The notes under the pieces were generated by a model, which was given only the letters and a program-made list of their open reading frames with translations, was not told the origin of the DNA and made no database searches. A DNA stretch of 64,000 bases, from the IMG/VR virus record IMGVR_UViG_3300035698_017721, positions 1 to 64,000 of that record. The stretch is one strand, 5' to 3'. Of the stretch, positions 1-64,000 are shown in pieces (within the stretch, counting starts at the first letter, position 1; every line of letters starts with the position of its first letter). The translations under genes were made by a program, and so were the position numbers. The stretch is from a virus.

Positions 1-254
1 CAGATAAATGTCTTACCTGTTTCAGGATCACCTACTAGTCCTAGTGACCGAGCATTTGCCACTCCTCCGAAAAGTGTTCCTGATAGTTGCGCATTAAACA
101 GATAGTGACCTGTAGAGATGTAATCTGTAATTGCGGAGAATGTATTGGTCTCGATAAGAGATCCTAAATGCATTCCTGGTACTTTACTTAATGCTGCATC
201 AAATGCTGCGAAGTCTAATCCGCCTGTTGATGCCGTTGCTTTCTTTTTTGCCAT
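1..254 (-). CDS. uvsX: UvsX/RecA-like recombinase, N-terminal part (runs off window)
   Basis: Homologous-recombination ATPase that coats single-stranded DNA and drives strand exchange in phage replication and repair. The 84 visible residues contain a Walker A motif GDPETGKT at residues 75-82. It is preceded by a conserved-looking stretch (YLFNAQLSGTLFGG, residues 51-64) that resembles the same region of T4-family UvsX proteins. The gene reads off the left edge, so Walker B and the DNA-binding loops are not seen. The start at 254 is the only ATG before the motif and has an A-rich upstream region. It is the first gene after the polymerase operon. A generic RecA/RadA protein is the alternative. 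Confidence 0.8.
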   Translation of the reverse strand, partial: MAKKKATASTGGLDFAAFDAALSKVPGMHLGSLIETNTFSAITDYISTGHYLFNAQLSGTLFGGVANARSLGLVGDPETGKTFI

Positions 255-308
255 TACTTTTTGTGTTTTTAATTGCGTTTTTTGTTACCTATATTTTACG
301 CCAATCGA

Positions 309-722
309 CTATTTTGTTTCATCTTTCGGCTCATCTTTCGGCTCTAATAAAGCATCAAGATTGAAGGATATTTTAGGATCGGGTGGAGTTAATGCATTAA
401 CGGGAATAAGGTCAAATGCGGTACTTACTTTAACACCACGATCTTTTTGTTCTTTCTTGGAATTCTTAATACGTTCCTCTGAAGCATTCAAGGGTAACCA
501 CTTTCCATCTATGTTAACAGACTCAACTAATCCGCCAACCATAAAGAACCGTTCGGTTCCATCTAATTGCATTACAGACCAATCGGTTCGTCTTCGGATG
601 TATCGGATGCTTCTATCATCTTCTGCTGAATAATAGAGCGTTAGACTATCACTAGTTTCACCTGACTTGATAAGGACAGATCCAGTTAATGGACAGATTA
701 TTCCGGTTCGATTTCTTTGCAT
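309..722 (-). CDS. hypothetical protein (137 aa)
   Basis: I do not recognise this protein. It is soluble, with charged and polar composition, no signal peptide or membrane segment, and an acidic/lysine-rich tail (KDEPKDETK). It overlaps the upstream gene by 25 nt and precedes the recombinase gene, so it is probably co-transcribed with the polymerase pieces. It is one of few phage genes here that end in TAG, which matters because two amber-suppressor tRNAs are encoded downstream; readthrough would add only seven residues before TAA. Confidence 0.7.
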   Translation of the reverse strand: MQRNRTGIICPLTGSVLIKSGETSDSLTLYYSAEDDRSIRYIRRRTDWSVMQLDGTERFFMVGGLVESVNIDGKWLPLNASEERIKNSKKEQKDRGVKVSTAFDLIPVNALTPPDPKISFNLDALLEPKDEPKDETK

Positions 723-934
723 ACTGATATTTTGGATTTAGTCAAGATCTCTTTACCGATATACATGTGGTTATCTTCTCGGTCATGGATCTTCAGAAAT
801 GAGAGCTTACCGATTACAGCTTTGGACATGAGTTCCATCACCTGATCGAACTCTACATCCGTATCTACTGTCTGATAACCGTAGGCGATTATCTCACCTG
901 TCGGAACATATAAAACTTCAATGTTAACTATCAT
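698..934 (-). CDS. hypothetical protein (78 aa)
   Basis: Unrecognised small soluble protein with alternating hydrophobic strands at the N-terminus (IVNIEVLYV). Its start codon abuts the stop of the polymerase C-terminal piece and its end overlaps the next gene by 25 nt, so it is translationally coupled inside the polymerase operon. No motif suggests a function. Confidence 0.65.
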   Translation of the reverse strand: MIVNIEVLYVPTGEIIAYGYQTVDTDVEFDQVMELMSKAVIGKLSFLKIHDREDNHMYIGKEILTKSKISVCKEIEPE

Positions 935-1941
935 TAGAATAAGGCATTTACGATTTGTAGTCCTGGTGGAATTGCACCAAGTTTCATTGCTGTCATTACT
1001 CTGTTGATCGGATCAAGAATTGTCTTCTCAAACATCTTATCATAATCGATCGGTGGAGCAAACTCATATGGATACTTTCCTGGATTGTAAGCAAACACAT
1101 CATTCTCGTTCTGATGCTTGATAGCAACGTAGTAGAACTTCACTTTATTACCTGACCTGATCATGTCATACTTTCGTTTCATCTCAGGTTTAGCATTCAA
1201 CAAGTAGTTGTGATAACCTGCAGCACGAACATGAATTGGTGGAGCTTTGGCACATTCAAATTTGTCTGTGTCGTTCAGAATAAACTTAGAGTAGTTATTG
1301 ATAGATCGACCTTGTGAAAGTGTCTCAGGATCAGCCACACGGAATTCCTCTTTAATTCCTCTTAAGATCTGAGTGAATTCCTTTTTGTCCAAGCTTTTCT
1401 TCTTGGTTAGAACATGCTTCATCAGTTCATCTAATTTCTTACGGGCGAACATTGGTGTAGAACTTTGGGCAAGCTCAATACCTTTGTAGACGACCTCAGT
1501 TAGTGGATCAATATCGATACCATCTTCCCAGACCTTATCAAGGATGTATTTCTTCTTAGCTAACCATGTACCAGTTGCTGAGATAGTTTCCATCTCAAAA
1601 TCTTGTTGGTTCTTGGTTTCCCACTTCTTTGCATAAATATCGAATTGCTCCTGAAGATATGGTTTAACTCTAGCCATGTTAATAGCCAGGATAAGTTCCT
1701 TAGGTGTTGTAAAGTCAATTCTGTGAGTCTCTCCATCCTTCTCGTACTCGTAATGTTTGCCCTGCCAGTCACACGAATTAGCAACATCTTCAAATCGGAT
1801 GTAGCAGGAATTGTGTACTAATATATCATTAGCGATAAATGTATGACTATCATCATACATTTCAAGATCATATACATAATCATCTTCAAAATAACCTATT
1901 TCTTCAACGGATTCTATTTCTTCGTATTTATACGTTCGCAT
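934..1941 (-). CDS. DNA polymerase (gp43-like) C-terminal piece fused to C-terminal half of a split intein
   Basis: Residues 1-44 are an intein C-terminal domain: VYDLEMYDDSHTFIANDI fits block F and LVHN fits block G, ending in the His-Asn pair that drives C-terminal cleavage. Ser45 is the +1 residue. From residue 45 the protein continues as the C-terminal palm and thumb of a T4 gp43-type polymerase, with the KKKY motif (AKKKYILD) and the downstream region similar to gp43. Joined to the piece at 3128-3850 by protein trans-splicing, it would rebuild the motif C site YSDTD-SCYI. The start at 1941 lies inside the end of the endonuclease gene. This region is essential for polymerase activity, so splicing or tight association is expected. 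Confidence 0.9.
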   Translation of the reverse strand: MRTYKYEEIESVEEIGYFEDDYVYDLEMYDDSHTFIANDILVHNSCYIRFEDVANSCDWQGKHYEYEKDGETHRIDFTTPKELILAINMARVKPYLQEQFDIYAKKWETKNQQDFEMETISATGTWLAKKKYILDKVWEDGIDIDPLTEVVYKGIELAQSSTPMFARKKLDELMKHVLTKKKSLDKKEFTQILRGIKEEFRVADPETLSQGRSINNYSKFILNDTDKFECAKAPPIHVRAAGYHNYLLNAKPEMKRKYDMIRSGNKVKFYYVAIKHQNENDVFAYNPGKYPYEFAPPIDYDKMFEKTILDPINRVMTAMKLGAIPPGLQIVNALF

Positions 1942-3116
1942 ATTATATTTTTAAGTGATTCGTTAATGCTACCTGGATCTACTCTATAATCATTCTCCCA
2001 TATTACAATGGTTTCAATATTATGTTTCGATAATAATGAATCATATCTCCATTTATCCTTTGCCCATAATTGTTCCGATGTCATTTTTTTATTATACACA
2101 TTAGGTCTATCATTATATTTAAACATAGATGGATTTGCATGAAATATGTCACCATTAAATTCTATACATAATTGAATACTAGGAATATAAAAATCTAACT
2201 TAACATAGGTATTATGTCCTAATTGTTTTCCATATTCACAGTTTTTAGTAGCATAGTATTTTTTTTCATTTGGAAAAAAATCGTCTAATTTATCGAATAG
2301 TACTTGCGATATTTTAGAATATCCGGTATATTTATTATTAAGGTATTGTTTATACTTGTTTTTCCCCTCAGCGCCATATTTTTTTATAAAATTTTCTAAT
2401 ATTAGTCTCTTTGATTCATTAAGATCCTTATATTTTAATGTACCCTTATTTATACCATATTTTTCTATAAAATATTCTATTGAACATCCTGCATATGCTT
2501 GTCTCTTGACATACTTATCCCATTTATCCTTCCCTATTTTTTCTCCATGACGTCTTATTAAATTATCTAATGTTGTTGATCTATCTTTATTATACACAGA
2601 AAAATCAGTTACTGACCAACCATATTTTGTTTTTTTATACTCATATGTATTTGTATATGCTTGTCTCTTGACATACTTATCCCATTTATCCTTTCCTATT
2701 TTTTCTCCATGACGTCTTATTAAATTATCTAATGTTGTTGATCTATCTTTATTACTTAAATTTTTAGCGGCTAGCGGAATATTAAACGCAAAACATGTTA
2801 TTTCCGATGAAACATTAAATATGCGTCCTTTATTCTTTGATATACCATAATCTGAATGTTCTATCATACAATCTTCACAAACAGATAAATAATATTTTAC
2901 ACCTGCTATCTCCTTATATGTAAATTCGCTTTTTGAGTTTAAATCTTTAACTATTATTTTATTTCTATTAAATTTAAAAAAACTATTATAATAAAAAATA
3001 CTATCATTACAAATTCTGCATTTCTTTGCTTTAGGAAAAAAATTAGATTCTATTTCCTTATATAGTTTCTTACATTTTCTGTTTCTTTGCGTCTTTATTA
3101 GCGTTTGTACATTCAT
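1914..3116 (-). CDS. free-standing Vsr-like (EDxHD-type) homing endonuclease between the split-intein halves
   Basis: 400-residue protein on the same strand as the polymerase pieces: 11 nt after the N-intein gene, overlapping the C-intein gene by 28 nt. The N-terminus has Cys pairs (CRIC and CEDC) suggesting a zinc knuckle. The middle has NUMOD-like modules of the type GEKIGKDKWDKYVKRQAY, one duplicated. The C-terminal ~130 residues look like a Vsr-fold nuclease (KLDFYIPSIQLCIEFNGD, then FHANP and VIWENDY). Such enzymes cut intein-less alleles and drive homing. Here the usual in-intein endonuclease is replaced by a separate gene. Lower GC and many AT-rich codons set it apart from the flanking polymerase pieces. 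Confidence 0.85.
   Translation of the reverse strand: MNVQTLIKTQRNRKCKKLYKEIESNFFPKAKKCRICNDSIFYYNSFFKFNRNKIIVKDLNSKSEFTYKEIAGVKYYLSVCEDCMIEHSDYGISKNKGRIFNVSSEITCFAFNIPLAAKNLSNKDRSTTLDNLIRRHGEKIGKDKWDKYVKRQAYTNTYEYKKTKYGWSVTDFSVYNKDRSTTLDNLIRRHGEKIGKDKWDKYVKRQAYAGCSIEYFIEKYGINKGTLKYKDLNESKRLILENFIKKYGAEGKNKYKQYLNNKYTGYSKISQVLFDKLDDFFPNEKKYYATKNCEYGKQLGHNTYVKLDFYIPSIQLCIEFNGDIFHANPSMFKYNDRPNVYNKKMTSEQLWAKDKWRYDSLLSKHNIETIVIWENDYRVDPGSINESLKNIICERINTKK
2493..2754. repeat. two direct copies of a 100-bp in-frame repeat inside the endonuclease gene
   Basis: Positions 2493-2592 and 2655-2754 are 99% identical (one mismatch seen) and spaced 162 bp apart, an exact multiple of three. They encode duplicated NUMOD-like modules (DNLIRRHGEKIGKDKWDKY). 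This looks like a recent internal duplication of a DNA-binding module. Confidence 0.9.
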
Positions 3117-3127
3117 CTGTATACATG

Positions 3128-3850
3128 TTATTTTTCATTATATATACAGACAAGTAAATCTTTTTTTGTATTTATTTCAGAAGCTTTGACCTTTATCTTC
3201 TTTCCATCTCTAATAACTATTAAAGAATGATCATCCGTTACTATTATTTCCTTGCCACTTTTTGAGCGCATTCTATATTTCTTTTTTCGTACTTTGTGTC
3301 GTATGATACGTTTAACATTAGACCATTTCACATCACCATCCCAATTCTCTACAGATACATTACCTTCTGGTAGTAATACTAATTCATTACCCCGTTCATC
3401 ACTAGTATAGCCATGCTTTGCATACAAATTCCAAAAATCTTCTATTGATATAGCACCAAGTGATTTATCCATTATCATCGATGATCGATCTACGGAATCA
3501 GTATCCGAGTAGATATTAACTGGTCTAGTAACTTCAGTAACTTTTGTAAGTCCAAGCTTCTCATGTAATTCGGTATCTAAGTGCCAGAATCGGTTGAAGT
3601 AAGCATTGATCACTCGCTCAGCAAACTTAATAAGATCCTGACCTTGAAGTGTAACAGTCTCAGCAACTTTAGAATTGAAACACACCAACCACTTATTACC
3701 CATGGCTCCATAGATCGAGTTAATCGTAAGCTTAATTGCTTGCTCCTCGTTCTTCCATTCGTTGGACTGGTACTTCATTCTAACGAGCTCAGATTCGATC
3801 TCTGCTCGAGTGCATGTTGCCAGATCTATGTTTGTGTATTGTAATTCCAT
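3128..3850 (-). CDS. DNA polymerase (gp43-like) middle piece fused to N-terminal half of a split intein
   Basis: Residues 1-118 are the fingers/palm of a family-B polymerase: motif B (KLTINSIYGAMGN, about residues 40-52) and the first half of motif C (YSDTD, ending at Asp118). The intein begins at Ser119 (SVDRSSMIMD, block A). Block B (VTDDHSLIVI) lies near residue 208, and the intein half ends at residue 240. Insertion at DTD/S is the classical pol-c site of archaeal and viral polymerase inteins. The catalytic Asp pair is therefore incomplete until this piece is spliced to the piece at 934-1941. It begins in the fingers, so exonuclease and motif A must come from 35534-36955. The stop is TAA, 11 nt before the endonuclease gene. 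Confidence 0.9.
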   Translation of the reverse strand: MELQYTNIDLATCTRAEIESELVRMKYQSNEWKNEEQAIKLTINSIYGAMGNKWLVCFNSKVAETVTLQGQDLIKFAERVINAYFNRFWHLDTELHEKLGLTKVTEVTRPVNIYSDTDSVDRSSMIMDKSLGAISIEDFWNLYAKHGYTSDERGNELVLLPEGNVSVENWDGDVKWSNVKRIIRHKVRKKKYRMRSKSGKEIIVTDDHSLIVIRDGKKIKVKASEINTKKDLLVCIYNEK

Positions 3851-3865
3851 TCTATTCTTTGTTAA

Positions 3866-4069
3866 TCATTTACCGCTTATTATTGCAGCTAGTAGTATTC
3901 CCAGCAATCCGAAAATTGCCAGCCCTATTGCGAAAGCCCACATCCACCAAAAAGGAAGCGTCACCCAGAACCAAGACCAATCAATAACATCATTCAGTTT
4001 AAGTATCACAAAAAGGATACCTAAAAGGAAAGACACAGAGATTGTTTTGCCTTGATGTCGTCTGCTCAT
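3866..4069 (-). CDS. small two-helix membrane protein (67 aa)
   Basis: Contains two strongly hydrophobic segments (about residues 12-24 and 33-64) separated by a Trp-rich turn (WSWFWVTLPFWWMW). A short 'LKLxxVIxWSW(W/F)WV' pattern is familiar from small phage membrane proteins of unknown role. It overlaps the wHTH gene start by 4 nt. It could be a holin or superinfection-type inner-membrane protein; nothing proves this. Confidence 0.65.
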   Translation of the reverse strand: MSRRHQGKTISVSFLLGILFVILKLNDVIDWSWFWVTLPFWWMWAFAIGLAIFGLLGILLAAIISGK

Positions 4070-4335
4070 GGCTTCACGATTTGCCAGTGATAAACTGCAA
4101 TATCAGAATGCCTAGTCATTCGTTTACCAATGCTTTCAACAAGACCTAATTTCTCTAGTTCGTTCCTTCGACCAGTTACCCGGTTAATGGTCCACTCCAG
4201 ATATTCAGCGATGTCAACATCACAACAAGTTTTCAATTTCTTGATTGCTCCATAAACATCTCTCCTTTTTTCAGGAAGGCTCTTGATGATTTTCTTGTAA
4301 GCCTTTTTGCTTGTGTCTTTCACGTTAGTTTTCAT
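4066..4335 (-). CDS. winged-helix DNA-binding protein (89 aa)
   Basis: Residues 27-75 read as a winged helix: a helix (KRRDVYGAIKKLK), a recognition-type helix (WTINRVTGRRNELEKLGLV) and a wing ending in YHWQIV. This resembles the small wHTH proteins common in phage replication and regulatory regions. It is coupled by ATGA overlaps to the membrane-protein and KTSC genes. It probably acts as a DNA-binding regulator; the target is unknown. Confidence 0.6.
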   Translation of the reverse strand: MKTNVKDTSKKAYKKIIKSLPEKRRDVYGAIKKLKTCCDVDIAEYLEWTINRVTGRRNELEKLGLVESIGKRMTRHSDIAVYHWQIVKP

Positions 4336-4589
4336 GCGTCTGTTTTTGTGTAGTCGTAATTGTCCTTGATGTGATTGATAAAGTACTGACCATGCGAAGT
4401 GGCATGAAGCAATCCAAGAAATACCATTTCTGGAACATCTTCAAATGTATACTTGACACCATTTTGAAATGACATGTCTAATACACCTGTTCTCTTCGTA
4501 GGATCAATGGCAAACTGAGTGCTCTCGATAACTTGAGATTCAAGTTCTGCTCCGTACTTTACTAATTTTGTGTGTGTTGTTGTACTCAT
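4332..4589 (-). CDS. KTSC-domain protein (85 aa)
   Basis: The C-terminal 60 residues follow the KTSC pattern: a beta pair ending in F-x-N-G-x-x-Y-x-F (SFQNGVKYTFEDVPE), then a helix (EMVFLGLLHATSHGQYFINHIKD). KTSC domains occur in many phages and in lysyl-tRNA-synthetase-related proteins; the function is unclear. The gene is coupled by overlap to the RNase HII gene upstream. Confidence 0.7.
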   Translation of the reverse strand: MSTTTHTKLVKYGAELESQVIESTQFAIDPTKRTGVLDMSFQNGVKYTFEDVPEMVFLGLLHATSHGQYFINHIKDNYDYTKTDA

Positions 4590-5285
4590 AATAATTGGGT
4601 TGGTTTACTTAGGATACCCGTTAGGAATGTCTTACGATGCCACTTGGTAATTCCTGCTTTCTTTATACCCTCGATATGGGCCTTTGTTCCATATCCTGCG
4701 TTAGTTTCCCAACTATAATCCGGATATTTTTCCGCTAAAACCGTCATGAATTTATCTCGCTCAACTTTGGCAATAACAGAGGCCGCAGCAATCGAAGCGA
4801 ACTTATCATCACCTTTGATAATACACTTGTGAGGTACAGTTTCAAAATCCAAGAAATTTTCACCTTGTCTACCGTATGATTCAAAATAATTCCCATCAAC
4901 CAAAACAAATTCAACGATTGACGAAACTGAACCTTCTTCTGCAAACCCAGACCGATCCACAACGCCTATGGCTTGATGCATGGCCATCATTGTTGCTCGG
5001 AGTATATTTTGCTGATCTATAATTTCCGGACTCACCTGGCTCACCGAATAAGACACGGCATTTTCCTTGATATGCTCAGCAACTTCTTCACGAAGTTTCT
5101 TAGACATCTTCTTAGAGTCCCTTAACTTTGGATGGTGATAATCTTTGGGAAGGATAACTGCAGCGGCAACAACTGGTCCAGCCAGACAACCACGACCAAA
5201 TTCAGCCCACCTCATCTACACCGACAATAAATTCTAGTTCGGTAAGATGAGGTGGACAACGCTTTAAAAAATTAGTATCAATCAC
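4586..5285 (-). CDS. rnhB: RNase HII, reading frame interrupted within the active-site motif (possible translational bypass or pseudogene)
   Basis: RNase HII removes ribonucleotides from RNA-DNA hybrids. The long frame (ATG at 5215) gives FGRGCLAGPVVAAAVILP, then conserved DGN, KGDDKFASIAAASVIAK and YGT. It lacks the N-terminal strand and the catalytic Asp of the G-x-DE-x-GRG motif. That missing part is just upstream in another frame: GTG at 5285 gives MIDTNFLKRCPP and ends FIVGVDEVG before TGA at 5204-5202. Codon GGC (5207-5205) precedes the stop. Skipping 10 nt (5204-5195) to land after the matching glycine codon GGT (5197-5195) restores DEVGRGCLAG exactly. An 11-bp inverted repeat (CCACCTCATCT / AGATGAGGTGG) brackets the N-terminal segment and ends at the take-off site. 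An endonuclease gene lies immediately upstream. A dead gene or sequence error is the alternative. Confidence 0.75.
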
Positions 5286-5368
5286 ATTTTTTATACGTAT
5301 ATCAGTGTTTTAGTTTCATATATTTTTCCGTATTAACGAACTAGGTATATTTTTTATAGCAGGACCTA

Positions 5369-5376
5369 GATATATA
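5369..5376 (+). promoter_or_regulatory. GATATATA motif (putative late promoter)
   Basis: GATATATA lies 4 nt before the start of the endonuclease gene at 5381. The same motif precedes at least 15 other genes here. If it acts as a -10-like element, transcription would start at or near the ATG. Confidence 0.5.
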
Positions 5377-5380
5377 CAAT

Positions 5381-6241
5381 ATGAAAGATGTAAAAAGTGG
5401 GTATTGTAATTGTGGATGTAATGAAGAAACTAATATTTATAGGGGCAAACCAAGAAAATTTATAGCAGGACATCAAGCCCGTGGTGCTTGTAATTCGAGA
5501 TATAATGTCGAATTATCAGAGGAAACCAAGAAAAAAATATCAGATAAGAAAAAAGGAAAATTCATTGGATCTAATAATCCGTTTTTTGGAAAAACACATA
5601 CAAATGAAGTGAAAAAAATCATTAGTGAAAAAAATCAAAACCGAATTCGACATTTATCAGGGCTAACTAAAACATGCTTTAACCCTATATGTAATAAACC
5701 CTTTTATGTACCATTGTCCCGTGGTAATGCTTCGTATTGTAGTCGAGACTGTAAAGATCAAGATAACGCTAGGAGATTTTCGGGCGAAAATAATCCGTTT
5801 TTTGGTAAATTTCACTCTGATGAAGTTAAAGAAATAATAAGGAATCATACGTTATTACAACGTTCGCAAAATATTTTTGGACCTACCAAACCGGAATTAC
5901 TAATACAGAATTTACTTACCAAGTTAAATATCAAATTTATTACAGAACATCTTATTAAGAATAAATTTTGTGTTGATATTTTTATACCAGATTATAATCT
6001 AATTATATTTATTGATGGTTGTTATTGGCATGCTTGTGAAGAGCATTGCCCAACAGCAAAAAAACCGAAAACTGATAATGCTCGTATTCCGTATCTCACA
6101 AAGTGTGGATATAACGTAGAAATTATATGGGAACATGATATTACAAAGAATAAAAAATTTCCTGATGCAAAGCCAGAAAAAATATTAAATGACCTACTTC
6201 AAAAATATGTAATAAACACGACTAAATCTGGGTTTAGATAG
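5381..6241 (+). CDS. NUMOD3 / Vsr-like (EDxHD-type) homing endonuclease
   Basis: 286-residue protein with two NUMOD3 modules (GSNNPFFGKTHTNE near residue 66 and SGENNPFFGKFHSDE near 141) that bind DNA, and a Cys-pair finger between them (CFNPIC, YCSRDC). The C-terminal Vsr-like nuclease has FCVDIFIPDYNLIIFIDG, then CYWHACEEHC and VEIIWEHDI. The putative catalytic residues are Asp/Glu plus the His of WHA. It stands on the opposite strand to its neighbours, directly upstream of the broken rnhB gene, and ends in TAG. It is probably a free-standing intron-less homing endonuclease that targets rnhB or its flank. Confidence 0.85.
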   Translation: MKDVKSGYCNCGCNEETNIYRGKPRKFIAGHQARGACNSRYNVELSEETKKKISDKKKGKFIGSNNPFFGKTHTNEVKKIISEKNQNRIRHLSGLTKTCFNPICNKPFYVPLSRGNASYCSRDCKDQDNARRFSGENNPFFGKFHSDEVKEIIRNHTLLQRSQNIFGPTKPELLIQNLLTKLNIKFITEHLIKNKFCVDIFIPDYNLIIFIDGCYWHACEEHCPTAKKPKTDNARIPYLTKCGYNVEIIWEHDITKNKKFPDAKPEKILNDLLQKYVINTTKSGFR

Positions 6242-6251
6242 GCTGGTAAAC

Positions 6252-6977
6252 TCATTGTGGGAAGCGATGAACATTACCATCTGATACGCCTTCTTGATTT
6301 GAAAAATATCTTGATACGTTAATTGCCGTTGCATTACCTTGAATCACATCAGCAGCATTTACACGGACCTGTATGTCACCTAATAATGGTACAGACTCAT
6401 CAGCAGAAATAACCGGAACTGATCCATAAATAAAATCAAGAATAGTATCAAGTTTTTCTTCTAATCCTTCCAGGATTTGTGGCCTGACAATGCTCTTCCA
6501 TTCTTCTTTAGATCGGTGAACATAATTTTGAAGTTCGCCTTTAGCTGTGAGCAACGTAACAGCTTTCTTAGCATACAACTCTGCACTATCCATTGATAAA
6601 ATAATAGACTGCACAGATCTCATATCATTAACCGGGATAACACTAGGTAAAATGTGTGACCCAGTTTTTGGCATACTTCTACTTGGATAAAACCTTAGCA
6701 TACCAAATTTGATCTGCATAAATCTGATCGGTCCTTCTCTATCTGGATTTGGAATCATGTTCGCCAGATTTCCGATCACATATTTCTCGAGCATATTACC
6801 ATCCTCATCCATCGGGTGAAAATCCGTATAAGACTGAGATAACCACGGGCAATCATACATTTCTTCCAGGACAGGAGAAAACTTATCTAGCTCTTCTTTT
6901 TCAGCTATGATCTTGATGCCCATACTAGCATCCCAGTCACCATAAATTTCAATGGCCTTTTTGTATAATCTATCCAT
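6252..6977 (-). CDS. hypothetical protein (241 aa)
   Basis: Unrecognised soluble protein with mixed alpha/beta composition and no signal peptide or clear motif. It sits directly downstream of the sliding-clamp-like gene and the small membrane protein, with an 8-nt overlap, so it may belong to the replisome operon. Function unknown. Confidence 0.7.
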   Translation of the reverse strand: MDRLYKKAIEIYGDWDASMGIKIIAEKEELDKFSPVLEEMYDCPWLSQSYTDFHPMDEDGNMLEKYVIGNLANMIPNPDREGPIRFMQIKFGMLRFYPSRSMPKTGSHILPSVIPVNDMRSVQSIILSMDSAELYAKKAVTLLTAKGELQNYVHRSKEEWKSIVRPQILEGLEEKLDTILDFIYGSVPVISADESVPLLGDIQVRVNAADVIQGNATAINVSRYFSNQEGVSDGNVHRFPQ

Positions 6978-7146
6978 AACTTAATACTATTGTGGCTAAA
7001 ATTATCGAGGACGCAACCAATACGGTCACTACTGTTGACAACAATAAAGCTTGACGACTTTCCAGAGTTTCAACACGATCAACTAATCTGTTGAACTTCT
7101 CTGGGAATTCCGTTGTAGTTTCAAACTCTTCAATCTTGTTGCTCAT
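6970..7146 (-). CDS. small coiled-coil protein with C-terminal membrane anchor (58 aa)
   Basis: Starts at ATG 7146, whose A-T-G-A overlaps the stop of the clamp-like gene, and ends TAG at 6972-6970. The N-terminal half is charged and heptad-like (FPEKFNRLVDRVETLESR). Residues 36-57 are a transmembrane helix (LLLSTVVTVLVASSIILATI). The layout, a short cytosolic coil plus C-terminal TM, suggests a membrane-tethered adaptor. No family recognised. Confidence 0.65.
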   Translation of the reverse strand: MSNKIEEFETTTEFPEKFNRLVDRVETLESRQALLLSTVVTVLVASSIILATIVLSYG

Positions 7147-7910
7147 TCGATTCTTCCTACTATGATTAGTGTATCAGACTCTTGAGACTTAACAAGCATC
7201 CTAGAATCACCCAACAAGAATGTTGAGATCTCAGGCTCGATCAATACAAAGTGTTCGTTGTAGAATGTGAATTCTGCTGTGGTACCTGTTTGACCATCCC
7301 CAACCTGATAATCGAAAGACTTACCTTTCATCATGATCTTGCTATCTGCAACATTCATCTGGAGAAAATCCTTTGCAGTATCCAATGAGCAAAGACTATT
7401 CACTCTGGCGAATGCCTCTTTTGGGAATGGAAATTCTGCTTTCTTCTCAGCTTGTACTGATTCAATCAGTTTCTTCAACATCTCACCAGAAACATACTGG
7501 AAGAATGTGGTATCTGCTGTGAATATTTTGATCTTCAGTGTTGGGCTCTGGAACAACAATTCCGTTGCGATCGCTTCACCACCAACATTTTCATACTTCA
7601 CATTCATGAAGATCTCATCTGCTTCACTGAAATGGTTGAAAACATTGATTACCTTCTTGATCTCGTGTATTCCGACCTTGATCATATCTACCGGCATACT
7701 GCCTTCTAATACATCGACCATCGGCATCTTGGAATACTTAATCACTGATCTATCGACCGAGTGACTTTTAGCTTTAATGTTATCTTGATGGATCTCTAAT
7801 AAAAGACCATCTCGAATTCCGCTAAACCGTTTAAGAAATGCGATGAAATTTTCGGGGCTCTTAATTTTAAGCTTTGCCGCCGTTGGAGTTTTCGTTGTTA
7901 ATGTTGCCAT
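7143..7910 (-). CDS. probable sliding clamp (gp45-like)
   Basis: 255 residues, close to the ~228 of T4 gp45. The pattern is two beta-rich repeats with short helices: SPENFIAFLKRFSGIRDGLLL and later VSGEMLKKLIESV, then PFPKEAFARVNSL and a C-terminal strand run ending LVKSQESDTLIIVG. This resembles the two-domain clamp fold of phage and PCNA-type clamps, though identity is low. A clamp tethers the polymerase to DNA and, in T4, also activates late transcription. It lies among replication genes, after its own terminator-bounded promoter region. An unrelated DNA-binding protein is possible. Confidence 0.55.
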   Translation of the reverse strand: MATLTTKTPTAAKLKIKSPENFIAFLKRFSGIRDGLLLEIHQDNIKAKSHSVDRSVIKYSKMPMVDVLEGSMPVDMIKVGIHEIKKVINVFNHFSEADEIFMNVKYENVGGEAIATELLFQSPTLKIKIFTADTTFFQYVSGEMLKKLIESVQAEKKAEFPFPKEAFARVNSLCSLDTAKDFLQMNVADSKIMMKGKSFDYQVGDGQTGTTAEFTFYNEHFVLIEPEISTFLLGDSRMLVKSQESDTLIIVGRIE

Positions 7911-7945
7911 ATCTATAGTGTTTTCTTTTACTATAGACTATATGT

Positions 7946-7978
7946 AAAAAGGGCCCCATTGTTCCCAATGAAGCCCTC
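7946..7978 (-). terminator. intrinsic terminator
   Basis: On the minus strand GGGCTTCATTG / CAATGGGGCCC forms a near-perfect hairpin followed by TTTTT. It separates the 8004-10025 genes from the clamp-like gene. Confidence 0.75.
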
Positions 7979-8003
7979 GTTATTTCCGTAATATTTGCTT
8001 AAC

Positions 8004-8363
8004 TCACTTGCTCGTTTTTGTTCGGACAATGAATTCCTCAATGAATGTTTGCCGTTCCAAATTCAAAGCCAGGTGACGTTCGGCTTTTACTTTTTCTTTC
8101 GGATCATCTTCTGTCCATACAATAACTTCACGATTATTCTTAATCGCTCCAACCAAACGCTTCTGTTCCTTTCTAGCAAGGTGTTTGACCATCTTAATGT
8201 TCTCCTTATATTCCTTCTTGGAAGTATACGGCTCTATCTCCCTATCTCCTCCACCAACTTCAACTTTGACTTTCTCCTTTATCAGATCATAAGTCCAGTA
8301 AGTATATTGATCGAAATGTCCTGTGTTGGAGGAATAGGTTAACGGGTAACTTTTCATTTTCAT
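8004..8363 (-). CDS. hypothetical protein (119 aa)
   Basis: Unrecognised, highly charged (Lys/Glu-rich) soluble protein with a long central helix (KKEYKENIKMVKHLARKEQ). Last gene of its transcription unit, followed by a terminator. No motif. Confidence 0.65.
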   Translation of the reverse strand: MKMKSYPLTYSSNTGHFDQYTYWTYDLIKEKVKVEVGGGDREIEPYTSKKEYKENIKMVKHLARKEQKRLVGAIKNNREVIVWTEDDPKEKVKAERHLALNLERQTFIEEFIVRTKTSK

Positions 8364-8370
8364 TTTTTTA

Positions 8371-9075
8371 TCATTTGAAATAACCCTTTCTTTTAAAACT
8401 TGCGAATAATCGTTTCTCTGCTTCTTTCTTCGTATCTACTGGAGATTGGCTTCCTTCTAAACAAAAGAATTCACACCTCTTGTCCCATGTAAATCTACCA
8501 TCATAATCACGATCGGGCATCGTCTTCTCTTTGGTGACCCAATAAAGATAATCCGTTCCACCAGAAATCGCGTTTTCAGATTCTACCATGAATATATCTT
8601 CCTTAGTACAACCTTCATATACTTGAAGTTTGTTTGCTTTTCGTTGATCTACAAACTTATCAAGAATACGATTAGATTGACCAACATGATCACGTGTGAC
8701 TTCATCAGTCATATCTTGGATCTTATTGGTATTGAAGAACGATATGAAGACGGTAAACTTGTTCCAGGTGAGACTCCAGATTACCCAACCTTCCGGTAAG
8801 TCAAACTGTATTGCTGTTGGTTCGTACGATGGAATACCTTTCTTAAGAAAAAAAGATTGATTTGGTTCTAAATAAACCATTCGACTATCTACATCGTCCA
8901 ATCCAAATCCTTTGGCCAATGCATCACCATTCTTGGTTTTCAGTTCTAACGCAACATTGAGATGTGTATAGCTTGAATTAACGAGTTTGGCAGATAAACC
9001 GCTCAACTCCGGTGCACCTTGTTTGATTACCTTGAATGGTAACTTCTTATACTCCATGTCTTCAAAAGTAAGCAT
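8371..9075 (-). CDS. hypothetical protein (234 aa)
   Basis: Unrecognised soluble protein. The N-terminal half is beta-strand rich with several Trp/Phe residues (PEGWVIWSLTWNKFTVFI); the C-terminus is basic (KRLFASFKRKGYFK). Its ATG immediately follows the stop of the phosphoesterase gene, so the two are co-transcribed. Confidence 0.65.
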   Translation of the reverse strand: MLTFEDMEYKKLPFKVIKQGAPELSGLSAKLVNSSYTHLNVALELKTKNGDALAKGFGLDDVDSRMVYLEPNQSFFLKKGIPSYEPTAIQFDLPEGWVIWSLTWNKFTVFISFFNTNKIQDMTDEVTRDHVGQSNRILDKFVDQRKANKLQVYEGCTKEDIFMVESENAISGGTDYLYWVTKEKTMPDRDYDGRFTWDKRCEFFCLEGSQSPVDTKKEAEKRLFASFKRKGYFK

Positions 9076-9711
9076 TTAAAGTCTCGTTGTATGATGATCA
9101 AACAAAACAACCTCTCTTTTATCCATGATTGCTTTGATCTCATCAAAGTGATAAGGTCTGAATTCTGGATGAGTATCTATCCCAATGTCCATCGTCTTAC
9201 GAGAAAAGTATAGAACGTCCAATGCTGCTTTGAACTTCGGATCGTCACACTTGTTCAATGAATCATGACAATGACCGTGTAAATGCCAAACACCGTGATG
9301 ATGATTGTCCCACACTAGTTCTGGAAAGTGATTGAATACTATAGGTTGACCTAGAATCTTTTTGTATCCCTTACTCTTAACTCCATTAAATAGAGGTCTT
9401 AGAGGGCTTGTACTGGATTCAAGATAATGATCGTGATTTCCTGTGAATACCCAAATGTTTTTACAATTGACTCGTTCACGAAATTCTATGATGTTCTTCT
9501 CCTTGTGACCAAATGCAATATCACCTCCATGATAAAAGTGATCATTAGGTTTCACCACCTTATTGATATTCTCAATGATGGTATCATTCATCTCTTCAAG
9601 TGTATCGAAATCTCGGCACATGGTTTTATCGTCCCATGTACTTATTCCTCGAACAAGATTAGCGTGTCCATAATGAGTATCGGCACCGATCCATACATCT
9701 ACGTTATTCAT
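9076..9711 (-). CDS. calcineurin-like metallophosphoesterase
   Basis: All signature motifs of the family are visible: GADTHYGHANL (residues 9-19), GGDIAFG, GNHDHYL, FNHFPEL and HLHGHCHDS. These supply the Asp, His and Asn ligands of a dinuclear metal centre. Members hydrolyse phosphomonoesters or diesters; phage versions are often orphan phosphodiesterases. At 211 residues it is a minimal catalytic domain with no extra modules. It overlaps the upstream gene by 4 nt. The substrate cannot be inferred. Confidence 0.9.
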   Translation of the reverse strand: MNNVDVWIGADTHYGHANLVRGISTWDDKTMCRDFDTLEEMNDTIIENINKVVKPNDHFYHGGDIAFGHKEKNIIEFRERVNCKNIWVFTGNHDHYLESSTSPLRPLFNGVKSKGYKKILGQPIVFNHFPELVWDNHHHGVWHLHGHCHDSLNKCDDPKFKAALDVLYFSRKTMDIGIDTHPEFRPYHFDEIKAIMDKREVVLFDHHTTRL

Positions 9712-10025
9712 CGTATTTGTGTAGAATAAATGAATGTTTTATCAATCGAATATCCTTTGTTTAGTTCTTTTTTAAATACACTTTGCATATAATTGGATAA
9801 CTCATTTTTTCCCGTCTTAATTACGGTTTCAATGCTTTCACTGTTCTTAACAGCTACGTGCCCAAAGAATTTTGATAGTCTTCCTGTTGGGGTTCTTAAC
9901 CAACAAATAACCATTGCTGCATTTTTATGATAACTCTGGTTTTCTCTATCGAAATTTGAGTTCATAATTGGCGAATACAAGTATGGATTTGGATAACCGC
10001 TCGGTATGTTTCGTTCTGTTTTCAT
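9708..10025 (-). CDS. hypothetical protein (105 aa)
   Basis: Unrecognised. Short N-terminal Pro/Tyr/Asn-rich stretch (SGYPNPYLYSPIMNSN), then a compact alpha/beta domain. Coupled by ATGA overlap to the phosphoesterase gene. Confidence 0.6.
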   Translation of the reverse strand: MKTERNIPSGYPNPYLYSPIMNSNFDRENQSYHKNAAMVICWLRTPTGRLSKFFGHVAVKNSESIETVIKTGKNELSNYMQSVFKKELNKGYSIDKTFIYSTQIR

Positions 10026-10052
10026 TAGTTTGAGATGTCAAACAATAAACAA

Positions 10053-10247
10053 TTAACAATTGGATTTCTTTTTCTTTTTGGTAGATGTAGATTTTACTAA
10101 ACCTGCCTTTACGTTGGCAAATTCTCCACCATATTCCGCACTTCCGTTTAGATCATAAGCATATCCATCGTTACAAAGAATTACGACGTCCATCTCTCCA
10201 GATGGATCTAGCTCTTGAAGTCTTTTTATTATATCTCCTGATTCCAT
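10053..10247 (-). CDS. hypothetical protein (64 aa)
   Basis: Unrecognised small protein. The first 50 residues resemble short phage proteins of the pattern 'LQxLDPxxxVxIxxDxxYYxL'. The C-terminus is a basic tail (STSTKKKKKSNC). It has its own -7 promoter element 4 nt upstream, which implies a very short or absent leader. Confidence 0.6.
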   Translation of the reverse strand: MESGDIIKRLQELDPSGEMDVVILCNDGYAYDLNGSAEYGGEFANVKAGLVKSTSTKKKKKSNC

Positions 10248-10250
10248 GAC

Positions 10251-10260
10251 GTAAAGATAA
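10251..10260 (-). promoter_or_regulatory. Bacteroidota-type -7 promoter element
   Basis: TTATCTTTAC on the minus strand, matching the TAnnTTTG class, 4 nt before the ATG at 10247. A TTTG-containing -33 region lies about 20 nt further upstream. Confidence 0.6.
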
Positions 10261-10283
10261 GAATAACTTATGACAAATAAAAA

Positions 10284-10568
10284 TCAATCCATCGGTTGAT
10301 CCAATTCATATCGTTCATCATCACCAGGCCACCAATTACAATGGCAAGTGAATTCGCCTCTATGATTAACCCGGTACAAGTTATTCTGAATCACATCAGA
10401 GAATAGTTTACGATCAACTTGTAGGTATTCACCAGTCACAACGGACCAGTTACCATTATCATCTCGCTGGGGTTCGTCAGTGTAAAGCGTTAACCGATTA
10501 CCCTTCCAATTTATAGCAAGCCACGTCCATCTAGAATTCAAATTCACATTAAGTGTCGTCATCTTCAT
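10284..10568 (-). CDS. hypothetical protein (94 aa)
   Basis: Unrecognised Trp-rich soluble protein (residues include WTWLAINWKG and CHCNWWPGDDERY). Overlaps the end of the topoisomerase subunit gene by 20 nt and is probably co-expressed with it. A CxC pair could bind metal. Confidence 0.6.
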   Translation of the reverse strand: MKMTTLNVNLNSRWTWLAINWKGNRLTLYTDEPQRDDNGNWSVVTGEYLQVDRKLFSDVIQNNLYRVNHRGEFTCHCNWWPGDDERYELDQPMD

Positions 10569-11952
10569 CTTCGGTTAATACTTCATCTTCGTCAACTGCA
10601 TCTTCCTCAGCAAAAACATCAATCCCATCTAACTGATATGGATTCTCGTCTTCAAACAGTTGAACACTTAGACTTACCTTACCTTTACCCTTAAATTTCT
10701 TCTCGCCTGCTTTACATTTCACGAGCTGAACTTTAGAGGACTTCTCTTGAACTTTGATCAGTGCGATCATTTCCTTTATCAATTGTTCTACAACCTTAAC
10801 TGTCTCTGGAGACAAAGCCGTTAACTTGATTGCATCAAGTCGACGTCGGATCGTTGGAACGTACTTTGAGATGAATTTCTTGATCTCTGCGGCCTTCCGT
10901 TTGGTGACCATCATATATATCAAGAATTCTTTTTTTGCCCGCAGATATTCCAGCTCATTATTTGACACCCGAAGATCATACATCATTTTCATGTGTATCA
11001 CTCTTTCACGATGTATTCTGAACTCATCCAGATAGTCATGGATCTTATCATAGACAACAACATTACCATTCTTAACGAAGGTCAATTGTTCGATCACTGC
11101 ACACTTGGTGAGCTTCTCAACAGTAGTCTTTGCTTCTTGCCAAGTCGCTTTGTTTCTCCACTTAATTGAGATGTCTACAATCTTCTTAGAATTATTGGTG
11201 ACCTTGAAATTACCTTCAATAGTATCGAGCTTGTACATCAACTTCGTAATGAATGATGTGTACTTAACCATCGGTGGAAGATCTCCAATAGTCATTGTCA
11301 TTGAATCATTGTCGAAAGCAAACTCTCCTTCGATAATCCAACCACGTTCACGATCAGGATACTTCTTGACCTTACCATTGAACCCGGCAAAGACCGGATG
11401 TAATTTCTTTGCAGAACCATTTAAGTATGCTTCAACATCTTCCATCTTCCGAGGTAGGATGTTTGACTTATATCCAACTGCAATACCCACTGTGTGAGTA
11501 CATAGTGAGATAGGAAGATCCACATGAATCCAATCATAGTTCCCTTCAGAATTCCGAGAGTTCAATGCTGAGTACTGTGAGACAAGAGCTTTCGTCTTTG
11601 GATCACTCTTGATCTTCGTATACCTGGACGATGATGGTTTCGGTGTAACTGGTGAACCAAAGAAACCATCACCCTGAAGCATCTTCCGGGAACAGCTGAA
11701 AGGTTTGGTCATCTTGTTGATCGCTTTGGTCAATGACATATCTCCATGATGATAGAGACCGGTTGCCATTACTTGACCAACAAGACCAACAGTTGCAGAG
11801 AATTTATCTGGTGCATACTGAAGTACCAATCGTTGGACCGGTGTCAGAGCATCGTAAAAATTCGGGATTCCACGAGACTGAATGACATACATCGAGTATG
11901 TCTTGAAATCTGTGTTGATGTGTTCCTTAATGTCAACTATCTCAATCTTCAT
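10549..11952 (-). CDS. DNA topoisomerase II medium subunit (gp52-like)
   Basis: DNA-cleaving subunit of the phage type II topoisomerase; about 467 residues, near the 442 of T4 gp52. Visible GyrA/ParC-type features: an N-terminal Y-x-x-Y-V-I-x-x-R region (TYSMYVIQSRGIP), QRLVL, the loop HHGDMSLTKAI, and GFFGSP followed by SSRYTKIK. The Tyr of the last motif is the expected nucleophile. The C-terminus is strongly acidic (EDAVDEDEVLTEDEDDD), which the T4 protein lacks. I chose ATG 11952 over the more upstream ATG because it overlaps the previous stop and begins MKIEIVDIKEHI. Its partner is at 17450-19252. Confidence 0.85.
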   Translation of the reverse strand: MKIEIVDIKEHINTDFKTYSMYVIQSRGIPNFYDALTPVQRLVLQYAPDKFSATVGLVGQVMATGLYHHGDMSLTKAINKMTKPFSCSRKMLQGDGFFGSPVTPKPSSSRYTKIKSDPKTKALVSQYSALNSRNSEGNYDWIHVDLPISLCTHTVGIAVGYKSNILPRKMEDVEAYLNGSAKKLHPVFAGFNGKVKKYPDRERGWIIEGEFAFDNDSMTMTIGDLPPMVKYTSFITKLMYKLDTIEGNFKVTNNSKKIVDISIKWRNKATWQEAKTTVEKLTKCAVIEQLTFVKNGNVVVYDKIHDYLDEFRIHRERVIHMKMMYDLRVSNNELEYLRAKKEFLIYMMVTKRKAAEIKKFISKYVPTIRRRLDAIKLTALSPETVKVVEQLIKEMIALIKVQEKSSKVQLVKCKAGEKKFKGKGKVSLSVQLFEDENPYQLDGIDVFAEEDAVDEDEVLTEDEDDDT

Positions 11953-12910
11953 CCTTTGTATTACCAGCTGGCTCATCAATATGGATTTCTTCTTTATAGT
12001 TTGCCATCATTGATTTCAGAGCTTCTTTGGCTTTCTCTGGATCCGTCGTGATTTCAGAGGTCGTGATTTCAGGTGCTTGCTTAACATCTTTAAAAAACAG
12101 ATTAACTAACCACAAAGTAAAACGGTTAGGATTCTTTAAAGTGATAGTCCAAATATCAGTAAATGGGACCCCATTATTAGTTGGTCCAAATATGTAATCT
12201 TTTTGATACGGGATTTCTGGCTTCTCTCCCAAGTTGATTTTCTCATATGACTGATTGGTGTTAAGCTTTGTATTAAACTCTTCATCAGTAAAGAACTTAA
12301 CTCTCATCCGATAAACAGCTTTCATTTTTGGTGGCAATTCACCCAGTTCAGCAATTGTAAACCATGCGAATTGTCCAAGATCATATATAACTGCTGTGTC
12401 AAATTTTGTATTTTCTATTTTAGAATTCAATTCATCAATGATATGTTTCATCAAGCGTTCCTCATAGATCTCTTCTATATTGGTATTCATCTTCGCTGTA
12501 TCAAATACTAAACCGGCTGGGAATTCATATACAACTTCAAGACTTTTAGCTTCACCAAATACCATTGTATCATCAACCAGAAGTTCAAATACTGGTTCTG
12601 GTGTAACAAATAAACGTTTGTCCTTAAAATTATCTTGTATCCCTGCGAAAATTCTAATAGCTCGTGGTAATGTTGAAGGTTCAACGTTCGGTACAGTTTG
12701 ACCATATACAGGCATTCCTGGATTGATCATATGTAATGAAAGTTGGCTAACTTTCATTGACATTTCATTCAAATTATGATAAAATGCATATTCTGTAATG
12801 AAATCTGCAAAAACTTTAGATACACCAGAATGTTGTATCACAGGCCACCAATCCTCATATATCGCAGATAATGGTTTGGGGGGGTTGGATTTAATTAAAT
12901 CTACTTTCAT
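11942..12910 (-). CDS. hypothetical protein (322 aa)
   Basis: Unrecognised soluble protein with mostly regular alpha/beta composition and an acidic C-terminus. It sits between the topoisomerase subunit gene and two small genes, with overlaps on both sides (11 and 4 nt), so it is translated with them. No nucleotide-binding or metal motif is visible. Confidence 0.65.
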   Translation of the reverse strand: MKVDLIKSNPPKPLSAIYEDWWPVIQHSGVSKVFADFITEYAFYHNLNEMSMKVSQLSLHMINPGMPVYGQTVPNVEPSTLPRAIRIFAGIQDNFKDKRLFVTPEPVFELLVDDTMVFGEAKSLEVVYEFPAGLVFDTAKMNTNIEEIYEERLMKHIIDELNSKIENTKFDTAVIYDLGQFAWFTIAELGELPPKMKAVYRMRVKFFTDEEFNTKLNTNQSYEKINLGEKPEIPYQKDYIFGPTNNGVPFTDIWTITLKNPNRFTLWLVNLFFKDVKQAPEITTSEITTDPEKAKEALKSMMANYKEEIHIDEPAGNTKDED

Positions 12911-13350
12911 TTCCCGATTTTTAATATTTCGCTACCTACAGCTTCAACCTTTTGGACGATCTTAAGTAAGTTCACTTCTACCGATCTTGGATTGTTGCCT
13001 TCATTTAATAGCTTCATACACAATTCAACATGCTTTGCTTTGATTTCAGAAACTAAAGTCATTACAACTTTAGGTTGAACACCCAATAATAAAGAAGTAT
13101 CCAAAATTTTCTGTGCAGTCTTATAGAATTTAGACTCTAAACCATCCAATATTTCTTGAGCAGTACGTTCTTTATCTCGTGTGTTTGCAGCAGGTTCATA
13201 ATTTTGCTCTCTTACGAACTTAGTCTTTTGGTCTATGAGAACCTTAATATCCGCAGTCATGCGAATTAACTCAGGCAAATCAAGAAGTAAATTCTTGGCC
13301 TGCTTGTTAAGTTTCTTCGTCTGTTTCTTTATTAGATCGTCTCTAAGCAT
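12907..13350 (-). CDS. hypothetical helical protein (147 aa)
   Basis: Predominantly helical with Leu/Lys-rich heptads (KKLNKQAKNLLLDLPELI) and a stretch YEPAANTRDKERT that loosely recalls a UVR motif, though not enough to assign one. No membrane segment. Overlaps neighbours on both sides. Confidence 0.6.
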   Translation of the reverse strand: MLRDDLIKKQTKKLNKQAKNLLLDLPELIRMTADIKVLIDQKTKFVREQNYEPAANTRDKERTAQEILDGLESKFYKTAQKILDTSLLLGVQPKVVMTLVSEIKAKHVELCMKLLNEGNNPRSVEVNLLKIVQKVEAVGSEILKIGK

Positions 13351-13576
13351 CTATTAAAACTTTTTTGTCCTTTAGGAAATTTACAATGTTTGCTGTTGGG
13401 TAAGATTGTCTCAGCTCTCCTCCCGGTAAAATCATCTCTACACTAAAATTATTGTGCTCACCCATCCAAGCTCGTACACCTTGAACCGCCATTTCATATA
13501 CTTCCCAATGAGCTTTTAAATTCTCTAATGCGTTAGTATCAATTTTTTGTTTTTTAACTGTTTTCTCTTGTGCCAT
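13343..13576 (-). CDS. hypothetical protein (77 aa)
   Basis: Unrecognised small protein with a basic N-terminus (EKTVKKQKID). It ends in TAG, one of the few phage genes here to do so; readthrough by a CUA tRNA would add about eleven residues before TAA. Confidence 0.6.
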   Translation of the reverse strand: MAQEKTVKKQKIDTNALENLKAHWEVYEMAVQGVRAWMGEHNNFSVEMILPGGELRQSYPTANIVNFLKDKKVLIDA

Positions 13577-13621
13577 TATTATATCGTTTGCACATTATAC
13601 GAAGAAAGACAAGAAAGTTCC

Positions 13622-13778
13622 CTAAAATCGGTTAAAGAGACGTTTAATCCACGCCTTGAATCTTTCCCACCGAGTAGGAATGTGCATAAGATCATAACTA
13701 AGAATTTTTTCCAAATGTACTTGGCCATTCATCCACACGACCTTGTGCTCTGGAGGCGATATAAAATTTCTTGTTCAT
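13622..13778 (-). CDS. small basic protein with an apparent +1 frame break (about 51 aa)
   Basis: ATG 13778 overlaps the stop of the glycohydrolase gene (ATGA) and begins MNKKFYI, but this frame soon ends in TAG. In the +1 frame the sequence continues as an open reading frame without a convincing start (SPPEHKVVWMNGQVHLEKI) to TAG at 13622. The frames meet at AAATTTTAT. One fewer T, or a +1 slip of tRNA-Phe on UUUU, would join them. A shorter independent start (ATG 13732) is the alternative. The product is basic and Trp-rich (RWERFKAWIKRLFNRF); function unknown. Confidence 0.45.
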
Positions 13779-14695
13779 AATAAGACGATCGCAGTTTCAG
13801 CTTTCTGAAGCTCGATGAATGTAGTGATTTTCTTATCTAGTTCAACACAATAATCACGACCAAATGGACCGTTCTCTAATGTACCGAATAAATCACTGCT
13901 ATTCAAGTCCTTTTTGATATGTGGGCATAGACTTGCTATTCCCATTGCCAAAGCTGCTACGGAGTCCACATCGCCTCCAAATGCTACGGAGTTGATAAGT
14001 ACTTCTTTATAGTTATTGGATCGAGTGACGACGTCCACAACAGCACCTACGGTCGCATAAGAGTCACAAGGAATGCCATTAGGAAAATCCTTGTACTTGG
14101 AGATCATTGCATGCTTTGATGTAAACTGACATTGCTTTAGAGCCCAAGCGAAATGTTTGGTGAAGGAATACTTCTCATCATTGTAAATCAATGAATGAAC
14201 AAGCAACGAAAGAACTCTCGCTGAATCCATTGCTTCATGATGTATATGTGTTGTGAGACATTGTGAGACCGCAGCATTCTGAACCTGAACGGGATCACCA
14301 AGAAGTCCACATGGAAGAACCCGCATGATTGCTCCGTTAGAAGACTGATGAGGTTCGGCAATATTCATGAACTCAATTCCTGACATTGAATTGGTGAGTG
14401 CTAAACGAACTCTTGAACCATAACCTGTTCGGTAAGGGAACTCACGTTTGTAAGCATTCAAGAAACTGGCTGCGAATTGAACCGGTCTGTAATCGTTTGG
14501 GTTGCTTAAGATCAACTCAGCAACACCCAAAGACATTTGAGTGTCATCGGTGTATTCTCCGTTACCTCTCACATTCCCATGTTTCGATACTCTCGAATGA
14601 AAACGTTTGCCATCGTTGTTCTCGTCAATAAATTCTTTGGGAGCAAATTCAAACGGACAGCCATAGGCATCCCCCAGACAAAGTTCTAAAATCAT
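13775..14695 (-). CDS. ADP-ribosylglycohydrolase (ARH/DraG family)
   Basis: Removes ADP-ribose from modified macromolecules. Family motifs are complete: LGDAYGCPFE near the start, the metal-binding EYTDDTQMSLG (about residues 47-57), SSNGAIMRVLP, and the C-terminal AFGGDVDSVAALAMG, which supplies further Asp ligands for the two magnesium ions. Length 306 fits the family. The start is at the very N-terminal motif; a few residues before GDAYG are fewer than usual. Together with the PARP-like gene at 40339-41667 this gives the phage both writer and eraser activities, or a defence against host ADP-ribosylation. Confidence 0.9.
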   Translation of the reverse strand: MILELCLGDAYGCPFEFAPKEFIDENNDGKRFHSRVSKHGNVRGNGEYTDDTQMSLGVAELILSNPNDYRPVQFAASFLNAYKREFPYRTGYGSRVRLALTNSMSGIEFMNIAEPHQSSNGAIMRVLPCGLLGDPVQVQNAAVSQCLTTHIHHEAMDSARVLSLLVHSLIYNDEKYSFTKHFAWALKQCQFTSKHAMISKYKDFPNGIPCDSYATVGAVVDVVTRSNNYKEVLINSVAFGGDVDSVAALAMGIASLCPHIKKDLNSSDLFGTLENGPFGRDYCVELDKKITTFIELQKAETAIVLL

Positions 14696-14715
14696 ATAAA
14701 TTCAATTGAGGTTCA

Positions 14716-14725
14716 GATATATATA
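14716..14725 (+). promoter_or_regulatory. GATATATATA motif (putative late promoter)
   Basis: Located 29 nt upstream of the HNH endonuclease start at 14755; same motif class as at the other endonuclease genes. Confidence 0.45.
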
Positions 14726-14754
14726 GTATTGAATTTCAAATTTAAACATAAATA

Positions 14755-15333
14755 ATGATGAATAAAAGAAAAACAACATTTGATCACTTAGATATAGTTG
14801 GTAATAAATATGGAATGACTACAGTTAATAAATTTTCGCATGACAATAAAAGTAAACGGCCTTGGAAGTATTATTATTCATGTAGTTGTGAATGCGGTAC
14901 AACAAATAAAATCATAAATCGAGTCAATTTAATTTCTAATCATGCACAATCTTGTGGATGTTTACGAAAACGTAAAGGTAAACAATCTAAAAGTTGGGGT
15001 GGTTATGAAAAAATCAGCGGCCGATTTTTTGGTAGTATTGTTAGACATGCAAAATCGCGAGGCTTAGAATTTAATATAACTATTGAAGATGCATGGAAAC
15101 AGTTTAAAAACCAAAACGAAAAATGTGCATTGACTGGTCTATTACTGAAAATGGATGCGTTCAAAAATGATTACACAAATAAAACTGCTTCGTTAGATCG
15201 TATCGATTCAACAAAGGGTTATGAACTTGACAACATCCAATGGATACACAAAGACATCAATTACATTAAAATGAATGTTCCTAATGATCGTTTTATTGAA
15301 CTTTGTAAAATGGTTAGTGACTATTCATGTTAA
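14755..15333 (+). CDS. HNH homing endonuclease
   Basis: 192-residue phage HNH protein on the opposite strand to its neighbours. The N-terminal half has a CxC / CGC zinc-finger pair (SCSCECG, SCGCLRK). The C-terminal nuclease region has the pattern KCALTGLLL, then TASLDRIDSTKGYELDNIQW and HKDINYIKMN, typical of this HNH subgroup. ATG 14755 and 14758 are both possible. It lies beside the ADP-ribosylglycohydrolase gene, its likely insertion target region. Confidence 0.85.
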   Translation: MMNKRKTTFDHLDIVGNKYGMTTVNKFSHDNKSKRPWKYYYSCSCECGTTNKIINRVNLISNHAQSCGCLRKRKGKQSKSWGGYEKISGRFFGSIVRHAKSRGLEFNITIEDAWKQFKNQNEKCALTGLLLKMDAFKNDYTNKTASLDRIDSTKGYELDNIQWIHKDINYIKMNVPNDRFIELCKMVSDYSC

Positions 15334-15338
15334 TTTTC

Positions 15339-15348
15339 TTATCTTTAC
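15339..15348 (+). promoter_or_regulatory. Bacteroidota-type -7 promoter element
   Basis: TTATCTTTAC ends 3 nt before the ATG at 15352, predicting a leaderless or nearly leaderless transcript. Confidence 0.6.
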
Positions 15349-15351
15349 AAC

Positions 15352-15657
15352 ATGGAAAAATATAAAATTAGAATCTGTATTGAAGGTAATAAGGACCTAT
15401 GTCCAGTATATGGTGCCGTATATGTAGATGTGGAATGTCCAATGATTCCGCGTTTAGGTGAACGGGTTTTATTACCAGATGGCGCCCAGGATACGCTTGA
15501 AGAAAAAGCTGTTAATTTTCCTGATGAATATAATGTACATACACTACCTGAAGGTGTGAAACCTTATGTGTGTTTTGATGATTATCAATGGGTACGAGAA
15601 GTAGTATATAATTTACACTATGATGAACCAGTAGTTGAAGTGATTTTAGGAATGTGA
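15352..15657 (+). CDS. hypothetical protein (101 aa)
   Basis: Unrecognised acidic protein rich in beta strands (KIRICIEGN, AVYVDVECP, PVVEVILGM). It has its own promoter and faces the minus-strand gene 15618-15842, overlapping it tail to tail by 40 nt. One of the few non-endonuclease plus-strand genes in the first 45 kb. Confidence 0.65.
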   Translation: MEKYKIRICIEGNKDLCPVYGAVYVDVECPMIPRLGERVLLPDGAQDTLEEKAVNFPDEYNVHTLPEGVKPYVCFDDYQWVREVVYNLHYDEPVVEVILGM

Positions 15658-15842
15658 TCTCTATATAATTGTTCATGCATTTCACAACCTTCAACGATAC
15701 ACAATATTCCACTTCCGCCACCAATGTAACTGACCAAAATATTATGCGGATCAATACATTCGTTAATTGTACAACGTAGGCCTTCATCATCTTTGATGAT
15801 CATGCCATCAGAAAGGTCTTCAAATTTTAGTTCTTCTTTCAT
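15618..15842 (-). CDS. hypothetical protein (74 aa)
   Basis: Starts at ATG 15842, just after the upstream gene. A longer frame exists but overlaps that gene entirely. Contains GGGSGILCIVEGCEMHEQ; short acidic N-terminus. Unrecognised; ends inside the opposing gene. Confidence 0.55.
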   Translation of the reverse strand: MKEELKFEDLSDGMIIKDDEGLRCTINECIDPHNILVSYIGGGSGILCIVEGCEMHEQLYRDHIPKITSTTGSS

Positions 15843-15858
15843 TCGTCGGGGCTCTTGC

Positions 15859-16791
15859 TTAATCCATATTAAAAAGTTCAGACCTGTGTAAATGACGAGT
15901 CTTTTTCTTTTTCTTTTTCTTCTTTGCAGAAATCTGATCGGTGACAGCAACAAGACTTGTTTTTTGATTCTCGATTTGTTGAGCGAGCTCAAGTTCTAGT
16001 CTTTGTAATTTATCAGGTGACGGTGATCTATATCCTGACTGTCCTAACACATGGAAATCAGGTGCAGGAACTATGTCTATTCCATGTACCCGAGCTGCAA
16101 TAGTTTCAGCATAGGTGCTGAGAGAAGGATTAGGTGCTAATTTTGGCGCATGACCTGAATACCCAGAAATGCCCAGAACATTCTTGCGATTATATGCATC
16201 CAGATATTCTGCGAATGTTGTAGGTACGGTATTAGAAACATGACAATCTCTGACATAATCAGAATATGTCAACTCAGCATTCCTAAGATTATCAGCATCA
16301 TGATCCAACTGATCTTGCTTAGCATCCTTTTTAGCAAGTTTAACTGCTTGTGTTGCTTGATTCGCGCCCTTTCTATCAGACACAATTTCAGCACATTGAG
16401 AATCACTAACAGGCATAAATTTATGTGAGCCCTTCCTCTTTCCTGAATCGTAAACAGCTTCGTTATTTTCAAGATCCCAAATCAATAATACGTGATCTTC
16501 ATATCCTTCATTGGAATTCTCTTCCGTGTAAAGCATAACGGAAGGTCCGACATTATCTTCGTAGAAACTAGGACTGATTGACATGTGACCTGAAAAAGAA
16601 CTGATCACCATATAACGATCCCTTGGACCTGCCTTCGGAATACTATCTTGTACTCGGTCCCAAAGATGATCGATACTTCCCACCTCAACATTACGTCCAG
16701 CATATCCTGATACACTGGGTTGTGGGTTTTTAGGCTGTTCTTTTTCACCTATAAAAGATGCGAAGTTTTTAAATGCTCTCATTCTGGGCAT
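15859..16791 (-). CDS. hypothetical protein (310 aa)
   Basis: Unrecognised. N-terminal ~130 residues form an alpha/beta domain (MVISSFSGHMSISPSFYED, VLLIWDLENNEAVY). The centre is Lys/Ala/Asp-rich and helical, and the C-terminus carries a KKKKKKKK run before TRHLHRS. The modular, low-complexity tail suggests a nucleic-acid or membrane-surface contact. Confidence 0.6.
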   Translation of the reverse strand: MPRMRAFKNFASFIGEKEQPKNPQPSVSGYAGRNVEVGSIDHLWDRVQDSIPKAGPRDRYMVISSFSGHMSISPSFYEDNVGPSVMLYTEENSNEGYEDHVLLIWDLENNEAVYDSGKRKGSHKFMPVSDSQCAEIVSDRKGANQATQAVKLAKKDAKQDQLDHDADNLRNAELTYSDYVRDCHVSNTVPTTFAEYLDAYNRKNVLGISGYSGHAPKLAPNPSLSTYAETIAARVHGIDIVPAPDFHVLGQSGYRSPSPDKLQRLELELAQQIENQKTSLVAVTDQISAKKKKKKKKTRHLHRSELFNMD

Positions 16792-17114
16792 GATTCGTTC
16801 TTACACCATTCAACACCTTCCTGGTATTCTTTCAGGGTCACCGTTTTTACATCATGACCTGATGCGACCAACTTATTGATCTCTTTCTGTACGTCTTTAG
16901 TAATCATATGTACAACGGATGCTTGAACAATCTTTTGACATTCCGGACATATACACAATTTGATTCTTACGTCTTTATCTTCCATATTGAAAAATTTACT
17001 TCCATTAACATCCGTCATAATCATTAGACCGGTTTCTTTTGCTAACCGTCTTAGATTTTCTGCTTGATGTTTGATTTTTTCGTACTTGTTCATTTCGTCC
17101 TCAGCATTCTTCAT
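16779..17114 (-). CDS. hypothetical protein with Cys pairs (111 aa)
   Basis: Contains CICPEC near residue 53 and a second Cys pair near the C-terminus (WCKNESC), consistent with a zinc ribbon split by a helical insert. N-terminal coiled coil (NKYEKIKHQAENLRRLAKE). It overlaps the next gene by 13 nt. Function unknown. Confidence 0.6.
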   Translation of the reverse strand: MKNAEDEMNKYEKIKHQAENLRRLAKETGLMIMTDVNGSKFFNMEDKDVRIKLCICPECQKIVQASVVHMITKDVQKEINKLVASGHDVKTVTLKEYQEGVEWCKNESCPE

Positions 17115-17449
17115 TTTTTAAACCCACTAAAGGGGATAGTCTTTCCTATCAGTCAGTCTTTAGCAACCTTATCTGGTATGTATTACGTATCCAGATTTGC
17201 CCATCTACGATCGTTGCATGTAGGTAAATACCGATCTGTAGTAGAGAGGAAGCCCGTATTCTTAGAGTCCAAGACCTTGGTTCACTAGTTTAACACACAA
17301 CCTACAACCACGAGTGCCACAAAGCACACGTATTATTTTTTCTTGATAAATACCTGTTGTTCACGGGTAATCGCCAATATATGAATCTAACGATTTTAGA
17401 GACTCTATGGTCACTTCTTCTTGTACTTTCTTCCGGTGCATTTGTTCTA
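17115..17449. other. 335-nt gap; possible structured RNA, no convincing gene
   Basis: No ATG-initiated frame longer than 44 codons is convincing. On the plus strand 17381-17515 could encode a short hydrophobic peptide (LWSLLLVLSSGAFVLLFEF) but overlaps the topoisomerase end. On the minus strand several inverted repeats are visible, such as ATCTGG / CCAGAT around 17174-17204. The gap has higher GC and fewer A-runs than intergenic spacers elsewhere. It may hold a noncoding RNA. Confidence 0.3.
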
Positions 17450-19252
17450 TTATTTGAATTCACCTCTCAACCAAAGTTTCCTCGGCATCGAATCTTTTCC
17501 GAATGCCATATCTAGATACCGTTTGGCATCCTTATCGTTCTTCAGTTGTTGAAGTTGTTTGTTATTCATTATTACTTCCCAATCTTCTTCCGCTAAAGAT
17601 CCAAGACCTTTTAAGAATCGAATTGAAGATGGTTTTCTTTTACCTTTCAACCAATCGTCGAAGTCAGCTTTATCAAAGAAGTATTCTCGCTTCTTCCCGT
17701 CACCGATCGACAACAATGGTATACGCAATCTAAACAGTCTACCTACTTCAATGATGTAAGGAAACCACTTAAAGAACAGGTTTACTAACAGTGAGGCAAT
17801 GTGTCCACCATCTTCATCAGCATCGGCCGCAATAATAACCCTCTTATAACTGAAGTTTCGTTTAGTTCGATCTAGATCTAGATCTAGAATTTGCATCAGT
17901 TCTACGACCTCTTGATTGCTGGATAGATCTGATACAGAACGAACATTCTTGATCTTACCTTTCAATCGGTAAACACCATCAAGTTTGGTATTCCTTTTCT
18001 GTAGGATAGATCCCATTGCCGATTCTCCCTCAACGATAAACAAGTTCTCTATTCTCCCAGATGGTGGGAAGTATTTAGATGAATTTCGTATATCAACTTT
18101 CTTCTTGATCTTCCGAAGTTTCTTGATCTCCGTTTCCATCTTTCGTTCCTCTACTTTCTCAAATAAAGTTTTGAATAGATCGGTCGTGTAGAATTTTCTG
18201 AATGCTTCTCTGAGGTTATCCTTTATGGTTCCTTCAATCTCACCTCTAGTAGAATCCAACCTGGTTTTATTTTGGTCACGGAAACGTACAAGTCTTGGTG
18301 GTAAATTGAACACCAGGAAAGTCTCATAGAAATGATGTCCTAATTGATCATCCAATTTCGCATTTATAGTCTCGTTAACGATCCTCTGATGCATCCCAGT
18401 ACACATGGCTGAGTTGATAGCTGAAAGAGATCCGGAATGGTCGTAGCTCTCATGTATAACGACCGGTCCAATCTTCGTATCGGCAATGAATGCACCTTTA
18501 GGAAAGAACTCTTGATCTAAATCAAATTTCTCGCCATCGAATGTTACATCAAACTTCAATTTCTTAAGAACTGGATCACGGCTAAGAATGAACTTCTTAA
18601 TCACCATCTCGGTTAGTAGGATCTCACGATTCCATTTAGCCTTCTTAAACAAGGTTGATCTAGGTATGAAAGAAACAGTCGTTCCGGTAATAGTTTGTTT
18701 TTCCCGTTTTATTACAGTTTTTTTATTAGGTATGAATTTATCCCATTCTTTATAAAAAAACGAATTATCATTTCTAGTTTCTATACTAAAAAAAGAAGAA
18801 CATATATTAACCAAACTTACACCAAAGCCATTTGTCCCAATAACAGTTTCATCAATATTATCATTGTCAAAATTTGAACCTGCTCGTAAACAACTGACAG
18901 CAGTTTCTATATTAGACAAACCAGAAGACTTGTTTTTCTGTACACCTTTATAAAAACCTGTACCGGTATCTGATACGACTACCTTATTATTTGCTGTATC
19001 AAAATCAACAGTAATAGATTTCATTTTACCTTTCATGCGCTTGGCACAATCTATAGCATTATCTAATACTTCGTGAAATAATTTATAAAACCCGATTGAC
19101 AAATCGTGGCGTTCCATTACTATTTTACCATTACGAATAATAGGTACTAATTCCTCTGATAAAGTTGTAGAACCAATATAAACCGAACTTCGTTTTAATA
19201 CATGTTCCCAATCTTTTAAAACTACAATTTCGTTTTTATCCAATTTTTTCAT
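17450..19252 (-). CDS. DNA topoisomerase II large subunit (gp39+gp60-like, unsplit)
   Basis: ATPase and TOPRIM subunit of the phage type II topoisomerase. GHKL ATPase motifs: EVLDNAID, SDTGTGF and GTNGFGVSLVN. TOPRIM: LFIVEGESAMG and the metal site AADADEDGGHI. About 600 residues, so the parts that are separate genes (39 and 60) in T4 are in one frame here. I chose ATG 19252 (MKKLDKNEIVVLKDW) over the ATG 30 nt upstream because the upstream extension is hydrophobic and lies in the promoter-like spacer. It is divergent from an endonuclease gene 49 nt away. Partner: 10549-11952. Confidence 0.9.
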   Translation of the reverse strand: MKKLDKNEIVVLKDWEHVLKRSSVYIGSTTLSEELVPIIRNGKIVMERHDLSIGFYKLFHEVLDNAIDCAKRMKGKMKSITVDFDTANNKVVVSDTGTGFYKGVQKNKSSGLSNIETAVSCLRAGSNFDNDNIDETVIGTNGFGVSLVNICSSFFSIETRNDNSFFYKEWDKFIPNKKTVIKREKQTITGTTVSFIPRSTLFKKAKWNREILLTEMVIKKFILSRDPVLKKLKFDVTFDGEKFDLDQEFFPKGAFIADTKIGPVVIHESYDHSGSLSAINSAMCTGMHQRIVNETINAKLDDQLGHHFYETFLVFNLPPRLVRFRDQNKTRLDSTRGEIEGTIKDNLREAFRKFYTTDLFKTLFEKVEERKMETEIKKLRKIKKKVDIRNSSKYFPPSGRIENLFIVEGESAMGSILQKRNTKLDGVYRLKGKIKNVRSVSDLSSNQEVVELMQILDLDLDRTKRNFSYKRVIIAADADEDGGHIASLLVNLFFKWFPYIIEVGRLFRLRIPLLSIGDGKKREYFFDKADFDDWLKGKRKPSSIRFLKGLGSLAEEDWEVIMNNKQLQQLKNDKDAKRYLDMAFGKDSMPRKLWLRGEFK

Positions 19253-19301
19253 AAGCACTAATGGTATATACATTATATACAAAAATTAACCGTTAGTTGC
19301 A

Positions 19302-20435
19302 ATGAACAAATTTGAAGTCGAAATAAATTCCGAAAACTTTAATCCGATATTAAAACAGAAGTTACTTGATTTACTGACTAGTATTGATAAATTATCACGA
19401 TATAAAGCCATACTAGTAAAATTTAAACAGAATCATAATTTTAAAGCATGTGGCCGTTTCACTTCAGCCTATTGGATACAACGTGGGTGGTCTAAGGATG
19501 AAGCAATAATCAAGAAGGCGAAATATAAACGGAAATTAAAGCCTGGTCCAATGGAAATTTCTTTCTGGCTAGAAAAAATAAATCCAAACACTAATTTATT
19601 TTATACCGAAGATGAAGCTAAACATAAAATAAAAACTCAGAGACCAGTCAATAAAGAATATTGGTTGGCCAAAGGTCTAACCAAAGAAGAAGCCGTAACT
19701 AAAGTAAAAGAACTCCAAACAAAAAATGGAGATATTTGGGTTAAGAAAAATAAAAAATCACGGCAGAAAGACCGAACACAGACTCAAATATTATATTGGA
19801 AAAATAAACATAATATGACTTTAGTAGAAGCAAAAGCAAAAATTAAGGACGTACAAAATAATATAAGTTTAGATGTACTAATGGTAAAATACGGTAATAT
19901 AGAAGGTAAAATACGATATGATAAAATTTGTACCAAATTATCATTTGCTGGTACTGTGGATGGATATATTAGTCGCTATGGTCCGAAATTGGGTCCGAAA
20001 TTACACAAAGAAAAAACCATTAAATCATGTACGAATAATAGAATTTCTAAAGAATCAATAGTATTTTTCAAAAAAATATATAAATTTTTTCGGGAAAATG
20101 GTATTAAATCAAATGAAATATATTGGGGAATTACTGGATCGAAAGAATATTTCTTACATGAAAAAATTAGTAATAAAATTTTCTGGTATGACTTTACAAT
20201 ACCACACTTAAAAATAATTATTGAATTTCATGGCGTCCGGTTTCATCCTAATCCAAAATGGGACAAAAAACGTTGGGACAAATGGGATTTATTTGGTATG
20301 AAAGCAAACGAAAAATATGAATTTGATACATTTAAGAAAACCTTGGCTTCTAGTCATGGTTATGATTTAATAGAAATATGGTCTGATGAAAAACAACAAT
20401 TTAACATAATTGATCTTAAAAAGTATTTAAAATAA
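19302..20435 (+). CDS. Vsr-like (EDxHD-type) homing endonuclease next to the topoisomerase gene
   Basis: 377-residue protein with several N-terminal repeats of the form Y/FWIxRGWSKDEAxxKxK (residues ~45-140), which look like small DNA-binding helices. The C-terminal nuclease has WYDFTIPHLKIIIEFHG, FHPNPKWDKKRW and YDLIEIWSDE. Divergently transcribed from the topoisomerase large-subunit gene. In T4 the equivalent locus is also a target of a homing endonuclease. A TATATAC-rich stretch lies upstream. Very AT-rich, unlike the flanking gene. Confidence 0.8.
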   Translation: MNKFEVEINSENFNPILKQKLLDLLTSIDKLSRYKAILVKFKQNHNFKACGRFTSAYWIQRGWSKDEAIIKKAKYKRKLKPGPMEISFWLEKINPNTNLFYTEDEAKHKIKTQRPVNKEYWLAKGLTKEEAVTKVKELQTKNGDIWVKKNKKSRQKDRTQTQILYWKNKHNMTLVEAKAKIKDVQNNISLDVLMVKYGNIEGKIRYDKICTKLSFAGTVDGYISRYGPKLGPKLHKEKTIKSCTNNRISKESIVFFKKIYKFFRENGIKSNEIYWGITGSKEYFLHEKISNKIFWYDFTIPHLKIIIEFHGVRFHPNPKWDKKRWDKWDLFGMKANEKYEFDTFKKTLASSHGYDLIEIWSDEKQQFNIIDLKKYLK

Positions 20436-20436
20436 G

Positions 20437-20467
20437 AAGGGCCCAGAAAATTCTGATTCCCTTTAAA
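20437..20467. terminator. weak bidirectional terminator hairpin
   Basis: AAGGG ... CCCTT with an A/T-rich flank between the convergent endonuclease and lipoprotein genes. Confidence 0.4.
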
Positions 20468-20483
20468 AACTTATTTGATTTTA

Positions 20484-20813
20484 TTATTTTCTGGCTTGCA
20501 GAATCTTTCCCATACATTCTCTATATCCAGGGAAATCTGTTGGATTTAATAACAATTTTTTCGGGTCATTTGTCATTTTCAAAATTTCAAATGTTGGCGT
20601 GATTTGCACCAATTGCTCGTTCAAAACTTTATTACACGAGAACATAACCAATGTTATGGTCTCGCCTATACTGAGATCTTGAATTGGCTGTTGTAAAAAA
20701 GCAGATAAGTGATCTGGACCAGCATCAGAACATCCGGATAGTGCAAATAAAACGAACACTATTATGATCGCAATGATCAGGAACTTATTTTCTTTAATCT
20801 TTTTCATCTTCAA
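20484..20813 (-). CDS. small lipoprotein A (109 aa)
   Basis: Basic N-terminus (KMKKIKENKF), a hydrophobic segment and a lipobox ALSGC, so probably a signal-peptidase-II substrate anchored by Cys28. The mature part begins SDAGPDHL and carries QQPIQDLSIGETITLVMFS. The same signal peptide and P-x-x-DLSIG motif recur in the protein at 23417-23617, so the two are paralogues. Lipoproteins in phages can serve in lysis (Rz1-like) or superinfection exclusion; which applies here is unknown. Confidence 0.7.
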   Translation of the reverse strand: MKMKKIKENKFLIIAIIIVFVLFALSGCSDAGPDHLSAFLQQPIQDLSIGETITLVMFSCNKVLNEQLVQITPTFEILKMTNDPKKLLLNPTDFPGYRECMGKILQARK

Positions 20814-20823
20814 AATATAAGAA

Positions 20824-20850
20824 GCCCCCTGTAACCGAAATTACAGGGGA
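20824..20850 (-). terminator. intrinsic terminator
   Basis: CCCCTGTAA / TTACAGGGG hairpin with a T-rich tail on the minus strand, downstream of the 20876-21250 gene. Confidence 0.65.
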
Positions 20851-20875
20851 CCAATAAATCAAATCAGTTGATCAA

Positions 20876-21250
20876 TTACTTGATCAATTGCTTCTCAAGA
20901 TCTTTAACACTCAGAGACGCAAGATCGGAATCTTTCTTCTGCTGGATAAGACCAAGAATTTTTTGATTGTGTGCTCTAACGTCAGCACTTTTAGTTGCAA
21001 CCTCAGCAGCCTCAACTTTATCCGTAAGGATGTCAAGAACAATATCAAATCGCAATTTGATGTCCTTATCCTTTGTGGTTTTCTTGGCCACGAAAGACTT
21101 ACCCTTAGAATTTTTGTGATCTTCTTCAAGACCAACTGCCAAAGTGTCTAACTCTGCGATCGAAAGATCCCATAATTGCTCAGGAGAAAGTGAACCTCTT
21201 GAGGTTTGAATTCTCAACTTTTGTTTTGTTGCTTGTTTATACATTTCCAT
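20876..21250 (-). CDS. conserved phage protein (124 aa)
   Basis: The start follows a pattern I recognise from many unrelated phages: KQKLRIQTSRGSLSPEQLWD near the N-terminus, then LTDKVEAAEVATKSADVRA and a C-terminal LSVKDLEKQL. The central part is helical and charged. The biochemical role is not established. It precedes the terminator at 20824-20850. Confidence 0.7.
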   Translation of the reverse strand: MEMYKQATKQKLRIQTSRGSLSPEQLWDLSIAELDTLAVGLEEDHKNSKGKSFVAKKTTKDKDIKLRFDIVLDILTDKVEAAEVATKSADVRAHNQKILGLIQQKKDSDLASLSVKDLEKQLIK

Positions 21251-21269
21251 TTTACTTATTGATTACTAT

Positions 21270-23424
21270 TTAAAATTTGATTTTTACTACTCTTTTGAAA
21301 CTACCACTTAACCTAACGATTAACTCGTCTTGTACAGTAGCATTGAAGCCAAGACCCGACAACTGATCTCCATCAGGCTCAATCATATTGGTAGCTCCTA
21401 AGACCTCCAATACTTTTCTATGCTCCAACAACTCTGGAATCAAGTTCTCATTATGGAACCCTCTGATCTTGCTTGGAGTTCTACATCCATCAAGACCGAA
21501 GATATAATGAGAGTTACCAATCTTATTCTTTCCCCAGTGGTTAGGAGATAGACATACCAGATTCACCTTGTGAAACTCATTGGTGTCAAGATTCCACAAC
21601 TCTTGTGTCGTAACGCCAGAAGTCTCCAATGAATGCTTGATTGAGAATACACCATTCTTCAAACTTACAGTTGCAACATCTATTTTACCCGAAACCGGAC
21701 GATCATACGTATAAGAGTATAGTTCACCGTTAAATTCGATCTCTGCGTGGAAACCTTTTGAGTTTCTACCGTTGAATTGGTGGACTAGAAATTTATACGA
21801 ACCATCTTTCATTTTACTGAGTGACGGATACGTGATATTCTCAACAACATCATGACCATTGTTCTTATGATTCTGTGGTTGTGTAATGTCGATGTCAAGA
21901 TTACCTCCAGTTGCATAACTTACTTTATGGCTGTAATAGATAGTATTACCGCCTGGTTCAACACAATGTGCATCAAGATCTGAGTTGTCTACAGTATCTT
22001 CTGCCCACATGATAGAGAAACGTAAAACACCATCAACTTTACCACCTTGTGACTTAACCGCTTCCTTGATCTGGGACTTACCAGCCAGGTTACCATTGAA
22101 GTTCCAAGAATAGTTGTTATCCCACTTGAAGATAGGCTTGCTATCAACATGCTTCGATGTTGTCAACGTCACCAAGTTACCTTGCTGCTTGTTCTCCAAG
22201 AATGCTTCGACCATTGTACACTTAGGAAGAATGTCCTTCATGAATTTTGCAATTGAAACTTCTTCGATTGTGTCGAAAGTAGATCTCTTATGTCTAGTAG
22301 GAGCCGCTGACTTGACACTATCAAACATCGATGCATTCTTAACCTCACCAGAAGTTGCAATGTGCTTGATCTCAGATACGTTAATATCCTTGATAGTTGC
22401 AGCTCTTCGTTCAAAGGATTCGACATATCCATTTTCTTCAACGAATTTCTGAGCAGCTTCAATCTGACGCTTAGTAATAGGTGCAACAGCCTTATGATAG
22501 TTTGCAGGATCAACTCGCTTATTCCAGCTCTCGCAAGCCTTGTTCAACTCTTCTCCTTCAGCTAACTCGGTACACAATACACCGATCAACGAATTTTTGA
22601 ATTTCGCAGTCCGATCATTCATTGTGTAAGTATTCAGCCAACACCAAACGTCTTTGTCCATTTTGGTATCATCATAGCTAGTCTTCAAAACAATCGCTTC
22701 ATCAATGACATGTACATGTGCTGGACCGTCTAAAAGACTTCCCTGCTCAATTAGATCTTTAACAAGATTCAATGTATCAAGACTGATCTCTGACATTGCT
22801 CGTTTGAATACTGAATACTTATCACGGTATACACCACGGATCGATTCAACAGAATTTCCAGTAGTATCAACGAACTTCTTATCAACCACAACATTCATGT
22901 GATTGAACGTACGGATCTCTTTAGCTTTAACAACGCCATAAAGTTCAGCTTCCTCCTTAGTATACTGCTTATGATTTAGTGTCATACCAAGCTGAAAGGT
23001 CTCATGACTTTTCTTACATACTTCGTAAGGAAGACTGTTCAATTCCGCGAAAGTCTCGAAGAACACATCTTGAACCACACTTGATTTAAGAAGTGCATCC
23101 ATTGCTTCGGCAACAACTTTCTTTATATGGAGCTTCAACATCTACTGAGCTAAACATGGTTATCATGTTTCCATCTGCATCAAAGGCAATTACATTACCA
23201 TATCTACGGATGAAGTTGTTGCAGTTGTTGCAATTATGTGTTGTGCTTTCAGGATCACGAAATACTACGTCAGTACCCTCTTCAAAGGATGCTAAATAAC
23301 ATTTGTACAATTCTCTACCTGTAACGCTAGAAACAAACAATTTGTTTGTCTTAGACATCGCAGCAAATGATTCCTGAATTTTCTTTGTAAACTTTTCCAT
23401 TTTTTCTATTTTCGTTTCATCCAT
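21270..23424 (-). CDS. large conserved phage protein split by a +1 frame break
   Basis: Two overlapping frames read as one protein. The first (ATG 23424) has HNCNNCNNFIRRYGNVIAFD, a Cys-cluster signature seen at the N-terminus of a large phage protein family, and ends 112 residues later. The second (to TAA at 21270, 623 aa) continues as KKVVAEAMDALLKSS, with a later beta-rich RFSIMWAEDTVDNSDLDAHC domain. The two match in register if one base is dropped near 23120 at TATAAAGAAAG (VEAPYK to KVVAEA), a point where tRNA-Lys could slip from AAA to AAG. As written, the second frame also has an in-frame ATG at 23141. Function unknown. Confidence 0.6.
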
Positions 23425-23617
23425 TCAACACATTAGCACCCACACAACTAATAAGAACTAGAAGCATCATATCACCGATACTCAAATCTCGAACCGGTTG
23501 TTCTAATGCCTCAACCAACTTACTAGATTCTTCATTTGAACAACCTGAAGCAAATATAATAAGTAGTATCACTACTATGGCTAATAACGTAAATTTATTT
23601 TCCTTAATTTTTTTCAT
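23417..23617 (-). CDS. small lipoprotein B (66 aa), paralogue of 20484-20813
   Basis: Begins MKKIKENKFTLLAI, has the lipobox FASGC and the shared motif EQPVRDLSIGD, but stops after a second hydrophobic stretch (MMLLVLISCVGANVL). It is a shortened copy of the other lipoprotein; the C-terminal half is missing. Both lie in the same minus-strand operon region, pointing to duplication and divergence. Confidence 0.65.
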   Translation of the reverse strand: MKKIKENKFTLLAIVVILLIIFASGCSNEESSKLVEALEQPVRDLSIGDMMLLVLISCVGANVLNG

Positions 23618-23901
23618 CCGTATTTTTCTTGAATGTAGGATTCAATTTGTGAAATATCAGTTAAAGTTTTTACTTGATCATTTCCGTAAACATAAGCGAC
23701 CTCATAAAATTCTTGAATATTATTTTTGACTTTAATATCAAGATGGCAATCATAATCGTAAGAACTTTCAACGTGATAAATCCCGAAATGTATTATGTCT
23801 TCTTTGTACCAACCATGACCTTTTTCAATCTCGAAAAAATCATATATCACATTGCGTGCTTCAAGTTCTGTTAATAGTTGCCTGATAACATCACGAGTCA
23901 T
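23614..23901 (-). CDS. hypothetical protein (95 aa)
   Basis: Unrecognised soluble alpha/beta protein rich in Tyr and acidic residues (IYHVESSYDYDCHLDIKVK). Overlaps both neighbours by 4 nt. Confidence 0.6.
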   Translation of the reverse strand: MTRDVIRQLLTELEARNVIYDFFEIEKGHGWYKEDIIHFGIYHVESSYDYDCHLDIKVKNNIQEFYEVAYVYGNDQVKTLTDISQIESYIQEKYG

Positions 23902-24419
23902 TTAATGAATATTTTCAAAGTCCTATTTTCATCCTGTAAAGATGGTTCCACCGTTTCACAAGACATGTTTACATAAGCTCGCCCGGTTTTATCTATCACC
24001 TCTACTCTTGTACAATGTACGAAACGTGATTGAAAATACTCTTCTGTCCACTCACCAATTTTCCAATTTTTTGATGCATAAACCCCATGTTTCTCGAAAT
24101 GTTCATCCTGTTTAGCCTGGATGAAATGCATAGCAGAATAATCTTTCCACGACAATCGATTTCTAAATTTTTCTTGATACTCGGGCGATTGATCAGAAAA
24201 AAACAAGTGTCTAGTCACATCAAAAACTTTTGGACATATGTCACCGTTCACTAATTTGAATTCACCATCAACTTCATATTCTAACAATATATCGTTTTCG
24301 ACAGCACAAAGAATATCGCCCGTGTGTGAGAACGCATAACTTTCAAATTTACCATGAGCTACATCGTCTGAAGTTTTCACGATAAGTATTTGCCCTGGTT
24401 CCATGTCTGAATCAGTCAT
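23898..24419 (-). CDS. hypothetical protein (173 aa)
   Basis: Unrecognised soluble protein; N-terminal beta strands (GQILIVKTSDDVAHG, LEYEVDGEFKL) could form a small barrel. Overlapping start and stop with its neighbours place it in the operon. No catalytic motif seen. Confidence 0.6.
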   Translation of the reverse strand: MTDSDMEPGQILIVKTSDDVAHGKFESYAFSHTGDILCAVENDILLEYEVDGEFKLVNGDICPKVFDVTRHLFFSDQSPEYQEKFRNRLSWKDYSAMHFIQAKQDEHFEKHGVYASKNWKIGEWTEEYFQSRFVHCTRVEVIDKTGRAYVNMSCETVEPSLQDENRTLKIFIK

Positions 24420-24760
24420 TAGTCTAATACTGGTTTCTGTGAATACTTAATTGGTGGTAACGAAGCCTTTGGTGGTAATTGCGATTTAGAAAATTCACCG
24501 AATACTTCGAGAACTTTGACAGCAACATATTCCGGTAACTGGGTTTTTGCATTAAGTGAGTCTTCGCCCCAAGCTGGATCATAATCAATCCACTCTTTAA
24601 GTTGATTGAAATGATACCCATTATCAAATATTGGATTAGAACTTGCCTTCTTCCAATACTCAGGTGGATACGTTTCCAAAGCCTTCTTCAGAATGTTGTA
24701 TAATTCAATCTTCGTGAACTTATGATATTGTGCTAATTGCTCAGCTTCCTGTGTTGTCAT
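24419..24760 (-). CDS. hypothetical protein (113 aa)
   Basis: Unrecognised helical protein (QEAEQLAQYHKFTKIELYN) with a Pro-rich C-terminus. Coupled to the small upstream gene by ATGA. Confidence 0.6.
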   Translation of the reverse strand: MTTQEAEQLAQYHKFTKIELYNILKKALETYPPEYWKKASSNPIFDNGYHFNQLKEWIDYDPAWGEDSLNAKTQLPEYVAVKVLEVFGEFSKSQLPPKASLPPIKYSQKPVLD

Positions 24761-24882
24761 TGAAATGATCTTCTATAATTATCAATTGCTTCTTTAAGTT
24801 CTGTTCCTAACATGACCATAGAACCAGCAGCATCTAACTCAGCCAAACGATCAATCTTTTTTAAATGTTGTTCTATTTCCAT
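24757..24882 (-). CDS. small helical protein (41 aa)
   Basis: Amphipathic helix throughout (MEIEQHLKKIDRLAELDAAG). ATG 24882 overlaps the end of the deoxyribosyltransferase-like gene, and its TGA overlaps the next ATG; this tight coupling is the main support for a real gene. Confidence 0.5.
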   Translation of the reverse strand: MEIEQHLKKIDRLAELDAAGSMVMLGTELKEAIDNYRRSFQ

Positions 24883-25379
24883 TCGGATCTTAATTGGGTT
24901 CGGATCTTATTAGCCTTATGTAATTCGATACTAACGTGTAACATCTCATCTAAGGTCTCTACAAGGAATACGTTAGATAGATTCCACTTTCGGATATGTG
25001 CCAATTGAAGTGCTCGCATTCGGCAAGATTCTTTATACAATGGATTCTCCATCCCGTTGTCAAGAGGTTTTAAACTTTCATCATGGAACTTATCAATTAG
25101 AAATACAAAGTCTCTACGATCATCGTATCTCATTGCCTGAGCGATAGAAAACCCTATTTCACCAAGGCTACCAAGACCCCATGTTTCAGCAAGAACAGGA
25201 AATAGGATAATTTGGTCAGTTGCAAGATGGTCGGCTTCGACCTCTGCATCTTCTGGTTTCCAATCGTCTACTTGAGGATTGAAATATTCGATACCAAGAA
25301 CATCATACTGAGCGATAAATTTATCTCGCCATACTGATCCGCCACATGTACCGAATAACCCTACTACTAATTTATTCAT
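24873..25379 (-). CDS. nucleoside 2-deoxyribosyltransferase-like protein
   Basis: 168 residues with the pattern of the nucleoside-deoxyribosyltransferase-like superfamily: an N-terminal strand and glycine loop VVGLFGTCGGSVWRD, then YFNPQVDDW, the Asp-rich ADHLATD and ILFPVLAETWGLGSLGEIGFS. In related enzymes a Glu at the ETxGxGSLxEIG site is catalytic. Family members transfer or cleave N-glycosidic bonds of nucleosides; a salvage role or NAD-related activity is plausible. It precedes small genes of unknown role. Confidence 0.7.
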   Translation of the reverse strand: MNKLVVGLFGTCGGSVWRDKFIAQYDVLGIEYFNPQVDDWKPEDAEVEADHLATDQIILFPVLAETWGLGSLGEIGFSIAQAMRYDDRRDFVFLIDKFHDESLKPLDNGMENPLYKESCRMRALQLAHIRKWNLSNVFLVETLDEMLHVSIELHKANKIRTQLRSEWK

Positions 25380-25428
25380 AGAGCCAAGATAGAATTAAAC
25401 TATGAAAAGCTGCAGGTTTTATGGAAGT

Positions 25429-25776
25429 TTACCAGTTATCTTTTCCGTCTTCGTAACGTTCGGTATTCTCTTCCTTGTATGGTCCACAGAATCTCCAAAC
25501 TTGCTTACCAAACTTTGTATAGTATTCAATCATTTCATATGATAAAAGATACTTACGAATCTTATTCTGTTCAATCCAGTTACTATTACCTAATTTTTCA
25601 CCATTAGGCTTAATGTAAACACGGCCACTACCAAAAATATATTTACCACCAGTGTCTTTAAATCGTTCTGTACGTTCTCGTCCCCCAAAAAGTCGTTCAA
25701 AGAAAATTGGATAAAATGTAACGATATAAATACTAAGATCCTTATCGTCATTTACTATGTGTGTGATCTTGCTCAT
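25429..25776 (-). CDS. hypothetical protein (115 aa)
   Basis: Unrecognised soluble alpha/beta protein with aromatic-rich core (YIVTFYPIFFERLFGG). Overlaps the upstream gene by 4 nt. No motif. Confidence 0.6.
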   Translation of the reverse strand: MSKITHIVNDDKDLSIYIVTFYPIFFERLFGGRERTERFKDTGGKYIFGSGRVYIKPNGEKLGNSNWIEQNKIRKYLLSYEMIEYYTKFGKQVWRFCGPYKEENTERYEDGKDNW

Positions 25777-26066
25777 ACAAGAAGTTTACATATTGGCGCC
25801 TGAATAAAACCGCTTGATATACTTCTACCTGTAGGTTCAACCACTTTGGCCTTAATCAAGGTAGACAACATTCCTTCGTTTTCTGACCAATTTTTGATTA
25901 CAACTTCATCGTCTGCTAATGGTTCATCAGGAAAGTCAACAGTTGCCACAGCAACTCTAAGTCCGTCCATAACATCATTTAAAACGAGAGCAGGTCTTCC
26001 ACTACGATAGCTCTTAATTTCAAGCCTACACGAGTATTGATTGAACTGTATTTCGATTGTCTTCAT
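25773..26066 (-). CDS. conserved phage protein (97 aa)
   Basis: Pattern familiar from phages of many hosts: an Ala/Val-rich strand region (RVAVATVDFPDEPLADDEV) followed by NWSENEGML and a C-terminus GRSISSGFIQAPICKL. The family has no known function. Coupled to both neighbours by 4-nt overlaps. Confidence 0.65.
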   Translation of the reverse strand: MKTIEIQFNQYSCRLEIKSYRSGRPALVLNDVMDGLRVAVATVDFPDEPLADDEVVIKNWSENEGMLSTLIKAKVVEPTGRSISSGFIQAPICKLLV

Positions 26067-26323
26067 CTTCGGTAAAGGTTATATGCTTCTTCATCACATG
26101 GAACGAGTAATCTGATACTCTTTTCCATTGTCAGTTTATCACCACTTCTTTCAATGAAACCCCACGATTGATGGGCATGATGGTAATAGATACACCAATC
26201 ATGAACCCTACCCCTCTTTGCGATCCATCTTACAGGACCGTCAAAGATTTGGGGTAGGGTTATTTCACCTCTAGCAAATACCGTTTCTTCCGGCATCGCT
26301 TTAAGTTGTGCTAGATCAAGCAT
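26063..26323 (-). CDS. conserved phage protein (86 aa)
   Basis: Resembles a widespread small phage family with the core RWIAKRGRVHDWCIYYHHAH, GDK and LVPCDEEAYNLYR. Compact alpha/beta; function unknown. It overlaps the 26316-26993 gene. Confidence 0.65.
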   Translation of the reverse strand: MLDLAQLKAMPEETVFARGEITLPQIFDGPVRWIAKRGRVHDWCIYYHHAHQSWGFIERSGDKLTMEKSIRLLVPCDEEAYNLYRR

Positions 26324-26993
26324 CTAACGTAATTCCTTCAGCTTCAGCAGCTTTAAGGATGTTAGGGAAGTTGTCTCTAGAGATCTGATTTGTCACACAG
26401 ATCTTTGTACCGCAACCAAGTGTGATGATGTCAGCAGCTCTACCGAAATAGCGTTGCTTACCATTCTGATTGATCTTTCTTGCTTCATTATTCTTCTTGA
26501 ACAATCCAGAGGTGCGAACCAATGTATCAGGAAAAATGGCTTTCAACTGAGCATAAGTAATGTCAGGTCGTTGATCAACCAATTTGGCAACAAGAGCCAA
26601 AGAACATTTACCCTTGCGATACTCTTTACCATCCAAGATCACCTTCGTGAAATCACGGCCGAAGTTTTTTCCAAGTGCTTCTTCATCTACGGTTTCTGTA
26701 ACAGTCTCAGGAACTTCTGGTTTTGTAACAACGGCTTTCGACTTGGTTACAACAGCAACCTTTGGTGCAACTTTCTTCACTTTCTTTGCAGAAGGAACAT
26801 CAACCAACGAATATTGTTTGTTGCTCAATTCTACATGTCCACTTTTACGAAGACGCTCATTGGCATTGTATGCTACAATGAATTTAAGTCCTGTTGCTTT
26901 TGCAATGACTTGAGTTGTTGAACCAGGGTTCTTGGTTACAAATGCTAGAACTGTTTTGTTGTCCTGCTCTTGTTTTGGTGTTAATGCTTTCAT
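26316..26993 (-). CDS. winged-helix protein with C-terminal conserved domain (225 aa)
   Basis: N-terminal ~60 residues look like a winged helix (TVLAFVTKNPGSTTQVIAKA, then ANERLRKSGHVELS). A Lys/Val/Thr-rich linker follows. The C-terminal ~110 residues (KCSLALVAKLVDQRPDITYA, QRYFGRAADIITLGCG, VTNQI) recall a domain seen in Bacteroidota proteins that are sometimes associated with restriction-type loci. DNA binding is likely; enzymatic activity is not proven. First gene of its operon, with its own promoter. Confidence 0.6.
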   Translation of the reverse strand: MKALTPKQEQDNKTVLAFVTKNPGSTTQVIAKATGLKFIVAYNANERLRKSGHVELSNKQYSLVDVPSAKKVKKVAPKVAVVTKSKAVVTKPEVPETVTETVDEEALGKNFGRDFTKVILDGKEYRKGKCSLALVAKLVDQRPDITYAQLKAIFPDTLVRTSGLFKKNNEARKINQNGKQRYFGRAADIITLGCGTKICVTNQISRDNFPNILKAAEAEGITLDA

Positions 26994-27020
26994 ATTTGTT
27001 TGTTATTGATTTTTGTTTGT

Positions 27021-27030
27021 GTAAAGATAA
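27021..27030 (-). promoter_or_regulatory. Bacteroidota-type -7 promoter element
   Basis: TTATCTTTAC 27 nt before ATG 26993; a TTTCCACA element lies at the -33 side. Confidence 0.6.
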
Positions 27031-27058
27031 GGAAAAAAATGATATGTGGAAATCAGGT

Positions 27059-27934
27059 TTATAGTGTAAATCCAACCATGAAATAAACCGGACTGGCAAT
27101 TACACCGGTGGGTCCTAAATTATTACCGCTCGAATCCTCGCCATATTCTGTCCAAGCATTACGAAAATTTGGATTTACGATAAACGAAGCTGTAACAGGA
27201 ATAACTAAAGTCTTACCAATATGTATGTCTTTATGACCATTAACAGCAACCGTTGTAACACCACCACGATCATAAAAATTCAAACCACTTGCTCCGGTTA
27301 ATCCTGCCAATGTGAATGATAAGAATGGCCAAGGTTGACCTGTTGCTTCAAAATAAACACCTTCGGTTAAATCACCTCGTTTTTTATAAATTGGATAACC
27401 TGCAACAATTTCAAAGTAATCTTTATATTCCCAGCCTAAACGTAATTCTAAGATGTGATTAGTAGTTGCCGACCAGTTTCCATAATCGCCATAATTATCT
27501 ACAACTTGATCTTTGGTGAAAAAATAATAATCATCTAAAGTTAAGGAAAATCCTGCAGGTATATGGAAAGTCGTATAGATTTCTATCCAGGTACCATATC
27601 CGCCACGATTACCATTAAGTGTTGTAGTCCCCATAAGACCAAGATCCCAATATTCAGAACCTAACCACATATCCAAATAAACAGATGGTGATTGTCCATA
27701 ACTAAGACCACGCCAAATGTTTCTTGTTGATAAGCCTACAGTATAATCAACCTCAAACTTATATCTGTTTGTGTCTTTAGTCGATACAATCGGGTGTATA
27801 TTGATTGCCTTGGGTGACAACTCCAGCGGAATTGGATCAACAACTTCATTGGGGTTCATATTCTGGGTTGAATCAGTCTGTCCAAAGGACAAGAAAGAAA
27901 TTGACAGTAATAGAATTGTAAATAAATGCTTCAT
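27059..27934 (-). CDS. outer-membrane beta-barrel protein (putative porin)
   Basis: Signal peptide MKHLFTILLLSISFLSFGQ with cleavage after the Gly/Gln. The mature part begins polar, then alternates amphipathic strands with aromatic ends (VGLSTRNIWRGLSYGQSP, YFEIVAGYPIYKKRGD). It ends in ...VYFMVGFTL, a typical last strand with a C-terminal aromatic pattern. This pattern matches the TorF-type putative porins. An outer-membrane barrel in a phage early region is unusual. It lies next to the ABC module and may serve the same system. It could change the host surface during infection. Confidence 0.7.
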   Translation of the reverse strand: MKHLFTILLLSISFLSFGQTDSTQNMNPNEVVDPIPLELSPKAINIHPIVSTKDTNRYKFEVDYTVGLSTRNIWRGLSYGQSPSVYLDMWLGSEYWDLGLMGTTTLNGNRGGYGTWIEIYTTFHIPAGFSLTLDDYYFFTKDQVVDNYGDYGNWSATTNHILELRLGWEYKDYFEIVAGYPIYKKRGDLTEGVYFEATGQPWPFLSFTLAGLTGASGLNFYDRGGVTTVAVNGHKDIHIGKTLVIPVTASFIVNPNFRNAWTEYGEDSSGNNLGPTGVIASPVYFMVGFTL

Positions 27935-27962
27935 GTTTTTGGGTTTATTGTTTTTGTTGATT

Positions 27963-27972
27963 GTAAAATTAA
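27963..27972 (-). promoter_or_regulatory. Bacteroidota-type -7 promoter element
   Basis: TTAATTTTAC upstream of the porin gene, with TTTCCATA about 24 nt further up; a variant of the same promoter class. Confidence 0.5.
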
Positions 27973-28000
27973 GGAAAAGAATTGAACTATGGAAATTCTG

Positions 28001-29029
28001 CTAAGAATTTTCCACAGTTTCTGTTAATTGATTTAGGAACTCGAGGTGTTTTGGTCCAAATTCTTCCCAAGCGAGTCCCATTGCTTTGAGGTCGTAATGC
28101 TTCACTATTGTAGCACAATCAATGTAATCTTCTCTCGATATGATTGCCCCTAATTCAGTATTGGATTTTAACCACTCTTCATTTGTTGATGGATCATATG
28201 CTTTACCGAATAGGTTTTTGATAAAACCTCTTTCAGCAGACAATGCCTCTTTACCTACTGATACAAGAGCAGACAGTTTCAATCGTAGAGAATCAGCTTT
28301 CAACTTTGCTGGCAAGTACCCTATCACATAGCTGCTATCGGCAAGTTCAACTGCCAATTTCATATCATGTGTTGAGAAGATGATTGTGTTCAACTCATGC
28401 TCATTTTGGTATAGATCAAATGATGCTTTACAGCTTTTGATATTACCTACATCCAATCCTGAGAATGGTTCATCAAATGCCATGAAATGACCAGCTGAAA
28501 GAATCTGCTCAATGATCGCTGTTCGTTGACGTTGACCACCAGACAATTCACAAGGATATTGATCTTTCTGTTCGTTCAATCCCCAAGTCTCAAGATATTT
28601 GTATGCAACGGTTTCCTTCTCATCAGTCGACAAGTCGGTTCGTCTCTGTGCAGACATCAATATGTTGAACACCGTTTTGTTACGGAACAGTGTATATTTT
28701 TGATCAACATATCCTATGTCACCTTCATGAACAATCTTTGCATCAGTTAGATCATCAGGTGTAGATAGATCCGTTAGAAGTACGTTACCTGTTCTTGGCG
28801 TAACCAATCCGGTTAGTGCTTTGAACAACGTAGATTTACCTCTTCCTGATCTTCCAACAATTGCAATGGTCTGACCTGTAATAACACCAGCTCGAACCGT
28901 ATCACGTTCCAACATGTTAATGTTCTTCAGAACAGGTAGGTAGTCTTTACCATAACCATATCCACACTCAACATCTTTGAGCGAAATGATTGGTTCGGTC
29001 TCTTCGTATTTTTTTATTTCTGTATCCAT
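28001..29029 (-). CDS. ABC transporter ATPase
   Basis: Walker A GRSGRGKST, Q-loop region YVDQKYTLF, signature LSGGQRQR, Walker B HFMAFDEP and H-loop STHD are all present, so it should hydrolyse ATP. The N-terminal ~200 residues match the NitT/TauT-type (SsuB/NrtD) importer ATPases; the extra ~110 C-terminal residues have no recognised domain. ATG 29029 (MDTEIKKYEE) was chosen because a longer start would overlap the permease gene more. Pairs with the permease at 29034-29819. Confidence 0.9.
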   Translation of the reverse strand: MDTEIKKYEETEPIISLKDVECGYGYGKDYLPVLKNINMLERDTVRAGVITGQTIAIVGRSGRGKSTLFKALTGLVTPRTGNVLLTDLSTPDDLTDAKIVHEGDIGYVDQKYTLFRNKTVFNILMSAQRRTDLSTDEKETVAYKYLETWGLNEQKDQYPCELSGGQRQRTAIIEQILSAGHFMAFDEPFSGLDVGNIKSCKASFDLYQNEHELNTIIFSTHDMKLAVELADSSYVIGYLPAKLKADSLRLKLSALVSVGKEALSAERGFIKNLFGKAYDPSTNEEWLKSNTELGAIISREDYIDCATIVKHYDLKAMGLAWEEFGPKHLEFLNQLTETVENS

Positions 29030-29033
29030 TTCC

Positions 29034-29819
29034 TTAGAGTTTTGAATATCTGAATGCAATTCGTCTTGACTTGTCTAGGAAGAAGTCTAAACTCAGTCCG
29101 AGAAGCAATATAATGATCTGTAAGGCAACGATTCTACCGTGGTTTGCCATCTTATCAGAATTCTTAATTAAGAACCCTAGACCTCCGTTTGCTGCTACAA
29201 TAGATTCAACTGTTACAAGCATCATCCAAGCGATCGCAAGGTTCTGACGAATGATCTCAATTACATAATCCATTCGACCTTTAATAACGACTTCCCAAAG
29301 CACTTCCCATCGATTATAACCGAGGGTCTGTGCATGATCGAATTCCTCTTGTGAGATCTCCTTAATCATTGCCATCAAACTAGTGGTCAAAAATGTTGAA
29401 ACGAATGTTACTAGAACTAGAATTTGAATAACACTTCCTTTATCAAAGAACAAAGTAATGTAAAACGATATTCCGGTTAGTGGTAAGTATCTGAACTTAC
29501 TAATAAATGTGGTGATCGGTTTGAATAATGGTATTACAGAAAGATAAGCGAAGATCAATGATATAACTGTTGCTATTCCGATTGCTTTACCACACAATGC
29601 CAAAGACCTTCCAACATGTGTCATTAACCCACCTTTGTAAAGACCCTGAAGACCAGCTAAAACTTGTGGTCCAGTAGGAAAGATATGGGTTCCTTCTGTT
29701 AGACTATAAATAGTCCAGTAACCTAATGCACCTAGAATCCAGATGGCTGTTACCATGATCATCGATGGGGCTCTTAGAGTTCCGAACGGTGTCACTATTT
29801 GAGTTAATTCTTGTTTCAT
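29034..29819 (-). CDS. ABC transporter permease (SsuC/TauC/NrtB-like)
   Basis: About six hydrophobic segments, with an EAA-type coupling loop (EEFDHAQTLGYNRWEVLWEV) that contacts the ATPase, as in NitT/TauT-family permeases. Sits in the inner membrane. Its stop is just past the ATPase start, so the two are translated together. Substrate unknown; alkane-sulfonate, taurine or nitrate importers are the closest by topology. Confidence 0.85.
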   Translation of the reverse strand: MKQELTQIVTPFGTLRAPSMIMVTAIWILGALGYWTIYSLTEGTHIFPTGPQVLAGLQGLYKGGLMTHVGRSLALCGKAIGIATVISLIFAYLSVIPLFKPITTFISKFRYLPLTGISFYITLFFDKGSVIQILVLVTFVSTFLTTSLMAMIKEISQEEFDHAQTLGYNRWEVLWEVVIKGRMDYVIEIIRQNLAIAWMMLVTVESIVAANGGLGFLIKNSDKMANHGRIVALQIIILLLGLSLDFFLDKSRRIAFRYSKL

Positions 29820-29836
29820 CGATGTTAGATTAGGGC

Positions 29837-29864
29837 AAAAAAAAGGGGGCCGAAACCCCCTTTT
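29837..29864. terminator. intrinsic terminator (both strands)
   Basis: GGGGG / CCCCC hairpin flanked by A8 and T4 runs, between the OmpA fusion and the permease genes. Confidence 0.8.
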
Positions 29865-29879
29865 AAATACCTCAGTGAA

Positions 29880-31715
29880 TTACTGCAGAATTGTGATTGT
29901 CACTCTTCTGTTTGCTTTACGGGCAGCGAATGAATCGTTGTCCGCATTTGGGTCAAGTGGTTCAGCAGAACCTTTACCATCAACCTCTTGGAATCTCTTT
30001 ACAGTTATTCCTTTTGCAAGCAATGCTTCGGCAACCGAGTTGGCTCTATCAGCAGATAGTTTGTTGTTGACTGATGCTGATCCAGTGTTATCCGTGTGAC
30101 CGATGATCGCAACTTTAGTCTGTTCAGCTTGAACTAATAGACTAGTGATGGTCTGAATGTCATCGAATGACGTTGGTTGGATATTTGCATTACCAATTGC
30201 GAAGTTAATGTTCCATTGACCTTCAGCAAGTTTTGTAGTTTTTGCCTTAGAGTAATCAATCGTTACTTCTTCAGTTGAGATTGCTCCCTTAACTGCTTTC
30301 AAGTATGTAAGATCTACTGCTTCAGCATAAGGTACAACACGTGGAACTGAAGAGTTGAAGTCGAATGGATTAAGATCTACAAGGTATCCACCAACTTGGT
30401 TGTAAACTGCTTGGTATCTATCGATTCCATCAGATCCAAGTCCGTAGTATTGTTTTACATCAGCGTGATTTTTAGCTCTTGTTCCACCCATGTTGTAAGA
30501 TAGACCACCTTTTGAAGCAGTCTGACCTTGGAACATATCGTACCAGTAGTCTCCACCTTTGTCCATACCGAAAGTAGCATCAACTAAGTCTCCACCTGTT
30601 CGTCCCCATTCTTCATACAACTTGATCTGATTAGCTGCTGTAAGAGAAGCCTGAAGTACACCAGTAACTTTTTCTGGGTTCTGCTCTGCCCATTCCTTAA
30701 CCATGATAAGTGTTGTCCACATTTGGTTTGGAAAGTCTGCAGTAGAAGCTACATCAGTATATCCAGTAACTGCTTCAAATACCATTACATCACCAGGTGT
30801 CCATGTTGCACAACCATCGATTTTCTTGTCAATGGTTTCATTAGACACTGTTCCATCAGGATTCTTCACTTTAAGTGTAACAGTAAATCCTGCAGATTCA
30901 GATGAGATAAGTTCCTTAGCTGACATGATATAATCATCATCCGCTGATGGGAATATATTCACTGCATTTGGATCGTATGTAGTAAAGTCAGAGTTAACGG
31001 CCATTCCATTTGCGAAACAGAAGTTCACTAACGTTACCCAGTCACCATCTCCAGGAACAACTGAGATTAAAGATCCTAGCATAGTCTGAGGATTCTTTTT
31101 CCAGCTTGCTGGACCAATTACTTTGTCCTCACCGAAAGATGCTCCACCAACACAACCTACATTAACAACATGGTATTTACCCTCACCGAATTTCTCATCG
31201 ATTGCTGCTTGTAATGTACTGATATACCAAGGTGCTCCATCACCCATTATCATCACACCTGCTGCGGCTTCTGATGATGAAGGGAATGCTTCACCACTAT
31301 CGAACTGCTCGATAAACTTCAGTTGCATTGCTTTAAGTTGACCAACCATATCCTGACGTTTGATCGTCAAGTTAACACCATTCAGTTCCATTAAAGAACC
31401 TTTAGTGGTTACTGCTCCACCATTTGCTGTGATAATGGCTGTCTCACCATTCCAAGCATAACCCGCTATTGTCCACGCTGGGTAATTCGTGTTTGCCGTG
31501 ATTGAAGCCATGTCTGTTGGCAAAGGCAATAGATCTGTTGGAAGTGCATTGTCCAACGTTTTTTGGTTAAGCGTAAGAGCTTCACCAGTGATAGATTCAC
31601 CTACCATAATTCCCGGAGCAAACACTACTGCGATTGCAACGAGTACCGCGATACCAAGAGCAACTACTACTCCCTCATAACCGGTCTTCAAATTTGTTTT
31701 TAGAATTCTTCCCAT
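29880..31715 (-). CDS. solute-binding-domain / OmpA peptidoglycan-binding fusion, membrane anchored
   Basis: 611 residues. An N-terminal TM anchor (residues ~16-36, VVVALGIAVLVAIAVVFAPG) is followed by a ~430-residue periplasmic domain that resembles type-II solute-binding proteins of the NitT/TauT class (for example DVMVFEAVTGYTDVAST). A C-terminal OmpA-like domain (GHTDNTGSASVNNKLSADRA and ARKANRRVTI) should bind peptidoglycan. Thus a ligand receptor is tied to both inner membrane and cell wall. It adjoins the permease and ATPase genes. Such fusions are rare in phages. The binding pocket and ligand cannot be read from sequence. Confidence 0.85.
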   Translation of the reverse strand: MGRILKTNLKTGYEGVVVALGIAVLVAIAVVFAPGIMVGESITGEALTLNQKTLDNALPTDLLPLPTDMASITANTNYPAWTIAGYAWNGETAIITANGGAVTTKGSLMELNGVNLTIKRQDMVGQLKAMQLKFIEQFDSGEAFPSSSEAAAGVMIMGDGAPWYISTLQAAIDEKFGEGKYHVVNVGCVGGASFGEDKVIGPASWKKNPQTMLGSLISVVPGDGDWVTLVNFCFANGMAVNSDFTTYDPNAVNIFPSADDDYIMSAKELISSESAGFTVTLKVKNPDGTVSNETIDKKIDGCATWTPGDVMVFEAVTGYTDVASTADFPNQMWTTLIMVKEWAEQNPEKVTGVLQASLTAANQIKLYEEWGRTGGDLVDATFGMDKGGDYWYDMFQGQTASKGGLSYNMGGTRAKNHADVKQYYGLGSDGIDRYQAVYNQVGGYLVDLNPFDFNSSVPRVVPYAEAVDLTYLKAVKGAISTEEVTIDYSKAKTTKLAEGQWNINFAIGNANIQPTSFDDIQTITSLLVQAEQTKVAIIGHTDNTGSASVNNKLSADRANSVAEALLAKGITVKRFQEVDGKGSAEPLDPNADNDSFAARKANRRVTITILQ

Positions 31716-31783
31716 AATTTTGATTTTTACTGTTTTTGTTTAACTGTTAATTGATTGATTTACTGTTTTGATTACTGTTTTGA

Positions 31784-32920
31784 TTAGTCGAAAATGTCAC
31801 CGAAACCACCTGACTTAACTTTATCGTCTTCGGTTAAACGATAGTCATGACGTTGATAGATTGCTGCATCAGGTGTCTCATGCTTACCTGTATCGATATT
31901 GTCGGCAAGTTCAGCAAGATTTGCAAAGGCATCATCACTATTAAAGTCGAAGTTCGCTGTTAACGTTTCAATGTCTTTAAAGTTACCTGCTGTCTTAGCA
32001 ATGTCATTTGCAATGGTAGTTGATACGGCAGTAAGAGCCAATTCAAGTTCCCAAGATTCATCGAACATCATTGCAGCTTTGGCATGTTCAGTTGCTGCGG
32101 CAGATTTCTGACCAAAGTCATAATCTCTTTTAAGTATCTCAATGGTAGCGTCAAAGTCAAGAACTTTTTCGTCCATCGCTGCATTCACCATAGTGAGTTT
32201 GTGACCCATCTTTTTCATGACTGCTGCACGAGATCCATACTTCTTAACGAAGTCTTCTGCTTGACTAAGAGTTGCTGCATGACGTTGAGCAGACATTAAC
32301 AATTTGAAAAGTTCAGCATTGTCATTTACCCAGTTGTCGTCACCTTTAGCGGCTTCTTTACCAATCTTAGCTTCGATAGCAGACATACTTGCTTTCAACT
32401 TGTCAGCTTGTCTCTTATCACTCGAGATTTGCTTCTTCAGTTTATCTGCACGATCCTCGTTATCTTGAGATTCTTTTTGCATATCACGTTCCAAAGTTTT
32501 GATTTGTTGTTTGGAATTACGTGCTTGAGTTTGGTTCTCTCTGATCAACAATTTTTGTTTTTCAAACTGTCGGAATGGATCAGCAATAATTGCTGACTTG
32601 TGCCATTGTCTCGCTTTATTACCAGCCCATGTAAAGAATGCTGGAAGAGAAAGAACACCAAGGATACTTGCACCGATAACTGCGGCAACGGCTCCAATCT
32701 GTCCGAGTGTTGTGAAGATTATTGGAAGTGCATATACCCAAGAGAAATACCCAAGTGTTCCAACTACCGCCAATTTAAAGAGTAAGGATAAAGCCTTGTA
32801 CTTATCTTGTCCTGCGTCTTCAATCGTTGACAATCCATCTTTAAAGTGTCTTGCGATTGGAAGTTTTGACATCTGAGAATTCAGATGTGTCATGTCTACT
32901 GCTTTTGCTTGTTCGCTCAT
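31784..32920 (-). CDS. membrane-anchored coiled-coil protein of the ABC module (378 aa)
   Basis: Hydrophobic stretch at residues ~45-97 (ALSLLFKLAVVGTLGYFSWV, then LSLPAFFTWAG), one or two TM helices. A long coiled coil follows (residues ~120-200, EKQKLLIRENQTQARNSKQQ onward). The C-terminal region is helical and acidic, ending SGGFGDIFD. PspA/TelA-like proteins are the nearest by shape, but no motif confirms either. It lies between the OmpA fusion and the next coiled-coil gene, all on one strand, suggesting one membrane complex. Confidence 0.6.
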   Translation of the reverse strand: MSEQAKAVDMTHLNSQMSKLPIARHFKDGLSTIEDAGQDKYKALSLLFKLAVVGTLGYFSWVYALPIIFTTLGQIGAVAAVIGASILGVLSLPAFFTWAGNKARQWHKSAIIADPFRQFEKQKLLIRENQTQARNSKQQIKTLERDMQKESQDNEDRADKLKKQISSDKRQADKLKASMSAIEAKIGKEAAKGDDNWVNDNAELFKLLMSAQRHAATLSQAEDFVKKYGSRAAVMKKMGHKLTMVNAAMDEKVLDFDATIEILKRDYDFGQKSAAATEHAKAAMMFDESWELELALTAVSTTIANDIAKTAGNFKDIETLTANFDFNSDDAFANLAELADNIDTGKHETPDAAIYQRHDYRLTEDDKVKSGGFGDIFD

Positions 32921-32945
32921 TTTGCGTCCTTGTTATTGGGTTTGA

Positions 32946-33638
32946 TTAAATGTTAACTGTAATGCCGTTCACAACCTTTGCAATTGGCTCTTGGATACGT
33001 TGACGAGCAACATTGTTGGCGGCAAGTTTACATCCAATCTCTTCAATCTCTGGTGCATACTTACTATCAATTTTTTGAAGAGCGGTTGTCTTACCATCAA
33101 TTTGATTTTGTACAGATCTCAATTGCTCTTCCAATAGACTTAGATCAGTCCGAAGTTTTCCATCCTCAGCACGTTTGGCATTTTCCAATCCAGCGATCTT
33201 ATTATTTCCTGCCGCTTCGTAAGTTGCATGAACTTTGTCGATCTCCACAACATAATGTTGGGACTTTTCTAACAAGATTTCTTTGGTTAGGGTTTCATCC
33301 ATTCCCTTAAGCATATTAAATGCCATTTTGTATGCTTCAGGCTTGTCGAATCCAACACCTGCCACTGACTTGAAGAACTCGTAGAAATCCACGCCTGGTA
33401 GATTAAGACCTTCAAACCCTTCTTCATATTTGGCCATCACTGATGCCATGTGGGGTTCACAATTTGTTTGTCCTACTGATATAGGTGGAGTGTCTACAAC
33501 CACATTAGTTGGGAACTTCAATGCTCCAGTTTCTGTCTTTCCAGTAGTCGTTGCCGTGGGCAATACAACTGACTCTTGTGCGGCAATCGCTGCCTTCTCT
33601 TCGTCAGACTTTTCTAAAAAAATATCCTTCCAGCTCAT
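32946..33638 (-). CDS. cytosolic coiled-coil protein of the ABC module (230 aa)
   Basis: First gene of the module, with its own promoter. Residues ~125-215 form a coiled coil (LRTDLSLLEEQLRSVQNQID). An N-terminal low-complexity stretch (VVLPTATTTGKTETGALKFP) has no signal peptide. The central helix pair (DFYEFFKSVAGVGFDKPEAY) may bind partners. Function unknown; likely scaffolds the membrane protein encoded next. Confidence 0.6.
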   Translation of the reverse strand: MSWKDIFLEKSDEEKAAIAAQESVVLPTATTTGKTETGALKFPTNVVVDTPPISVGQTNCEPHMASVMAKYEEGFEGLNLPGVDFYEFFKSVAGVGFDKPEAYKMAFNMLKGMDETLTKEILLEKSQHYVVEIDKVHATYEAAGNNKIAGLENAKRAEDGKLRTDLSLLEEQLRSVQNQIDGKTTALQKIDSKYAPEIEEIGCKLAANNVARQRIQEPIAKVVNGITVNI

Positions 33639-33669
33639 TCGTTATTTGTTACGTTGTTTTGATTTGATT

Positions 33670-33679
33670 GTAAAGTTAA
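33670..33679 (-). promoter_or_regulatory. Bacteroidota-type -7 promoter element
   Basis: TTAACTTTAC upstream of the coiled-coil gene; drives the ABC module. A CTTCCCC element sits at the -33 side. Confidence 0.55.
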
Positions 33680-33745
33680 GATAAAATTACAAACGGGGAA
33701 GTATGTTTCCAAAGGTTTTTCCGCACGGATGAATTTTTCCGAATA

Positions 33746-33778
33746 CAAAAACGCTTGATCCCTACTGGAACCAAGCGA
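33746..33778 (-). terminator. intrinsic terminator
   Basis: CGCTTGGTTCC / GGGATCAAGCG hairpin then TTTTTG on the minus strand, after the DUF4494-like gene. Confidence 0.7.
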
Positions 33779-33805
33779 TTCAAATAATTGTGTTTAAATC
33801 AATCC

Positions 33806-34273
33806 TTAAATCGAAAGAGGATCGTTTTTATCAAGAACCTTAGATTCGGTCTCAATCGGGAAGATGTCAAGGATAGGAGAAACAACCACAGAGACTACTT
33901 CATAGTCAACTTGTAAAGACTCTAGACCTTCTTTTAGACGAGTATCAACAGTCTTCACTGAGTTACCTGCTACAAGATAGTTCTCTGTAGCATACTTCGG
34001 CTTCAACTCCGTTCCCATGTTATACTTGATTTTACACTTGTGCCATTTGTTGTCTACTGCTCCAACAATGTCGAAGGTGGCATCAAGGTTTGTCTTACTT
34101 AGAGAAGCAACTTCAAATTCTCCACGAATCATTGTTCCTATCTCTTTGTGTACTCTCTGCTCTGCGTCAGTGAAATTAACGGCATCAAATAGATATGCCT
34201 CGTTTACCTTTTTGATCTTTCCATCTTCAAGGGTTTTTGTGTACTTTACTTTTACTGTGAACCAAGTTTTCAT
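33806..34273 (-). CDS. DUF4494-like protein (155 aa)
   Basis: Pattern of a Bacteroidota-restricted family: an N-terminal strand WFTVKVKYTKTLEDGKIKKV with YLFDAVNFTDAEQR, repeated later as KCKIKYNMGTELKPKYATEN and YLVAGNSVKTVDTRLKEGL. The two halves look like duplicated beta-alpha modules. Function unknown, but it supports a Bacteroidota host. Confidence 0.7.
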   Translation of the reverse strand: MKTWFTVKVKYTKTLEDGKIKKVNEAYLFDAVNFTDAEQRVHKEIGTMIRGEFEVASLSKTNLDATFDIVGAVDNKWHKCKIKYNMGTELKPKYATENYLVAGNSVKTVDTRLKEGLESLQVDYEVVSVVVSPILDIFPIETESKVLDKNDPLSI

Positions 34274-34297
34274 TACTTATTTATTTTTGGGTGTTGT

Positions 34298-34414
34298 TTA
34301 AAATTCTTTCTGTATTTCTGATGTATCTAAATGATCCAAAATAACAGGTTCACTTCGCACATAATACGTTGCTGGTGTCGGCTTCTTAAACCAAGACGTT
34401 ATTAAATTTTTCAT
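34298..34414 (-). CDS. small hypothetical protein (38 aa)
   Basis: ATG 34414 to TAA 34298 encodes MKNLITSWFKKPTPATYYVR and a short acidic tail. It lies just upstream of the DUF4494-like gene. A short peptide with clean coding character but no family. Confidence 0.45.
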   Translation of the reverse strand: MKNLITSWFKKPTPATYYVRSEPVILDHLDTSEIQKEF

Positions 34415-34468
34415 TACTTATATTATTAAAAATAAATCGATTTGTTTCATTTTTAATCTAAGGGTATA

Positions 34469-34477
34469 GATATATAA
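34469..34477 (+). promoter_or_regulatory. GATATATAA motif (putative late promoter)
   Basis: Upstream of the endonuclease gene at 34492, 14 nt before its ATG. Confidence 0.5.
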
Positions 34478-34491
34478 AGTAAAACATTCCA

Positions 34492-35562
34492 ATGGATTAC
34501 ATATCAATTATCAAAGATTATCACGAATCAAATAAATCTAACCGTAACTGGAATAGTGAACTTAGCAAAATATTAAGAGATTCATCTAACTATGATGAGT
34601 TTAAAACAGAAACATTTCCTTTTTTAGATCAACCTCTAGACAAACAAATAATATGGCATGTGTTAAATGATGATTATGTAGAACATATATGTAGAAATTG
34701 TAATACCGTATTGGTTTTTCATCGCCAAGTAGACTATCCTAAGTTCTGCTCGAAACAATGTACTGCTAAATATACGGCAGATCATATGACCGATGAAGAA
34801 AAATGTTTGATGGTAAAAAATCGTAAAAAAACATGCCTTCAAAAGTATGGGTTCATATCAGCGTCACAAAACGATACAGTGAAAGTAAAAAAAGAAAAAA
34901 CTAGTTTAAAGAAATACGGAGTGAAAAATGCAATGCAAAATAAGACAATTAGAACAAAACAATTAAAGTCTATGCAAAAAACTAATATGGAACGTTATGG
35001 CACAAAATCCACATTAGGTTTGGATTCAACCCGAGAAAAATACAAAGAAACCATGTTAGAATTGTATGGCGTTGATCATCCCACTAAAAATTCAATGATT
35101 AGAGATAAAGTAAAACAGACAATGATAGATCGGTATGGAGTTGAATATTACGCACAATCAAAAGATTGGTATAAAAGATATAAGAATCATGAATGGGGTA
35201 ATAAGTACAAAGATTATATTACGCCAAGTGGTATAGTCTTAAGAATACAAGGTTATGAAAATTTCGCATTAGATAAACTGTTTGCATCATATCAAGAAGA
35301 TGACATAATCACAACCAAGATACATAACGTCACAGGAAAAATACGATACTCGTTTGACAAGAAAACAAAAACGTACACGCCAGATATTTATATCAAATCT
35401 GAAAACAAAATTATTGAAGTAAAATCGCAATTCACATATGATGTACAAATTAACAAAAACGAATTGAAAGCCCAAGCATGCGTTGACTTAGGATTTCAAT
35501 TCGAATTTTGGATCATTGATAGAAAAGGACGTATTACAGAGCGTTTTGTAAATGTCTCTTAA
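34492..35562 (+). CDS. PD-(D/E)xK-type homing endonuclease beside the polymerase N-terminal gene
   Basis: N-terminal Cys pairs (CRNCNTV, FCSKQC), then repeats of the form TCLQKYGFISASQND, TSLKKYGVKNAMQNK, TNMERYGTKSTLGLD and MLELYGVDHPTKNS, a known DNA-binding module of phage homing enzymes. The C-terminal nuclease shows TYTPDIYIKSENKIIEVKS, a D...ExK core. It overlaps the 3-prime end of the polymerase N-terminal gene tail to tail by 29 nt. This placement suggests the split of the polymerase gene was caused by or is guarded by this element. Confidence 0.8.
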   Translation: MDYISIIKDYHESNKSNRNWNSELSKILRDSSNYDEFKTETFPFLDQPLDKQIIWHVLNDDYVEHICRNCNTVLVFHRQVDYPKFCSKQCTAKYTADHMTDEEKCLMVKNRKKTCLQKYGFISASQNDTVKVKKEKTSLKKYGVKNAMQNKTIRTKQLKSMQKTNMERYGTKSTLGLDSTREKYKETMLELYGVDHPTKNSMIRDKVKQTMIDRYGVEYYAQSKDWYKRYKNHEWGNKYKDYITPSGIVLRIQGYENFALDKLFASYQEDDIITTKIHNVTGKIRYSFDKKTKTYTPDIYIKSENKIIEVKSQFTYDVQINKNELKAQACVDLGFQFEFWIIDRKGRITERFVNVS

Positions 35563-36955
35563 GATAATCCATTTCTTTGTTTATATCAAGCATTTTGCCC
35601 TTTGTATCTTTCCTTTGTCCGTAAAGATCTTGTAAAATAGTCCGTAAAACAGAATCTTGTGTGTCATCGAAAAGGCTACCATTAGCACAAACAACTTGAC
35701 CTTCTCCTGCAAGACCTGTTGGGCTATTTCCTTGGTAAGCCTCTGGTGAAATGTTCCATTGCATCATGACATTTGGATACAAACTTGAGAAGTCATAACA
35801 AGACACCCACTCATGCATACCTGTAACGGGTTCTTTCACATAAGCACCAACGAAGTGGGCTTGTTGAATAAGATCCTTATCCGTATCAATAAATACTTTA
35901 CCTCTCTTGTAAAATTCACGACACATAAGGGCTTCTTGAACCCATACAGGTGAGAATGCTCGATTGATTTCTACCTGAGCAACATCCGCCAATTTGAAGA
36001 ACGTTGTCATAGTATTCAGTGCCTGATCAATATAGTGGACCAGAACAGCATCAACAGCATTATAGAAAATGAACTTCGTGAAGTCTTTCTCGTATAGGTC
36101 CTTCAATGTTCCAGGATACTTGATCTTACCAATACCAGTTGCTCGTTCACCAATGTAATCGAGTTGGTGGTTTTCCTTGATTTTAATAACCCTATCCCAC
36201 TTCTTAACAATATCCAGGTAGTCAATGATCAACTTGTGCTGAGGAATTCTTGCTTTACCTTTCAATGGACCTGCCATAGCTGGATTGATTTTCAAACGAT
36301 CTGCTCTGTTCACCAGATACTTCCAATCAAAGTCCAAGAAGAACCAACCTGTAATACATGGCATCTTGTCCATGAGCTTACCGAAGAATGTATAGAGCAT
36401 ATCATACTCAGATTCAAACTTCACATATCGGAACGTCCACTTATCTTCTGGGTATTTGTCGAAGTGCTTATCAAGGTCTGCTTGGATCTTATCATGATCA
36501 TAATCAGTCATATCCTTAAGACCAAGAACCGTAACTTTCTTATCAGTACAGTTTGCAATGGCAATGGATGTAACCATGTTCAATGCATGTTCAGGGTCAG
36601 GGAAGCCATCAGTAATCTCAGTCTCAATATCAATTGAGAACTTGTTAGGGATGTTGAACTCAAGGGCTTTTGCAATCTCATCTTTACGACGGATCAAAAT
36701 CTCTTCAATGGTATACTTGTTGATCCTAGAAGTACGAACTTTCTTTACTGGCTTACCATCCCAAGATTCAAACTCATCTGATGGTTTATCCAATCTACCT
36801 TGTGCATACTCCCAGATATATCCATCTTCATCTTGATCTAAAGGAACCGCCAAATAAGCCGTGTTACCTTCTTTATCAAAATAGGATATGTTCAGTTCTT
36901 CTAACTGACCAGATCTTGGGTCACCGTTTCTTCTTACTTCTATATCTACAATCAT
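35534..36955 (-). CDS. DNA polymerase (gp43-like) N-terminal piece: exonuclease and motif A
   Basis: 473 residues. Exo I is FSIDIETEI (Asp109, Glu111), Exo II is GWFFLDFDW and Exo III is YNAVDAVLV. Polymerase motif A is CYDFSSLYPNVM. The protein stops shortly after a helix equivalent to the T4 gp43 fingers base (LYGQRKDTKGKMLDINKEMD). The rest, motif B onward, lies about 31.7 kb away at 3128-3850 and 934-1941. No intein or splice residue is seen at this break, so association is probably non-covalent. Split gp43 genes are known in some T4-like phages, but not with a further intein split. It shares an ATGA overlap with the P-loop gene. Confidence 0.9.
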   Translation of the reverse strand: MIVDIEVRRNGDPRSGQLEELNISYFDKEGNTAYLAVPLDQDEDGYIWEYAQGRLDKPSDEFESWDGKPVKKVRTSRINKYTIEEILIRRKDEIAKALEFNIPNKFSIDIETEITDGFPDPEHALNMVTSIAIANCTDKKVTVLGLKDMTDYDHDKIQADLDKHFDKYPEDKWTFRYVKFESEYDMLYTFFGKLMDKMPCITGWFFLDFDWKYLVNRADRLKINPAMAGPLKGKARIPQHKLIIDYLDIVKKWDRVIKIKENHQLDYIGERATGIGKIKYPGTLKDLYEKDFTKFIFYNAVDAVLVHYIDQALNTMTTFFKLADVAQVEINRAFSPVWVQEALMCREFYKRGKVFIDTDKDLIQQAHFVGAYVKEPVTGMHEWVSCYDFSSLYPNVMMQWNISPEAYQGNSPTGLAGEGQVVCANGSLFDDTQDSVLRTILQDLYGQRKDTKGKMLDINKEMDYLKRHLQNAL

Positions 36956-37464
36956 ATTTCTTCTGTTTCTTCTGATTCATCAACATCACCATTTTCTGAA
37001 CAAATAATGTGGCTAATCTCATCTGTTATAGTACTAAGGACCATTCTGATATTTGTACATCCATACATATCAAACCAGCATTCATTGATCCAAGCATCCC
37101 AATTTGCATCAAGCAAATCAATGAACGCTTGTGGACTACCTCTTTCTTTATACCGATCCAGGTAATCTTGTTTCTCTCTTTCTCGTGGATAAATCAAATA
37201 ATAGTGCAAACAATTTTCCTTCAAAGCATCTCTGACCGCAGAATGAGATGAGACAAAAATAAATTCTGCCTTTCCAATGTTCTCTTTGATGTGATCAATG
37301 TAGTTCTGTGGAAAGTCTGGGTTGCGTTCTTTCGTGTTCTTCCCATCCTTGTCTTTTACCCAACTAAACTCGCTAGAGTCTGAATCAAGACAAGTGTCCT
37401 GATTGTTGTTGTAGTAATAGCTCTTACCCGTTCCTGGAAATGCTGAAATTATTCTTGTTCTCAT
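36952..37464 (-). CDS. P-loop NTPase / kinase-like protein
   Basis: Walker A AFPGTGKSYY at the N-terminus and CLDSDSSEFSW, EFIFVSSHSAVRDAL. The family is known from phages as a small kinase-like protein. An upstream start (37539) would add 25 residues and overlap the preceding gene; 37464 (MRTRIISAF) is typical of the family and was chosen. The substrate, probably a nucleotide or small metabolite, is unknown. Confidence 0.7.
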   Translation of the reverse strand: MRTRIISAFPGTGKSYYYNNNQDTCLDSDSSEFSWVKDKDGKNTKERNPDFPQNYIDHIKENIGKAEFIFVSSHSAVRDALKENCLHYYLIYPREREKQDYLDRYKERGSPQAFIDLLDANWDAWINECWFDMYGCTNIRMVLSTITDEISHIICSENGDVDESEETEEI

Positions 37465-37525
37465 TCTTTTTGGTTTTAATTCTATTTCATCGAGACATCT
37501 TGTTTTGCGAAAAATCCTTGTTGAC

Positions 37526-37972
37526 TCATTTTTTAACAAATTTTGATTGGGGCGTACATCTGAGGTAGCAATAAAGTTTCCGTTCCTTTTTGTTTATACT
37601 TGGTCTGATTGTATAAATTCCAATCTCTTTTAAGTCCGATAAACTTTCAACCACCATATTCTGTACCAGATTTAGTAATTCTGTCTCTATGTCGCCAGAG
37701 AATAGTTCATGAGGAACAGTTACCTCCCACCTCATAGTCTCTGGAATACCCGGTTTATCGTATCTATAAATTTCGATTCCGGCTTCTTCAATCTTGCTTA
37801 AAAGACGACCAACAAAAATTGGAACTAGTAGTACTTCATCAAGACTTTCATAATCACTATATACGGTACTCAATGCCGTATCCATATGATTCTGTATGGT
37901 CTGTTCAAATACTTCTTGTGCCACGGATGACATTGGATATTGACCACTCACCAACTCTGCTAACCTTCCCAT
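37526..37972 (-). CDS. hypothetical protein (148 aa)
   Basis: Unrecognised soluble alpha/beta protein. Charged, with a central strand-helix pattern (ETMRWEVTVPHELFSGD). It lies between the ClpP-like and P-loop genes. No motif. Confidence 0.6.
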   Translation of the reverse strand: MGRLAELVSGQYPMSSVAQEVFEQTIQNHMDTALSTVYSDYESLDEVLLVPIFVGRLLSKIEEAGIEIYRYDKPGIPETMRWEVTVPHELFSGDIETELLNLVQNMVVESLSDLKEIGIYTIRPSINKKERKLYCYLRCTPQSKFVKK

Positions 37973-38005
37973 ATTCCTTTTATTTTATGTATTTGTAAAT
38001 TGCTT

Positions 38006-38641
38006 TCAAATTATCTCATCGATCATTCCGTACTTCAAACAAGTCTTCGCATCCCACCAAATATCTTTCTTAAGGATCTGGTCGATCTCTTTCATAGGAA
38101 CTTTGGTATGCTCTTTGTAGATGTTCTTAATGGTCAACATCAAGACGTCAAGATTCACCATCTCATCCTTCATGTCATTGTACTTACCGAACATTCCTGC
38201 ACTCAACTGATGGATCATCATGTATGAACTAGCTCTCATCTGACGATGTGAACCAACAACAGATAAAAAAGTCGCTGCCGAAGCTGCACAACCATCAACC
38301 AATGTATTGACCGGAATAGATTGTCTTGCTTCAAGAATCGTATCCATTCCAGATAGACCTGCAAAAACAGAACCACCATATGATTGAACATGTATTATAG
38401 CCTTACCAGAATCCACTAAAGGCATTTCATTCTCAGCTGAATGAATTCTTGCTTTGACTACCAAAGCTTGAATATGCTTATTCAATGACAAGATTGTATT
38501 GTCATCAACTCCACTGTAGAAATAGATCTTATTATGAACTCGATCGACTTTACTCAAATCAAGATTCAACATGTCATCCATCCCTTTCGGCATAGTCATT
38601 TCAGACTCACCTGTTTTCTTATTACCCCAGTACATCTTCAT
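38006..38641 (-). CDS. ClpP-like serine protease
   Basis: Catalytic triad is visible: Ser in DGCAASAATFLS, His in YMMIHQLSAG, and Asp in WWDAKTCLKYGMID. The GGSVFAG oxyanion-loop motif precedes. 211 residues, near the usual ClpP/S14 length. In phages such proteins may process heads or degrade proteins; without a visible ClpX or ClpA partner here it may work alone or with the host ATPase. Confidence 0.9.
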   Translation of the reverse strand: MKMYWGNKKTGESEMTMPKGMDDMLNLDLSKVDRVHNKIYFYSGVDDNTILSLNKHIQALVVKARIHSAENEMPLVDSGKAIIHVQSYGGSVFAGLSGMDTILEARQSIPVNTLVDGCAASAATFLSVVGSHRQMRASSYMMIHQLSAGMFGKYNDMKDEMVNLDVLMLTIKNIYKEHTKVPMKEIDQILKKDIWWDAKTCLKYGMIDEII

Positions 38642-38642
38642 C

Positions 38643-39095
38643 TTAAACTGTTACAGATTTATCTCCAGTAGAACCGAATGCACCTTCGCCACGTTCGGTT
38701 TCAGTATCAATACTATCACTTTCTTCAAGTTCACCCATCCAAACTGGACGCATAACTAATTGAGATATTTTATCTCCTTGTTTAATGTATACGTCTGTAT
38801 CAGAGTTGTTAAATAAATGTATGTGTACAGTACCTCGATAATCACTATCTATTAGTTCTGCGCCCTTAGTTAATTTTTTCTTTGATGCCATACCTGATTT
38901 ATTGTATACAGCCAAGTCCCAACCAAATGGAATATCAAATCGAATGTCTAACGGTATCATACCATCGCCACGAGCTGGAATTGTTATATCAATTGGAGAA
39001 AATACATCAAGTCCTGACGAACCTTTAGTCCCACGGATTGGTGCGATTGCATTTTTTGAAAGCAGTTGAAATTTTAATTTTGGTACGTCTATCAT
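38643..39095 (-). CDS. dut: dUTPase (trimeric)
   Basis: All five motifs of the trimeric family are seen: GSSGLDVFSP (1), NKSGMA (2), GAELIDSDYRGTVHIHL (3), GDKISQLVM (4) and ERGEGAFGSTG (5, the P-loop-like tail). It converts dUTP to dUMP, protecting newly made DNA from uracil. 150 residues is standard. It abuts the ClpP-like gene and has an endonuclease gene diverging just upstream. Confidence 0.95.
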   Translation of the reverse strand: MIDVPKLKFQLLSKNAIAPIRGTKGSSGLDVFSPIDITIPARGDGMIPLDIRFDIPFGWDLAVYNKSGMASKKKLTKGAELIDSDYRGTVHIHLFNNSDTDVYIKQGDKISQLVMRPVWMGELEESDSIDTETERGEGAFGSTGDKSVTV

Positions 39096-39182
39096 GAGTA
39101 TTTTTATTTCTCATAATATGAATCTCAATGTCTAATGTTTCAAGACGTTTTGAATTCCCCTTGATAAATTTCCTGATAGAGT

Positions 39183-39190
39183 GATATATA
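39183..39190 (+). promoter_or_regulatory. GATATATA motif (putative late promoter)
   Basis: 4 nt before the ATG of the GIY-YIG gene at 39195. Confidence 0.5.
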
Positions 39191-39194
39191 GAAT

Positions 39195-39806
39195 ATGATA
39201 ATCTATATCACAACAAATAAAATAAATGGAAAGCAATATATTGGTCAAGACTCAACCAATAATCCTAATTATTTTGGATCGGGTACAATCATTAAAAAGG
39301 CCATCAAGAAGTATAGTGTTTCAAACTTCGAAAAGACGATTTTAGAAACTTTACCAACTTATTCTAACAAGGATGACTTAAATGAAAGGGAGCAGTATTA
39401 TATCCAGAAATTTAATGCGGTTAAAGATTCGAATTTCTATAATATAGCAGAAGGTGGGGGTGGATGTATCGGATATAAGCATACCAAAGAACATATACAA
39501 AAATTTAAGACCATAGAACGCACGCCTGAATGGTGCATGAAAATTTCAAAGTCTTTACAAGGTGTTCCACATTCAAAAGAACGAAAAAGGAAAAATTCAG
39601 AATCGCAAATAGGGTTACAGGCAGGAAATAAAAATCCGCGGGCCCGACGATATGTTATTACAGATCCTAATGGAGAACTTTATGAAGTATATGGAGAACT
39701 CAAAAAATTTTGTAAATCTAAAAATCTTTCTCACGGATGTATGATGAAGGTCGCAAAAGGTAACCAGAAGCACCATAAAAATTGGGTAATAAAATATAAC
39801 GATTAG
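39195..39806 (+). CDS. GIY-YIG homing endonuclease
   Basis: Starts straight into the catalytic domain (IIYITTNKINGKQYIGQD, FGSGTIIKKAIKKYSV, LNEREQYYIQKF, Glu for metal binding). NUMOD3-like (GYKHTKEHIQKFK) and NUMOD1-like helix (KKFCKSKNLSHGCMMKVAKG) DNA-binding parts follow. It diverges from the dUTPase gene, its probable target neighbourhood. Confidence 0.9.
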   Translation: MIIYITTNKINGKQYIGQDSTNNPNYFGSGTIIKKAIKKYSVSNFEKTILETLPTYSNKDDLNEREQYYIQKFNAVKDSNFYNIAEGGGGCIGYKHTKEHIQKFKTIERTPEWCMKISKSLQGVPHSKERKRKNSESQIGLQAGNKNPRARRYVITDPNGELYEVYGELKKFCKSKNLSHGCMMKVAKGNQKHHKNWVIKYND

Positions 39807-39828
39807 TCTATTTTTTCCACATAAAAAG

Positions 39829-39867
39829 GAAACGGACAACACTTATTTCCAAAGTGCTGCCCGTTTC
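39829..39867. terminator. bidirectional terminator
   Basis: GAAACGG ... CCGTTTC hairpin with internal CACTT / AAGTG pairing, between the converging endonuclease and helical-protein genes. Confidence 0.65.
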
Positions 39868-39895
39868 AATAGGGATTATTTAAGCGACTAATTTC

Positions 39896-40315
39896 TTAGT
39901 TCTTGCTGTTACCATGAATGTTGGTATTGTTCTCAACTAGACGAGAGATTTTACCCTCCAATGGAGATCCTTTCACAAGTTCAGTAAGACCGGCAAATCC
40001 TCCTTCAAAGATGGTACCGAAACCGTTATTCTGGTGTTGAAGATTCTTAGCAAGAGTCTCAGCAAACATGTTGTCTGACATCGCAAGAATTGCATTGATA
40101 AGTCCTGGCTGAATAGAAGCCATTCTTGCTTCATGCTCAGCTGTACGAATCTCTGAAGATTTCTCTTCAGCAAGCAACCTGAATTCCGATTTGTTTTTCT
40201 CACGAGTCAACTTAGACGTTTCAACAACATCGATGAATTCCTGGATGGCCTTCTCATTCTCATGTCGCTTAGTTTCCAAATCCTGCTCATTTGTGAGTTC
40301 TGCATCACGCTTCAA
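39896..40315 (-). CDS. helical protein, possibly related to SPFH/flotillin-like C-termini (139 aa)
   Basis: Long charged helix (TNEQDLETKRHENEKAIQEF onward), then SIQPGLINAILAMSDNMFAE and a Gly/Phe-rich stretch. The helix-then-hydrophobic layout recalls the tail of SPFH-type membrane proteins, but no SPFH domain is present. Downstream of the PARP-like gene; function unknown. Confidence 0.5.
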   Translation of the reverse strand: MKRDAELTNEQDLETKRHENEKAIQEFIDVVETSKLTREKNKSEFRLLAEEKSSEIRTAEHEARMASIQPGLINAILAMSDNMFAETLAKNLQHQNNGFGTIFEGGFAGLTELVKGSPLEGKISRLVENNTNIHGNSKN

Positions 40316-40338
40316 GTTTCTCTCTAGTATTTTCCATC

Positions 40339-41667
40339 TTACGTTGTGATTTCGATTAGGTACTTGATAGTCGTCTGATTCGTGTGGTAAGTAATGAACT
40401 CATTGTTTCGGAGATCAGCACCACCTTTGGCGAATACTGAATCATATCCTTCGCTGTTCATCTTCGCTTGGTTCAATTGACTATGACTTGAACTCCAGTT
40501 CGTAATTTGTTTTTGACGTCCTTGGTGAATCTCATACAAGGCGAGCATTGCGGTATTCTTACCACCTGATGCCCAATAAGAACCTCTTAGAGAAGTATAA
40601 CCAATTGACTTCTGAGCCTTGTCAGCGAAGTAAACACCATGACCAAACATTGATCCTGTGAGAACCGCATTTGAAGGTCTAATCATAAGTCCTTGTTGGA
40701 AGATACTCCACCAGTTCTCATTACGAGATCCGTGCCATAGAAGATCAGTTTTGGTATTCTTGGCATTCTTAAGAAACAACTTCATGTTTCGTTCAGTCAC
40801 CTTATTTCTTACTCGAACGGCATTCACGAATTGACGAGCGTTAGAACCCATTTTCGCTTTGATCATTTTGATCTCATCAGCAGTACAAGGGAATGCATCA
40901 AGTCCAACATTACGAAGCATGTCATACTCCTTAGTCTTCTTGACTTTCGTATCGTCACCCTCTTTTACTTCTGGTTTGGTATTCATTGCAACCTGACCAG
41001 CCATAACGTCCAATGCATCTTGTTCCTTTGAGAACATTGCTTTGGCATCAGAAAGGGAGTTCTTGTTAAGTGCTTTGTCTTTAACTTCTTCTTCACCTTG
41101 AATAAGGTGAAACTGAACTTTCTTCATTTTCCTTGGGATCACTTGATAAAGTGAAAGGAGTTGATCGTTAATATCCTTGATCGTTCCACCAACTTTCAGA
41201 TCCAGTGAGATTTTGTTCAGAATTGATTGGGCTTCATCTACCTGAGCTTGAGTTACTGCTTTGGCTGAGATAGTATAGTTTCTTTCAACAGAGGCTTGGG
41301 CTAGTTTTAGAAGATTCTCAATGAACCTACAAACATCTTGTGGTCGTTCAGAATGAAACAAAGATCCTTTTGGATTGCCGTTTGTATCATCATCATCTTG
41401 TGTGACACTTGCTTCAGCAACCAAATGGGTTACATCAGTATAAGGATGTGGTTTCTTACTTGCTTTGGTTTTACTCTTAATAGTAGAGTCCCATTTTGAC
41501 ATGGCGTAAACTCTTTCAGAAGGTTTACCGCCTTCAACTCGTCCATATTCTGCACGGAATTCAGATGCATTGATCTGAGTCAAATTATAAAATTTATTGT
41601 TGTTGTCCCCGGATACACACATTAAGCGTACAACCTTCATCCCTTGATCATCTAATACTTCAGCCAT
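40339..41667 (-). CDS. WGR-domain PARP-like ADP-ribosyltransferase
   Basis: 442 residues. A WGR-type domain near residues 12-75 (AEYGRVEGGKP), a helical PARP-regulatory-like region in the middle, and a catalytic domain with the H-Y-E triad: His312 (LLWHGSRN), Tyr346 (GHGVYFAD) and Glu423 (NNEFITY). The triad fits poly- or mono-ADP-ribosylation from NAD. The WGR domain normally senses nucleic-acid breaks. It is preceded by a doubled promoter. Paired with the ADP-ribosylglycohydrolase at 13775-14695 it may modify host targets reversibly. Confidence 0.9.
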   Translation of the reverse strand: MAEVLDDQGMKVVRLMCVSGDNNNKFYNLTQINASEFRAEYGRVEGGKPSERVYAMSKWDSTIKSKTKASKKPHPYTDVTHLVAEASVTQDDDDTNGNPKGSLFHSERPQDVCRFIENLLKLAQASVERNYTISAKAVTQAQVDEAQSILNKISLDLKVGGTIKDINDQLLSLYQVIPRKMKKVQFHLIQGEEEVKDKALNKNSLSDAKAMFSKEQDALDVMAGQVAMNTKPEVKEGDDTKVKKTKEYDMLRNVGLDAFPCTADEIKMIKAKMGSNARQFVNAVRVRNKVTERNMKLFLKNAKNTKTDLLWHGSRNENWWSIFQQGLMIRPSNAVLTGSMFGHGVYFADKAQKSIGYTSLRGSYWASGGKNTAMLALYEIHQGRQKQITNWSSSHSQLNQAKMNSEGYDSVFAKGGADLRNNEFITYHTNQTTIKYLIEITT

Positions 41668-41672
41668 GTTTT

Positions 41673-41728
41673 GTTTCTTACGTAAAGATAAGTAATTTTT
41701 GTTTCTTACGTAAAGATAAGTAATTTTT
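41673..41728. repeat. tandem 28-bp repeat carrying two -7 promoter elements
   Basis: The unit beginning GTTTCTTACG at 41673 is repeated at 41701 (offset 28 bp). Each copy contains TTATCTTTAC (minus-strand sites 41682-41691 and 41710-41719), doubling the promoter for the PARP-like gene. Confidence 0.8.
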
Positions 41729-41739
41729 GGTTAATGTAA

Positions 41740-42232
41740 ACGTTTATAGGATTAGATCCAGTAATAATACGAGTCAGGGAAAATATATCTAAAAACCAAG
41801 CATGTACCACTGAAATATTACTCATTGAATCTATAGGTAAACTTAAAGACGGTCCTTTAGTTAACATGACTATTAGTGGTGAAACCTCTGAACGTCAAGG
41901 AAAACCTTGGACCAAAGAACAACGTAGAAAGTTGATGGCCATACGAGAAATAAAACAACCTAGAGATGGCATGACAAATTCTCCTGAAATGCGAAAGAAA
42001 CAAAGCCAGGCAAAATTGGGTAAAAAATTTACGGAGAGTCACAAGAAAAATTTAGCAAAGGCAAAAAATAAAGCTGTAAACGAAATACAAAATGGTGAGA
42101 TAATAAATCGTTATGCTAGTGTTGCTTTTACTGATGGCGGATCATAATTTTTCGAACGTAATTTATAAGTACATTAAAACTGAAACACCATATAAAGGTT
42201 CGATATATAAATATGTTATTGCTTCCAAGTAG
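41740..42232 (+). pseudogene. decayed GIY-YIG homing endonuclease fragment
   Basis: Encodes ENISKNQACTTEILLIESIG, then GKLKDGPLVNMTISGE, the C-terminal half of a GIY-YIG domain, then NUMOD3-like helices (QSQAKLGKKFTESHKKN). The N-terminal GIY...YIG half is missing. The frame breaks again after VAFTDGGS; the remaining NUMOD1-like region (FSNVIYKYIKTETPYKG) is in another frame up to TAG at 42232. Confidence 0.7.
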
Positions 42233-42249
42233 TATTCTAATATTTTCTA

Positions 42250-43038
42250 CTATTGATGTTTTCTACCTATTGATGCTTGTATCATTTTATGTCTTTTATC
42301 TTTAGTCATTTTGTGAAAAAAATGACTGAACTCTGTGAACATTTCTTCAATATTATTAAACTCTAGAACCGGACGATTGGAATTTATTGCCTTTTGCATT
42401 GAGGTCTCAAAAGTCTCTGCAGTAAATGAAGGAACTTCTCCAGTCGAAGAGATATTAACAAAACCAAAGTGATAGTTACCTCTGAAGTTTCGTTCACCAT
42501 TATTATGACCTGTAACAAATCGTCCCAGTCTACTTAAGACCATAATGGATTTCCCAGTCGTGTAGGCATAAGTTTTTTTCTGACGAAGACCTTGTGGAGC
42601 TGTAACGTGTTTTCCAGAAGTAGAAAACTTCACACACTTAAAACATTCAACAAATGTACCATCGTCAAATTCGAAGGCTGGTTTGTTTGTCCAATTAGAT
42701 CCAGGAACAAATGGTGCAACACTTTTAACAGTTGCAACATATGCACCAGACTTGAATGGTCTACCACTTGTTTTAACAATTCGTCTACCGACCCATTCAC
42801 TATTGGCATGGTTAATATCGAAGGCGAAGTCGGGATCATCAATTGTTCTGTTCTCTTTAACGATCAACGATGTTTTTTCTCCAGTGGTTAGATATACATT
42901 TCCTTTCCAAGTGAAATAAGCATAACCTAATTCTCTTGTCAATCTCTGAGTACCTAGTTTAGCTTCTTGTCCTAAACCATTGATCACATCCTTCCAAGAT
43001 AAATATGGTGGAAAGAATCTGCTTTGTTTATTTTTCAT
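42250..43038 (-). CDS. hypothetical protein (about 262 aa)
   Basis: Unrecognised soluble protein. Mixed alpha/beta, many Trp/Phe/Lys residues. An alternative start lies 18 nt upstream (43056). It ends in TAG, uncommon here. The frameshifted HNH gene precedes it with an 11-nt overlap. Confidence 0.65.
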   Translation of the reverse strand: MKNKQSRFFPPYLSWKDVINGLGQEAKLGTQRLTRELGYAYFTWKGNVYLTTGEKTSLIVKENRTIDDPDFAFDINHANSEWVGRRIVKTSGRPFKSGAYVATVKSVAPFVPGSNWTNKPAFEFDDGTFVECFKCVKFSTSGKHVTAPQGLRQKKTYAYTTGKSIMVLSRLGRFVTGHNNGERNFRGNYHFGFVNISSTGEVPSFTAETFETSMQKAINSNRPVLEFNNIEEMFTEFSHFFHKMTKDKRHKMIQASIGRKHQ

Positions 43039-43289
43039 AGGTATTGCTTTTTTCATTATTACAAGTCAGACACATCGGTGTGTAATTGTCAAAATGGTTT
43101 GCACCGCCTTTTGATTTTGGATGAATGTGATCTTTTGTCATCATTACTTCTGTACCATCTGGACGATAACCATCCTGTTATCCTTCCACTATCATGTCGA
43201 CCCCAGAATGACCAAGACATAACGTTGTGTCTTGATGCATCTGTATAAAGGGTAACAAAATTCTTAGGATATACTTTCTCATCACTCAA
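43028..43289 (-). pseudogene. HNH endonuclease gene with a single-base frame break
   Basis: From ATG 43289 the first 38 codons (FVTLYTDASRHNVMSWSFWG, RHDSGRI) are in one frame. The rest (DGYRPDGTEVMMTKDHIHPK, NHFDNYTPMCLTCNN) is open in the +1 frame, joined if one base is dropped near 43175 at ACAGGATGG. The HNH core DHIHPKSKGG plus Cys pair is intact. It may be dead, a recoded gene or a sequence error. A short independent start (ATG 43144) is possible. Confidence 0.55.
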
Positions 43290-43304
43290 AATTGGACTCC
43301 CATA

Positions 43305-43979
43305 TTAGTACAAATAATTTTTTGTCGGTTTTCTAATCTTCATCATCCAATTAGAGTTGTTCTTTTCGCTTCGACCCATTTCCAGTTTGGCATCAAGTCT
43401 CTTGATAACAAATCCTTCGAACATATCAATCTTAACAATATCTTTCCAGATTACATTGAAGCAATCGTAGAATGTCTTCACTCGATAAACATTCTCAACA
43501 TCAGTGATGTATAAGAAATCATGTTTACGAATTCCATCAGGCATGATCTCTTTGTCTTCTTGACCATACAATCTATCAAGTAGTTGAACTCTTTCGTCAA
43601 AGGTCTTTCCAATTAGTTGAACACCATCGAAAACCATGATGTCAAAGATCACGAAATTACCATTGAAGTTTTCAGTCCACTCATTAAGTTTACTCTTGGT
43701 CATATTCTCACCAGAAAGAACCATCCACTTATTACCTGTTCCAGTTTCTCGGTGAAGATTTAGGAACCGCTCAGTATTAGGAATGTTTTTCTTGAAATGC
43801 TTATTGTGACGATCATATACATGGACCTCAAGACCATTGGTGAAAACCACCATACAATCTCCATTCAGTTTTGGTTGCCCACCATAAGTACCATTGTCAT
43901 ACTTGACAAGTTCATCCAATGGAATTGGATTCTGTGGTCGAGGTGGATAAACGTAACGAAATTTTGGATAAGGGATCAT
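43305..43979 (-). CDS. ATP-dependent DNA/RNA ligase-like nucleotidyltransferase
   Basis: 224 residues resembling a minimal ligase adenylation domain. Motif I is GQPKLNGDCMVVF (Lys nucleophile in KLNG), motif III FVIFDIMVFDG, motif IV FEGFVIKR and motif V NWMMKIRKP. No OB-fold is obvious after motif V. Such proteins seal nicks in RNA or DNA, or cap. It is coupled by ATGA to the small upstream gene and may act in tRNA repair together with the HD and kinase genes. Confidence 0.8.
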   Translation of the reverse strand: MIPYPKFRYVYPPRPQNPIPLDELVKYDNGTYGGQPKLNGDCMVVFTNGLEVHVYDRHNKHFKKNIPNTERFLNLHRETGTGNKWMVLSGENMTKSKLNEWTENFNGNFVIFDIMVFDGVQLIGKTFDERVQLLDRLYGQEDKEIMPDGIRKHDFLYITDVENVYRVKTFYDCFNVIWKDIVKIDMFEGFVIKRLDAKLEMGRSEKNNSNWMMKIRKPTKNYLY

Positions 43980-44152
43980 AGAAATTCGATTCGGTTTGAA
44001 GTTGTGGCAAAGGTCAATCCTTTGTATCCACGTTGACGATACTCATACTTATGAGACAAGACATCACTATCAACAATATCGGTGACCCATACATTTGCAT
44101 AGTAATCTACTCCATCTGATGTGGTCTCTCTGACCCGTGCTGCTCGTTTCAT
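43976..44152 (-). CDS. small hypothetical protein (58 aa)
   Basis: ATG 44152, TGA at 43978-43976, overlapping the ligase start as ATGA. Begins MKRAARVRETTSDGVDYYAN. Its own promoter element lies 4 nt before the start. Co-expressed with the ligase; role unknown. Confidence 0.6.
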   Translation of the reverse strand: MKRAARVRETTSDGVDYYANVWVTDIVDSDVLSHKYEYRQRGYKGLTFATTSNRIEFL

Positions 44153-44155
44153 ATT

Positions 44156-44165
44156 GTAAAGATAA
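44156..44165 (-). promoter_or_regulatory. Bacteroidota-type -7 promoter element
   Basis: TTATCTTTAC 3 nt upstream of ATG 44152; predicts a leaderless transcript for the ligase operon. Confidence 0.6.
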
Positions 44166-44291
44166 GAATTAAAAACGACATATCAAATTCTTCTTTTACT
44201 TTCAGTAAAGAAAAGATTAGGAGGCGTAGTACCTAATTCTGTTGCATGTCTTGACATTATTTCTTGTATCTAAGGATTAGTATGAAGGCAA

Positions 44292-44624
44292 TCAACATCT
44301 AGAACACTTTGAATAGCCTCTATTAACTCTTCTACGGAGACAACATTGACACCAAGTCTTATCACCTACCCGAAGATCCAAAGCCTCTTGTGTGAGCTTC
44401 TTATTAAGGTTCTGCTTTCTGTGGGTGATCTTGTTGAACTTAGGTTTATGAAGTTTGATCAATCTGAATTCTTCATCCAACATCTCATCTTCAGTATTAT
44501 GCTTTGACAATACCTCGAAGTTGAAATTCTTCTTGTTTGCTTTGTGCCATCTGAAACGATAGAAGCCCTTAGTTTGGACTCCTTGGACTTTCTTAGCATC
44601 CGTGAATATATTGAAACCTCCCAT
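44292..44624 (-). CDS. hypothetical zinc-finger-like protein, possibly N-terminally frame-broken (110 aa+)
   Basis: C-terminus WCQCCLRRRVNRGYSKCSRC looks like a zinc ribbon. Upstream of ATG 44624 the same frame stays open to about 44705 (RTYLNGSRKFSDLLIQNN) without a start. The frame switched by one base at an AAAAG run reads further upstream (KTDRFLVGLK). The true protein may therefore begin near 44760 and be interrupted by one or two indels. The 44625-44771 gap is otherwise empty. Confidence 0.5.
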   Translation of the reverse strand: MGGFNIFTDAKKVQGVQTKGFYRFRWHKANKKNFNFEVLSKHNTEDEMLDEEFRLIKLHKPKFNKITHRKQNLNKKLTQEALDLRVGDKTWCQCCLRRRVNRGYSKCSRC

Positions 44625-44771
44625 ACCAACAATGACCCAATGAAGGGTCTTGTTGTTTTGGATTAAGAGATCGGAAAATTTCCTTGAACCATTTAGGTAG
44701 GTTCTGGCATCCTTTTAAGCCGACTAGGAAACGATCAGTTTTGTCACTACCCTGTCCAACCTCTTAAAGTC

Positions 44772-45395
44772 TTACTTCTTAGGAGCAGGAGCAGACTTCA
44801 AAGCCTGAACTGGAAGGATCTCAGTGAACAATGTTGAGATTGAAGTTTTGAACTTCTTAGCAAGCATTGGAAGAATACCGATTGTTCCTTTGGCGATTGA
44901 GTGAGTAACTGTCTGAGAGATGCCATTAGCGAAAGCATCTTTAACTTCTTGCTTCAATTTAGAAGCGGCAATGGCTTCAGAGATTGCTTGACCATGCTCG
45001 TTAATCATTGCAGAGTCCAAAGTGAAAGTTACGGTTTCGTCAATCAAGTCTTCACCATAAGTCTCAGTCAAATATTCAACGCCACCTTCAGGAAGTTTGA
45101 TGTAACGATCTTGTGCCATATAAAGAAGTGAATCTCCAGCAGCACTTGAAAGAATGAAACTTTCAGGTTGACGTCCTGTTGCTTCATATGCCTTAACATA
45201 TTGTTCTGCAGCATATGGCTTTAGAATTCCTTCAGCTTGTTTCAATTTTGCTGTTGCTGTTGCAGCGGCTTTCTTTGCAGCAGTATAATCTGCAAGAGCT
45301 TGAACCTGAACTGGGTCAGTACAAACGTGATTTTCTTTGTCTGCAGTTGAAGCGGTTGCTTTCTTAACTGTCTTAGCTTGGGCGAACATGTTCAT
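44772..45395 (-). CDS. conserved-looking phage protein (207 aa)
   Basis: N-terminal coil (LADYTAAKKAAATATAKLKQ) and a C-terminal globular part with EDLIDETVTFTLDSAMINEH. Ala/Lys-rich. It has a good promoter and a long leader. Resembles phage proteins of unknown role that precede DNA-metabolism genes. No signal peptide. Confidence 0.6.
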   Translation of the reverse strand: MNMFAQAKTVKKATASTADKENHVCTDPVQVQALADYTAAKKAAATATAKLKQAEGILKPYAAEQYVKAYEATGRQPESFILSSAAGDSLLYMAQDRYIKLPEGGVEYLTETYGEDLIDETVTFTLDSAMINEHGQAISEAIAASKLKQEVKDAFANGISQTVTHSIAKGTIGILPMLAKKFKTSISTLFTEILPVQALKSAPAPKK

Positions 45396-45432
45396 TTTTA
45401 GTTGTCTTTAGTTGTTGTGACTTGATTACATT

Positions 45433-45442
45433 GTAAAGATAC
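45433..45442 (-). promoter_or_regulatory. Bacteroidota-type -7 promoter element
   Basis: CGTATCTTTAC class element 37 nt before ATG 45395; CTTCCGTATG at the -33 side. Confidence 0.55.
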
Positions 45443-45540
45443 GAATAATATCGACATACGGAAGTGTTTCCGCAAATCTTTTTTCTTCTTTTTTACAAAG
45501 GCTTGATTTCCAACACATTGAAAATAAACTATTTTCGGCT

Positions 45541-45549
45541 GATATATAA
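45541..45549 (+). promoter_or_regulatory. GATATATAA motif (putative late promoter)
   Basis: 31 nt upstream of the PrsW-like gene start at 45581. Confidence 0.5.
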
Positions 45550-45580
45550 TAAGGGAAGAATTGATCTAAAAGCAAGGAAG

Positions 45581-46303
45581 ATGATAGAAAATAATATAGT
45601 GCCATTTGTACTTACTTTTCTACCTGCCCTCGTGTATGCTATCATATTATATGCATCGTTTCCAAGGAAGACCGTTAGTTTAAAGATCTCATTTCTTCAT
45701 TTTTTGATGGGTGCTATCAGTACAACGGCGGTCCTTGCCTTCCAATGGATCTTTCCTGAATTTCAAAATCCGGTATCTAGGAACTTCATATTTGCCATGT
45801 TCTCGATGGCATTCTTACAAGTAGCATTCTTAGAAGAGTCAATGAAACTCTTGTTCTATAAGTTTACTGAGATGTATCGAGGAGTCATTCCAAGTATGTA
45901 TTCGGTGATGTTCTATGCTATGTCGGTCTCAATGGGATTTGCCGTTGTTGAGAATATGAGATATGCCGGAAGATATGGTGATGAGGTATTGATCGCCCGG
46001 GCAACTACTGCCGTTGTATTACATATGCTTACAGGTTTGATGATGGGATATTTCATATCTCTAGGCATCTGGAAAAAGAAGAAACACTTATATAAGATAC
46101 TCGGATTAGGTGCAGCAACGTTCATACATGGATTGTATGACTTCAATCTAATGATTTCAGAACAATGGAGATGGCCAGGTCTAATGATTAAGACCGGTTT
46201 TGGTATTGATACAAAATGGATATTGGGTGCAGGAATGGTTTGTACCGCTTTGATGTTTTATCACATTGGGATACTAAGAGCACGACGATTCAGAAAAAAG
46301 TGA
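45581..46303 (+). CDS. PrsW-family intramembrane protease
   Basis: 240 residues, about seven hydrophobic segments. Signature residues are present: AFLEESMKLLFYK (Glu-Glu and Lys), GFAVVENMRYA (Glu-Asn), HMLTGLMMGYF (His) and HGLYDF (His, Asp). These match the conserved metal or active-site set of PrsW/CPBP-like membrane proteases. I chose ATG 45581 over an upstream one because the promoter-like motif lies between. A plus-strand gene in a minus-strand block, it might cut host regulators or processing targets. Confidence 0.8.
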   Translation: MIENNIVPFVLTFLPALVYAIILYASFPRKTVSLKISFLHFLMGAISTTAVLAFQWIFPEFQNPVSRNFIFAMFSMAFLQVAFLEESMKLLFYKFTEMYRGVIPSMYSVMFYAMSVSMGFAVVENMRYAGRYGDEVLIARATTAVVLHMLTGLMMGYFISLGIWKKKKHLYKILGLGAATFIHGLYDFNLMISEQWRWPGLMIKTGFGIDTKWILGAGMVCTALMFYHIGILRARRFRKK

Positions 46304-46305
46304 TC

Positions 46306-46560
46306 TTATCTATGTCCACCTGCTGAAGGTGCAGAAGACTTCATATTCTCTGGAAAATTCGTAAACTTCCCATGAACGAAGTAAGGTACTTTTTCACAAG
46401 ATGTACAAGTCAATATAGGAATCTCGATCTCTCGATCCTCTGCTTGAGCAGTTTGAATTTTAGATGCGAATTTAACCATAACGGATGGAGTAAATACTTT
46501 ACCACCACATTCGCAGTTTATCCAAGGTAAATCGTTGATACTAATTTTCGGTAATTCCAT
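46306..46560 (-). CDS. small Cys-rich protein (84 aa)
   Basis: INCECGGKVF and LTCTSCEKV form two Cys pairs typical of a zinc ribbon; the C-terminus is Pro/Ser/Gly-rich. Faces the PrsW-like gene tail to tail. Role unknown. Confidence 0.6.
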   Translation of the reverse strand: MELPKISINDLPWINCECGGKVFTPSVMVKFASKIQTAQAEDREIEIPILTCTSCEKVPYFVHGKFTNFPENMKSSAPSAGGHR

Positions 46561-46753
46561 TATTTTCTTCTAGGTAAGGATTAAGTATGAGGTCTATGAA
46601 ATATACAAAATCATCCGGATCATGTTCGCCAGTACAAATATAATGACCAAACCATTCAGATTGAAAACGTGCCGCATCTTCTGCTTTAAGATGTGGCTTA
46701 ACGTCTTTCCAAAGTTTTTCTGCTTTGTGTTGATTGTCTTCTCTCCTACACAT
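46541..46753 (-). CDS. hypothetical protein (70 aa)
   Basis: Short soluble helical protein with a CxxR at the N-terminus (MCRREDNQHKAEKLWKD). Overlaps the next gene by 20 nt. Last minus-strand protein gene before the tRNA region. Confidence 0.55.
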   Translation of the reverse strand: MCRREDNQHKAEKLWKDVKPHLKAEDAARFQSEWFGHYICTGEHDPDDFVYFIDLILNPYLEENNGITEN

Positions 46754-46847
46754 ACATTGACTAATGAACTCTTTTAAATCCCTTTGGAATTTTTTCTTAA
46801 TCTGAAACTGTTGTCGGATTCATATGTGCTTGACTTTAACAAGAACT

Positions 46848-46935
46848 AGAATGAGGGCGTCGCTATTGATAATATCGTTCTGCATAAACGAGCAGTGTCT
46901 TTCAACCGTACCAAAGCTAAGCCCTCACTTAGTCT
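46848..46935 (+). ncRNA. possible structured RNA
   Basis: An outer stem TGAGGGC / GCCCTCA closes ~85 nt that contains CGTT / AACG and CTGC / GCAG hairpins. It is followed directly by a T-rich terminator. No frame of note. Might be a small RNA; the strand is inferred from the terminator's T run. Confidence 0.35.
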
Positions 46936-46960
46936 CCTCCTTGCGGGAGTAGTCTTTTTT
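46931..46960 (+). terminator. intrinsic terminator
   Basis: CTCC / GGAG hairpin then TTTTTT on the plus strand. Ends the possible RNA. Confidence 0.6.
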
Positions 46961-47056
46961 ATTTCTCAAACCTGGAAACGCTCTATTGAGAATTACGCTT
47001 CTTCATTATGGTCACTTGCGGACGGGAAAAGATTATAAAAACGCCGCACTACGTGG

Positions 47057-47149
47057 TGGTTCTTGTAGGATTTGAACCTACGATCCTCCAGATCGTTTTT
47101 CAACTATCTGGTGCTCTGCAATAAATTGCCCAACTGAGCTTTAAGAACC
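47057..47149 (-). tRNA. tRNA-like gene with enlarged D-loop and anticodon loop (Phe-like GAA?)
   Basis: Acceptor GGTTCTT / AAGAACC, D-stem GCTC / GAGC and T-arm GTAGG-TTCAAAT-CCTAC are all normal. The D-loop holds an extra self-complementary GCAATTTATTGC. The anticodon region is 24 nt instead of 17: CCAGAT / ATCTGG closing AGTTGAAAAACG, which contains TTGAAAA as in tRNA-Phe. It may be a defective tRNA, a decoy or a frameshift-type suppressor. Confidence 0.5.
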
Positions 47150-47261
47150 TTAAATTGATCCCCTGTTTCCGAGGCAGTAGGAACGTGCTTTAGAGACACG
47201 GCCGATTTACACAAATTACATCTTAAGTTAAAGAAGCAAGGTAAGATTGTTACGCTCTTTC

Positions 47262-47942
47262 ATGAGCCAGACATTGACAACCAAGCAACATCTTTATGTA
47301 TTTACGGAACTACTGAAGTTCGTAGATCACTTAGTCATTTGCCATTATCACTTAAAACAGCGATCAATGAAAATGTCTAAGCTAATAAATGACATGTCTA
47401 ATTGTGAACAGACACAAGGCATGTCGGTACTTGAGCACGGAGAATCAGTGCTTCGGTATTACGAAGATCTCATTAACCATTTACAGAATGATACTCCATT
47501 ACAATTAGAATGGAAACTCCCTGAATGGATTTATGATCACAAAGATTACATCCTAGAAAACTTAATGTCCGATGATATTATCAAGGACTATCAGATCTTC
47601 CATGATTGTGGTAAGCCATATTGTCGAACAGTAGATGAGAACGGACGTCAACACTTCCCGGACCATGCAAAGGTTTCTGAGCAGACTTGGTTAGATGCCA
47701 GTGGAGATACACAGGTTGGTAAGTTGATCGGAATGGATATGGACATTCACTTATTAAAGGATGTGGGTGTTGCAGAGTTTGCTAAAAGACCAGAAGCGAT
47801 GACATTATTGTTGACGGGACTCAGTGAAATTCATTCTAATTGTGCTATGTTTGGTGGTATAGATTCTACATCATTCAAGATCAAGTGGAAACAAATAAAT
47901 AAGCGTGGTAACGCCATCTTTAAAGAACTTCTTGTAAGATGA
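47262..47942 (+). CDS. HD-domain phosphohydrolase-like protein
   Basis: About 226 residues. SVLEHGESV supplies a first His, QIFHDCGKP the HD pair, and HFPDHAKVSE a further His; EIHSNCAMFGG follows. This is the HD-superfamily metal site order and resembles a phage protein group found near RNA ligase and tRNA genes. The substrate may be a nucleotide or RNA terminal phosphate. ATG 47262 is preferred to 47247 or 47367, uncertain. First gene of the plus-strand block. Confidence 0.7.
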   Translation: MSQTLTTKQHLYVFTELLKFVDHLVICHYHLKQRSMKMSKLINDMSNCEQTQGMSVLEHGESVLRYYEDLINHLQNDTPLQLEWKLPEWIYDHKDYILENLMSDDIIKDYQIFHDCGKPYCRTVDENGRQHFPDHAKVSEQTWLDASGDTQVGKLIGMDMDIHLLKDVGVAEFAKRPEAMTLLLTGLSEIHSNCAMFGGIDSTSFKIKWKQINKRGNAIFKELLVR

Positions 47943-47951
47943 AAAACACAA

Positions 47952-48071
47952 GGCACATCGTGAATATGAATGCGAGGAACAACTGCAGAAAGTACTCGTT
48001 GGATTATAGGCTCACGGAGGTTGGAAGTAGCCCTTCCACACACCTTGGGGGTTCGATCCCTTCATGTGCTG
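47952..48071 (+). tRNA. possible interrupted or decayed tRNA
   Basis: GGCACAT and ATGTGCT can form an acceptor stem 105 nt apart. A T-arm (GGGGG-TTCGATC-CCTTC) and CA end precede the next tRNA. No standard D-arm or anticodon arm is visible between; a long hairpin (GGAAG / CTTCC) occupies the middle. Probably a remnant or an unusual RNA. Confidence 0.3.
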
Positions 48072-48074
48072 CAA

Positions 48075-48152
48075 GTCAGAATAGCTCAGTTGGTAGAGCA
48101 CTTGATTACTTCGGTAATCTTGAGGTCGGTGGTTCGAACCCATCTTCTGACA
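48075..48152 (+). tRNA. tRNA-like gene with remodelled anticodon arm
   Basis: Acceptor GTCAGAA / TTCTGAC, D-arm GCTC / GAGC and T-arm GGTGG-TTCGAAC-CCATC are intact. The anticodon arm is 24 nt: GATTAC-TTCG-GTAATC, a 6-bp stem with a UUCG tetraloop, flanked by CTT / TTGAG. No ordinary seven-base anticodon loop can be drawn. Confidence 0.5.
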
Positions 48153-48157
48153 CAATT

Positions 48158-48231
48158 GCCTGGATAGCTCAGTTGGTTAGAGCGTTGGAGCTTCGGGCTC
48201 TGAAGGTCGTGGGTTCGAACTACTCCGGGCA
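48158..48231 (+). tRNA. tRNA-Arg (UCG)
   Basis: Acceptor GCCTGGA / TCCGGGC; D-arm GCTC / GAGC; anticodon arm TGGAG-CTTCGGG-CTCTG gives anticodon UCG. The T-stem is one base short (GTGG / CTAC). Reads CGA codons. Confidence 0.75.
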
Positions 48232-48239
48232 CAACAAAT

Positions 48240-48313
48240 GGGGCTGTAGTTCAGCTGGTAAGAACGCCGATCTCTAAAATCGGATGTCGCGGGTTCGAGC
48301 CCCGTCAGCCTCG
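48240..48313 (+). tRNA. tRNA-Sup (CUA), amber suppressor
   Basis: Acceptor GGGGCTG / CAGCCTC; anticodon arm CCGAT-CTCTAAA-ATCGG gives CUA, which reads the UAG stop codon. D- and T-arms normal. The amino acid charged is not clear. Confidence 0.85.
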
Positions 48314-48318
48314 CAAAT

Positions 48319-48393
48319 GGGAATATAGCTCAGTCCGGTTAGAGCGGGAGTCTCTAAAACTCTTCGTCGTGGGTTCGAATCCCACTATTCCTT
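48319..48393 (+). tRNA. second tRNA-Sup (CUA)
   Basis: Acceptor GGGAATA / TATTCCT; anticodon arm GGAGT-CTCTAAA-ACTCT; anticodon CUA. Sequence differs from the first, so it is a second gene and not a recent copy. Confidence 0.85.
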
Positions 48394-48511
48394 CTACATT
48401 TATTAACCCTAAAAACAAAGCCATGAAATAGGTAAGCAGAGGACCATAATTTGAATCGAGTGAATCGAAGAGTACAAACAATTCAAACAACAAAATTCAA
48501 AAACAATAGTC

Positions 48512-48913
48512 ATGAACGACACAACAGTTAAAGCAGAAAAAATAATCGTAGAAGCAACACCAGAAAACGTGCAAATGGTTCTCGATAAAATCAAGGAATT
48601 CACAACAGAGAAGGGATACCAGATCAAAGGTGATTTCAAGTTCAACGGAAAACTCGAGTTTCCAAGTCGTAACCAAGAAAAGGTTCTTCGTAGATACCTC
48701 ACCAGATTAAACTGGAAGGTAACAATGTCGCAAGCAAACCGATTCTTACACGCTCTCAAGAGATACACCGATTTTGAAGGTCGTATCGAAATCTCAGAAC
48801 GTGAAAAAGGAATCCAGAAAGCTCGTAAGGACTGGAAGTATGCAAGAGAACGTCAAGAACTTTTGCTCAAGTCTTACAAAGAAACCAAAGCAGGTTTCTA
48901 CCCAAGTCTGTAA
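48512..48913 (+). CDS. hypothetical protein (133 aa)
   Basis: Basic, helical C-terminal half (EREKGIQKARKDWKYARERQ). Follows the tRNAs and is closed by a strong terminator. No motif recognised. Confidence 0.6.
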   Translation: MNDTTVKAEKIIVEATPENVQMVLDKIKEFTTEKGYQIKGDFKFNGKLEFPSRNQEKVLRRYLTRLNWKVTMSQANRFLHALKRYTDFEGRIEISEREKGIQKARKDWKYARERQELLLKSYKETKAGFYPSL

Positions 48914-48932
48914 GCACATCTTCATAATAATG

Positions 48933-48959
48933 AAAAGGGCCTCGAAAGAGGCCCTTTTT
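48933..48959 (+). terminator. intrinsic terminator
   Basis: AAAAGGGCCTC-GAAA-GAGGCCCTTTTT, a strong bidirectional hairpin. Confidence 0.9.
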
Positions 48960-48973
48960 CGTTTAACCAAAAC

Positions 48974-48982
48974 GATATATAA
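48974..48982 (+). promoter_or_regulatory. GATATATAA motif (putative late promoter)
   Basis: 3 nt before the Nudix gene ATG at 48986. Confidence 0.5.
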
Positions 48983-48985
48983 GAT

Positions 48986-49480
48986 ATGGAACATCTTAAA
49001 AAATGGGAGAGCTTCAACGAAGCGTACGATTATGATAATAATTCTGGGGAAGAATTCTGGGGAGATGCTGGAGCAGGTGTTTTACCTATCTGTAAAGGTA
49101 CCGGTAGAATATTACTTGGCCTAAGATCTGGACTTGTTAACGAACCGTATACCTGGGCCGGGTTCGGCGGTATGATTGACGACGATGAAGAATTAGCAAA
49201 CCCAGAGCTTGCGGCCAGAAGGGAGTTTGAAGAAGAAGCTCATTATATGGGGAAGGTAGACATGATTGAGTGTGAACAATTTACCAGTGATGGAGGAGGA
49301 TTCAAATATTACAATTTTATAGGTGTGATCGATGAAGAGTTTACTCCTGTATTATCTGATGAATCAGACGATTATCAATGGGTTACTCTGACGGAATTAC
49401 ACGATCAGGATAATAAACACTTTGGACTAGTTGATGTAATGAAAAAGAACATGAACATAATTAAGAAGTACGCAAAATGA
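48986..49480 (+). CDS. Nudix hydrolase
   Basis: Nudix box GGMIDDDEELANPELAARRE followed by FEEEAHYMG supplies the metal-binding glutamates. 164 residues. Hydrolyses nucleoside-diphosphate-linked compounds. The N-terminus MEHLKKWESFNE matches a tag shared by nearby proteins. ATGA overlap with the kinase gene. The substrate could be an (d)NTP, ADP-ribose or NAD. Confidence 0.9.
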   Translation: MEHLKKWESFNEAYDYDNNSGEEFWGDAGAGVLPICKGTGRILLGLRSGLVNEPYTWAGFGGMIDDDEELANPELAARREFEEEAHYMGKVDMIECEQFTSDGGGFKYYNFIGVIDEEFTPVLSDESDDYQWVTLTELHDQDNKHFGLVDVMKKNMNIIKKYAK

Positions 49481-50232
49481 AGCATTTAAAAAAATTTATA
49501 TCTATGTTTGAATCGGAGAAGATTCTCGATCTGGATGAGTCAATTGCCGATGAACAAATACACAAAGCCATCTTTATGATTGGTGGTGCAGGGTCCGGTA
49601 AGTCGACAGCAGCCAAGAAAATGTTTGAAGGTACTTTGAAGTTCGTTGACTCTGACAAATTCGTACAGTTCCTTTTGAAGAAGAAAGGTCTATCCCTGGT
49701 TTTCGATAAATCAAAGCCTGAAGAATATGCAGCAAAAACTAAATTCCGTCGCCAAGCAAAAGAATTAGAGACTTCCAAATTTGGACATTTGGTAGATGGC
49801 TTACATAGTATCGTATTAGATGGTACTGGTAGAAACCGCGATAAGATCAACCGTCAGTATGATGCGTTACTTGGACTAGGCTACGACTGTTACATGATTT
49901 ATATCAACACGGATGTTGAAGTTGCAGTAGAACGAAATGCCAAGCGAGAACGTGTAGTTCCCGAGGATATTGTAAGAGCACAGTATCATGATTTACAAGC
50001 TAATATTCCGGATTATAAAAAAAAGTTTGGTGCTAATTTCTTTGAATATAAAACTGGTGAGACTGATAAAACGCTGAATAAAATCTCAAATAAGATATTA
50101 CAAGCACCTTATGAAAATGAAGCTGGATTTGTATTAAGAGATCTTATGAAGGAAAATCATTTGAAATATCTACATGAACTGAATGTGCAACAGTTAGGAA
50201 CGTTAATGCGGAACATTAGATTAACGGATTAA
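49477..50232 (+). CDS. P-loop kinase-like protein (zeta-toxin / polynucleotide-kinase type)
   Basis: Walker A GGAGSGKST, then FVDSDKF, LDGTGRNRDK and a LID-type Arg-rich region (ERNAKRERV). It resembles AAA_33/zeta-type kinases that act on small nucleotides or polynucleotide 5-prime ends. N-terminal MKHLKKFISMFESE is the shared tag. With the ligase-like and HD proteins it could form an RNA-repair set, as Pnk/Rnl do in T4. Confidence 0.7.
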   Translation: MKHLKKFISMFESEKILDLDESIADEQIHKAIFMIGGAGSGKSTAAKKMFEGTLKFVDSDKFVQFLLKKKGLSLVFDKSKPEEYAAKTKFRRQAKELETSKFGHLVDGLHSIVLDGTGRNRDKINRQYDALLGLGYDCYMIYINTDVEVAVERNAKRERVVPEDIVRAQYHDLQANIPDYKKKFGANFFEYKTGETDKTLNKISNKILQAPYENEAGFVLRDLMKENHLKYLHELNVQQLGTLMRNIRLTD

Positions 50233-50246
50233 CTGCGTATGATTTG

Positions 50247-50255
50247 GATATATAA
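50247..50255 (+). promoter_or_regulatory. GATATATAA motif (putative late promoter)
   Basis: Upstream of the membrane protein at 50278, just past the kinase stop. Confidence 0.5.
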
Positions 50256-50277
50256 AGAGAAATATAATGAAAGAAGG

Positions 50278-50643
50278 ATGAAGTCAGTGCTGTTGGTAAT
50301 GTTAGTATTTTTAAGTACTTCGGTAAACGCTCAAGTAGATCCACCCGATAGTGCAGATGAATTTGGTTGGTTACGTTGGGCCGTAATATTACTTTTAGGT
50401 TTTGTTGGTACCGGTGGTGCAACATTCTTTGCTTTTGTAAAAGGAGCACATGAAAGTCGAATTAAAGATAAGGATGCAGAAATTAAAAGACTTGCAACAA
50501 GAGCAACTGAACAGCAACATGCTTTAGAACGTCTACAGACTGATAAAGATGCCTTGAACAAGGATATGCAAGAGAAAGTTATTCCAGCTCTAACGAGCGC
50601 AAGCGACCTTATTAGAACCTTCTTAAATAGCAGTAAGAAATGA
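50278..50643 (+). CDS. membrane protein with coiled-coil tail (121 aa)
   Basis: Starts MKSVLLVMLVFLSTSVNAQ, a signal peptide, then a TM segment (WAVILLLGFVGTGGATFFAF) and a coiled coil (RIKDKDAEIKRLATRATEQQ). This signal-TM-coil layout resembles inner-membrane spanins or holin-accessory proteins, but the family is not certain. Start 50278 chosen over 50239 because the promoter-like motif lies between. Confidence 0.65.
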   Translation: MKSVLLVMLVFLSTSVNAQVDPPDSADEFGWLRWAVILLLGFVGTGGATFFAFVKGAHESRIKDKDAEIKRLATRATEQQHALERLQTDKDALNKDMQEKVIPALTSASDLIRTFLNSSKK

Positions 50644-51059
50644 GAGGTCAAACAGAAGATATTAGACATCAGCTTGATGTCGCTTGTAAAGAACTAACTA
50701 GCTGCGTTCATGATTTCAAGATCCAATGTGGTCTTGATGATTGGAAAGAGAAAGTTGTGTCGATCACAGATCAGTTTACAGAGATCTTTCCAGACGTTAT
50801 GGCCAAGGTTGCATTTCCAGAGAAAGCAAAAGGTAGTCGTACGATCATTATAAAGGCTAAAGCGGGATCTAAGTTAGATCCACACAAGATGATTCCTCTT
50901 CGCTTTGTTTATGTTGTCCACGGGGACCAGAGAGATGAAAGAGGTGTAATAGTTTTGAATGAGGATGAGGGAATGTCTATTCAACCATTTGTTGAATCAT
51001 CCATGTATTTTAAAGTGGATACGAAGTTGATCATGGAGATTGAAGATGAAACCATATAA
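50640..51059 (+). CDS. hypothetical protein with cupin-like C-terminal half (139 aa)
   Basis: The stretch FVYVVHGDQRDERGVIVLNE and GMSIQPF has the spacing of a small cupin barrel, but the metal His residues are not clear. N-terminal helical half (RHQLDVACKELTSCVHDFK). Overlaps the previous gene by 4 nt and precedes a PAS protein. Confidence 0.5.
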   Translation: MRGQTEDIRHQLDVACKELTSCVHDFKIQCGLDDWKEKVVSITDQFTEIFPDVMAKVAFPEKAKGSRTIIIKAKAGSKLDPHKMIPLRFVYVVHGDQRDERGVIVLNEDEGMSIQPFVESSMYFKVDTKLIMEIEDETI

Positions 51060-51061
51060 TT

Positions 51062-51487
51062 ATGAATGAAGTACAACAAAAGGTTCAAGTCGAAGTAGAT
51101 CACCTTACAGGTTTAATAAGTGAACTACAACAGGTAAATCTGTTTCTAACATTATTAGAAAATCCTGATTGTCCCATGTTCGTTGCCTATGTTCACCCGG
51201 ATGGTCATTTTCGTTACGTCAATAAAGTGTTTGCTAATGCCCTTGGATATTCTAAGGAAGAAATTTATAGTAAACATTGGGCCGAATTCATGAAGCCTGC
51301 GGAATCTGCTCGAGTACGAGCAGATTATCTTGCATCGAGTGATTCTAAGACACCATTTCTAAATTACGATACAATGTACCAAACCAAAGACGGTAAGGAT
51401 CTACCTTTAAGATGGTACACAAGTCCAATGCATAATCACAGTAACGAAGAGAATGTTACGATTTGTTTTTCAATGATAATTGATTAA
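51062..51487 (+). CDS. PAS-domain protein (141 aa)
   Basis: Residues ~35-141 match a PAS fold: MFVAYVHPDGHFRYVNKVFA, NALGYSKEEIYSKHWAEF and a strand set DLPLRWYTSPM. There is no kinase, GGDEF or other output domain, only a short N-terminal coiled coil, so it may bind a partner. PAS proteins are unusual in phages; the ligand is unknown. Confidence 0.75.
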   Translation: MNEVQQKVQVEVDHLTGLISELQQVNLFLTLLENPDCPMFVAYVHPDGHFRYVNKVFANALGYSKEEIYSKHWAEFMKPAESARVRADYLASSDSKTPFLNYDTMYQTKDGKDLPLRWYTSPMHNHSNEENVTICFSMIID

Positions 51488-52059
51488 AGCTTAATCCAAG
51501 CGCAATATTTGCCTTGTCTCTTATAATCTTCTGCCATCCAGATTACGTTTTTTCTGTATAATACAGGATCAAATTCTACAACGATACCGTTTTTAGTAGA
51601 TGAAGTGAACATATCACCTTTCATCAAATTCCAAATAATATTACGACCTGGTGAGTTATTACCGGTCACTGGTAGGTTCTCAAGAAGATACTTACGAAAC
51701 TCTGGAGTAGCTTTAACCATATAATATTGGTCAATTGTATAAATGGAAGCATTAAAGAAATAGTAACTATTATCTGGTCTGAATCGTTTTAAACTTGACT
51801 CTGATACAAAATCAGTGCCCTTAACATCAATATAGCATTTCACTCCATCTAAATTGATAAACCAAAGGTCACCATCAACAGCATTTGCTTCCACTTGCCG
51901 ATTCCATTCTTCCGACCATTTTTCAATGTCTTTGTCAACGGTTGGTCCTATACCATATCCCAAGTTCGGTATAATTCCTTCTTTTAAAGCTCGTAATACA
52001 GACTCTTCCCCAAACAGTCCGAAATAAAATCGTTCGTCAAATGTTGTTAGTGCTTCCAT
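51484..52059 (-). CDS. PD-(D/E)xK nuclease-like protein (191 aa)
   Basis: Core VDGDLWFIN...CYIDVKGT resembles the D...(D/E)xK active site of restriction-type nucleases. The rest is alpha/beta without a recognised family. Convergent with the PAS gene by 4 nt; minus strand in a plus block. Confidence 0.5.
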   Translation of the reverse strand: MEALTTFDERFYFGLFGEESVLRALKEGIIPNLGYGIGPTVDKDIEKWSEEWNRQVEANAVDGDLWFINLDGVKCYIDVKGTDFVSESSLKRFRPDNSYYFFNASIYTIDQYYMVKATPEFRKYLLENLPVTGNNSPGRNIIWNLMKGDMFTSSTKNGIVVEFDPVLYRKNVIWMAEDYKRQGKYCAWIKL

Positions 52060-52095
52060 GTTACCTTATATCAACGGAAAAAGGAAATGTTTCCG

Positions 52096-52104
52096 GATAT
52101 ATAA
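52096..52104 (+). promoter_or_regulatory. GATATATAA motif (putative late promoter)
   Basis: 20 nt upstream of the gene at 52124, starting a run of tagged small genes. Confidence 0.5.
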
Positions 52105-52123
52105 ATAAACGTATCCTATTAAG

Positions 52124-52417
52124 ATGAAATTGAAACGATTTTCAGACTACGGTCAAAGTAGTCAACATACAATAAAACCAATCGTAGAAGACGCATTGGA
52201 TGACTTCGAACCTGGTGAAGATGACGAGGATATTGAAGAGGTTAAAGTACAACCTAATGAATGGTCAGAGCGCGAAATTGAAAATCCTGAACCACAAGAT
52301 CCATGTTCAGAATATATCACCAACAAGATTGGTCGACTAACCGAAGAAGGATACGATGATGTTCAAGCAAAGAATATTGCTGAACGTATGGCCAAGCGAA
52401 GAGGCTTCAAAATATAA
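52124..52417 (+). CDS. tagged small acidic protein 1 (97 aa)
   Basis: MKLKRFSDYGQSSQHTIKP then a strongly acidic segment (DFEPGEDDEDIEEVKV). First of four tandem genes that share the MK-x-K/L-x-F N-terminus. Possibly a virion-packaged or proteolytically matured protein; function unknown. Confidence 0.6.
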   Translation: MKLKRFSDYGQSSQHTIKPIVEDALDDFEPGEDDEDIEEVKVQPNEWSEREIENPEPQDPCSEYITNKIGRLTEEGYDDVQAKNIAERMAKRRGFKI

Positions 52418-52427
52418 AGAATACACA

Positions 52428-52685
52428 ATGAAATTAAAACGATTTAACAACCTCAATGAAGGTGAAGGAGGATTCGGTATAGGTGACGATGGATGGGACG
52501 AGGATGACTTGTCAGATCTTATTGAATTAGCAGCTGAAGTTCAAGGCATGCATTATGAACTTACAAATAGTGTGAGAGATTCTGGTGGCGTTTCTGGAGA
52601 TACTATAGAGGATCTTGCATCCGATTTAGAAGATTATGCCGAACGTTTTATGTATATTGTAAATGAATTAAGAGAGCGATCATGA
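52428..52685 (+). CDS. tagged small acidic protein 2 (85 aa)
   Basis: ATG 52428 gives MKLKRFNNLNEGEGGFG; a longer frame from 52356 overlaps the previous gene and has no tag. Acidic and Gly-rich, ends in a helix (RFMYIVNELRERS). Tandem with protein 1. Confidence 0.6.
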   Translation: MKLKRFNNLNEGEGGFGIGDDGWDEDDLSDLIELAAEVQGMHYELTNSVRDSGGVSGDTIEDLASDLEDYAERFMYIVNELRERS

Positions 52686-53038
52686 AACTAAAAAGATTCA
52701 AAGACATCAACGAGGAACAAACTTACGTTGAAAAGTATAAGCCGAAACCAATGAAAGACTGGGATGGTAAATCTGCAGATATTCCGATGGGTAAAGTCGG
52801 GAAATTTGAGTTGATTTATCAAATTTACAGTGATGTAATGTGGGGTAACGGTATTCAAGGTTCAATTAGAACGATTCCAACTAATTATTATGTTGCTTCT
52901 GTAGATGTAGATGGTTCATTAGAATGGGAAGACATGGAAGGTCAGACTAAAGACCTACGTACTAATCATAAAGATGAAATCACAGCATTATATGATAAGG
53001 TCAAGAAAACACCACAATCTGATTCAGCAGGAATATGA
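52682..53038 (+). CDS. tagged small protein 3 (118 aa)
   Basis: MKLKRFKDINEEQTYVEKY, then an alpha/beta domain. Overlaps neighbours by 4 nt. The N-terminus nearly duplicates those of proteins 1 and 2. Confidence 0.6.
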   Translation: MKLKRFKDINEEQTYVEKYKPKPMKDWDGKSADIPMGKVGKFELIYQIYSDVMWGNGIQGSIRTIPTNYYVASVDVDGSLEWEDMEGQTKDLRTNHKDEITALYDKVKKTPQSDSAGI

Positions 53039-53381
53039 AACACTTACAACTATTCGAAAATTACGGCATGATTGAAAAACTAGCCACAACGGTCAATCCT
53101 TTGCTGTGGGTGATGAAGAAGATCTAAAACCTATTTATAGGAATATAGATACAACTCATGTACGTGTAGTAGGTGATGATAGTGATGCTATCCTAGCAAA
53201 AATTCAACAAGCACTTGAGGCTAAGGAAAACCTTATAATCGGAGATGCTGAAAATTTAGATGACCATCCTGAAGTAATGCAAACTGTAAAAGCTGCTCTT
53301 GATGCCAAAGAAACTTTGATCATTTTGGTAGGCTTGAAATTGAATCAAGCGATTAAAGACAGAGTTTATGTCATTGAATAA
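53035..53381 (+). CDS. tagged small protein 4, apparent -1 frame break (about 115 aa)
   Basis: ATG 53035 (ATGA overlap) gives MKHLQLFENYGMIEK and soon leaves the frame. A second frame continues as TSHNGQSFAVGDEEDLKPIY to TAA at 53381. They join if the A5 run at 53079 were A6 or slipped by -1. The body has IIGDAENLDDHPEVMQTVKA. It carries the same N-terminal tag as neighbouring genes, supporting a single gene. Confidence 0.5.
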
Positions 53382-53391
53382 AACAGAAATA

Positions 53392-53496
53392 ATGAATTTA
53401 GGTCAGATAAAAGATGACGTTGCTGCTTTAGCACCTGATGATTATAATGAAGTTATTGATGCTATTATTGGATTATTGGAAGAATCCAAAGATTAA
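53392..53496 (+). CDS. small acidic protein (34 aa)
   Basis: MNLGQIKDDVAALAPDDYNE and a helix ending LLEESKD; ATG 53392 to TAA 53496, just after the tagged gene. Highly acidic. Confidence 0.45.
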   Translation: MNLGQIKDDVAALAPDDYNEVIDAIIGLLEESKD

Positions 53497-53521
53497 ATAG
53501 TACCAGTATCAAAAGTATTAC

Positions 53522-53529
53522 TATCTTTG
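53522..53529 (+). promoter_or_regulatory. Bacteroidota-type -7 promoter element
   Basis: TATCTTTG exact match to the TAnnTTTG class, 46 nt before a short open frame. Confidence 0.6.
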
Positions 53530-53553
53530 TACGGTAGAAACGAAACAAACGTT

Positions 53554-53561
53554 GATATATA
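53554..53561 (+). promoter_or_regulatory. GATATATA motif (putative late promoter)
   Basis: Follows the -7 element by 25 nt, so both promoter classes may serve this locus. Confidence 0.45.
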
Positions 53562-53574
53562 GAATAAGAATAAC

Positions 53575-53649
53575 ATGAGAATCGAGATCAACATACATGG
53601 AAACCATTGGCATCAGGCAACTGAAAGCTCGTGTAATCCTGTACTCTGA
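53575..53649 (+). CDS. possible short leader peptide (24 aa)
   Basis: MRIEINIHGNHWHQATESSC ... ending before a terminator hairpin. Three His codons in seven (IHGNHWH). Promoter, short frame and terminator resemble an attenuator, but antiterminator pairing was not established. Confidence 0.3.
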   Translation: MRIEINIHGNHWHQATESSCNPVL

Positions 53650-53666
53650 TTTAGAATTTCAAAATA

Positions 53667-53705
53667 AGAGAAAGGCCCGAGCATTAAATTGTTCGGGCCT
53701 TTCTC
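53667..53705. terminator. intrinsic terminator
   Basis: AGAAAGGCCCGA / TCGGGCCTTTCT stem, strong in both directions. Confidence 0.8.
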
Positions 53706-53711
53706 GTTTAT

Positions 53712-53785
53712 GCACTATAGACCATCTGGCGAGTGGTAATGGCTTCCAAACCCATTAGCTGCGGGTTCAAATCCTGCATGGTGCC
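53712..53785 (+). tRNA. tRNA-Trp (CCA) with a mismatched anticodon stem
   Basis: Acceptor GCACTAT / ATGGTGC; T-arm GCGGG-TTCAAAT-CCTGC. The best fit for a 17-nt anticodon arm is ATGGC-TTCCAAA-CCCAT, giving CCA with a C-C pair next to the loop. A Gly (UCC) reading needs a bulge. Confidence 0.6.
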
Positions 53786-53786
53786 C

Positions 53787-53812
53787 AAGGTTGATAGACC
53801 TTAAAACTATCA
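53787..53812 (+). other. compact H-type pseudoknot between two tRNA genes
   Basis: AAGGT (53787-53791) pairs with ACCTT (53798-53802). The intervening TGATAG (53792-53797) pairs with CTATCA (53807-53812) across AAAA. Zero-length connecting loops make it tight; it could be a tRNA-processing signal or a spacer hairpin pair. Confidence 0.45.
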
Positions 53813-53815
53813 AAC

Positions 53816-53889
53816 GCGTTCGTAGCTCAGTTGATTAGAGCACTGCTCTCCAAAAGCAGGTGTCGCAGGTTTGAGTCCTGCCGGGCGTG
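53816..53889 (+). tRNA. tRNA-Trp (CCA)
   Basis: Acceptor GCGTTCG / CGGGCGT with wobble pairs; anticodon arm CTGCT-CTCCAAA-AGCAG; T-arm GCAGG-TTTGAGT-CCTGC. Second CCA tRNA in this cluster. Confidence 0.8.
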
Positions 53890-53914
53890 CCGCAGCTTTT
53901 TCGTACCTGAGTTA

Positions 53915-53922
53915 GATATATA
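53915..53922 (+). promoter_or_regulatory. GATATATA motif (putative late promoter)
   Basis: Upstream of the GIY-YIG gene at 53946. Confidence 0.5.
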
Positions 53923-53945
53923 CTTTAAATCTAACCAAGTATGGA

Positions 53946-54824
53946 ATGCCAAGAAAGGAAAAAGAGTACCACGTCATTTATAAAACGACGTGTAAATTGA
54001 ACGGGAAGTATTATGTAGGAATGCATTCTACGGATGATTTGAAGGACGGATATTTAGGATCTGGAACATATCTTAGAAAATCTATACGGAAGCATGGAAA
54101 AGAGAATTTCGAATATGAAATTTTAGGGTTCTTTGAAAATAGAAAAGCGTTAATTGATCGTGAGATTGAATTAGTTAATGAAGATCTGATACAAGATTCA
54201 ATGTGTATGAATCTTAAACCGGGAGGTAAAGGTGGTTTAGGCGGTATGAAAACAGTTAGAGACAAAAATGGTTTTTGCTTTAATGTATTCAAAGATGATC
54301 CACGTTTAAAAACGGGTGAGGTTGTCAGTGTAATGAAAGGATTGATTATTGTAGTTGATGAATTCGGTAAAAAACATGCGGTTAAAAAAACAGATGCACG
54401 ATATTTATCCGGCGATTTAGTATCTCCATTAAAAGGTAAATTGATGGCAAGAGATAAAAATGGTAAAGTTAGCATATTATCAACAGATGATCTTCGTTTA
54501 AAAACCGGTGAATTTGTACAGCAAACAACAGGATTTGTGACGGTTAAAGATAAAAAAGGAAAAATATTACATGTGTCTATTAACGATAAGAGATATTTGT
54601 CCGGTGAATTAGTAAGTATATGGAAAGATCGTAAACATTCAGAAGAGACAAAGAAAAAAATAGGATTAAAGAATTCAATAGCTCAACAAGGTAATAAGAA
54701 TTCGCAATTTGGTAAGATTTGGATCTATAATGTTGAGGAACAAAGGTCAAAGAAAATATCATCGGATGAATTAAGGGAACATTTGGATCTTGATTGGATA
54801 AAAGGTAGAAAAATAAACTTTTGA
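53946..54824 (+). CDS. GIY-YIG homing endonuclease with four tandem C-terminal repeats
   Basis: YHVIYKTTCKLNGKYYVGMH is the GIY...YIG start; GSGTYLRKSIRKHG supplies the Arg and Glu side. After it come four ~30-residue repeats with the pattern V-x-DKNG ... D-x-RL-x-(T/S)GE-(L/V)VS (for example DKNGFCFNV, DEFGKKHAV, DKNGKVSIL, DKKGKILHV). A NUMOD3-like end (GKIWIYNVEEQRSKK) follows. It lies in the tRNA cluster. Confidence 0.85.
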   Translation: MPRKEKEYHVIYKTTCKLNGKYYVGMHSTDDLKDGYLGSGTYLRKSIRKHGKENFEYEILGFFENRKALIDREIELVNEDLIQDSMCMNLKPGGKGGLGGMKTVRDKNGFCFNVFKDDPRLKTGEVVSVMKGLIIVVDEFGKKHAVKKTDARYLSGDLVSPLKGKLMARDKNGKVSILSTDDLRLKTGEFVQQTTGFVTVKDKKGKILHVSINDKRYLSGELVSIWKDRKHSEETKKKIGLKNSIAQQGNKNSQFGKIWIYNVEEQRSKKISSDELREHLDLDWIKGRKINF

Positions 54825-54882
54825 TTTCGAAACTTTTTGTGATATGTATGATACATAGTGTATAAACATAACAATACACAAA

Positions 54883-55101
54883 ATGGAATTATCAGAAGTA
54901 AACAGTAATGCAACAATAGACGTAGAATCTTTAGATGGGTGGGAAGATGGAGAAATATCTATTAAGTCAACAAGGAAATTGCGAAGTTTTCTTGAAACAT
55001 ATTTAGGAAATAGCCAGTTGAAATTGGATAACATATCTGTCAAATCACTAGGTAGATATGGTAATTTTCAGAGTTTTTGTGATTGTAGTGATGATTTTTA
55101 A
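54883..55101 (+). CDS. hypothetical protein (72 aa)
   Basis: Acidic small protein (ATIDVESLDGWEDGEIS) ending CDCSDDF. Immediately precedes tRNA-His 1. No motif. Confidence 0.55.
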   Translation: MELSEVNSNATIDVESLDGWEDGEISIKSTRKLRSFLETYLGNSQLKLDNISVKSLGRYGNFQSFCDCSDDF

Positions 55102-55104
55102 TAT

Positions 55105-55179
55105 GGTGGTTGTAGTTCAGTTGGTTAGAACGCCTGGTTGTGGTCCAGGAGGTCGTCGGTTCGAGCCCGATTTTCCACC
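55105..55179 (+). tRNA. tRNA-His (GUG), copy 1
   Basis: Begins with an extra 5-prime G as in tRNA-His; anticodon arm CCTGG-TTGTGGT-CCAGG, anticodon GUG. Acceptor GTGGTTG / TTTCCAC has two T-T mismatches, so it is poorly paired. Confidence 0.8.
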
Positions 55180-55181
55180 CA

Positions 55182-55260
55182 AAAGACGAACGGTCTAATT
55201 CTTAAGTAGCGGCGAGCGAATAAGAATGTGACACGAATTCAGCAAGTCTTACAAACCGTT
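55182..55260 (+). ncRNA. 23S-rRNA-like hairpin RNA between the tRNA-His genes
   Basis: A perfect 7-bp stem ATTCTTA (55198-55204) / TAAGAAT (55221-55227) closes exactly the loop AGTAGCGGCGAGCGAA. That loop is identical to a conserved hairpin loop in domain I of bacterial 23S rRNA. The upstream AAAAGA and ATTC also keep the E. coli order and spacing from memory. AAGAC / GTCTT and AACGGT / ACCGTT around it could form an H-type pseudoknot. No gene is present. Confidence 0.55.
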
Positions 55261-55299
55261 TCAGATCGTACGATTTTCGGAGCGTGAATGGCTATTTAT

Positions 55300-55378
55300 G
55301 GTGCATGTAGCTTAGTTGGTCTAAAGCGCTAGTTTGTGGAACTAGAGATCGTGGGTTCGAGACCCATCTTGCACACCA
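55300..55378 (+). tRNA. tRNA-His (GUG), copy 2
   Basis: 5-prime extra G, acceptor GTGCATG / CTTGCAC (one T-T), anticodon arm CTAGT-TTGTGGA-ACTAG, T-arm GTGGG-TTCGAGA-CCCAT, CCA encoded. Independent of copy 1. Confidence 0.85.
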
Positions 55379-55390
55379 AAATAAAAGGTT

Positions 55391-55864
55391 ATGGAAATTG
55401 AAATTGTTGAAGAAGAATCTTACGAAGGTGAAATTGCTCGATTAAGGTTTGAGGAACGCCGAGAGGATTTCCTTAAGAATGGTAATGATTTTGTAAGGAA
55501 TGCGTCAATTTATGATGATGCTTTATCATATACATATGGTTTAGCAGAGGAACATTCGGAAACCGTTGGTATTCCTGTTCTTCGTTTAGCACGCCTAATG
55601 GCTTTAGTAGTCATGCGATCTAAACTTGGAATGGATATTGTAGATCTGAATTTACCACCAACCTTTAATTCCACAAGGGTTGTTAAGAAAAATACTGGTC
55701 GTATTGCTCCAACTGTTGCGATTCTTGACAAGCTGGAGAAGGTTGCATATTTGATCAACACATCAGATGAAGTGTTTTACTTCAGTAGTGTGAAAGGATA
55801 TAAAGATTTTAGAAGGGTATATGCTCCCCTCGTTAAAGAAGCATATTGTAAATATAAAGACTGA
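55391..55864 (+). CDS. hypothetical protein (157 aa)
   Basis: Soluble alpha-helical protein starting MEIEIVEEESYEGEIARLRF. Directly precedes the HisRS-like gene, with 5 nt between, so probably co-transcribed. Function unknown. Confidence 0.6.
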   Translation: MEIEIVEEESYEGEIARLRFEERREDFLKNGNDFVRNASIYDDALSYTYGLAEEHSETVGIPVLRLARLMALVVMRSKLGMDIVDLNLPPTFNSTRVVKKNTGRIAPTVAILDKLEKVAYLINTSDEVFYFSSVKGYKDFRRVYAPLVKEAYCKYKD

Positions 55865-55869
55865 AAGTC

Positions 55870-56491
55870 ATGGTTAGAGGAACAAGAGTACTTATTGGAA
55901 ACGAGGCTATAAACTACGTTAAGGCGATAGATTCGATACGCTCATGTCTTCATCGCAGCAGGCTATCAAGAAATCATTTTACCTAATCTGTGGGAACAGA
56001 AGACGTTCACAGATAAGGCTGGTCCAGAGATCCTGGGTCAGATGTATACATTCAATGATAAGAAGGGTCGGGAGATCTGTTTATTGCCAGAGGCTACGGC
56101 CGTTGTCCAAGAGCTATTCAAAACTCAATGGCAGAATGCAATGAAGAAACCGGTCCGAGTGTTCTACACTCAGAAATGTTATAGGTACGAAAGGCCACAG
56201 AAAGGACGATACAGGGAATTTACCCAGATCGGATTGGAAAGGCTCGGAGGCACTGATGGCAAGGAAGAGGTAATAGGACTCCTTAGAAGCTGTCTAAACA
56301 GCTTTAATATTGATTATAAGCTCAACGATACGGTCAAACGTGGTCTAGACTATTATGTCGAAGACGGGTTTGAAGTAGAGGTGGAATCCCTTGGTGCACA
56401 AAAGCAGATCGCCGGTGGTGGTCGTTACGATTGTGGAATTGGGTGGGCCATCGGTTTGGATCGGATTTTACTTCTACTTAATCAAAAATAA
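55870..56491 (+). CDS. compact histidyl-tRNA-synthetase-like protein, apparent +1 frame break
   Basis: Class II aaRS core. ATG 55870 gives MVRGTRVLIGNEAINYVKA; the frame then shifts by one base near 55939 (ATACGCTC), continuing VFIAAGYQEIILPNLWEQ. Motif 2 is FYTQKCYRYERPQKGRYREF, the His-binding RGLDYY, AGGGRYD and motif 3 GWAIGLDRILLL follow. About 206 residues in total, roughly half the usual 420. The insertion domain and C-terminal anticodon-binding domain are missing. Two tRNA-His genes lie just upstream. It may charge a phage tRNA, act as a HisZ-like paralogue, or be decaying. Confidence 0.65.
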
Positions 56492-56535
56492 ATCAATATT
56501 TCTGGTCTATTAAGCCCAATAGCAAATTGTTTTTA

Positions 56536-56544
56536 GATATATAA
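56536..56544 (+). promoter_or_regulatory. GATATATAA motif (putative late promoter)
   Basis: 10 nt before the GIY-YIG gene at 56555. Confidence 0.5.
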
Positions 56545-56554
56545 AATAAAAACA

Positions 56555-57250
56555 ATGGAAAGTGGAATATACAAAATAACAAATTTGCTAAACGGTAAAA
56601 TTTATATTGGAAGCACAAGTAATTTTGATTATCGAAAATATAGTCATGAAAACAAAGAAAATAACACCGTTATATCACGGGCCATTATTAAATATGGTTG
56701 GTCTAATTTTTCCTTTGATATATTAGAATATTGTAAACCAGAATTTCTTGCTGAAAGAGAAAATTATTATTTTGATTTATTACAACCATTTGTTGAAAAT
56801 AACGGATATAACATATTAAGAACTGCAACAAGTAATGGGTGGTTGGGTCATAAACACACTGAGGAATCTAAAAAGAAAATGTCAATTAGTCGTTTAGGCT
56901 TAATACCGTGGAACAAAGGTAAGAACGGGTTACAAAAAATGAGTAATGAAGAACGGATAGCAAGATCTAAAAAATATAAAGGAACCGGTAATCCCTTCTA
57001 TGGAAAAACTCATACAGAGGAAACAAAGAAAAAATTAAGTGAACATGCTAAAGTAAGAGATATGTCACATTGTAATAAAAAGGTTATACAAATTGACAAA
57101 AAAAATCTAAGCGAAATTAAAATTTGGGATAGTATTTCAGATGCCAGTGAAGAAATATTTGGTGATCGAAAACGTAGCAACATAACAGCAGCATGTAATG
57201 GCAGAGTAAAATCAGCCGGTGGATTCTATTGGTCGTACTTGGGCAATTAG
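56555..57250 (+). CDS. GIY-YIG homing endonuclease ending inside tRNA-Ile
   Basis: GIYKITNLLNGKIYIGSTSN, then AIIKYGWSNFSFDILEY with Arg and AERENYYFD Glu. NUMOD3 modules (GHKHTEESKKKM, GKTHTEETKKKL) and a NUMOD1-like end (SISDASEEIFGDRKRSN) follow. Its TAG stop (57248-57250) is part of the tRNA-Ile sequence. Confidence 0.9.
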   Translation: MESGIYKITNLLNGKIYIGSTSNFDYRKYSHENKENNTVISRAIIKYGWSNFSFDILEYCKPEFLAERENYYFDLLQPFVENNGYNILRTATSNGWLGHKHTEESKKKMSISRLGLIPWNKGKNGLQKMSNEERIARSKKYKGTGNPFYGKTHTEETKKKLSEHAKVRDMSHCNKKVIQIDKKNLSEIKIWDSISDASEEIFGDRKRSNITAACNGRVKSAGGFYWSYLGN

Positions 57251-57312
57251 TAGATGGGTTAGCACGCAAAGCTTATATCTTTGTAAATCAGGTTCAAGTC
57301 CTGGACTGCCTA
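57241..57312 (+). tRNA. tRNA-Ile (UAU)
   Basis: Acceptor GGGCAAT / ACTGCCT (one A-C mismatch); anticodon arm CAAAG-CTTATAT-CTTTG, anticodon UAU, decoding AUA. The 5-prime 10 nt overlap the endonuclease gene end. Confidence 0.7.
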
Positions 57313-57318
57313 CAAAAC

Positions 57319-57353
57319 AAAAAAGCGGAGTCCTTAATTGGATTCCGCTTTTT
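57319..57353. terminator. bidirectional terminator
   Basis: AAAAAGCGGAGTCC / GGATTCCGCTTTTT between the tRNA and the lipoprotein gene. Confidence 0.85.
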
Positions 57354-57642
57354 CATTTGATCTATTTTCTCGATCAAACTTTACGATCTGTCTTCTAAGA
57401 AGTTCCACCTCAAGTGCATCTTTGGTGAGATTTACTACATGTAAACCACCTTGTGAACTGCTACCATAAAATATACCATATACCATGCCATCAGCTCGTT
57501 TGGTATCATACAGAACACAATTGTCACCGCCTTGGTCTTCACAACTAACGTTGGCACTATAAGCTCCAACATCTCGAGGTTCAATTTTTACATCACAACT
57601 CATGATTGTGAACATTACGATAATCGCTATAAGTCTTTTCAT
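57334..57642 (-). CDS. small lipoprotein (102 aa)
   Basis: Signal MKRLIAIIVMFTIMSC with lipobox TIMSC, anchored by Cys16. The mature part has further Cys (VSCEDQGGDNC) that may form a disulfide; basic C-terminus. Own promoter, 4 nt before ATG. Could act in lysis or surface exclusion. Confidence 0.65.
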   Translation of the reverse strand: MKRLIAIIVMFTIMSCDVKIEPRDVGAYSANVSCEDQGGDNCVLYDTKRADGMVYGIFYGSSSQGGLHVVNLTKDALEVELLRRQIVKFDRENRSNEKAESN

Positions 57643-57646
57643 CGTA

Positions 57647-57654
57647 CAAAAGTA
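57647..57654 (-). promoter_or_regulatory. Bacteroidota-type promoter (TTG-N19-TACTTTTG)
   Basis: Exact TAnnTTTG on the minus strand, with TTG at the -33 side. Confidence 0.65.
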
Positions 57655-57662
57655 CGAATTTT

Positions 57663-58745
57663 TTAAATCACAACGTTATTCAAAGAGAAGCTCACATCTC
57701 CTAATACGGCTTCAGATTCATTATCGTTACTTGCTTCAAGATCTGCTGAAGCAATTCCAAACATTGCTATTTCATGATTGGGTACTATCTGTGGATCATT
57801 CCAGAAAACGCCTGCAACGTGAAAAGATGGGTAAAGATCAATATTGTGGTAATATGTCTTTGGTGAGCCAGTGGCAATGGTGAATTGACCAAGAACGTTT
57901 AGGTCTATTGCGTTGTCATATATCCAAATGTCTACTGGACCACCTACAAATGCACCGGTCCATACTAATTGAACCGGTATTCCTGGATTTAAAGCTTCTA
58001 TATCTTCGCATCTACCAAGGATTGTAGTTACACTCCATCCCTCAGCAACCTCAGTTGGTCCTGGTGGCAAAGTATTCTTATCCAGCCAAGGAATTTCTAC
58101 TATACCAATTTCATCTATTTCAATTTCCCATCCAGTTTCTATCCAGACAAAGCCCCCGAATCCGAATATCCACATATCAGGAATTCCATCTGTGTTAGTA
58201 TCGAAAAAGCCAAGTGCTAGTTCCGAAGGATTATATCCTTCTTGAGTTACAGTCATACAATAATATGGTAATACAGTAGCTCTACCACATGCTGTTGAAT
58301 GTATAGTTAGTGCTTCGACTACTCCTACATCTGACCATTCGGCAGAAATTAAGTCAGGCGATGTAAATGTTATTACATTGCCTCCTCCAAAATCTATTAT
58401 AAGATTCCAAAGTCCATCAATTTTATTAACGGTCATTGGAAACGAAAAATTTTCTAACTGGAATACTGGATTATTTTCTAAATCAGTTGTAATATATTCT
58501 AATCTGAATAGGAATTCTCCTCCGTCTGCATCGGGAAATGATAACCAGACATCTAAACCAGTTTCAAAATCACATCCCGCAAGAGCACTTGCATTTCCAC
58601 CACCTGGAGCACCTATTAGTTGCTTTGCTGCATACATCCTCATAGCCTCAAAGAGTTCTCTGTCTCGTTCAGCTTTTAACTTCTGCATTTTCTGAGCTTC
58701 GGATAAATGCTTGTTATCTGGTCTGTTTCTAAATTGATCGTTCAT
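57663..58745 (-). CDS. large beta-rich protein, possible virion or surface protein (360 aa)
   Basis: N-terminal charged helix (KLKAERDRELFEAMRMYAAK), then ~290 residues of beta strands rich in Asp, Thr, Pro and Trp (FETGLDVWLSFPDADGGEFL, PTEVAEGWSVTTILGRCEDI). No signal peptide. Such composition fits a virion decoration or adhesion protein, but no family was recognised. A late motif lies just before its start. Confidence 0.55.
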   Translation of the reverse strand: MNDQFRNRPDNKHLSEAQKMQKLKAERDRELFEAMRMYAAKQLIGAPGGGNASALAGCDFETGLDVWLSFPDADGGEFLFRLEYITTDLENNPVFQLENFSFPMTVNKIDGLWNLIIDFGGGNVITFTSPDLISAEWSDVGVVEALTIHSTACGRATVLPYYCMTVTQEGYNPSELALGFFDTNTDGIPDMWIFGFGGFVWIETGWEIEIDEIGIVEIPWLDKNTLPPGPTEVAEGWSVTTILGRCEDIEALNPGIPVQLVWTGAFVGGPVDIWIYDNAIDLNVLGQFTIATGSPKTYYHNIDLYPSFHVAGVFWNDPQIVPNHEIAMFGIASADLEASNDNESEAVLGDVSFSLNNVVI

Positions 58746-58748
58746 GCT

Positions 58749-58757
58749 TTATATATC
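58749..58757 (-). promoter_or_regulatory. GATATATAA motif (putative late promoter)
   Basis: On the minus strand, 3 nt upstream of ATG 58745. Confidence 0.5.
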
Positions 58758-58765
58758 CCTTACAT

Positions 58766-58791
58766 AAAAAAAAGGGACCTAAAAAGGTCCC
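58766..58791 (-). terminator. intrinsic terminator
   Basis: GGGACCT-TTTT-AGGTCCC followed by a long T run on the minus strand, after the 58801-59037 gene. Confidence 0.75.
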
Positions 58792-58800
58792 CTCTCAATT

Positions 58801-59037
58801 TTAAATGTCATAAAGTTTACCGTTCGTAAGAACGACATTCCTCATAATAGGTACTAATACCCATTTGTCAGGGAAATCTGCCAATCGACAAGATTCCTTT
58901 GCCAAGCGTAAGGCTTGGGCTTCAGCTTTCCACATTCTAACTTCATCAGTCGTAATAAATGTGGAGGGAGCGTGATAACCATTTACATGGATAACATCTA
59001 CTCGCCAGTAACGTAGTTTACGTTTCATTTGAACCAA
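58801..59037 (-). CDS. hypothetical protein (78 aa)
   Basis: Basic, helix-strand protein (MKRKLRYWRVDVIHVNGYH). Starts at ATG 59037 or, three codons later, 59028. No family recognised. Confidence 0.6.
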   Translation of the reverse strand: MVQMKRKLRYWRVDVIHVNGYHAPSTFITTDEVRMWKAEAQALRLAKESCRLADFPDKWVLVPIMRNVVLTNGKLYDI

Positions 59038-59088
59038 AGGCTCAAATAGGCGGTGATGTATTCTGCGGTAGTATTTTTATCATCATCG

Positions 59089-59096
59089 TATATATC
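59089..59096 (-). promoter_or_regulatory. GATATATA motif (putative late promoter)
   Basis: Minus strand, 51 nt upstream of ATG 59037. Confidence 0.4.
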
Positions 59097-59124
59097 TCAA
59101 ATGTAAACGTTAAATTCGATTATT

Positions 59125-59304
59125 ATGAAAGAGATTCTCCTATTACTTATTGAGTCCGGTGCTGAGTTCAATAAAAACAAAACACACAATGGTGATTTGT
59201 GGAAGATCGAAAATGTTAGAGACGGTGTTGACATTTATTGTTCTCTCGACGGAAAGTTTAAATACATGTGCCCATCTGAAAAACATTGGTCAAGAAAAAA
59301 ATAA
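59125..59304 (+). CDS. small hypothetical protein (59 aa)
   Basis: MKEILLLLIESGAEFNKNKT, then WKIENVRDGVDIYCSLDGKF; ATG 59125 to TAA 59304. Regular coding pattern, unknown function. Leads into the next gene with 4 nt between. Confidence 0.55.
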   Translation: MKEILLLLIESGAEFNKNKTHNGDLWKIENVRDGVDIYCSLDGKFKYMCPSEKHWSRKK

Positions 59305-59308
59305 TGAA

Positions 59309-59533
59309 ATGACTGTAATAAAATGTAAATCAGGAGTTGTCTTTTCGGCTTGTGTAACCAAGCATATTGATGCAAGATGGAAACTACAAGAGCTCTATTA
59401 TAAGGACCAAGGCTGTACTGTTGAAACACAAGAAAGCGTAACATTTGGCGATTGTAATTGTGAACATTGTAATACGTTAAATCACGAGTACGAAGAACTT
59501 ATTGAATCCGTAATAAAAGAATCATGGACGTAA
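59309..59533 (+). CDS. small Cys-rich protein (74 aa)
   Basis: MTVIKCKSGVVFSACVTKHI and a C-terminal DCNCEHCNTLNHEYEEL, suggesting a metal site. Start 59309 chosen over more upstream ATGs, which fall inside the previous gene. Overlaps the next start. Confidence 0.55.
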   Translation: MTVIKCKSGVVFSACVTKHIDARWKLQELYYKDQGCTVETQESVTFGDCNCEHCNTLNHEYEELIESVIKESWT

Positions 59534-60750
59534 AAAGAAAAATCATAATGGACATCAATAAAAGAAACGACATGGGCGTAGAAAGAAAAATCATAATGGG
59601 TGGAGGTACATTCCAGCCGATAGCAAATCATTTATCCTTATCGGCTCCGGCCTTTGGTAATACAGCCAAACAACTTTATGAATGGATGAAGGATATTCCT
59701 GGAACAGAATTGGCTCTTACCAAAATGGCCGATCCTAACAGTAATATGGTTACAAATCAAGACGTGGAAAAATATGTCTTGTCTCTATTGAAAGATCCGA
59801 CTGTTAAATTGATCGTGTGTAGCGTTGCCTTCTGTGACTATGAATACACTGATGTTAATTTCCATGGTGACCGATTCAAGGAAGTACATCCTACAGAGAA
59901 GATCATTGACCGGATTAGAAGAGTAAGACCCGATATTTTTCTAGTTGGATTTAAGACTACTACGAATGCTACAGTAGAAGAACAGCATTTGATTGGACTT
60001 AAAATGATGAAGAGATCTAAATGTAATTTGGTGTTGGCCAATGATACGATCACACGTAAGAACATCATTATCACACCAGAGGAATCTTATTATGGAGAGC
60101 ATTACAATAATCGTAATCGTACTTTATATGAGTTGCTCAATATGATTGAGATGCGGATGGATGCGACTTATACCAGGACAGAATTCATAGAATGTGCTAA
60201 TACATTTAAGATCAATATACTTTCACCCAATATGAGAAGTGTGCTTCACTATCTTGTAAATCATGGTGGATTCATTGAGAACAACGGTAATGGATTTACA
60301 CCTGGACATTTCTGTACACGATTGCAATCTGATGAGTTTGCATCGTCACAAAGGAAGGCAGACCACAATAAAGTATTTACTGAAGGTGTTTCACTGGTCA
60401 AAGTGGTAGACGACAGATTCCTGGTTACAGGAACTAGAAAGGCTAGTGTCGGTGCTAAGAGTCAGTGGGAGTTGCTAAAAGCCTACCCAGAGTATCAGAA
60501 CATCATTCATACACATAGTCCCATTAGATCCAGTTCATCGATACCTAGAGTATCCCAGAAGCCATATCAATGCGGTAGTCTCGAATGTGGAATGAACACG
60601 CTCAATGGAATGAAAGATTTCGGGGATGGTATTCAAGCAGTTTACCTTGATAAGCATGGACCGAACATCATGTTCAAGAATGATACCCCAGCTTATATGG
60701 TAGTAGAATTCATGCGAGACAATTTCCATATCGGTAGGAAAACGACATGA
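59524..60750 (+). CDS. CoaB-like (DFP) / class-II-aldolase-like fusion
   Basis: Residues ~24-190 resemble the phosphopantothenate-cysteine-ligase domain of Dfp/CoaB: KIIMGGGTFQPIANHLSLSA, VKLIVCSVAFCDYEY and FLVGFKTTTNATVEEQHLIG, NLVLANDTI. The C-terminal part (IIHTHSPIRSSSSIP, SLECGMNTLNGMKDFGDG) resembles a class II aldolase-like domain. A direct repeat at the N-terminus (MDVKRKIIM and MGVERKIIM) gives two possible starts. Such fusions may serve nucleotide or cofactor metabolism; the reaction is unknown. Confidence 0.65.
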   Translation: MDVKRKIIMDINKRNDMGVERKIIMGGGTFQPIANHLSLSAPAFGNTAKQLYEWMKDIPGTELALTKMADPNSNMVTNQDVEKYVLSLLKDPTVKLIVCSVAFCDYEYTDVNFHGDRFKEVHPTEKIIDRIRRVRPDIFLVGFKTTTNATVEEQHLIGLKMMKRSKCNLVLANDTITRKNIIITPEESYYGEHYNNRNRTLYELLNMIEMRMDATYTRTEFIECANTFKINILSPNMRSVLHYLVNHGGFIENNGNGFTPGHFCTRLQSDEFASSQRKADHNKVFTEGVSLVKVVDDRFLVTGTRKASVGAKSQWELLKAYPEYQNIIHTHSPIRSSSSIPRVSQKPYQCGSLECGMNTLNGMKDFGDGIQAVYLDKHGPNIMFKNDTPAYMVVEFMRDNFHIGRKTT

Positions 60751-60809
60751 GAATAATTTCAAGTTTCGGAAATTAAACGTAACCTTCTGTATCTGTATAC
60801 GTATAGTGC

Positions 60810-60819
60810 TTATCTTTAC
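60810..60819 (+). promoter_or_regulatory. Bacteroidota-type -7 promoter element
   Basis: TTATCTTTAC 25 nt upstream of ATG 60845. Confidence 0.6.
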
Positions 60820-60844
60820 TAACCATAGATAAAATAGATAATTC

Positions 60845-61420
60845 ATGTTTTATACGTTCGACAAAAAGACCCTAAAATACACAAAGGTTACCAAACCCAT
60901 TACTGCTTATCTTTTATTCTACACGATCTTTGTAGTGGGAACTGGTTATATGACTGGTCGAGATATATGTCAGGATAATCAAGTGATGGTTGAGTCAGAA
61001 GCGATTCCAATTGTTCTTAATGAAGAATTAGAATTCTCTGAAGATGCATTATGGGAATTACTGAATGATCTTAATGTACGATACCCACATATAGTGATGG
61101 CCCAAGCTCGAGTTGAAACTGGTCATTATAAGAGTAAGATCTTCATGGAGAACAACAATTTGTTCGGAATGAAGTGTGCAGCACAAAGGTGTACAACCCA
61201 CAAAGGACCTATGAATGGTCATGCAAAATATGATTCATGGCAAGAGTCGGTTATTGACTATGCTCTATACCAAACAAGCTACCTAAGGAAAGCTGACACG
61301 GAGGATCAATATATCGAAGCATTGGGTGGTAGTTATGCAGAAGATGGAAACTATATGAAATTAGTTTCTGGTCAAACAGACTCAGTGTTGGAAAAATATG
61401 TTATCTTAGCAAGCGATTAA
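60845..61420 (+). CDS. membrane-anchored glucosaminidase (FlgJ-type)
   Basis: N-terminal TM (ITAYLLFYTIFVVGTGYM). The C-terminal 130 residues match the glucosaminidase (PF01832-like) fold: IVMAQARVETGHYKSKIFME, NNLFGMKCA, DSWQESVIDYALYQ and SYAEDGNYMKLV. Glu in ARVETG is the likely catalytic residue. It should cleave peptidoglycan, as an endolysin or entry enzyme. A signal-anchor sends it to the periplasm. Confidence 0.85.
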   Translation: MFYTFDKKTLKYTKVTKPITAYLLFYTIFVVGTGYMTGRDICQDNQVMVESEAIPIVLNEELEFSEDALWELLNDLNVRYPHIVMAQARVETGHYKSKIFMENNNLFGMKCAAQRCTTHKGPMNGHAKYDSWQESVIDYALYQTSYLRKADTEDQYIEALGGSYAEDGNYMKLVSGQTDSVLEKYVILASD

Positions 61421-61421
61421 A

Positions 61422-61566
61422 ATGAATGAAGTAAGAGATTTACAGTTTTTAGGTTTTTAAAAAACAAACCGCTGAAAAAATGATTTCAAGCGGTATTGAT
61501 GGTACACAATTAACAGAGGACGATGTTGGTCGTACGGTTGCGTTATCTCCTAATTTAGGAATATAA
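61422..61566 (+). CDS. small protein with an apparent +1 frame break (47 aa)
   Basis: ATG 61422 begins MNEVRDLQFLGF; the frame stops in TAA. In the +1 frame it goes on KKQTAEKMISSGIDGTQLTE ... ending TAA 61566. The frames meet at the run TTTTTAAAAAA near 61450. One fewer base would fuse them. ATG 61480 could also start an independent short peptide. Confidence 0.4.
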
Positions 61567-61623
61567 AGATCTCATTGAGAAAGGCTTCGTATACTTTTAA
61601 ATTCTTCATCCTGTTTTTCTTGT

Positions 61624-62188
61624 TTATTGCCAATATTCATCATCATCCTCATCATATCCATAATCAGGATCTCCTTTTAAATAATTGAATATCACATTAC
61701 CATCAGAGTCTTCCTCAAAAAAGAATTCTTTACCCTCTCCAATAGCACCTTCTGCCCATTCACCATTTTCACCATCGATCAAATGCATATACACAAAGAC
61801 CCAATCTGGTGAACCCTTGTCTTTCCAACCAAATTCACCATTCCAAGTTTCTTCTTCCTTTACTTCTTGAAACAAAACTTTCGGGGCCCAGATTCCATAG
61901 CCATATTGATTACTCATACCCGACCATTCAGACTGTGCTTCAATATCATAGTTTTCGTGTACTGGTGCATACATCTTTTTTCCGTTTACTTTAACCAGTA
62001 TATAAACATCAGGACCGTATCGAGAAATTATATTATTCTCCTTTAATTTTTCTGATGCCGCCTTTGCATCTTTTTCATCATTAAATAAAAAATCCGGGTT
62101 TAATTTTTTAAACACCTCGAATAACTTCTTGTGAATATTCAGTAGATTCACTTTCGTTGAGCTGAGTAAATGATTTAATGTGTTTCAT
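61624..62188 (-). CDS. tagged acidic protein, apparent +1 frame break
   Basis: ATG 62188 begins MKHIKSFTQLNE, the shared N-terminal tag, then the frame ends. The downstream frame (GTG 62151) continues VNLLNIHKKLFEVFKKLNPD to TAA at 61624. They join if one A of the AAA at 62154-62152 is dropped. The body is acidic (GDPDYGYDEDDDEYW). Carrying the tag in-frame would match other tagged proteins. Confidence 0.5.
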
Positions 62189-62259
62189 CTATAAATTGGT
62201 TAGTTCACTTTATATATTGAAATTTTTCCACCAAAAACAATCAGATCAAAATATATTTA

Positions 62260-62267
62260 TATCTTTG
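62260..62267 (+). promoter_or_regulatory. Bacteroidota-type -7 promoter element
   Basis: TATCTTTG, followed 19 nt later by GATATATAA at 62286-62294, so both classes drive the short frame at 62308. Confidence 0.55.
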
Positions 62268-62307
62268 AAACAATTTGAAGCAAGAGATATATAACACACA
62301 AGAAACA

Positions 62308-62376
62308 ATGTTTACAACAATTATCATAGCCCGCATTATTAGACGCCAGAACAGCGTCCCGGGATTGTATTGTTGA
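62308..62376 (+). CDS. possible short leader peptide (22 aa)
   Basis: MFTTIIIARIIRRQNSVPGL ... followed by a terminator. The Thr/Ile-rich start and terminator resemble attenuator leaders. Not proven. Confidence 0.3.
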   Translation: MFTTIIIARIIRRQNSVPGLYC

Positions 62377-62398
62377 AAATTTAGATAACGATTTTTAA

Positions 62399-62435
62399 AC
62401 AAAGGCCTCGGGATTAAGTTCTCGGGCCTTTGTCT
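62399..62435. terminator. intrinsic terminator
   Basis: ACAAAGGCC / GGCCTTTGT hairpin with a T-rich tail. Confidence 0.75.
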
Positions 62436-62439
62436 TTTA

Positions 62440-62518
62440 TTGGCGTGTAACCAGGATGCCTGATACGCATTACTAAGGTAGCGGTTGAAAACATGAGTTC
62501 GAATCTCATTTCGCCAAC
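62440..62518 (+). tRNA. tRNA-like gene without a normal anticodon arm
   Basis: Acceptor TTGGCGT / TCGCCAA and T-arm ATGAG-TTCGAAT-CTCAT are clear. The D-region has only CAGG-ATG-CCTG. The part up to the T-arm (CGCATTAC-TAAG-GTAGCG, then TTGAAAAC) does not make a regular anticodon arm. Confidence 0.35.
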
Positions 62519-62536
62519 TTTTCTGAACCTATATCA

Positions 62537-62545
62537 GATATATAA
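62537..62545 (+). promoter_or_regulatory. GATATATAA motif (putative late promoter)
   Basis: Upstream of the HNH gene at 62565. Confidence 0.5.
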
Positions 62546-62564
62546 ATAAATAAAATTATATATT

Positions 62565-63128
62565 ATGGCTAAAGGTTTAAAAATACCAATTTTGGAATTA
62601 CGAGAATTGGGTCTATCATATAAAGAAATATGCAAAGAATTAAATTGTACGATCGGTGTGGTATCTTATCATTGTAGTGGTGACGGTAAAATAGTAACAG
62701 ATAACCAAAAAATATCGGAAATTATACAAGCACAAATAAAGGAATATTGTAAAAATCATACTGATAAAGAAGCAATTAAACATTTTGGATTATGTAGAAG
62801 CACAATTAAAAAATACAGAGATGATAAAGTAAAAACAATATTAACAAAAGAAGAAAAAATATCAAAAAACAGAAGTAGCGTAAGCAATAGACGGAAAAAA
62901 TTGAAACAAATGGCTATAGAATATTTAGGTGGATCGTGTAAAATATGTAACTATAATAAATGCGCAAGTGCTTTAGAATTCCACCATATAGATCCAACAC
63001 AAAAAGATTTTAATATTTGTAGAGGTACTATAGCATGGCATAAGATGCAAAAAGAATTAGACAAATGTGTTTTATTGTGTTGTAGATGTCATAGAGAATT
63101 ACATGCAGATTTAATTATGGCCCAGTAG
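62565..63128 (+). CDS. HNH homing endonuclease ending inside a tRNA
   Basis: N-terminal HTH-like repeats (ELRELGLSYKEICKELNC and AIKHFGLCRSTIKKYRD), then a Cys-pair HNH nuclease: CKICNYNKC, LEFHHIDPTQKDFNI and CVLLCCRCHRELH. The TAG stop (63126-63128) lies within the tRNA-like gene at 63119. As with the GIY-YIG gene at 56555, the endonuclease ends by using the first bases of a tRNA. Confidence 0.85.
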   Translation: MAKGLKIPILELRELGLSYKEICKELNCTIGVVSYHCSGDGKIVTDNQKISEIIQAQIKEYCKNHTDKEAIKHFGLCRSTIKKYRDDKVKTILTKEEKISKNRSSVSNRRKKLKQMAIEYLGGSCKICNYNKCASALEFHHIDPTQKDFNICRGTIAWHKMQKELDKCVLLCCRCHRELHADLIMAQ

Positions 63129-63187
63129 CTCAACTGGACAGAGCATCGTCAAGGCGAGGGTTGGGGGTTCGAATCCCTCCTGGGTCA
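63119..63187 (+). tRNA. tRNA-like gene with shortened anticodon arm
   Basis: Acceptor GGCCCAG / CTGGGTC, D-arm GCTC / GAGC and T-arm GGGGG-TTCGAAT-CCCTC are normal. The anticodon arm is 12 nt (TCGTCAAGGCGA), so only a 3-bp stem with a six-base loop or a 2-base loop is possible. CCA is encoded. Confidence 0.5.
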
Positions 63188-63193
63188 CCATTT

Positions 63194-63266
63194 GGTCCCG
63201 TAGTTCAAATGGAAGAACGGTGTCTTTCTACGGCATTGGTTGGGGGTTCGATTCCCTCCGGGATTA
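63194..63266 (+). tRNA. tRNA-Arg (UCU)
   Basis: Acceptor GGTCCCG / CGGGATT; anticodon arm GTGTC-TTTCTAC-GGCAT; anticodon UCU, decoding AGA. T-arm GGGGG-TTCGATT-CCCTC. Confidence 0.85.
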
Positions 63267-63312
63267 CATAAATGTTATCTTTGGATAACAAACCGAGATA
63301 TGAAAATATTTC

Positions 63313-63386
63313 GGGCCTATAGCTCAGTTGGTTAGAGCTCTTGACTCATAATCAAGCGGTCGGGGGTTCAAATCCCTCTGGGCCCA
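63313..63386 (+). tRNA. tRNA-Met (CAU)
   Basis: Acceptor GGGCCTA / TGGGCCC; anticodon arm CTTGA-CTCATAA-TCAAG. Anticodon CAU; could also be an Ile tRNA modified by TilS. Confidence 0.85.
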
Positions 63387-63404
63387 CATAAATTTGGAGT
63401 TCGA

Positions 63405-63505
63405 TGCCTGGGTGGGCATGTGGCGATCTATAGTAACTCGAGCTATGTATAGATAATCGCGGTATAACTAAGAGCCACAGTATAACCGCGCCACCCAGGG
63501 ATCGA
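63405..63505 (+). ncRNA. structured RNA (multi-helix) between tRNA genes
   Basis: Outer 9-bp stem CCTGGGTGG / CCACCCAGG encloses ATCTATA / TATAGAT and CGCGGT / ACCGCG hairpins, forming a three-way junction of ~95 nt. An alternative ATGCC / GGCAT hairpin overlaps the outer stem and could act as a switch. It is not a tRNA and contains no sensible ORF. Confidence 0.55.
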
Positions 63506-63516
63506 TCATCAATAAT

Positions 63517-63588
63517 GGTTTCATAGTTCAATGGATAGAACGTTGGTTTCCTAAACTGAAAATCAGGGTTCGAATCCCTGTGAGACCA
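63517..63588 (+). tRNA. tRNA-Arg (CCU)
   Basis: Acceptor GGTTTCA / TGAGACC; anticodon arm TTGGT-TTCCTAA-ACTGA; anticodon CCU, decoding AGG. T-arm CAGGG-TTCGAAT-CCCTG. Confidence 0.85.
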
Positions 63589-63589
63589 C

Positions 63590-63808
63590 TTAGAATAAGT
63601 CGGCAGATTTATCTGTACCTCCCGGTGCGGTAGACAAGCCATCTGATCTAAAAATGTGTACGAGTAAGCTCCGTATACAGGCTTAGTGAAGGACCGATTC
63701 GGAATGATATGATGAACGTTGGTAGACGTGAAGTATTATTGCAGCAGTCGGGTTAAGGTGCCAGACGGAATTTACAGCCGTAGATTGTCACGATTTATTC
63801 TTTTTATT
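63590..63808 (+). other. 219-nt gap between tRNAs, possibly structured RNA
   Basis: No frame above 25 codons is credible. Local hairpins are seen: GTGTACG / CGTATAC (near 63656-63680), ACGG / CCGT (near 63763-63782) and CAGA-TTTA-TCTG (near 63604). No tRNA, tmRNA or RNase P pattern was recognised. Confidence 0.35.
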
Positions 63809-63882
63809 GGCCTTGTAGCTCAACTGGATAGAGCACCTGATTACGGATCAGGAGGTTCGGGGTTCGAATCCCTGCTAGGTCA
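63809..63882 (+). tRNA. tRNA-Arg (ACG)
   Basis: Acceptor GGCCTTG / CTAGGTC; anticodon arm CCTGA-TTACGGA-TCAGG; anticodon ACG, reading CGU/CGC/CGA if modified to inosine. T-arm CGGGG-TTCGAAT-CCCTG. Confidence 0.85.
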
Positions 63883-63896
63883 CTTTGATGATACAT

Positions 63897-63969
63897 GGCT
63901 CCGTAGCTCAATGGATAGAGCACCCGGTTTCGGCCCGGACGGTTGTGAGTTCGAATCCCACCGGGGTCA
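63897..63969 (+). tRNA. tRNA-Arg (UCG)
   Basis: Acceptor GGCTCCG / CGGGGTC; anticodon arm CCCGG-TTTCGGC-CCGGA (closing C-A mismatch); anticodon UCG. T-arm GTGAG-TTCGAAT-CCCAC. The fifth Arg tRNA in the window. Confidence 0.8.
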
Positions 63970-63977
63970 CTTTCGGT

Positions 63978-64000
63978 CTTCGGATTTTTTATTTCCGAAG
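63978..64000. terminator. possible terminator hairpin at window edge
   Basis: CTTCGGA / TCCGAAG around a T-rich loop. Confidence 0.4.

Follow-up and report, generated by a model that had tools for sequence, protein, structure and literature searches.

The 64,000-nucleotide stretch of DNA analyzed here, from a large phage (positions 1 to 64,000 of IMG/VR record IMGVR_UViG_3300035698_017721; hereafter the window), very probably carries a family B replicative polymerase of the T4 gp43 type that is divided among three genes, in which one break is probably bridged non-covalently, the other would be closed by protein trans-splicing, and the ORF lying within the latter specifies a homing endonuclease. 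This reading draws on the anatomy of the sequence, on conserved residues, on homology to split inteins that occupy this site and have been proven biochemically, and on recurrence of the arrangement in relatives.

Three Genes for One Polymerase

An earlier note on this DNA had described a polymerase divided by a split intein, and its three ORFs are all found, on the minus strand. The ORF at 3128-3850 (240 aa) encodes 118 residues of PolB fingers and palm (the extein of piece 2, 3497-3850), comprising a helical leader, the second fingers helix, motif B, and the palm as far as YSDTD, after which comes a 122-aa N-intein (3131-3496). The ORF at 934-1941 (335 aa) opens with a 44-aa C-intein (1810-1941) ending in HN and continues from Ser45 into the rest of the palm and the thumb (the 291-aa extein of piece 3, 937-1809, beginning SCYIRF). 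Between the intein halves lies a free-standing ORF of 400 aa (1914-3116, minus strand), which overlaps the start of the C-piece by 28 nt. The GC content is 26%–31% across 1810 to 3500, compared with ∼40% in the flanking polymerase exteins, as expected of an inserted module. The arrangement observed is that of a fractured gene, in which a split intein interrupts a conserved enzyme and an endonuclease has an ORF of its own between the two halves.

The split intein between pieces 2 and 3 thus stands as the earlier note had it, but the polymerase of two proteins does not, because piece 1 had been missed; its gene is a third one, 32 kb away. The N-piece is therefore not the N-terminal part of the polymerase; its polymerase sequence starts only with the second helix of the fingers (motif B). 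Each of the three polymerase genes has TAA as its stop codon. Recoding of TAG, which would make the ORF ends spurious, was considered and rejected, as most genes in the window stop at TAA or TGA.

The Split Intein

Profile searches confirmed the intein blocks that had been recognized in both pieces. The intein half of the N-piece (residues 119-240) follows directly on YSDTD and matches PF14890 (Intein_splicing) over residues 167-233 (E = 8e-10). In the C-piece, residues 6-44 match positions 120-155 of the same profile (E = 5e-4); this score does not reach the curated cut-off, which is no surprise for a fragment of 39 residues. The two matches cover complementary parts of the profile. The best relatives in the PDB are the Aes123 PolB1 intein for the N-half (9hth, E = 5e-11) and the PolB16 intein for the C-half (8cpn/8cpo, E = 1e-6).

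The residues at the junctions are Ser1 and Ser+1 (YSDTD-SVDRSS and ILVHN-SCYI), and block B (VTDDHS), block F (VYDLE within VYDLEMYDDSHTF), and block G (ANDILVHN) are all present. T205 and H208 of the N-half and D25, H43, and N44 of the C-half are invariant among homologues. Motif NX, a histidine preceded by Arg or Lys (PMC10189870), is found as IIRHKV, with R184 and H185 invariant in 24 homologues. Overall, the residues of the splicing motifs are invariant or nearly so in 24 homologues of the N-half and 20 of the C-half. An AlphaFold model of piece 2, for which, as for the other structure model, the alignment contained only the window and IMG/VR loci, has high confidence across most of the intein but is poor in the polymerase part (pTM 0.43). 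Its leading PDB matches are all inteins (prob 1.00), Aes123 PolB1 (9hth) among them; the low TM-scores reflect the presence of only half of the intein. Ser1 and Ser+1, block B, the Asp of block F, the His-Asn end, motif NX, and the HINT fold together place the intein among the class 1 Ser1 (cysteine-independent) inteins.

Intein-free relatives read IYGDTDSIFVSF, IYADTDSLFVSF, and VYVDTDSNFFTM without interruption, which indicates that joining at DTD-S, the site given in the earlier note, restores the ordinary motif. Judged by these sequence features, the two halves would trans-splice.

Piece 1 and the Fingertip Break

A search of the whole record with PF00136 returned two places, 3491-3766 (profile positions 147-232) and 35570-35929 (18-145). 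The second falls in piece 1 (35534-36955, minus strand, 473 aa), the product of which aligns to residues 112-505 of RB69 gp43 (E = 1.4e-32) and matches phrog_2062 and phrog_262 (both E about 1e-74). Piece 1 contains the 3'-5' exonuclease, motif A (DFSSLYPN), and the first fingers helix and ends at the tip of the fingers. Piece 2 matches PF00136 (DNA_pol_B) over residues 29-120 (E = 3e-11); it resumes near RB69 residue 554, covers about 554-614, and carries motif B as KLTINSIYG. In piece 3, residues 44-321 of the 934-1941 product match positions 580-839 of the phrog_262 DNA polymerase (E = 5e-41), in agreement with the Ser and thumb that had been placed after HN, and tblastn to 1094 phage records adds to the evidence. 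The exonuclease, motifs A, B, and C, and the thumb are jointly complete across the three pieces.

The break between pieces 1 and 2 lies between helices at the tip of the fingers, a position common to 14 relatives, and ∼50 RB69 residues are replaced there by a short tail on piece 1 and the helical leader on piece 2. No intein was found at this break, the only two places in the record that match PF14890 being those in pieces 2 and 3. Hence only pieces 2 and 3 can be spliced together and, with three pieces, trans-splicing alone cannot restore a single chain. A second split intein joining pieces 1 and 2 was considered and rejected, with no intein sequence at either end and no further PF14890 place. 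Given the homologous architecture, and by analogy with gp43A and gp43B, pieces 1 and 2 probably dock non-covalently. The gp43A and gp43B subunits of phage 44RR, reportedly the subject of a paper by Petrov et al. in 2010, are said to form an active polymerase together.

A homing-endonuclease-like ORF on the plus strand (34492-35562, 356 aa) runs convergently toward piece 1 and shares 29 nt with the 3' end of that gene; it matches DUF7487 (PF24308, E = 5e-49) and the homing endonuclease family phrog_3339. DUF7487 ORFs adjoin piece 1 in the window, in LR756500, and in Lak-A1, and one lies between the pieces in PTm1. The ORF is likely linked to the fingertip break, and the placement of these ORFs suggests that this break, too, followed insertion of an endonuclease.

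The Endonuclease between the Intein Halves

The protein encoded between the intein halves is a member of phrog_22677 (E = 2e-61) and shares the conserved residues E294, D308, E319, H326, D354, and W373-E374 with homologues that occupy the same place in Lak, PTm1, Aes508, and IMG/VR loci. It had been called Vsr-like. The existence of a separate ORF between the halves, overlapping the C-piece, is borne out, but the label is only partly earned: neither this protein nor its 25 homologues match Pfam Vsr, and the name derives from fold matches and from the annotation of some homologues as Vsr-like. The structure model is confident (pLDDT 88), and its nuclease fold matches are led by E. coli Vsr (1vsr/1cw0) and AbaSI/PvuRts1I with probabilities of 0.6–0.85, weak E values of 0.1–0.5, and a TM-score of about 0.5 on Vsr. 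We infer that the ORF encodes a homing endonuclease able to cut.

Relatives and Mobility of the Module

The same three-piece plan is present in LR756500 (462 kb), in the gut megaphages Lak-A1, -A2, -B1, and -C1 (read with TAG as Gln), in Tenacibaculum phage PTm1, and in Aeromonas phage Aes508. The genes for pieces 1 and 2 of Lak-A1 lie on opposite strands, separated by ∼220 kb. The fingertip break occurs without the intein in PAU, MA9V-1, pT24, and four phages of 634–735 kb. In a PolB tree, the window groups with Lak (support 97/95), and LR756500 is adjacent with weaker support (80/80).

IMG/VR was scanned twice with profiles that include the intein; together with the named phages, this yielded at least 50 distinct split loci, at least 25 with the intein in one ORF, and at least 16 without an intein, counts that describe a selected set and not frequencies. 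The same layout in at least 50 distinct loci excludes chance. The profile of the window endonuclease matches the ORF in the gap at 37 of the 50 split loci listed, and in about ten of them no ORF in the gap reaches 150 aa. Lak-A2 has both intein halves with only an 80-aa ORF between them, and the endonuclease of Lak-B1 has Tyr where others have the conserved His326. Some split inteins have lost the endonuclease, with both halves still under purifying selection; among the Lak phages, dN/dS is 0.06–0.30 for the N-half, 0.08 for the C-half, 0.01–0.10 for the exteins, and 0.18–0.30 for the endonuclease. Between Lak-A1 and Lak-C1, synonymous divergence is about 0.11–0.13 in the exteins and zero in the C-half, compared with 1.1 for the N-half and 0.55 for the endonuclease (like dN/dS, a simple Nei-Gojobori estimate, near saturation in places). 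High values in the N-half and endonuclease beside low ones in the exteins and C-half make this segment look exchanged by recombination.

Inteins ∼70% identical are found within polymerases only ∼28% identical; in other cases, identity is 88% between the polymerases and 57% between their inteins. The intein is mobile and moves between distant polymerases, and mobility of the endonuclease/intein module is supported indirectly. Two candidate histories were rejected: a single intein origin in the huge-phage clade followed by vertical descent only (p = 5e-8), and a fingertip break arising as one event common to the Aeromonas phages and the huge phages (p = 3.5e-38). A single origin of the fingertip break within the huge-phage clade was not rejected (p = 0.22), and a single old origin there fits the data.

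Splicing and Its Alternatives

In the proposed mechanism, the N-intein of piece 2 and the C-intein of piece 3 would associate and fold once both have been made. Ser1 would attack the Asp-Ser1 bond, assisted by the histidines of motif NX and block B, the chain would be transferred to Ser+1, and the terminal Asn would cyclize, ligating piece 2 to piece 3 and restoring YSDTD-SCYIRF. The homing endonuclease between the halves would spread the module, or would have spread it in the past. Before splicing, one chain holds the catalytic Asp residues and another the thumb, and the enzyme should be inactive; polymerase activity would then depend on splicing, as the earlier note had proposed.

It is conceivable that the polymerase works as an unspliced multi-subunit complex, in which the intein halves serve only as an association clamp and splicing has been lost. 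Separate chains are not absurd in such an enzyme, as piece 1 has no intein and probably joins non-covalently. In this arrangement, however, the retained intein would stand within the catalytic site, between DTD and the remainder of the palm, and all the splicing residues have been kept; among the homologous loci listed, 69 of 70 have Ser1 and 80 of 81 have Ser+1. Loss of splicing is therefore very unlikely.

Just as improbable is that the pieces are remnants of a decayed polymerase and that another enzyme replicates the genome. The 65-kb record is itself a genome fragment, and the remaining genome could hold such an enzyme; within the record, no uninterrupted PolB was found. The searches in the 462-kb LR756500 and the four Lak genomes bear better on dependence on splicing, and they gave no match to an intact PolB, PolA, or PolIII-alpha, so that the uninterrupted polymerase gene that would have spoken against the earlier note was encountered in none of these sequences. 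Moreover, all three pieces are open with their motifs kept, and the Lak exteins are constrained, as their dN/dS values indicate.

Joining at the RNA level, whereby a group I intron or similar element would remove the endonuclease region and the pieces would be translated as one, is scarcely credible: a group I intron is recorded in the gp43B piece of Aes508 and many are known from huge gut phages (PMC12363816), but a search of the window with Rfam found neither a group I intron nor any other known RNA there, the sequence at the break is a coding intein, and at least 25 relatives carry it within a single uninterrupted ORF.

Comparison with Known Systems

Trans-splicing of the two halves, the preferred reading, places the window beside several described systems. 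Dassa et al. reportedly described in 2009, from metagenomic reads, an arrangement that they called fractured genes, in a paper that PMC6892783 cites; it is said to comprise a split intein, a free-standing endonuclease gene between the halves, and a phage-type DNA synthesis enzyme, to which the window adds a dispersed third piece. The system of the window is a real further case of the known fractured PolB genes with Ser1/Ser+1 split inteins.

Closest in plan are Aeromonas phages Aes508 and Aes123, with gp43A, gp43B-1, and gp43B-2, a fingertip break, a Ser1/Ser+1 split intein at DTD-S, and an endonuclease of the same family between the halves. Their Aes123 PolB1 intein (PDB 9HTH), to which the N-half of the window has its best PDB match, is inserted at the same position and, according to the literature, trans-splices in vitro. 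Their exteins, however, are only ∼24%–27% identical to that of the window and their fingertip break is of independent origin; in Aes508, where the arrangement is already annotated, the pieces are adjacent in one operon, whereas piece 1 of the window is 32 kb away; the fingertip break of Aes508 has a Seg-like endonuclease, and its gp43B-1 contains a group I intron. PTm1, whose polymerase is annotated as an "intein-containing split DNA polymerase precursor," has the same three-piece order, split intein, and endonuclease between the halves, but its pieces lie within 7 kb, its extein is ∼32% identical, and in the tree its intein was acquired separately.

The Pseudomonas jumbo phages MIJ3, for which a split PolB intein has been reported, and PA5oct share the site, Ser1, Ser+1, and an endonuclease between the halves (PMC6892783). 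They differ in having two pieces only, with exonuclease and palm in one chain, and a different endonuclease (HNH/Hef-like). Cysteine-independent Ser1/Ser+1 inteins in phage-type PolB also include PolB16 OarG, LCGC14 PolB2, GOM-OPS-1 PolB2, and CP21 PolB1. PolB16 is atypically split, with an N-half of 15 aa. Typically split Ser1 PolB inteins have an IntN of 115–120 aa and an IntC of 39–46 aa (PMC12707363), compared with 122 and 44 aa in the window. Inteins of this kind have found use in protein engineering (PMC10189870, PMC12707363, PMC13014065).

Implications for Huge Phages

No mention of inteins was found in the papers on Lak and other huge phages PMC6784885, PMC8346664, and PMC7162821, and within the literature searched, a lineage-wide three-piece polymerase in huge phages appears to be unreported. 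Natural Ser1/Ser+1 split inteins are rare and in demand for cysteine-free protein ligation; the window provides one, and its relatives provide tens of others. Since split, contiguous, endonuclease-free, and intein-free forms occur at one codon, the life cycle of gene fracture can be read within one family.

It is somewhat more likely than not that in a large clade of huge phages, which is distributed globally and includes Lak, the only replicative polymerase is made as three separate chains, some from genes tens to hundreds of kilobases apart; that replication depends on trans-splicing at DTD-S; and that the N-intein and endonuclease segment passes from phage to phage as one block, so that mismatched halves could prove incompatible in co-infection. 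Splicing in Lak can be tested in existing metaproteomes through the junction peptide TTETGTLDGPEFSYLDGNQSLTVAGDTDSIYVEFGR. The implication is that the polymerase of huge phages such as Lak, which are known only from metagenomes, would be a three-part enzyme that needs splicing to work.

Divergence and State of the Intein

Gut megaphages Lak-A1, Lak-C1 and Lak-A2 share the same three-piece plan of the polymerase, and among them the N-intein is strongly diverged, while the rest of the polymerase genes is near-identical and the C-intein identical. The endonuclease, where present, is likewise strongly diverged. The segment comprising the N-intein, together with the endonuclease where there is one, looks like a localized recombination tract in these sequences. 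Between another homologous locus, L166, and the loci L173, L174 and L176, the polymerases are 88% identical, and the intein is found among them both split and in contiguous form, which points to a recent switch between the two states.

Endonuclease Genes in the Window

The intein-associated endonuclease gene contains a direct repeat of 103 nt (2490-2592 and 2652-2754, 98% identity), a recently duplicated repeat of 33-34 residues. A paralogue of this endonuclease, the second phrog_22677 member, lies at 19302-20435 (+) and adjoins a topoisomerase-like gene (17450-19282). The RNase HII gene (4586-5400, PF01351) has a break in its reading frame that falls within the catalytic DEAGRG-type motif; a NUMOD3/Vsr endonuclease gene (5381-6241) adjoins it.

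Other Features of the Phage

A phage-borne ABC transporter cluster (27059-31715, minus strand) encodes an ATPase, a permease and a 611-residue protein in which an OmpA domain was found. The ATPase gene stops at TAG, past which the frame continues for 313 more codons without a stop, reaching the next ORF. Two neighboring tRNA genes, at 48240-48314 and 48319-48394 on the plus strand, both have CTA, an amber-suppressor anticodon. The phage also carries a PARP catalytic-domain protein (40339-41667, minus strand; PF00644, E = 7e-25) and an ADP-ribosylglycohydrolase (13775-14695, minus strand; PF03747, E = 6e-37), possibly a writer and an eraser of ADP-ribose on one phage.

Follow-up and report, generated by a model that had tools for sequence, protein, structure and literature searches.

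Family B replicative polymerases usually keep their catalytic core in one polypeptide, and the question raised by the present locus is how such an enzyme has come to be encoded by three genes, the first of which is separated from the other two by 31.7 kb, as measured from its stop codon to the start of the next piece. The window, i.e. the whole stretch of viral DNA analysed here, covers 64 kb out of the 65,174-base linear record IMGVR_UViG_3300035698_017721, the record itself being an incomplete fragment. All three genes lie on the minus strand. The N piece (35534–36955; 473 aa) consists of the N-terminal domain, the 3′–5′ exonuclease, palm motif A (D388) and the first fingers helix, with a helix at its very end; it is matched by the Pfam families DNA_pol_B_exo1 and DNA_pol_B (positions 18–145). 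The M piece (3128–3850), matched by positions 147–232 of DNA_pol_B and then by Intein_splicing, starts with an extein (3497–3850) in which the second fingers helix, motif B (NSIYG) and motif C up to DTD were recognised from sequence and Pfam. The C piece (934–1941) begins with the C half of an intein, beyond which positions 580–839 of PHROG 262 are matched, its extein (934–1809) providing, according to sequence and PHROG 262, the remainder of the palm, the thumb and the C terminus that ends with NALF. With the exonuclease acids and motifs A, B and C present in order across the pieces, the enzyme can be assigned, judging from its sequence, to the T4-type (gp43) family B polymerases. When the whole record of 65,174 bases was searched for the family, two PF00136 places were obtained, one per polymerase half, a count that applies to the fragment only, the full genome possibly holding more.

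Concerning the position of the first break, the N-piece profile aligns with residues 103–505 of RB69 gp43 and the C-half profile with residues 526–889, the break mapping between 505 and 526, i.e. at the tip of the fingers—which we take to be residues 471–572—between their two long helices. RB69 gp43 is the best PDB match by sequence for both halves, and it is also the top PDB match found by Foldseek for the AlphaFold model of the window N piece (mean pLDDT 88.2), in which the last long helix spans residues 436–472 and is followed immediately by the stop codon; the predicted folds cover this piece and the sliding clamp described below. In the alignments, prepared separately for N rows and C-half rows, residues D109, E111, D210 and D302, presumably the exonuclease acids, as well as D388, presumably the catalytic acid of motif A, are invariant in 29 N rows, and DTD of motif C is invariant in 15 C-half rows. 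Residue 205 of the window N piece is a phenylalanine (GWFFLDFDW) at the place where the relatives keep a near-invariant asparagine after GW, the next aspartate being retained. An earlier note, made from the letters alone, had located the exonuclease motifs and motif A at 35534–36955 and motifs B and C with the thumb at 934–3850, had proposed a three-piece enzyme with one piece some 32 kb from the rest, and had seen a break in the fingers with no intein residues; all of this agrees with the Pfam and PHROG matches, with the recovery of the N, M and C pieces, with both RB69 alignments and with the lack of any Pfam intein match in the N piece. What the same note called the N-terminal third is, however, just over half of the enzyme, i.e. 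473 of about 882 spliced residues (54%), the spliced C half having about 409 aa.

The neighbourhood of the two halves indicates which of them was displaced. A gene at 7143–7910 (minus strand), located 3.3 kb upstream of the M piece with other genes between them, has a product that is, by its predicted fold, a PCNA-like sliding clamp, the AlphaFold model (mean pLDDT 93.6) having PCNA as its top Foldseek matches; by sequence, its profile gave no convincing match in the PDB and its hhalign comparison with gp45 was weak (32% probability). A homologue of this clamp is found upstream of the C half, at a distance of up to 1.8 kb, in 77 of the 78 split loci centred on the C half (from the best 80 of 406), the exception offering only 142 bases upstream of the C half. 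It is therefore the N half that has been separated, the C half having retained its place near the clamp gene. The interval between the halves contains a gene for a topoisomerase subunit A-like protein (10549–11979, minus strand; Pfam DNA_topoisoIV) and one for a subunit B-like protein (17450–19282, minus strand; Pfam Toprim and HATPase), both assigned also by synteny and both present in other relatives, and, at 28001–31715, genes for an OmpA-like protein and for the permease and ATPase of an ABC transporter, carried inside this phage and having homologues in G011, the sister contig of the window in the tree described below. Since the OmpA and ABC-transporter genes are common to the window and G011, and the topoisomerase genes to the window and other relatives, the larger gap of the window looks like added genes, not like a rearrangement. 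The same phage fragment also carries genes for a PARP-type ADP-ribosyltransferase (40339–41667) and an ADP-ribosylglycohydrolase (13775–14695).

The relatives were gathered from IMG/VR using queries from split N pieces, the alignment of these pieces serving as the query and the best 80 of 350 relatives being taken. In 79 of these 80 N loci the N piece ends within the same stretch, the 80th one, L081, being a continuous polymerase; it should be noted that the 79 loci do not represent independent events because many of them are near-copies. The search from the C side led, for the best 80 of 406 loci, to 78 split cases, one fused (again the L081 contig) and one unclassified (L186). When the fused protein of L081 was used as the query, it retrieved itself, seven loci matching the N half only (38–52% identity) and 72 loci at 27–30%, the best of which span both halves; the 40 loci read from this search comprise six of the N-half loci, all of them split, 33 single frames of 705–885 aa, and L305, the frame of which was unreadable. 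The searches for relatives with MaF61, whose polymerase is intact, and with the window N piece alone yielded no match.

Fifty contigs of the 80 N loci (best 80 of 350), up to 482 kb long and chosen for being the longer ones, were searched over their whole length, each of them giving one N match and at most one C match. Both halves are present in 39 of the 50, the C half being positioned downstream and on the same strand in all 39, at a distance of 3,953–24,142 bases (median 14,855); the comparable measure for the window is 33.7 kb. Eleven contigs are without a C match, ten of them having 1.5–21.6 kb left downstream; in G042 (IMGVR_UViG_3300020204_000022, locus L072), an N piece is present and neither a C half nor a clamp match was found in the 55.6 kb downstream, the C half having been either moved farther or lost. 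The order and strand, identical in 39 of 39 contigs holding both halves, rule out chance as well as the assembly rearrangement that the earlier note had named as its refuter. With the break occupying the same stretch in 79 of the 80 N loci (best 80 of 350), the comparison with relatives proposed there supports the position of the break, but turns the split from an oddity of this phage into a feature common to nearly all sampled relatives; since they carry the same break, the arrangement is old and inherited, and does not represent damage.

The same cut was identified also in much larger genomes. It is present in LR756500 (462 kb), where some 10 kb separate the halves, and in 15 Lak records, the sequences of which were translated with code 15; the C half lies about 7 kb upstream of the N half in Lak-B2, and the two are about 220 kb apart on opposite strands in Lak-A1. 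Four distinct records of 634–735 kb likewise have the halves on opposite strands, at recorded distances of about 101, 132, 281 and 618 kb; in the last case, a circular record would reduce the distance to about 116 kb. The Lak records and those of 462–735 kb have one place per query. According to the available part of the study by Al-Shayeb et al. (PMC7162821), Lak phages and the genomes above 634 kb described there belong to one clade, Mahaphage, the large records quoted here being, to judge from their size, probably among those genomes. At the other end of the range, PAU, pT24, MA9V-1 and PTm1 possess the cut with 1.2–2.4 kb between the halves.

The evolutionary relationships were inferred from a concatenated tree of N and C halves (46 rows, 800 columns), comprising 31 of the 60 rows holding both halves—mainly near-copies having been dropped—and, from the intact frames obtained with the L081 query, 15 of the 30 in which motif B was recognised. 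G023 (locus L049) and Aes508 do not occur in the trees as they have no C-half row, in the case of Aes508 because the M piece, which contains an intron, had not been put together. The 26 split rows are grouped together with MaF61 and L081 on one side of a branch supported at 100/100; the sister contig of the window, G011, has the same break and no intein, and PTm1 belongs to the same clade as the window. The fused gene of L081 (IMGVR_UViG_3300000563_000024, locus 9980–12613), in which both halves form one gene of 877 aa on a single 26-kb metagenomic contig, is positioned inside the split clade, within a set of seven rows (100/99) and adjoining the split L067, whereas the intact MaF61 takes no firm place at the base of that clade. 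No second fused copy inside the split clade was found by the searches from the N side (best 80 of 350), from the C side (best 80 of 406) or among the loci obtained with the L081 query. In the AU test, performed with a 36-row tree, the grouping of the 31 split rows without both L081 and MaF61 was rejected (p 0.0198), whereas their grouping with L081 but without MaF61 was not (p 0.476). The tree requires at least three changes between the split and intact states, MaF61 being given no fixed place, although such counts cannot tell gain from loss. Were the L081 gene an ancestral one that had never been cut, the tree would, by our count, call for some eight independent fissions at the same position. 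The tree favours one old fission, and the scenario preferred here is one fission on the stem and a re-fusion in L081, MaF61 standing outside or being a second re-fusion.

Two further features of L081 touch on this re-fusion. Its fingers have 75 residues, not far from the N tail (24) and M head (43) of its sister L067 taken together—the lengths for split rows coming from a first automatic measure, mis-anchored in several rows, and those for intact rows having been remeasured—whereas the fingers of 30 intact IMG/VR relatives have 37–53 residues; this is only suggestive, since the intact T4 (82) and MaF61 (70) have long fingers, too. The L081 gene is located directly after the genes for topoisomerase B, topoisomerase A and the clamp-like protein, i.e. 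in the slot that the C half occupies in G038 and G023, as though the N half had been relocated to that place.

The second break is of a different kind. The M piece ends with the N half of a split intein (3128–3496), which has serine as its first residue, is followed by a stop codon and scores 39.2 bits with Pfam Intein_splicing (cut-off 35.8); the C half of the intein (1810–1941), terminating with VHN before Ser+1, reaches 20.4 bits and is below the cut-off. Between them, also on the minus strand, there is an endonuclease-like gene (1914–3116; PHROG 22677), the similar genes of PTm1 and Aes508 being annotated as VSR endonuclease and VSR-like, respectively. Fractured genes with a split intein and an endonuclease gene between its halves were reportedly described by Dassa et al. 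in 2009, and the layout seen here is of that type, with the intein halves in separate genes, the endonuclease gene between them and HN preceding the serine. Among the 39 C matches, a split intein with a related endonuclease gene occurs in one (G023) and is absent from 38, where open frames of 382–424 aa span M and C (29 of the frames having been read and nine judged by their length); split inteins at the same point are also present in LR756500, the two Lak genomes that were read closely and PTm1, as well as in Aes508 according to its annotation. With the intein being absent from most two-piece relatives, the three-piece state would therefore have arisen by a split intein landing on an already two-piece enzyme, and the break looks older than the intein.

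As to the origin of the first break, one candidate is a gene of the DUF7487/homing-endonuclease type (34492–35562, plus strand; Pfam DUF7487 and PHROG "homing endonuclease"), which indeed overlaps, as noticed earlier, the 3′ end of the N piece, covering its last 29 bases on the opposite strand. A local and recent cut of the polymerase of this phage by that gene, or by a rearrangement bringing it, could also draw on the DUF7487 genes situated within 1 kb of the N 3′ end or the C-half 5′ end in five of the 20 records holding the family—the window, LR756500, Lak-A1, PTm1 and G005—against 0.78 expected (P 0.0007); this post hoc enrichment is a lead only, because four of the five had been noticed before the test, and, furthermore, for the G records the C-half 5′ ends had been estimated, in rounded form, from the coordinates of the matches, and G027, G028 and G029, all counted among the 20, are near-copies. 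The family occurs only elsewhere in the other 15 of the 20 records, and 19 of the 38 records searched gave no DUF7487 match. The cut itself is shared by 79 of the 80 N loci (best 80 of 350), and the same number, searched with their flanks, have no match to the window gene, the single match (L036) being 3.4 kb away; the break is likewise present in the sister contig G011, the 482 kb of which gave no DUF7487 match. A recent local cut is thus largely refuted and, in our opinion, most unlikely, and endonuclease insertion as the sole cause of the break was rejected, since relatives show the break without such a gene nearby. Three further endonuclease-like genes are encoded on the plus strand of the window, one of the NUMOD3/Vsr type (5381–6241), one related to the intein-associated endonuclease (19302–20435) and one of the GIY-YIG type (39195–39806).

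Alternatively, the halves might be united in the RNA through a trans-spliced split intron, a possibility for which the group I intron annotated in the M piece of Aes508 and, as far as the available text of PMC12363816 goes, the group I introns interrupting many genes of Jug phages could be quoted; in the window, however, the Rfam matches are tRNAs only—an intron too divergent for Rfam would escape—and in the relatives the N pieces end with a stop codon in the same stretch and the C halves have start codons of their own, which leaves this possibility as the least probable of those considered. Only slightly more credit, as a very unlikely alternative, is given to the idea that the N and C pieces have become independent enzymes, one an exonuclease acting on its own and the other a remnant, with the genome replicated by another polymerase. 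A split minimal Pol III alpha does accompany the family B polymerase in the group 2.2 phages, including Lak-B8 and PTm1, according to the accessible part of Iyer et al. (PMC7824862), but motif A in the N piece and motifs B and C in the C half, needed by neither function alone, are all conserved, and one relative carries the halves fused. TAG recoding as the cause of the break was rejected because the N and M pieces end in TAA and reading TAG as a residue brings no gain in coding density over positions 1–45000 (0.851 to 0.843), the corresponding change for 45001–64000 being from 0.677 to 0.710. The window does contain two amber-reading tRNAs with the anticodon CTA (48240–48394), yet reading TAG gives no clear gain in coding density, and TAG still ends nine of the 73 frames of at least 100 aa.

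We thus consider it highly probable that the polymerase of this locus is a T4-type family B enzyme from a lineage of huge phages and that its gene was cut a single time, long ago, at the tip of the fingers. The C half would have remained beside the sliding-clamp gene, while accumulating genes would have separated the N half from it, the two becoming unlinked in some genomes; being translated separately, the halves would most likely fold into a stable heterodimer. Each piece would contribute one of the two antiparallel fingers helices, and the catalytic aspartates would come from both, motif A from the N piece and DTD from the M piece. In the window phage, a split intein with its endonuclease gene would later have entered motif C of the C half, so that two of the three pieces would be spliced in trans and the third would join them non-covalently. 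From the sequences, we infer that the pieces are expressed, spliced, assembled and active, one joint being made by association and the other by splicing; that they work together is very likely, because the motifs are conserved and a fused relative exists. A broader proposal, offered tentatively as a possibility that we would not yet favour, is that a deep clade of huge and jumbo phages is defined by a replicative family B polymerase encoded for good by two unlinked genes, this state having originated by a single fission, outlasted a several-fold growth of the genomes and their rearrangement, and been undone at least once when the N half was transferred to the locus of the C half; the separation may even be selected, e.g. 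through a destroyed homing-endonuclease target in an essential gene, or through separate expression.

A catalytic core made of two products, whose genes have drifted apart and yet been kept, represents a natural test of the tolerance to a cut at the fingers tip, and offers a ready-made split polymerase for the bench with the fused L081 as its natural control. As either half, taken by itself, is annotated as a "DNA polymerase", counting copies or building phage trees from one of them can mislead. In the literature, the available text on MA9V-1 (PMC10537231) presents both halves as separate polymerases with no comment on a split, and that of Iyer et al. (PMC7824862) reports, for the group including Lak-B8 and PTm1, a split of Pol III alpha but none of PolB. 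The term "DNA polymerase" is absent from the main texts of PMC7162821 and PMC6784885, and none of its three mentions in PMC8346664 concerns a split; among the matches listed, which mostly do not cover subscription journals, no paper title refers to a clade-wide PolB fission. For Jug phages, the polymerase genes are described in the part available of PMC12363816 as often split by endonuclease sequences.

Among known systems, the precedent in T4-like phages to which the earlier note had pointed does exist. In Aeromonas phage 25, gene 43 is divided into two coding regions, and the proteins encoded by them, 43A and 43B, copurify and have polymerase activity, as stated in the accessible portion of Petrov, Ratnayaka and Karam (2010; PMC2988022); the split gp43 of phages 25 and 44RR is described there as being encoded by adjacent genes, with which a seg endonuclease gene or an untranslated sequence is associated, whereas the halves are not neighbours in the window (31.7 kb) or in its relatives (4–24 kb in the 39 contigs). 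Three-piece gp43-type polymerases are already annotated in the Aeromonas phage Aes508 and in PTm1. In the former, the order is gp43A, HEG, gp43B-1 (with the intron and the N-intein), a VSR-like ORF and gp43B-2 (with the C-intein); the C-terminal tail of gp43A aligns with the N tails studied here, the C extein begins at the aligned serine and an endonuclease-like gene lies between the intein halves, but all the pieces are within about 5.3 kb, the N piece is 24% identical to that of the window, and the group I intron has no counterpart found in the window. PTm1 (ORF236/239/240/241) has the N piece, the M piece with the N-intein, the VSR endonuclease and the C piece with the C-intein, its N and M pieces being, unlike those of the window, about 2 kb apart with two genes between them. 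The same two-piece polymerase is annotated as separate DNA polymerase genes in PAU (gp105/gp110), a Sphingomonas phage, pT24 (gp165/gp168), a Tenacibaculum phage as is PTm1, and MA9V-1 (ORF135/ORF138), a Chryseobacterium phage, in all of which, in contrast to the window, the halves are 1.2–2.4 kb apart and the C half is uninterrupted. The PolB of the Pseudomonas phages PA5oct and MIJ3 shares with the window, according to the available part of PMC6892783, the split intein and endonuclease gene in motif C, whereas in PA5oct the N half is continuous with motifs B and C, the intein break being the only one. A split gp43 and a fractured-gene intein are therefore both known, and what is new here is the age of the fission throughout the clade, together with the unlinked state of the halves and the existence of a fused relative.

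What the first reader, a model, noticed from the sequence alone, without database searches (positions are those of the whole stretch)
55182..55260. 23S rRNA mimic hairpin between two tRNA-His genes
Seen: a 16-nt loop identical to a universally conserved 23S domain I loop, closed exactly by a perfect 7-bp stem of different sequence, with upstream AAAAGA and ATTC at the rRNA spacing, and flanking segments able to form a pseudoknot. A chance 16-nt match to 23S rRNA somewhere in the window is of order 0.1, but the correct closing stem makes chance unlikely. Inference: an RNA that imitates rRNA to bind a ribosomal protein, assembly factor or rRNA enzyme.
Basis: partly seen in the sequence, partly recalled or inferred. 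Interest (0 to 1): 0.8.

Follow-up and report, generated by a model that had tools for sequence, protein, structure and literature searches.

The report
Phage RNA hairpin copying ribosomal loop
Between two transfer-RNA genes this phage carries a small RNA hairpin whose loop is letter-for-letter a conserved loop of the large ribosomal RNA; the same loop, on different stems, recurs in RNAs of other large phages, so it is very probably a working piece of ribosome mimicry, although what it binds is not known.

Summary
Window 55198-55227 is a perfect 7-bp stem closing AGTAGCGGCGAGCGAA, identical to a 23S domain-I loop (about E. coli nt 240-255). Chance of this in the window is about 1e-5. The AAAAGA/ATTC spacing is off by one base and not shared; the pseudoknot is only possible.

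The hairpin is not unique. The same loop recurs in non-coding DNA of other IMG/VR phage contigs (window; L066, L035, L060, L008, L038, L044, L220, L263 with at least 5-bp stems; L034, L033/L047, L003/L007, L064 weaker). Stem sequences are unrelated but mostly keep the rRNA register, and one pair inside the loop changes G-C to A-U and U-A. The hosting RNAs differ: tRNA spacers, tRNA-like RNAs, and in L220 a Y-RNA-like RNA just downstream of a phage Ro60 gene.

Best explanation: a portable rRNA-mimic loop grafted onto small phage RNAs, docking a factor that recognises this 23S element. The mimic is well supported; partner and consequence are inferred. No Rfam family and no paper found describes it. 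TROVE is equally common in control phages, so Ro60 is not proven to be the general partner. No expression data exist.

The parts
55106..55180 (+). tRNA-His (GTG), upstream flank
   Evidence: ARAGORN and Rfam RF00005 54.7 bits
55183..55250 (+). predicted hairpin RNA filling most of the spacer (AAGAC/GTCTT base, three short helices, then the rRNA-like hairpin)
   Evidence: RNAfold of 55181-55256: -16.8 kcal/mol, z -2.6, 1/200 shuffles as stable; no transcript data
55198..55227 (+). 23S-mimic stem-loop: ATTCTTA + loop + TAAGAAT
   Evidence: sequence; alignment A1 with 13 other phage loci, covariation 0.654 against 0.278 shuffled
55205..55220 (+). loop AGTAGCGGCGAGCGAA identical to the conserved 23S domain-I loop (inner pairs 55209-55217 and 55210-55216)
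   Evidence: 16/16 to Salmonella 23S 238-253
55301..55378 (+). second tRNA-His (GTG), downstream flank
   Evidence: ARAGORN and Rfam RF00005 66 bits
56042..56491 (+). histidyl-tRNA synthetase-like ORF downstream (context)
   Evidence: Pfam PF00587 3.7e-14, PF13393 6.8e-13

Best explanation
The spacer between the two tRNA-His genes encodes a small hairpin RNA whose tip reproduces a universally conserved 23S domain-I hairpin: a two-base-pair GC/GC helix capped by GGCGA, flanked by AGUA/GAA, on a stem of free sequence. The tip is a portable module that large phages graft onto different small RNAs (spacer hairpins, tRNA-like RNAs, a Y-RNA-like RNA). The most likely action is molecular mimicry: released by tRNA processing from the tRNA-His precursor, the RNA docks a host or phage factor that normally recognises this 23S element, such as a large-subunit protein, assembly or quality-control factor, or a Ro60-type RNP handling rRNA. 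It would then titrate that factor or bring it to the phage RNA. Shown: the hairpin, recurrence, stem covariation, tRNA-rich setting, one Ro60/Y-RNA case. Inferred: expression, processing, partner and effect.
For: 16/16 loop identity plus perfect stem, joint chance about 1e-5. Recurrence: stems of at least 5 bp in the 1+1 register in 6 of 47 non-redundant non-rRNA loci with a pairable 5/13 position, against 1 of 91 controls (Fisher p 0.006; at least 4 bp 10/47 against 3/91, p 0.001, window excluded). On 14 phage hairpins all 7 stem pairs show two-sided changes; covariation 0.654 against 0.278+-0.041 shuffled (0/500) and at most 0.262 for slid partners. The loop-internal pair is G-C in most, A-U in L220 and U-A in L263. 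tRNAs within 1.5 kb in 9/47 against 3/91. L003 and L007, homologous tRNA-like RNAs that differ elsewhere, keep all 16 loop bases. L220: loop tips a YrlA-like RNA (E 0.0017), the third of five repeats, the first about 76 nt downstream of a phage TROVE/Ro60 gene. L044/L046: Ro60 gene about 3 kb downstream of the loop RNA.
Against: No expression or binding data. The window's 65-kb record has no TROVE gene, and TROVE is as frequent in control phage contigs (3 of 18) as in motif-bearing ones, so Ro60 is not shown to be the general partner. Relatives of the HisRS locus, including Sinorhizobium phage Phosso, lack the hairpin. No isolated phage in INPHARED carries AGTAGCGGCGAGCGAA outside apparent rRNA, and the T variant there is only in annotated coding genes of small phages. 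L035 has an A.C mismatch at the loop-internal pair. Some members have weak or offset stems (L003, L007, L064, L008).
Confidence: 0.5

Rival explanations
1. The loop is reused as a stable, nuclease-resistant or architecture-forming RNA module (like a GNRA or T-loop) that caps stems or makes RNA tertiary contacts, without any rRNA-binding partner.
For: It sits on very different RNAs and positions: D loop of a tRNA-like RNA (L038), anticodon region (L003, L007), acceptor-like stem (L220), spacer hairpins (window, L263, L066). Phage tRNA islands host other ornate RNAs such as GOLLD and ROOL, whose multimers rest on RNA contacts (PMC12286853).
Against: Thirteen of the sixteen loop bases are invariant across 14 phage RNAs, more than a simple cap needs, and they match the ribosomal loop exactly; RNAfold gives the isolated hairpin only ordinary stability (z -1.8).
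Confidence: 0.27
2. The window RNA is a divergent phage Y RNA: it binds a phage or host Ro60 protein and the rRNA-like tip steers or gates rRNA processing or decay by the Ro60/exonuclease complex.
For: L220: YrlA-like RNAs directly downstream of a TROVE gene, one tipped by this loop; L044/L046 and L038 phages also encode TROVE proteins; the HisRS-related contigs L018 and L021 encode TROVE. Bacterial Ro60 (Rsr) works in rRNA maturation and starvation rRNA decay, with the Y RNA as gate and tether to PNPase (PMC4726728).
Against: No TROVE gene in the 65-kb record; the window spacer gives no YrlA match; no shared Ro-binding motif found; no enrichment of TROVE over control phages.
Confidence: 0.15
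3. A fragment of host 23S rRNA picked up by the phage and not functional.
For: 16-nt identity.
Against: Identity stops exactly at the loop; the stem is unrelated to rRNA; no LSU match in Rfam even at E 10 and no other exact match of 11 nt or more in the spacer; unrelated phages show the same boundary.
Confidence: 0.02
4. Chance resemblance.
For: A 16-mer match to some part of 23S has expectation 0.06 in the window; some motif hits in the collection are plainly chance inside genes.
Against: Joint chance with the stem is about 1e-5; recurrence and covariation.
Confidence: 0.02

Closest known systems
23S rRNA domain-I hairpin (about E. coli nt 240-255)
   Same: loop identical; the register of one unpaired base on each side of the closing stem is kept in most members; the inner pair covaries as it does between the bacterial (G-C) and eukaryotic/archaeal (A-U) rRNA forms (rRNA forms from general knowledge)
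   Different: stem sequence unrelated; no surrounding rRNA domain; sits on tRNA spacers, tRNA-like or Y-like RNAs
Bacterial Y RNAs (YrlA, Rfam RF02553) with Ro60/Rsr
   Same: small structured RNAs with RNA mimicry (tRNA-like part); the L220 loop carrier matches YrlA and lies beside a TROVE gene
   Different: matches are below the curated score (28-33 against 69 bits); the window RNA gives no YrlA match and no TROVE gene is in the record
rRNA mimicry in ribosomal-protein mRNA leaders (from general knowledge)
   Same: an rRNA binding site copied into another RNA so that an rRNA-binding protein binds it
   Different: here in phage non-coding RNAs, not in leaders of ribosomal-protein genes; no protein identified
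GOLLD and ROOL RNAs
   Same: phage non-coding RNAs in or near tRNA islands; GOLLD is reported to pull down ribosomes (PMC12286853)
   Different: hundreds of nt with conserved global folds; Rfam gives no GOLLD/ROOL match in the window or in the scanned motif loci

Membership tests
23S rRNA (LSU) fragment | rRNA sequence or structure beyond one loop | tested here: not met
   cmscan E up to 10 of 54800-55500 gives only tRNAs; the only exact match of 11 nt or more in the spacer is the loop itself
phage 23S-loop hairpin module (proposed here) | loop AGTANYGGCGAGNGAA with pairable positions 5 and 13 | tested here: met
   window loop AGTAGCGGCGAGCGAA, G5-C13
phage 23S-loop hairpin module (proposed here) | closing stem of at least 5 bp in the rRNA register, in non-coding DNA | tested here: met
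   7 bp in register 0+0, 6 bp in 1+1; longest open frame through it 38 codons
Y RNA (YrlA, RF02553) | covariance-model match of the RNA | tested here: not met
   the motif spacer gives no match; matches elsewhere in the record overlap tRNA genes, and ordinary control genomes also give sub-threshold YrlA hits
Y RNA (YrlA, RF02553) | Ro60/TROVE protein encoded with it | tested here: inconclusive
   absent from the 65-kb record, which may be a fragment
Y RNA (YrlA, RF02553) | binding to Ro60 | not testable with these tools
   needs biochemistry
GOLLD / ROOL | match to the Rfam models | tested here: not met
   not among the matches

The most novel reading that the evidence does not exclude
Large phages carry a toolkit of small non-coding RNAs (tRNA-spacer hairpins, tRNA-like RNAs, Y RNAs) tipped with exact copies of conserved 23S rRNA loops (this domain-I loop; in single cases also GTPase-associated-centre pieces), used to capture or redirect host ribosome-binding, rRNA-maturation or rRNA-decay machinery, partly through phage-encoded Ro60 particles.
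Probability: 0.35. Interest if true: 0.9.

Novelty: new variant of a known kind. Interest (0 to 1): 0.7.

Why it matters
If right, phages copy ribosomal RNA as well as transfer RNA at single-hairpin scale, and do so repeatedly on different stems. That gives an entry point to an unexplored layer of phage control over host ribosomes, makes a testable prediction (the loop is a bait for its partner), and ties phage Ro60/Y-RNA particles to rRNA.

Tried and rejected
Captured rRNA: rejected, no further similarity. Group I intron or tRNA intron in L003/L007: considered because the loop follows the 5' part of a tRNA-Leu; not supported, Rfam finds no intron and the RNA folds as an enlarged tRNA-like structure. 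Mitochondrial LSU for L033/L047/L064: considered, no rRNA match. Conservation at the HisRS locus: none in L017-L023. Loop capping an acceptor-like stem in bacterial genomes (genome contigs pattern): returned real 23S genes and a few apparent coding hits. GTPase-centre mimicry as a general companion: the H44 pattern outside real rRNA hits only L034 among non-coding structured loci. General Ro60 association: not enriched over control contigs. Ro-like GAWGCAG..TTACTTC motif of the L220 array: found only there and once in L014. Whole-spacer stability (121 nt): no better than shuffles; the shorter 76-nt part is. A masked-N BLAST query returned nothing because too little was left to score and was repeated in another form. 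The A1 alignment was chosen partly for its stems, so percent paired is biased; the two-sided changes and the slid controls carry the argument.

Full report
What was checked. The window (an IMG/VR virus record of 65,174 bases) has two tRNA-His genes at 55106-55180 and 55301-55378. The 120-nt spacer contains ATTCTTA-AGTAGCGGCGAGCGAA-TAAGAAT at 55198-55227. The 16-nt loop is identical to Salmonella 23S 238-253, about E. coli nt 240-255 by the annotated 23S start. The expected number of 16-mer matches to any part of 23S is 0.06, the chance of a flush 7-bp stem 1.9e-4. Rfam finds only tRNAs here, even at E 10. RNAfold gives a single hairpin over 55183-55250 (-16.8 kcal/mol, z -2.6), whose tip is drawn as AGUA / GC / GGCGA / GC / GAA, the pairing that the loop-internal covariation below also supports.

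Recurrence. Scans of viral contigs with AGTAGCGGCGAGCGAA, AGTARYGGCGAGCGAA, AGTARYGGCGAGTGAA and AGTAYCGGCGAGRGAA returned real rRNA, chance hits inside genes, and a third class: non-coding loci, mostly AT-rich and mostly in large contigs, where the loop is closed by a stem of unrelated sequence. The window has 7 bp (0+0), L066 10, L035 8, L060 6, L220 6, L008 6 (offset 1+2), L038 5, L044/L046 5, L263 5; L034 and L033/L047 have 4. The usual register, one unpaired base on each side, is that of 23S. Without rRNA and the window, 6 of 47 loci with pairable positions 5 and 13 have at least 5 bp in that register, against 1 of 91 controls (wrong first two bases, or unpairable 5/13); Fisher p 0.006, and 0.001 for at least 4 bp. 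tRNA genes lie within 1.5 kb in 9/47 against 3/91, nearly all on the same strand.

Covariation. On 14 aligned phage hairpins every stem pair has two-sided changes; the score is 0.654 against 0.278+-0.041 for shuffles (0/500) and at most 0.262 for slid partners. Inside the loop the 5/13 pair is G-C in 11, A-U in L220, U-A in L263 and an A.C mismatch in L035. Because members were chosen partly for having stems, the percent paired is biased upward; the compensating changes and the slid controls are the useful part.

Which RNAs carry the loop. In L263 it follows a tRNA-Met directly, as the window hairpin follows tRNA-His, and both sit on an AGAC/GTCT base. In L003 and L007 it lies between tRNA-Leu-like D-arm and T-arm sequences, in two homologous RNAs (111 of 135 aligned positions identical, many indels) that keep all 16 loop bases. 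In L038 it lies in the D-loop of a large tRNA-like RNA by sequence, although the unconstrained minimum-energy fold does not draw it so. In L220 it tips the acceptor-like stem of an RNA matching YrlA, the Y-RNA-like family (E 0.0017; its neighbour 7.6e-5; both below the curated score). That RNA is one of five repeats that begin about 76 nt downstream of a TROVE (Ro60) gene.

Ro60. TROVE genes occur in the contigs of L220, L044/L046 and L038, but also in 3 of 18 control contigs, and not in the other motif-bearing records tested. So the L220 case shows the loop on a Y RNA, but Ro60 is not shown to be the general partner. TROVE proteins in jumbo phages are known (PMC7824862); bacterial Ro60 acts in rRNA maturation and decay with Y RNA as gate and tether to PNPase (PMC4726728). 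No paper found mentions a copied rRNA loop, but the library is only partly complete and key Y-RNA papers are not held.

Other 23S pieces. L034 carries, about 110 nt upstream of its loop, a 54-nt segment 80% identical to the GTPase-associated centre (E 3.5e-6). The L044/L046 phage has three more short 23S-like pieces (21/21 of the GTPase-centre H43 hairpin, 17/18 of the region near H69-71, 11 nt of H44) within 3 kb of its loop RNA, upstream of its Ro60 gene. A pattern scan for H44 found no further phage case, so these are single cases.

Mechanism. The evidence supports a portable loop under sequence constraint acting as RNA. Most likely it is recognised by what recognises the 23S loop: a large-subunit protein, an assembly or decay factor, or a Ro-type RNP. 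Its place in tRNA transcripts would make it an RNase P / 3'-processing by-product with its own life. Titration or recruitment is inferred. The main rival is a purely structural module.

Novelty. rRNA mimicry is known in ribosomal-protein mRNA leaders, and tRNA mimicry in Y RNAs (general knowledge; Y-RNA background). A conserved 23S hairpin loop moved between unrelated phage RNAs was not found described.

Noticed in passing
L220 (G017, 156 kb phage contig) about 450-1260; L311 787-2436 (-): Phage Ro60/TROVE gene followed by five Y-RNA-like repeats; two look like circularly permuted tRNAs (Asn-like, Gly-like), matching YrlA.
   Followed up: partly
L034 10178-10226 (-): 54-nt segment about 80% identical to the 23S GTPase-associated centre (H43-H44) in a non-coding stretch with odd tRNA-like RNAs and a terminator-like hairpin.
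   Followed up: partly
L182 (G011) 3329-6000, i.e. G011 23.3-26 kb: Non-coding region with several short 23S-like pieces, tRNA-Met, tmRNA and a twister-P5 hit just upstream of a Ro60 gene.
   Followed up: partly
L062 6429-6642: Permuted tmRNA in a phage contig (Rfam RF04321, 71 bits).
   Followed up: no
window 48240-48394: Two tandem tRNAs with CTA anticodon (called tRNA-Pyl), perhaps suppressor tRNAs for TAG.
   Followed up: no
window 55870-56491: HisRS-like gene: the N-terminal part reads in a different frame from the 149-aa ORF, so it is frame-disrupted or has a sequence error.
   Followed up: no
window 53946-54824 and 56555-57250: GIY-YIG/NUMOD3 homing-endonuclease-like genes on both sides of the tRNA-His pair (first one weak).
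   Followed up: partly
window 59524-60750: ORF with a pantothenate-flavoprotein (DFP) domain and a weak class II aldolase match, perhaps a fusion.
   Followed up: no
L243 400-470: Loop AGTACCGGCGAGGGAA (C-G at the inner pair) between GGGGAGGT and ACCCCCC, possible further member; it lies in a long open frame.
   Followed up: no
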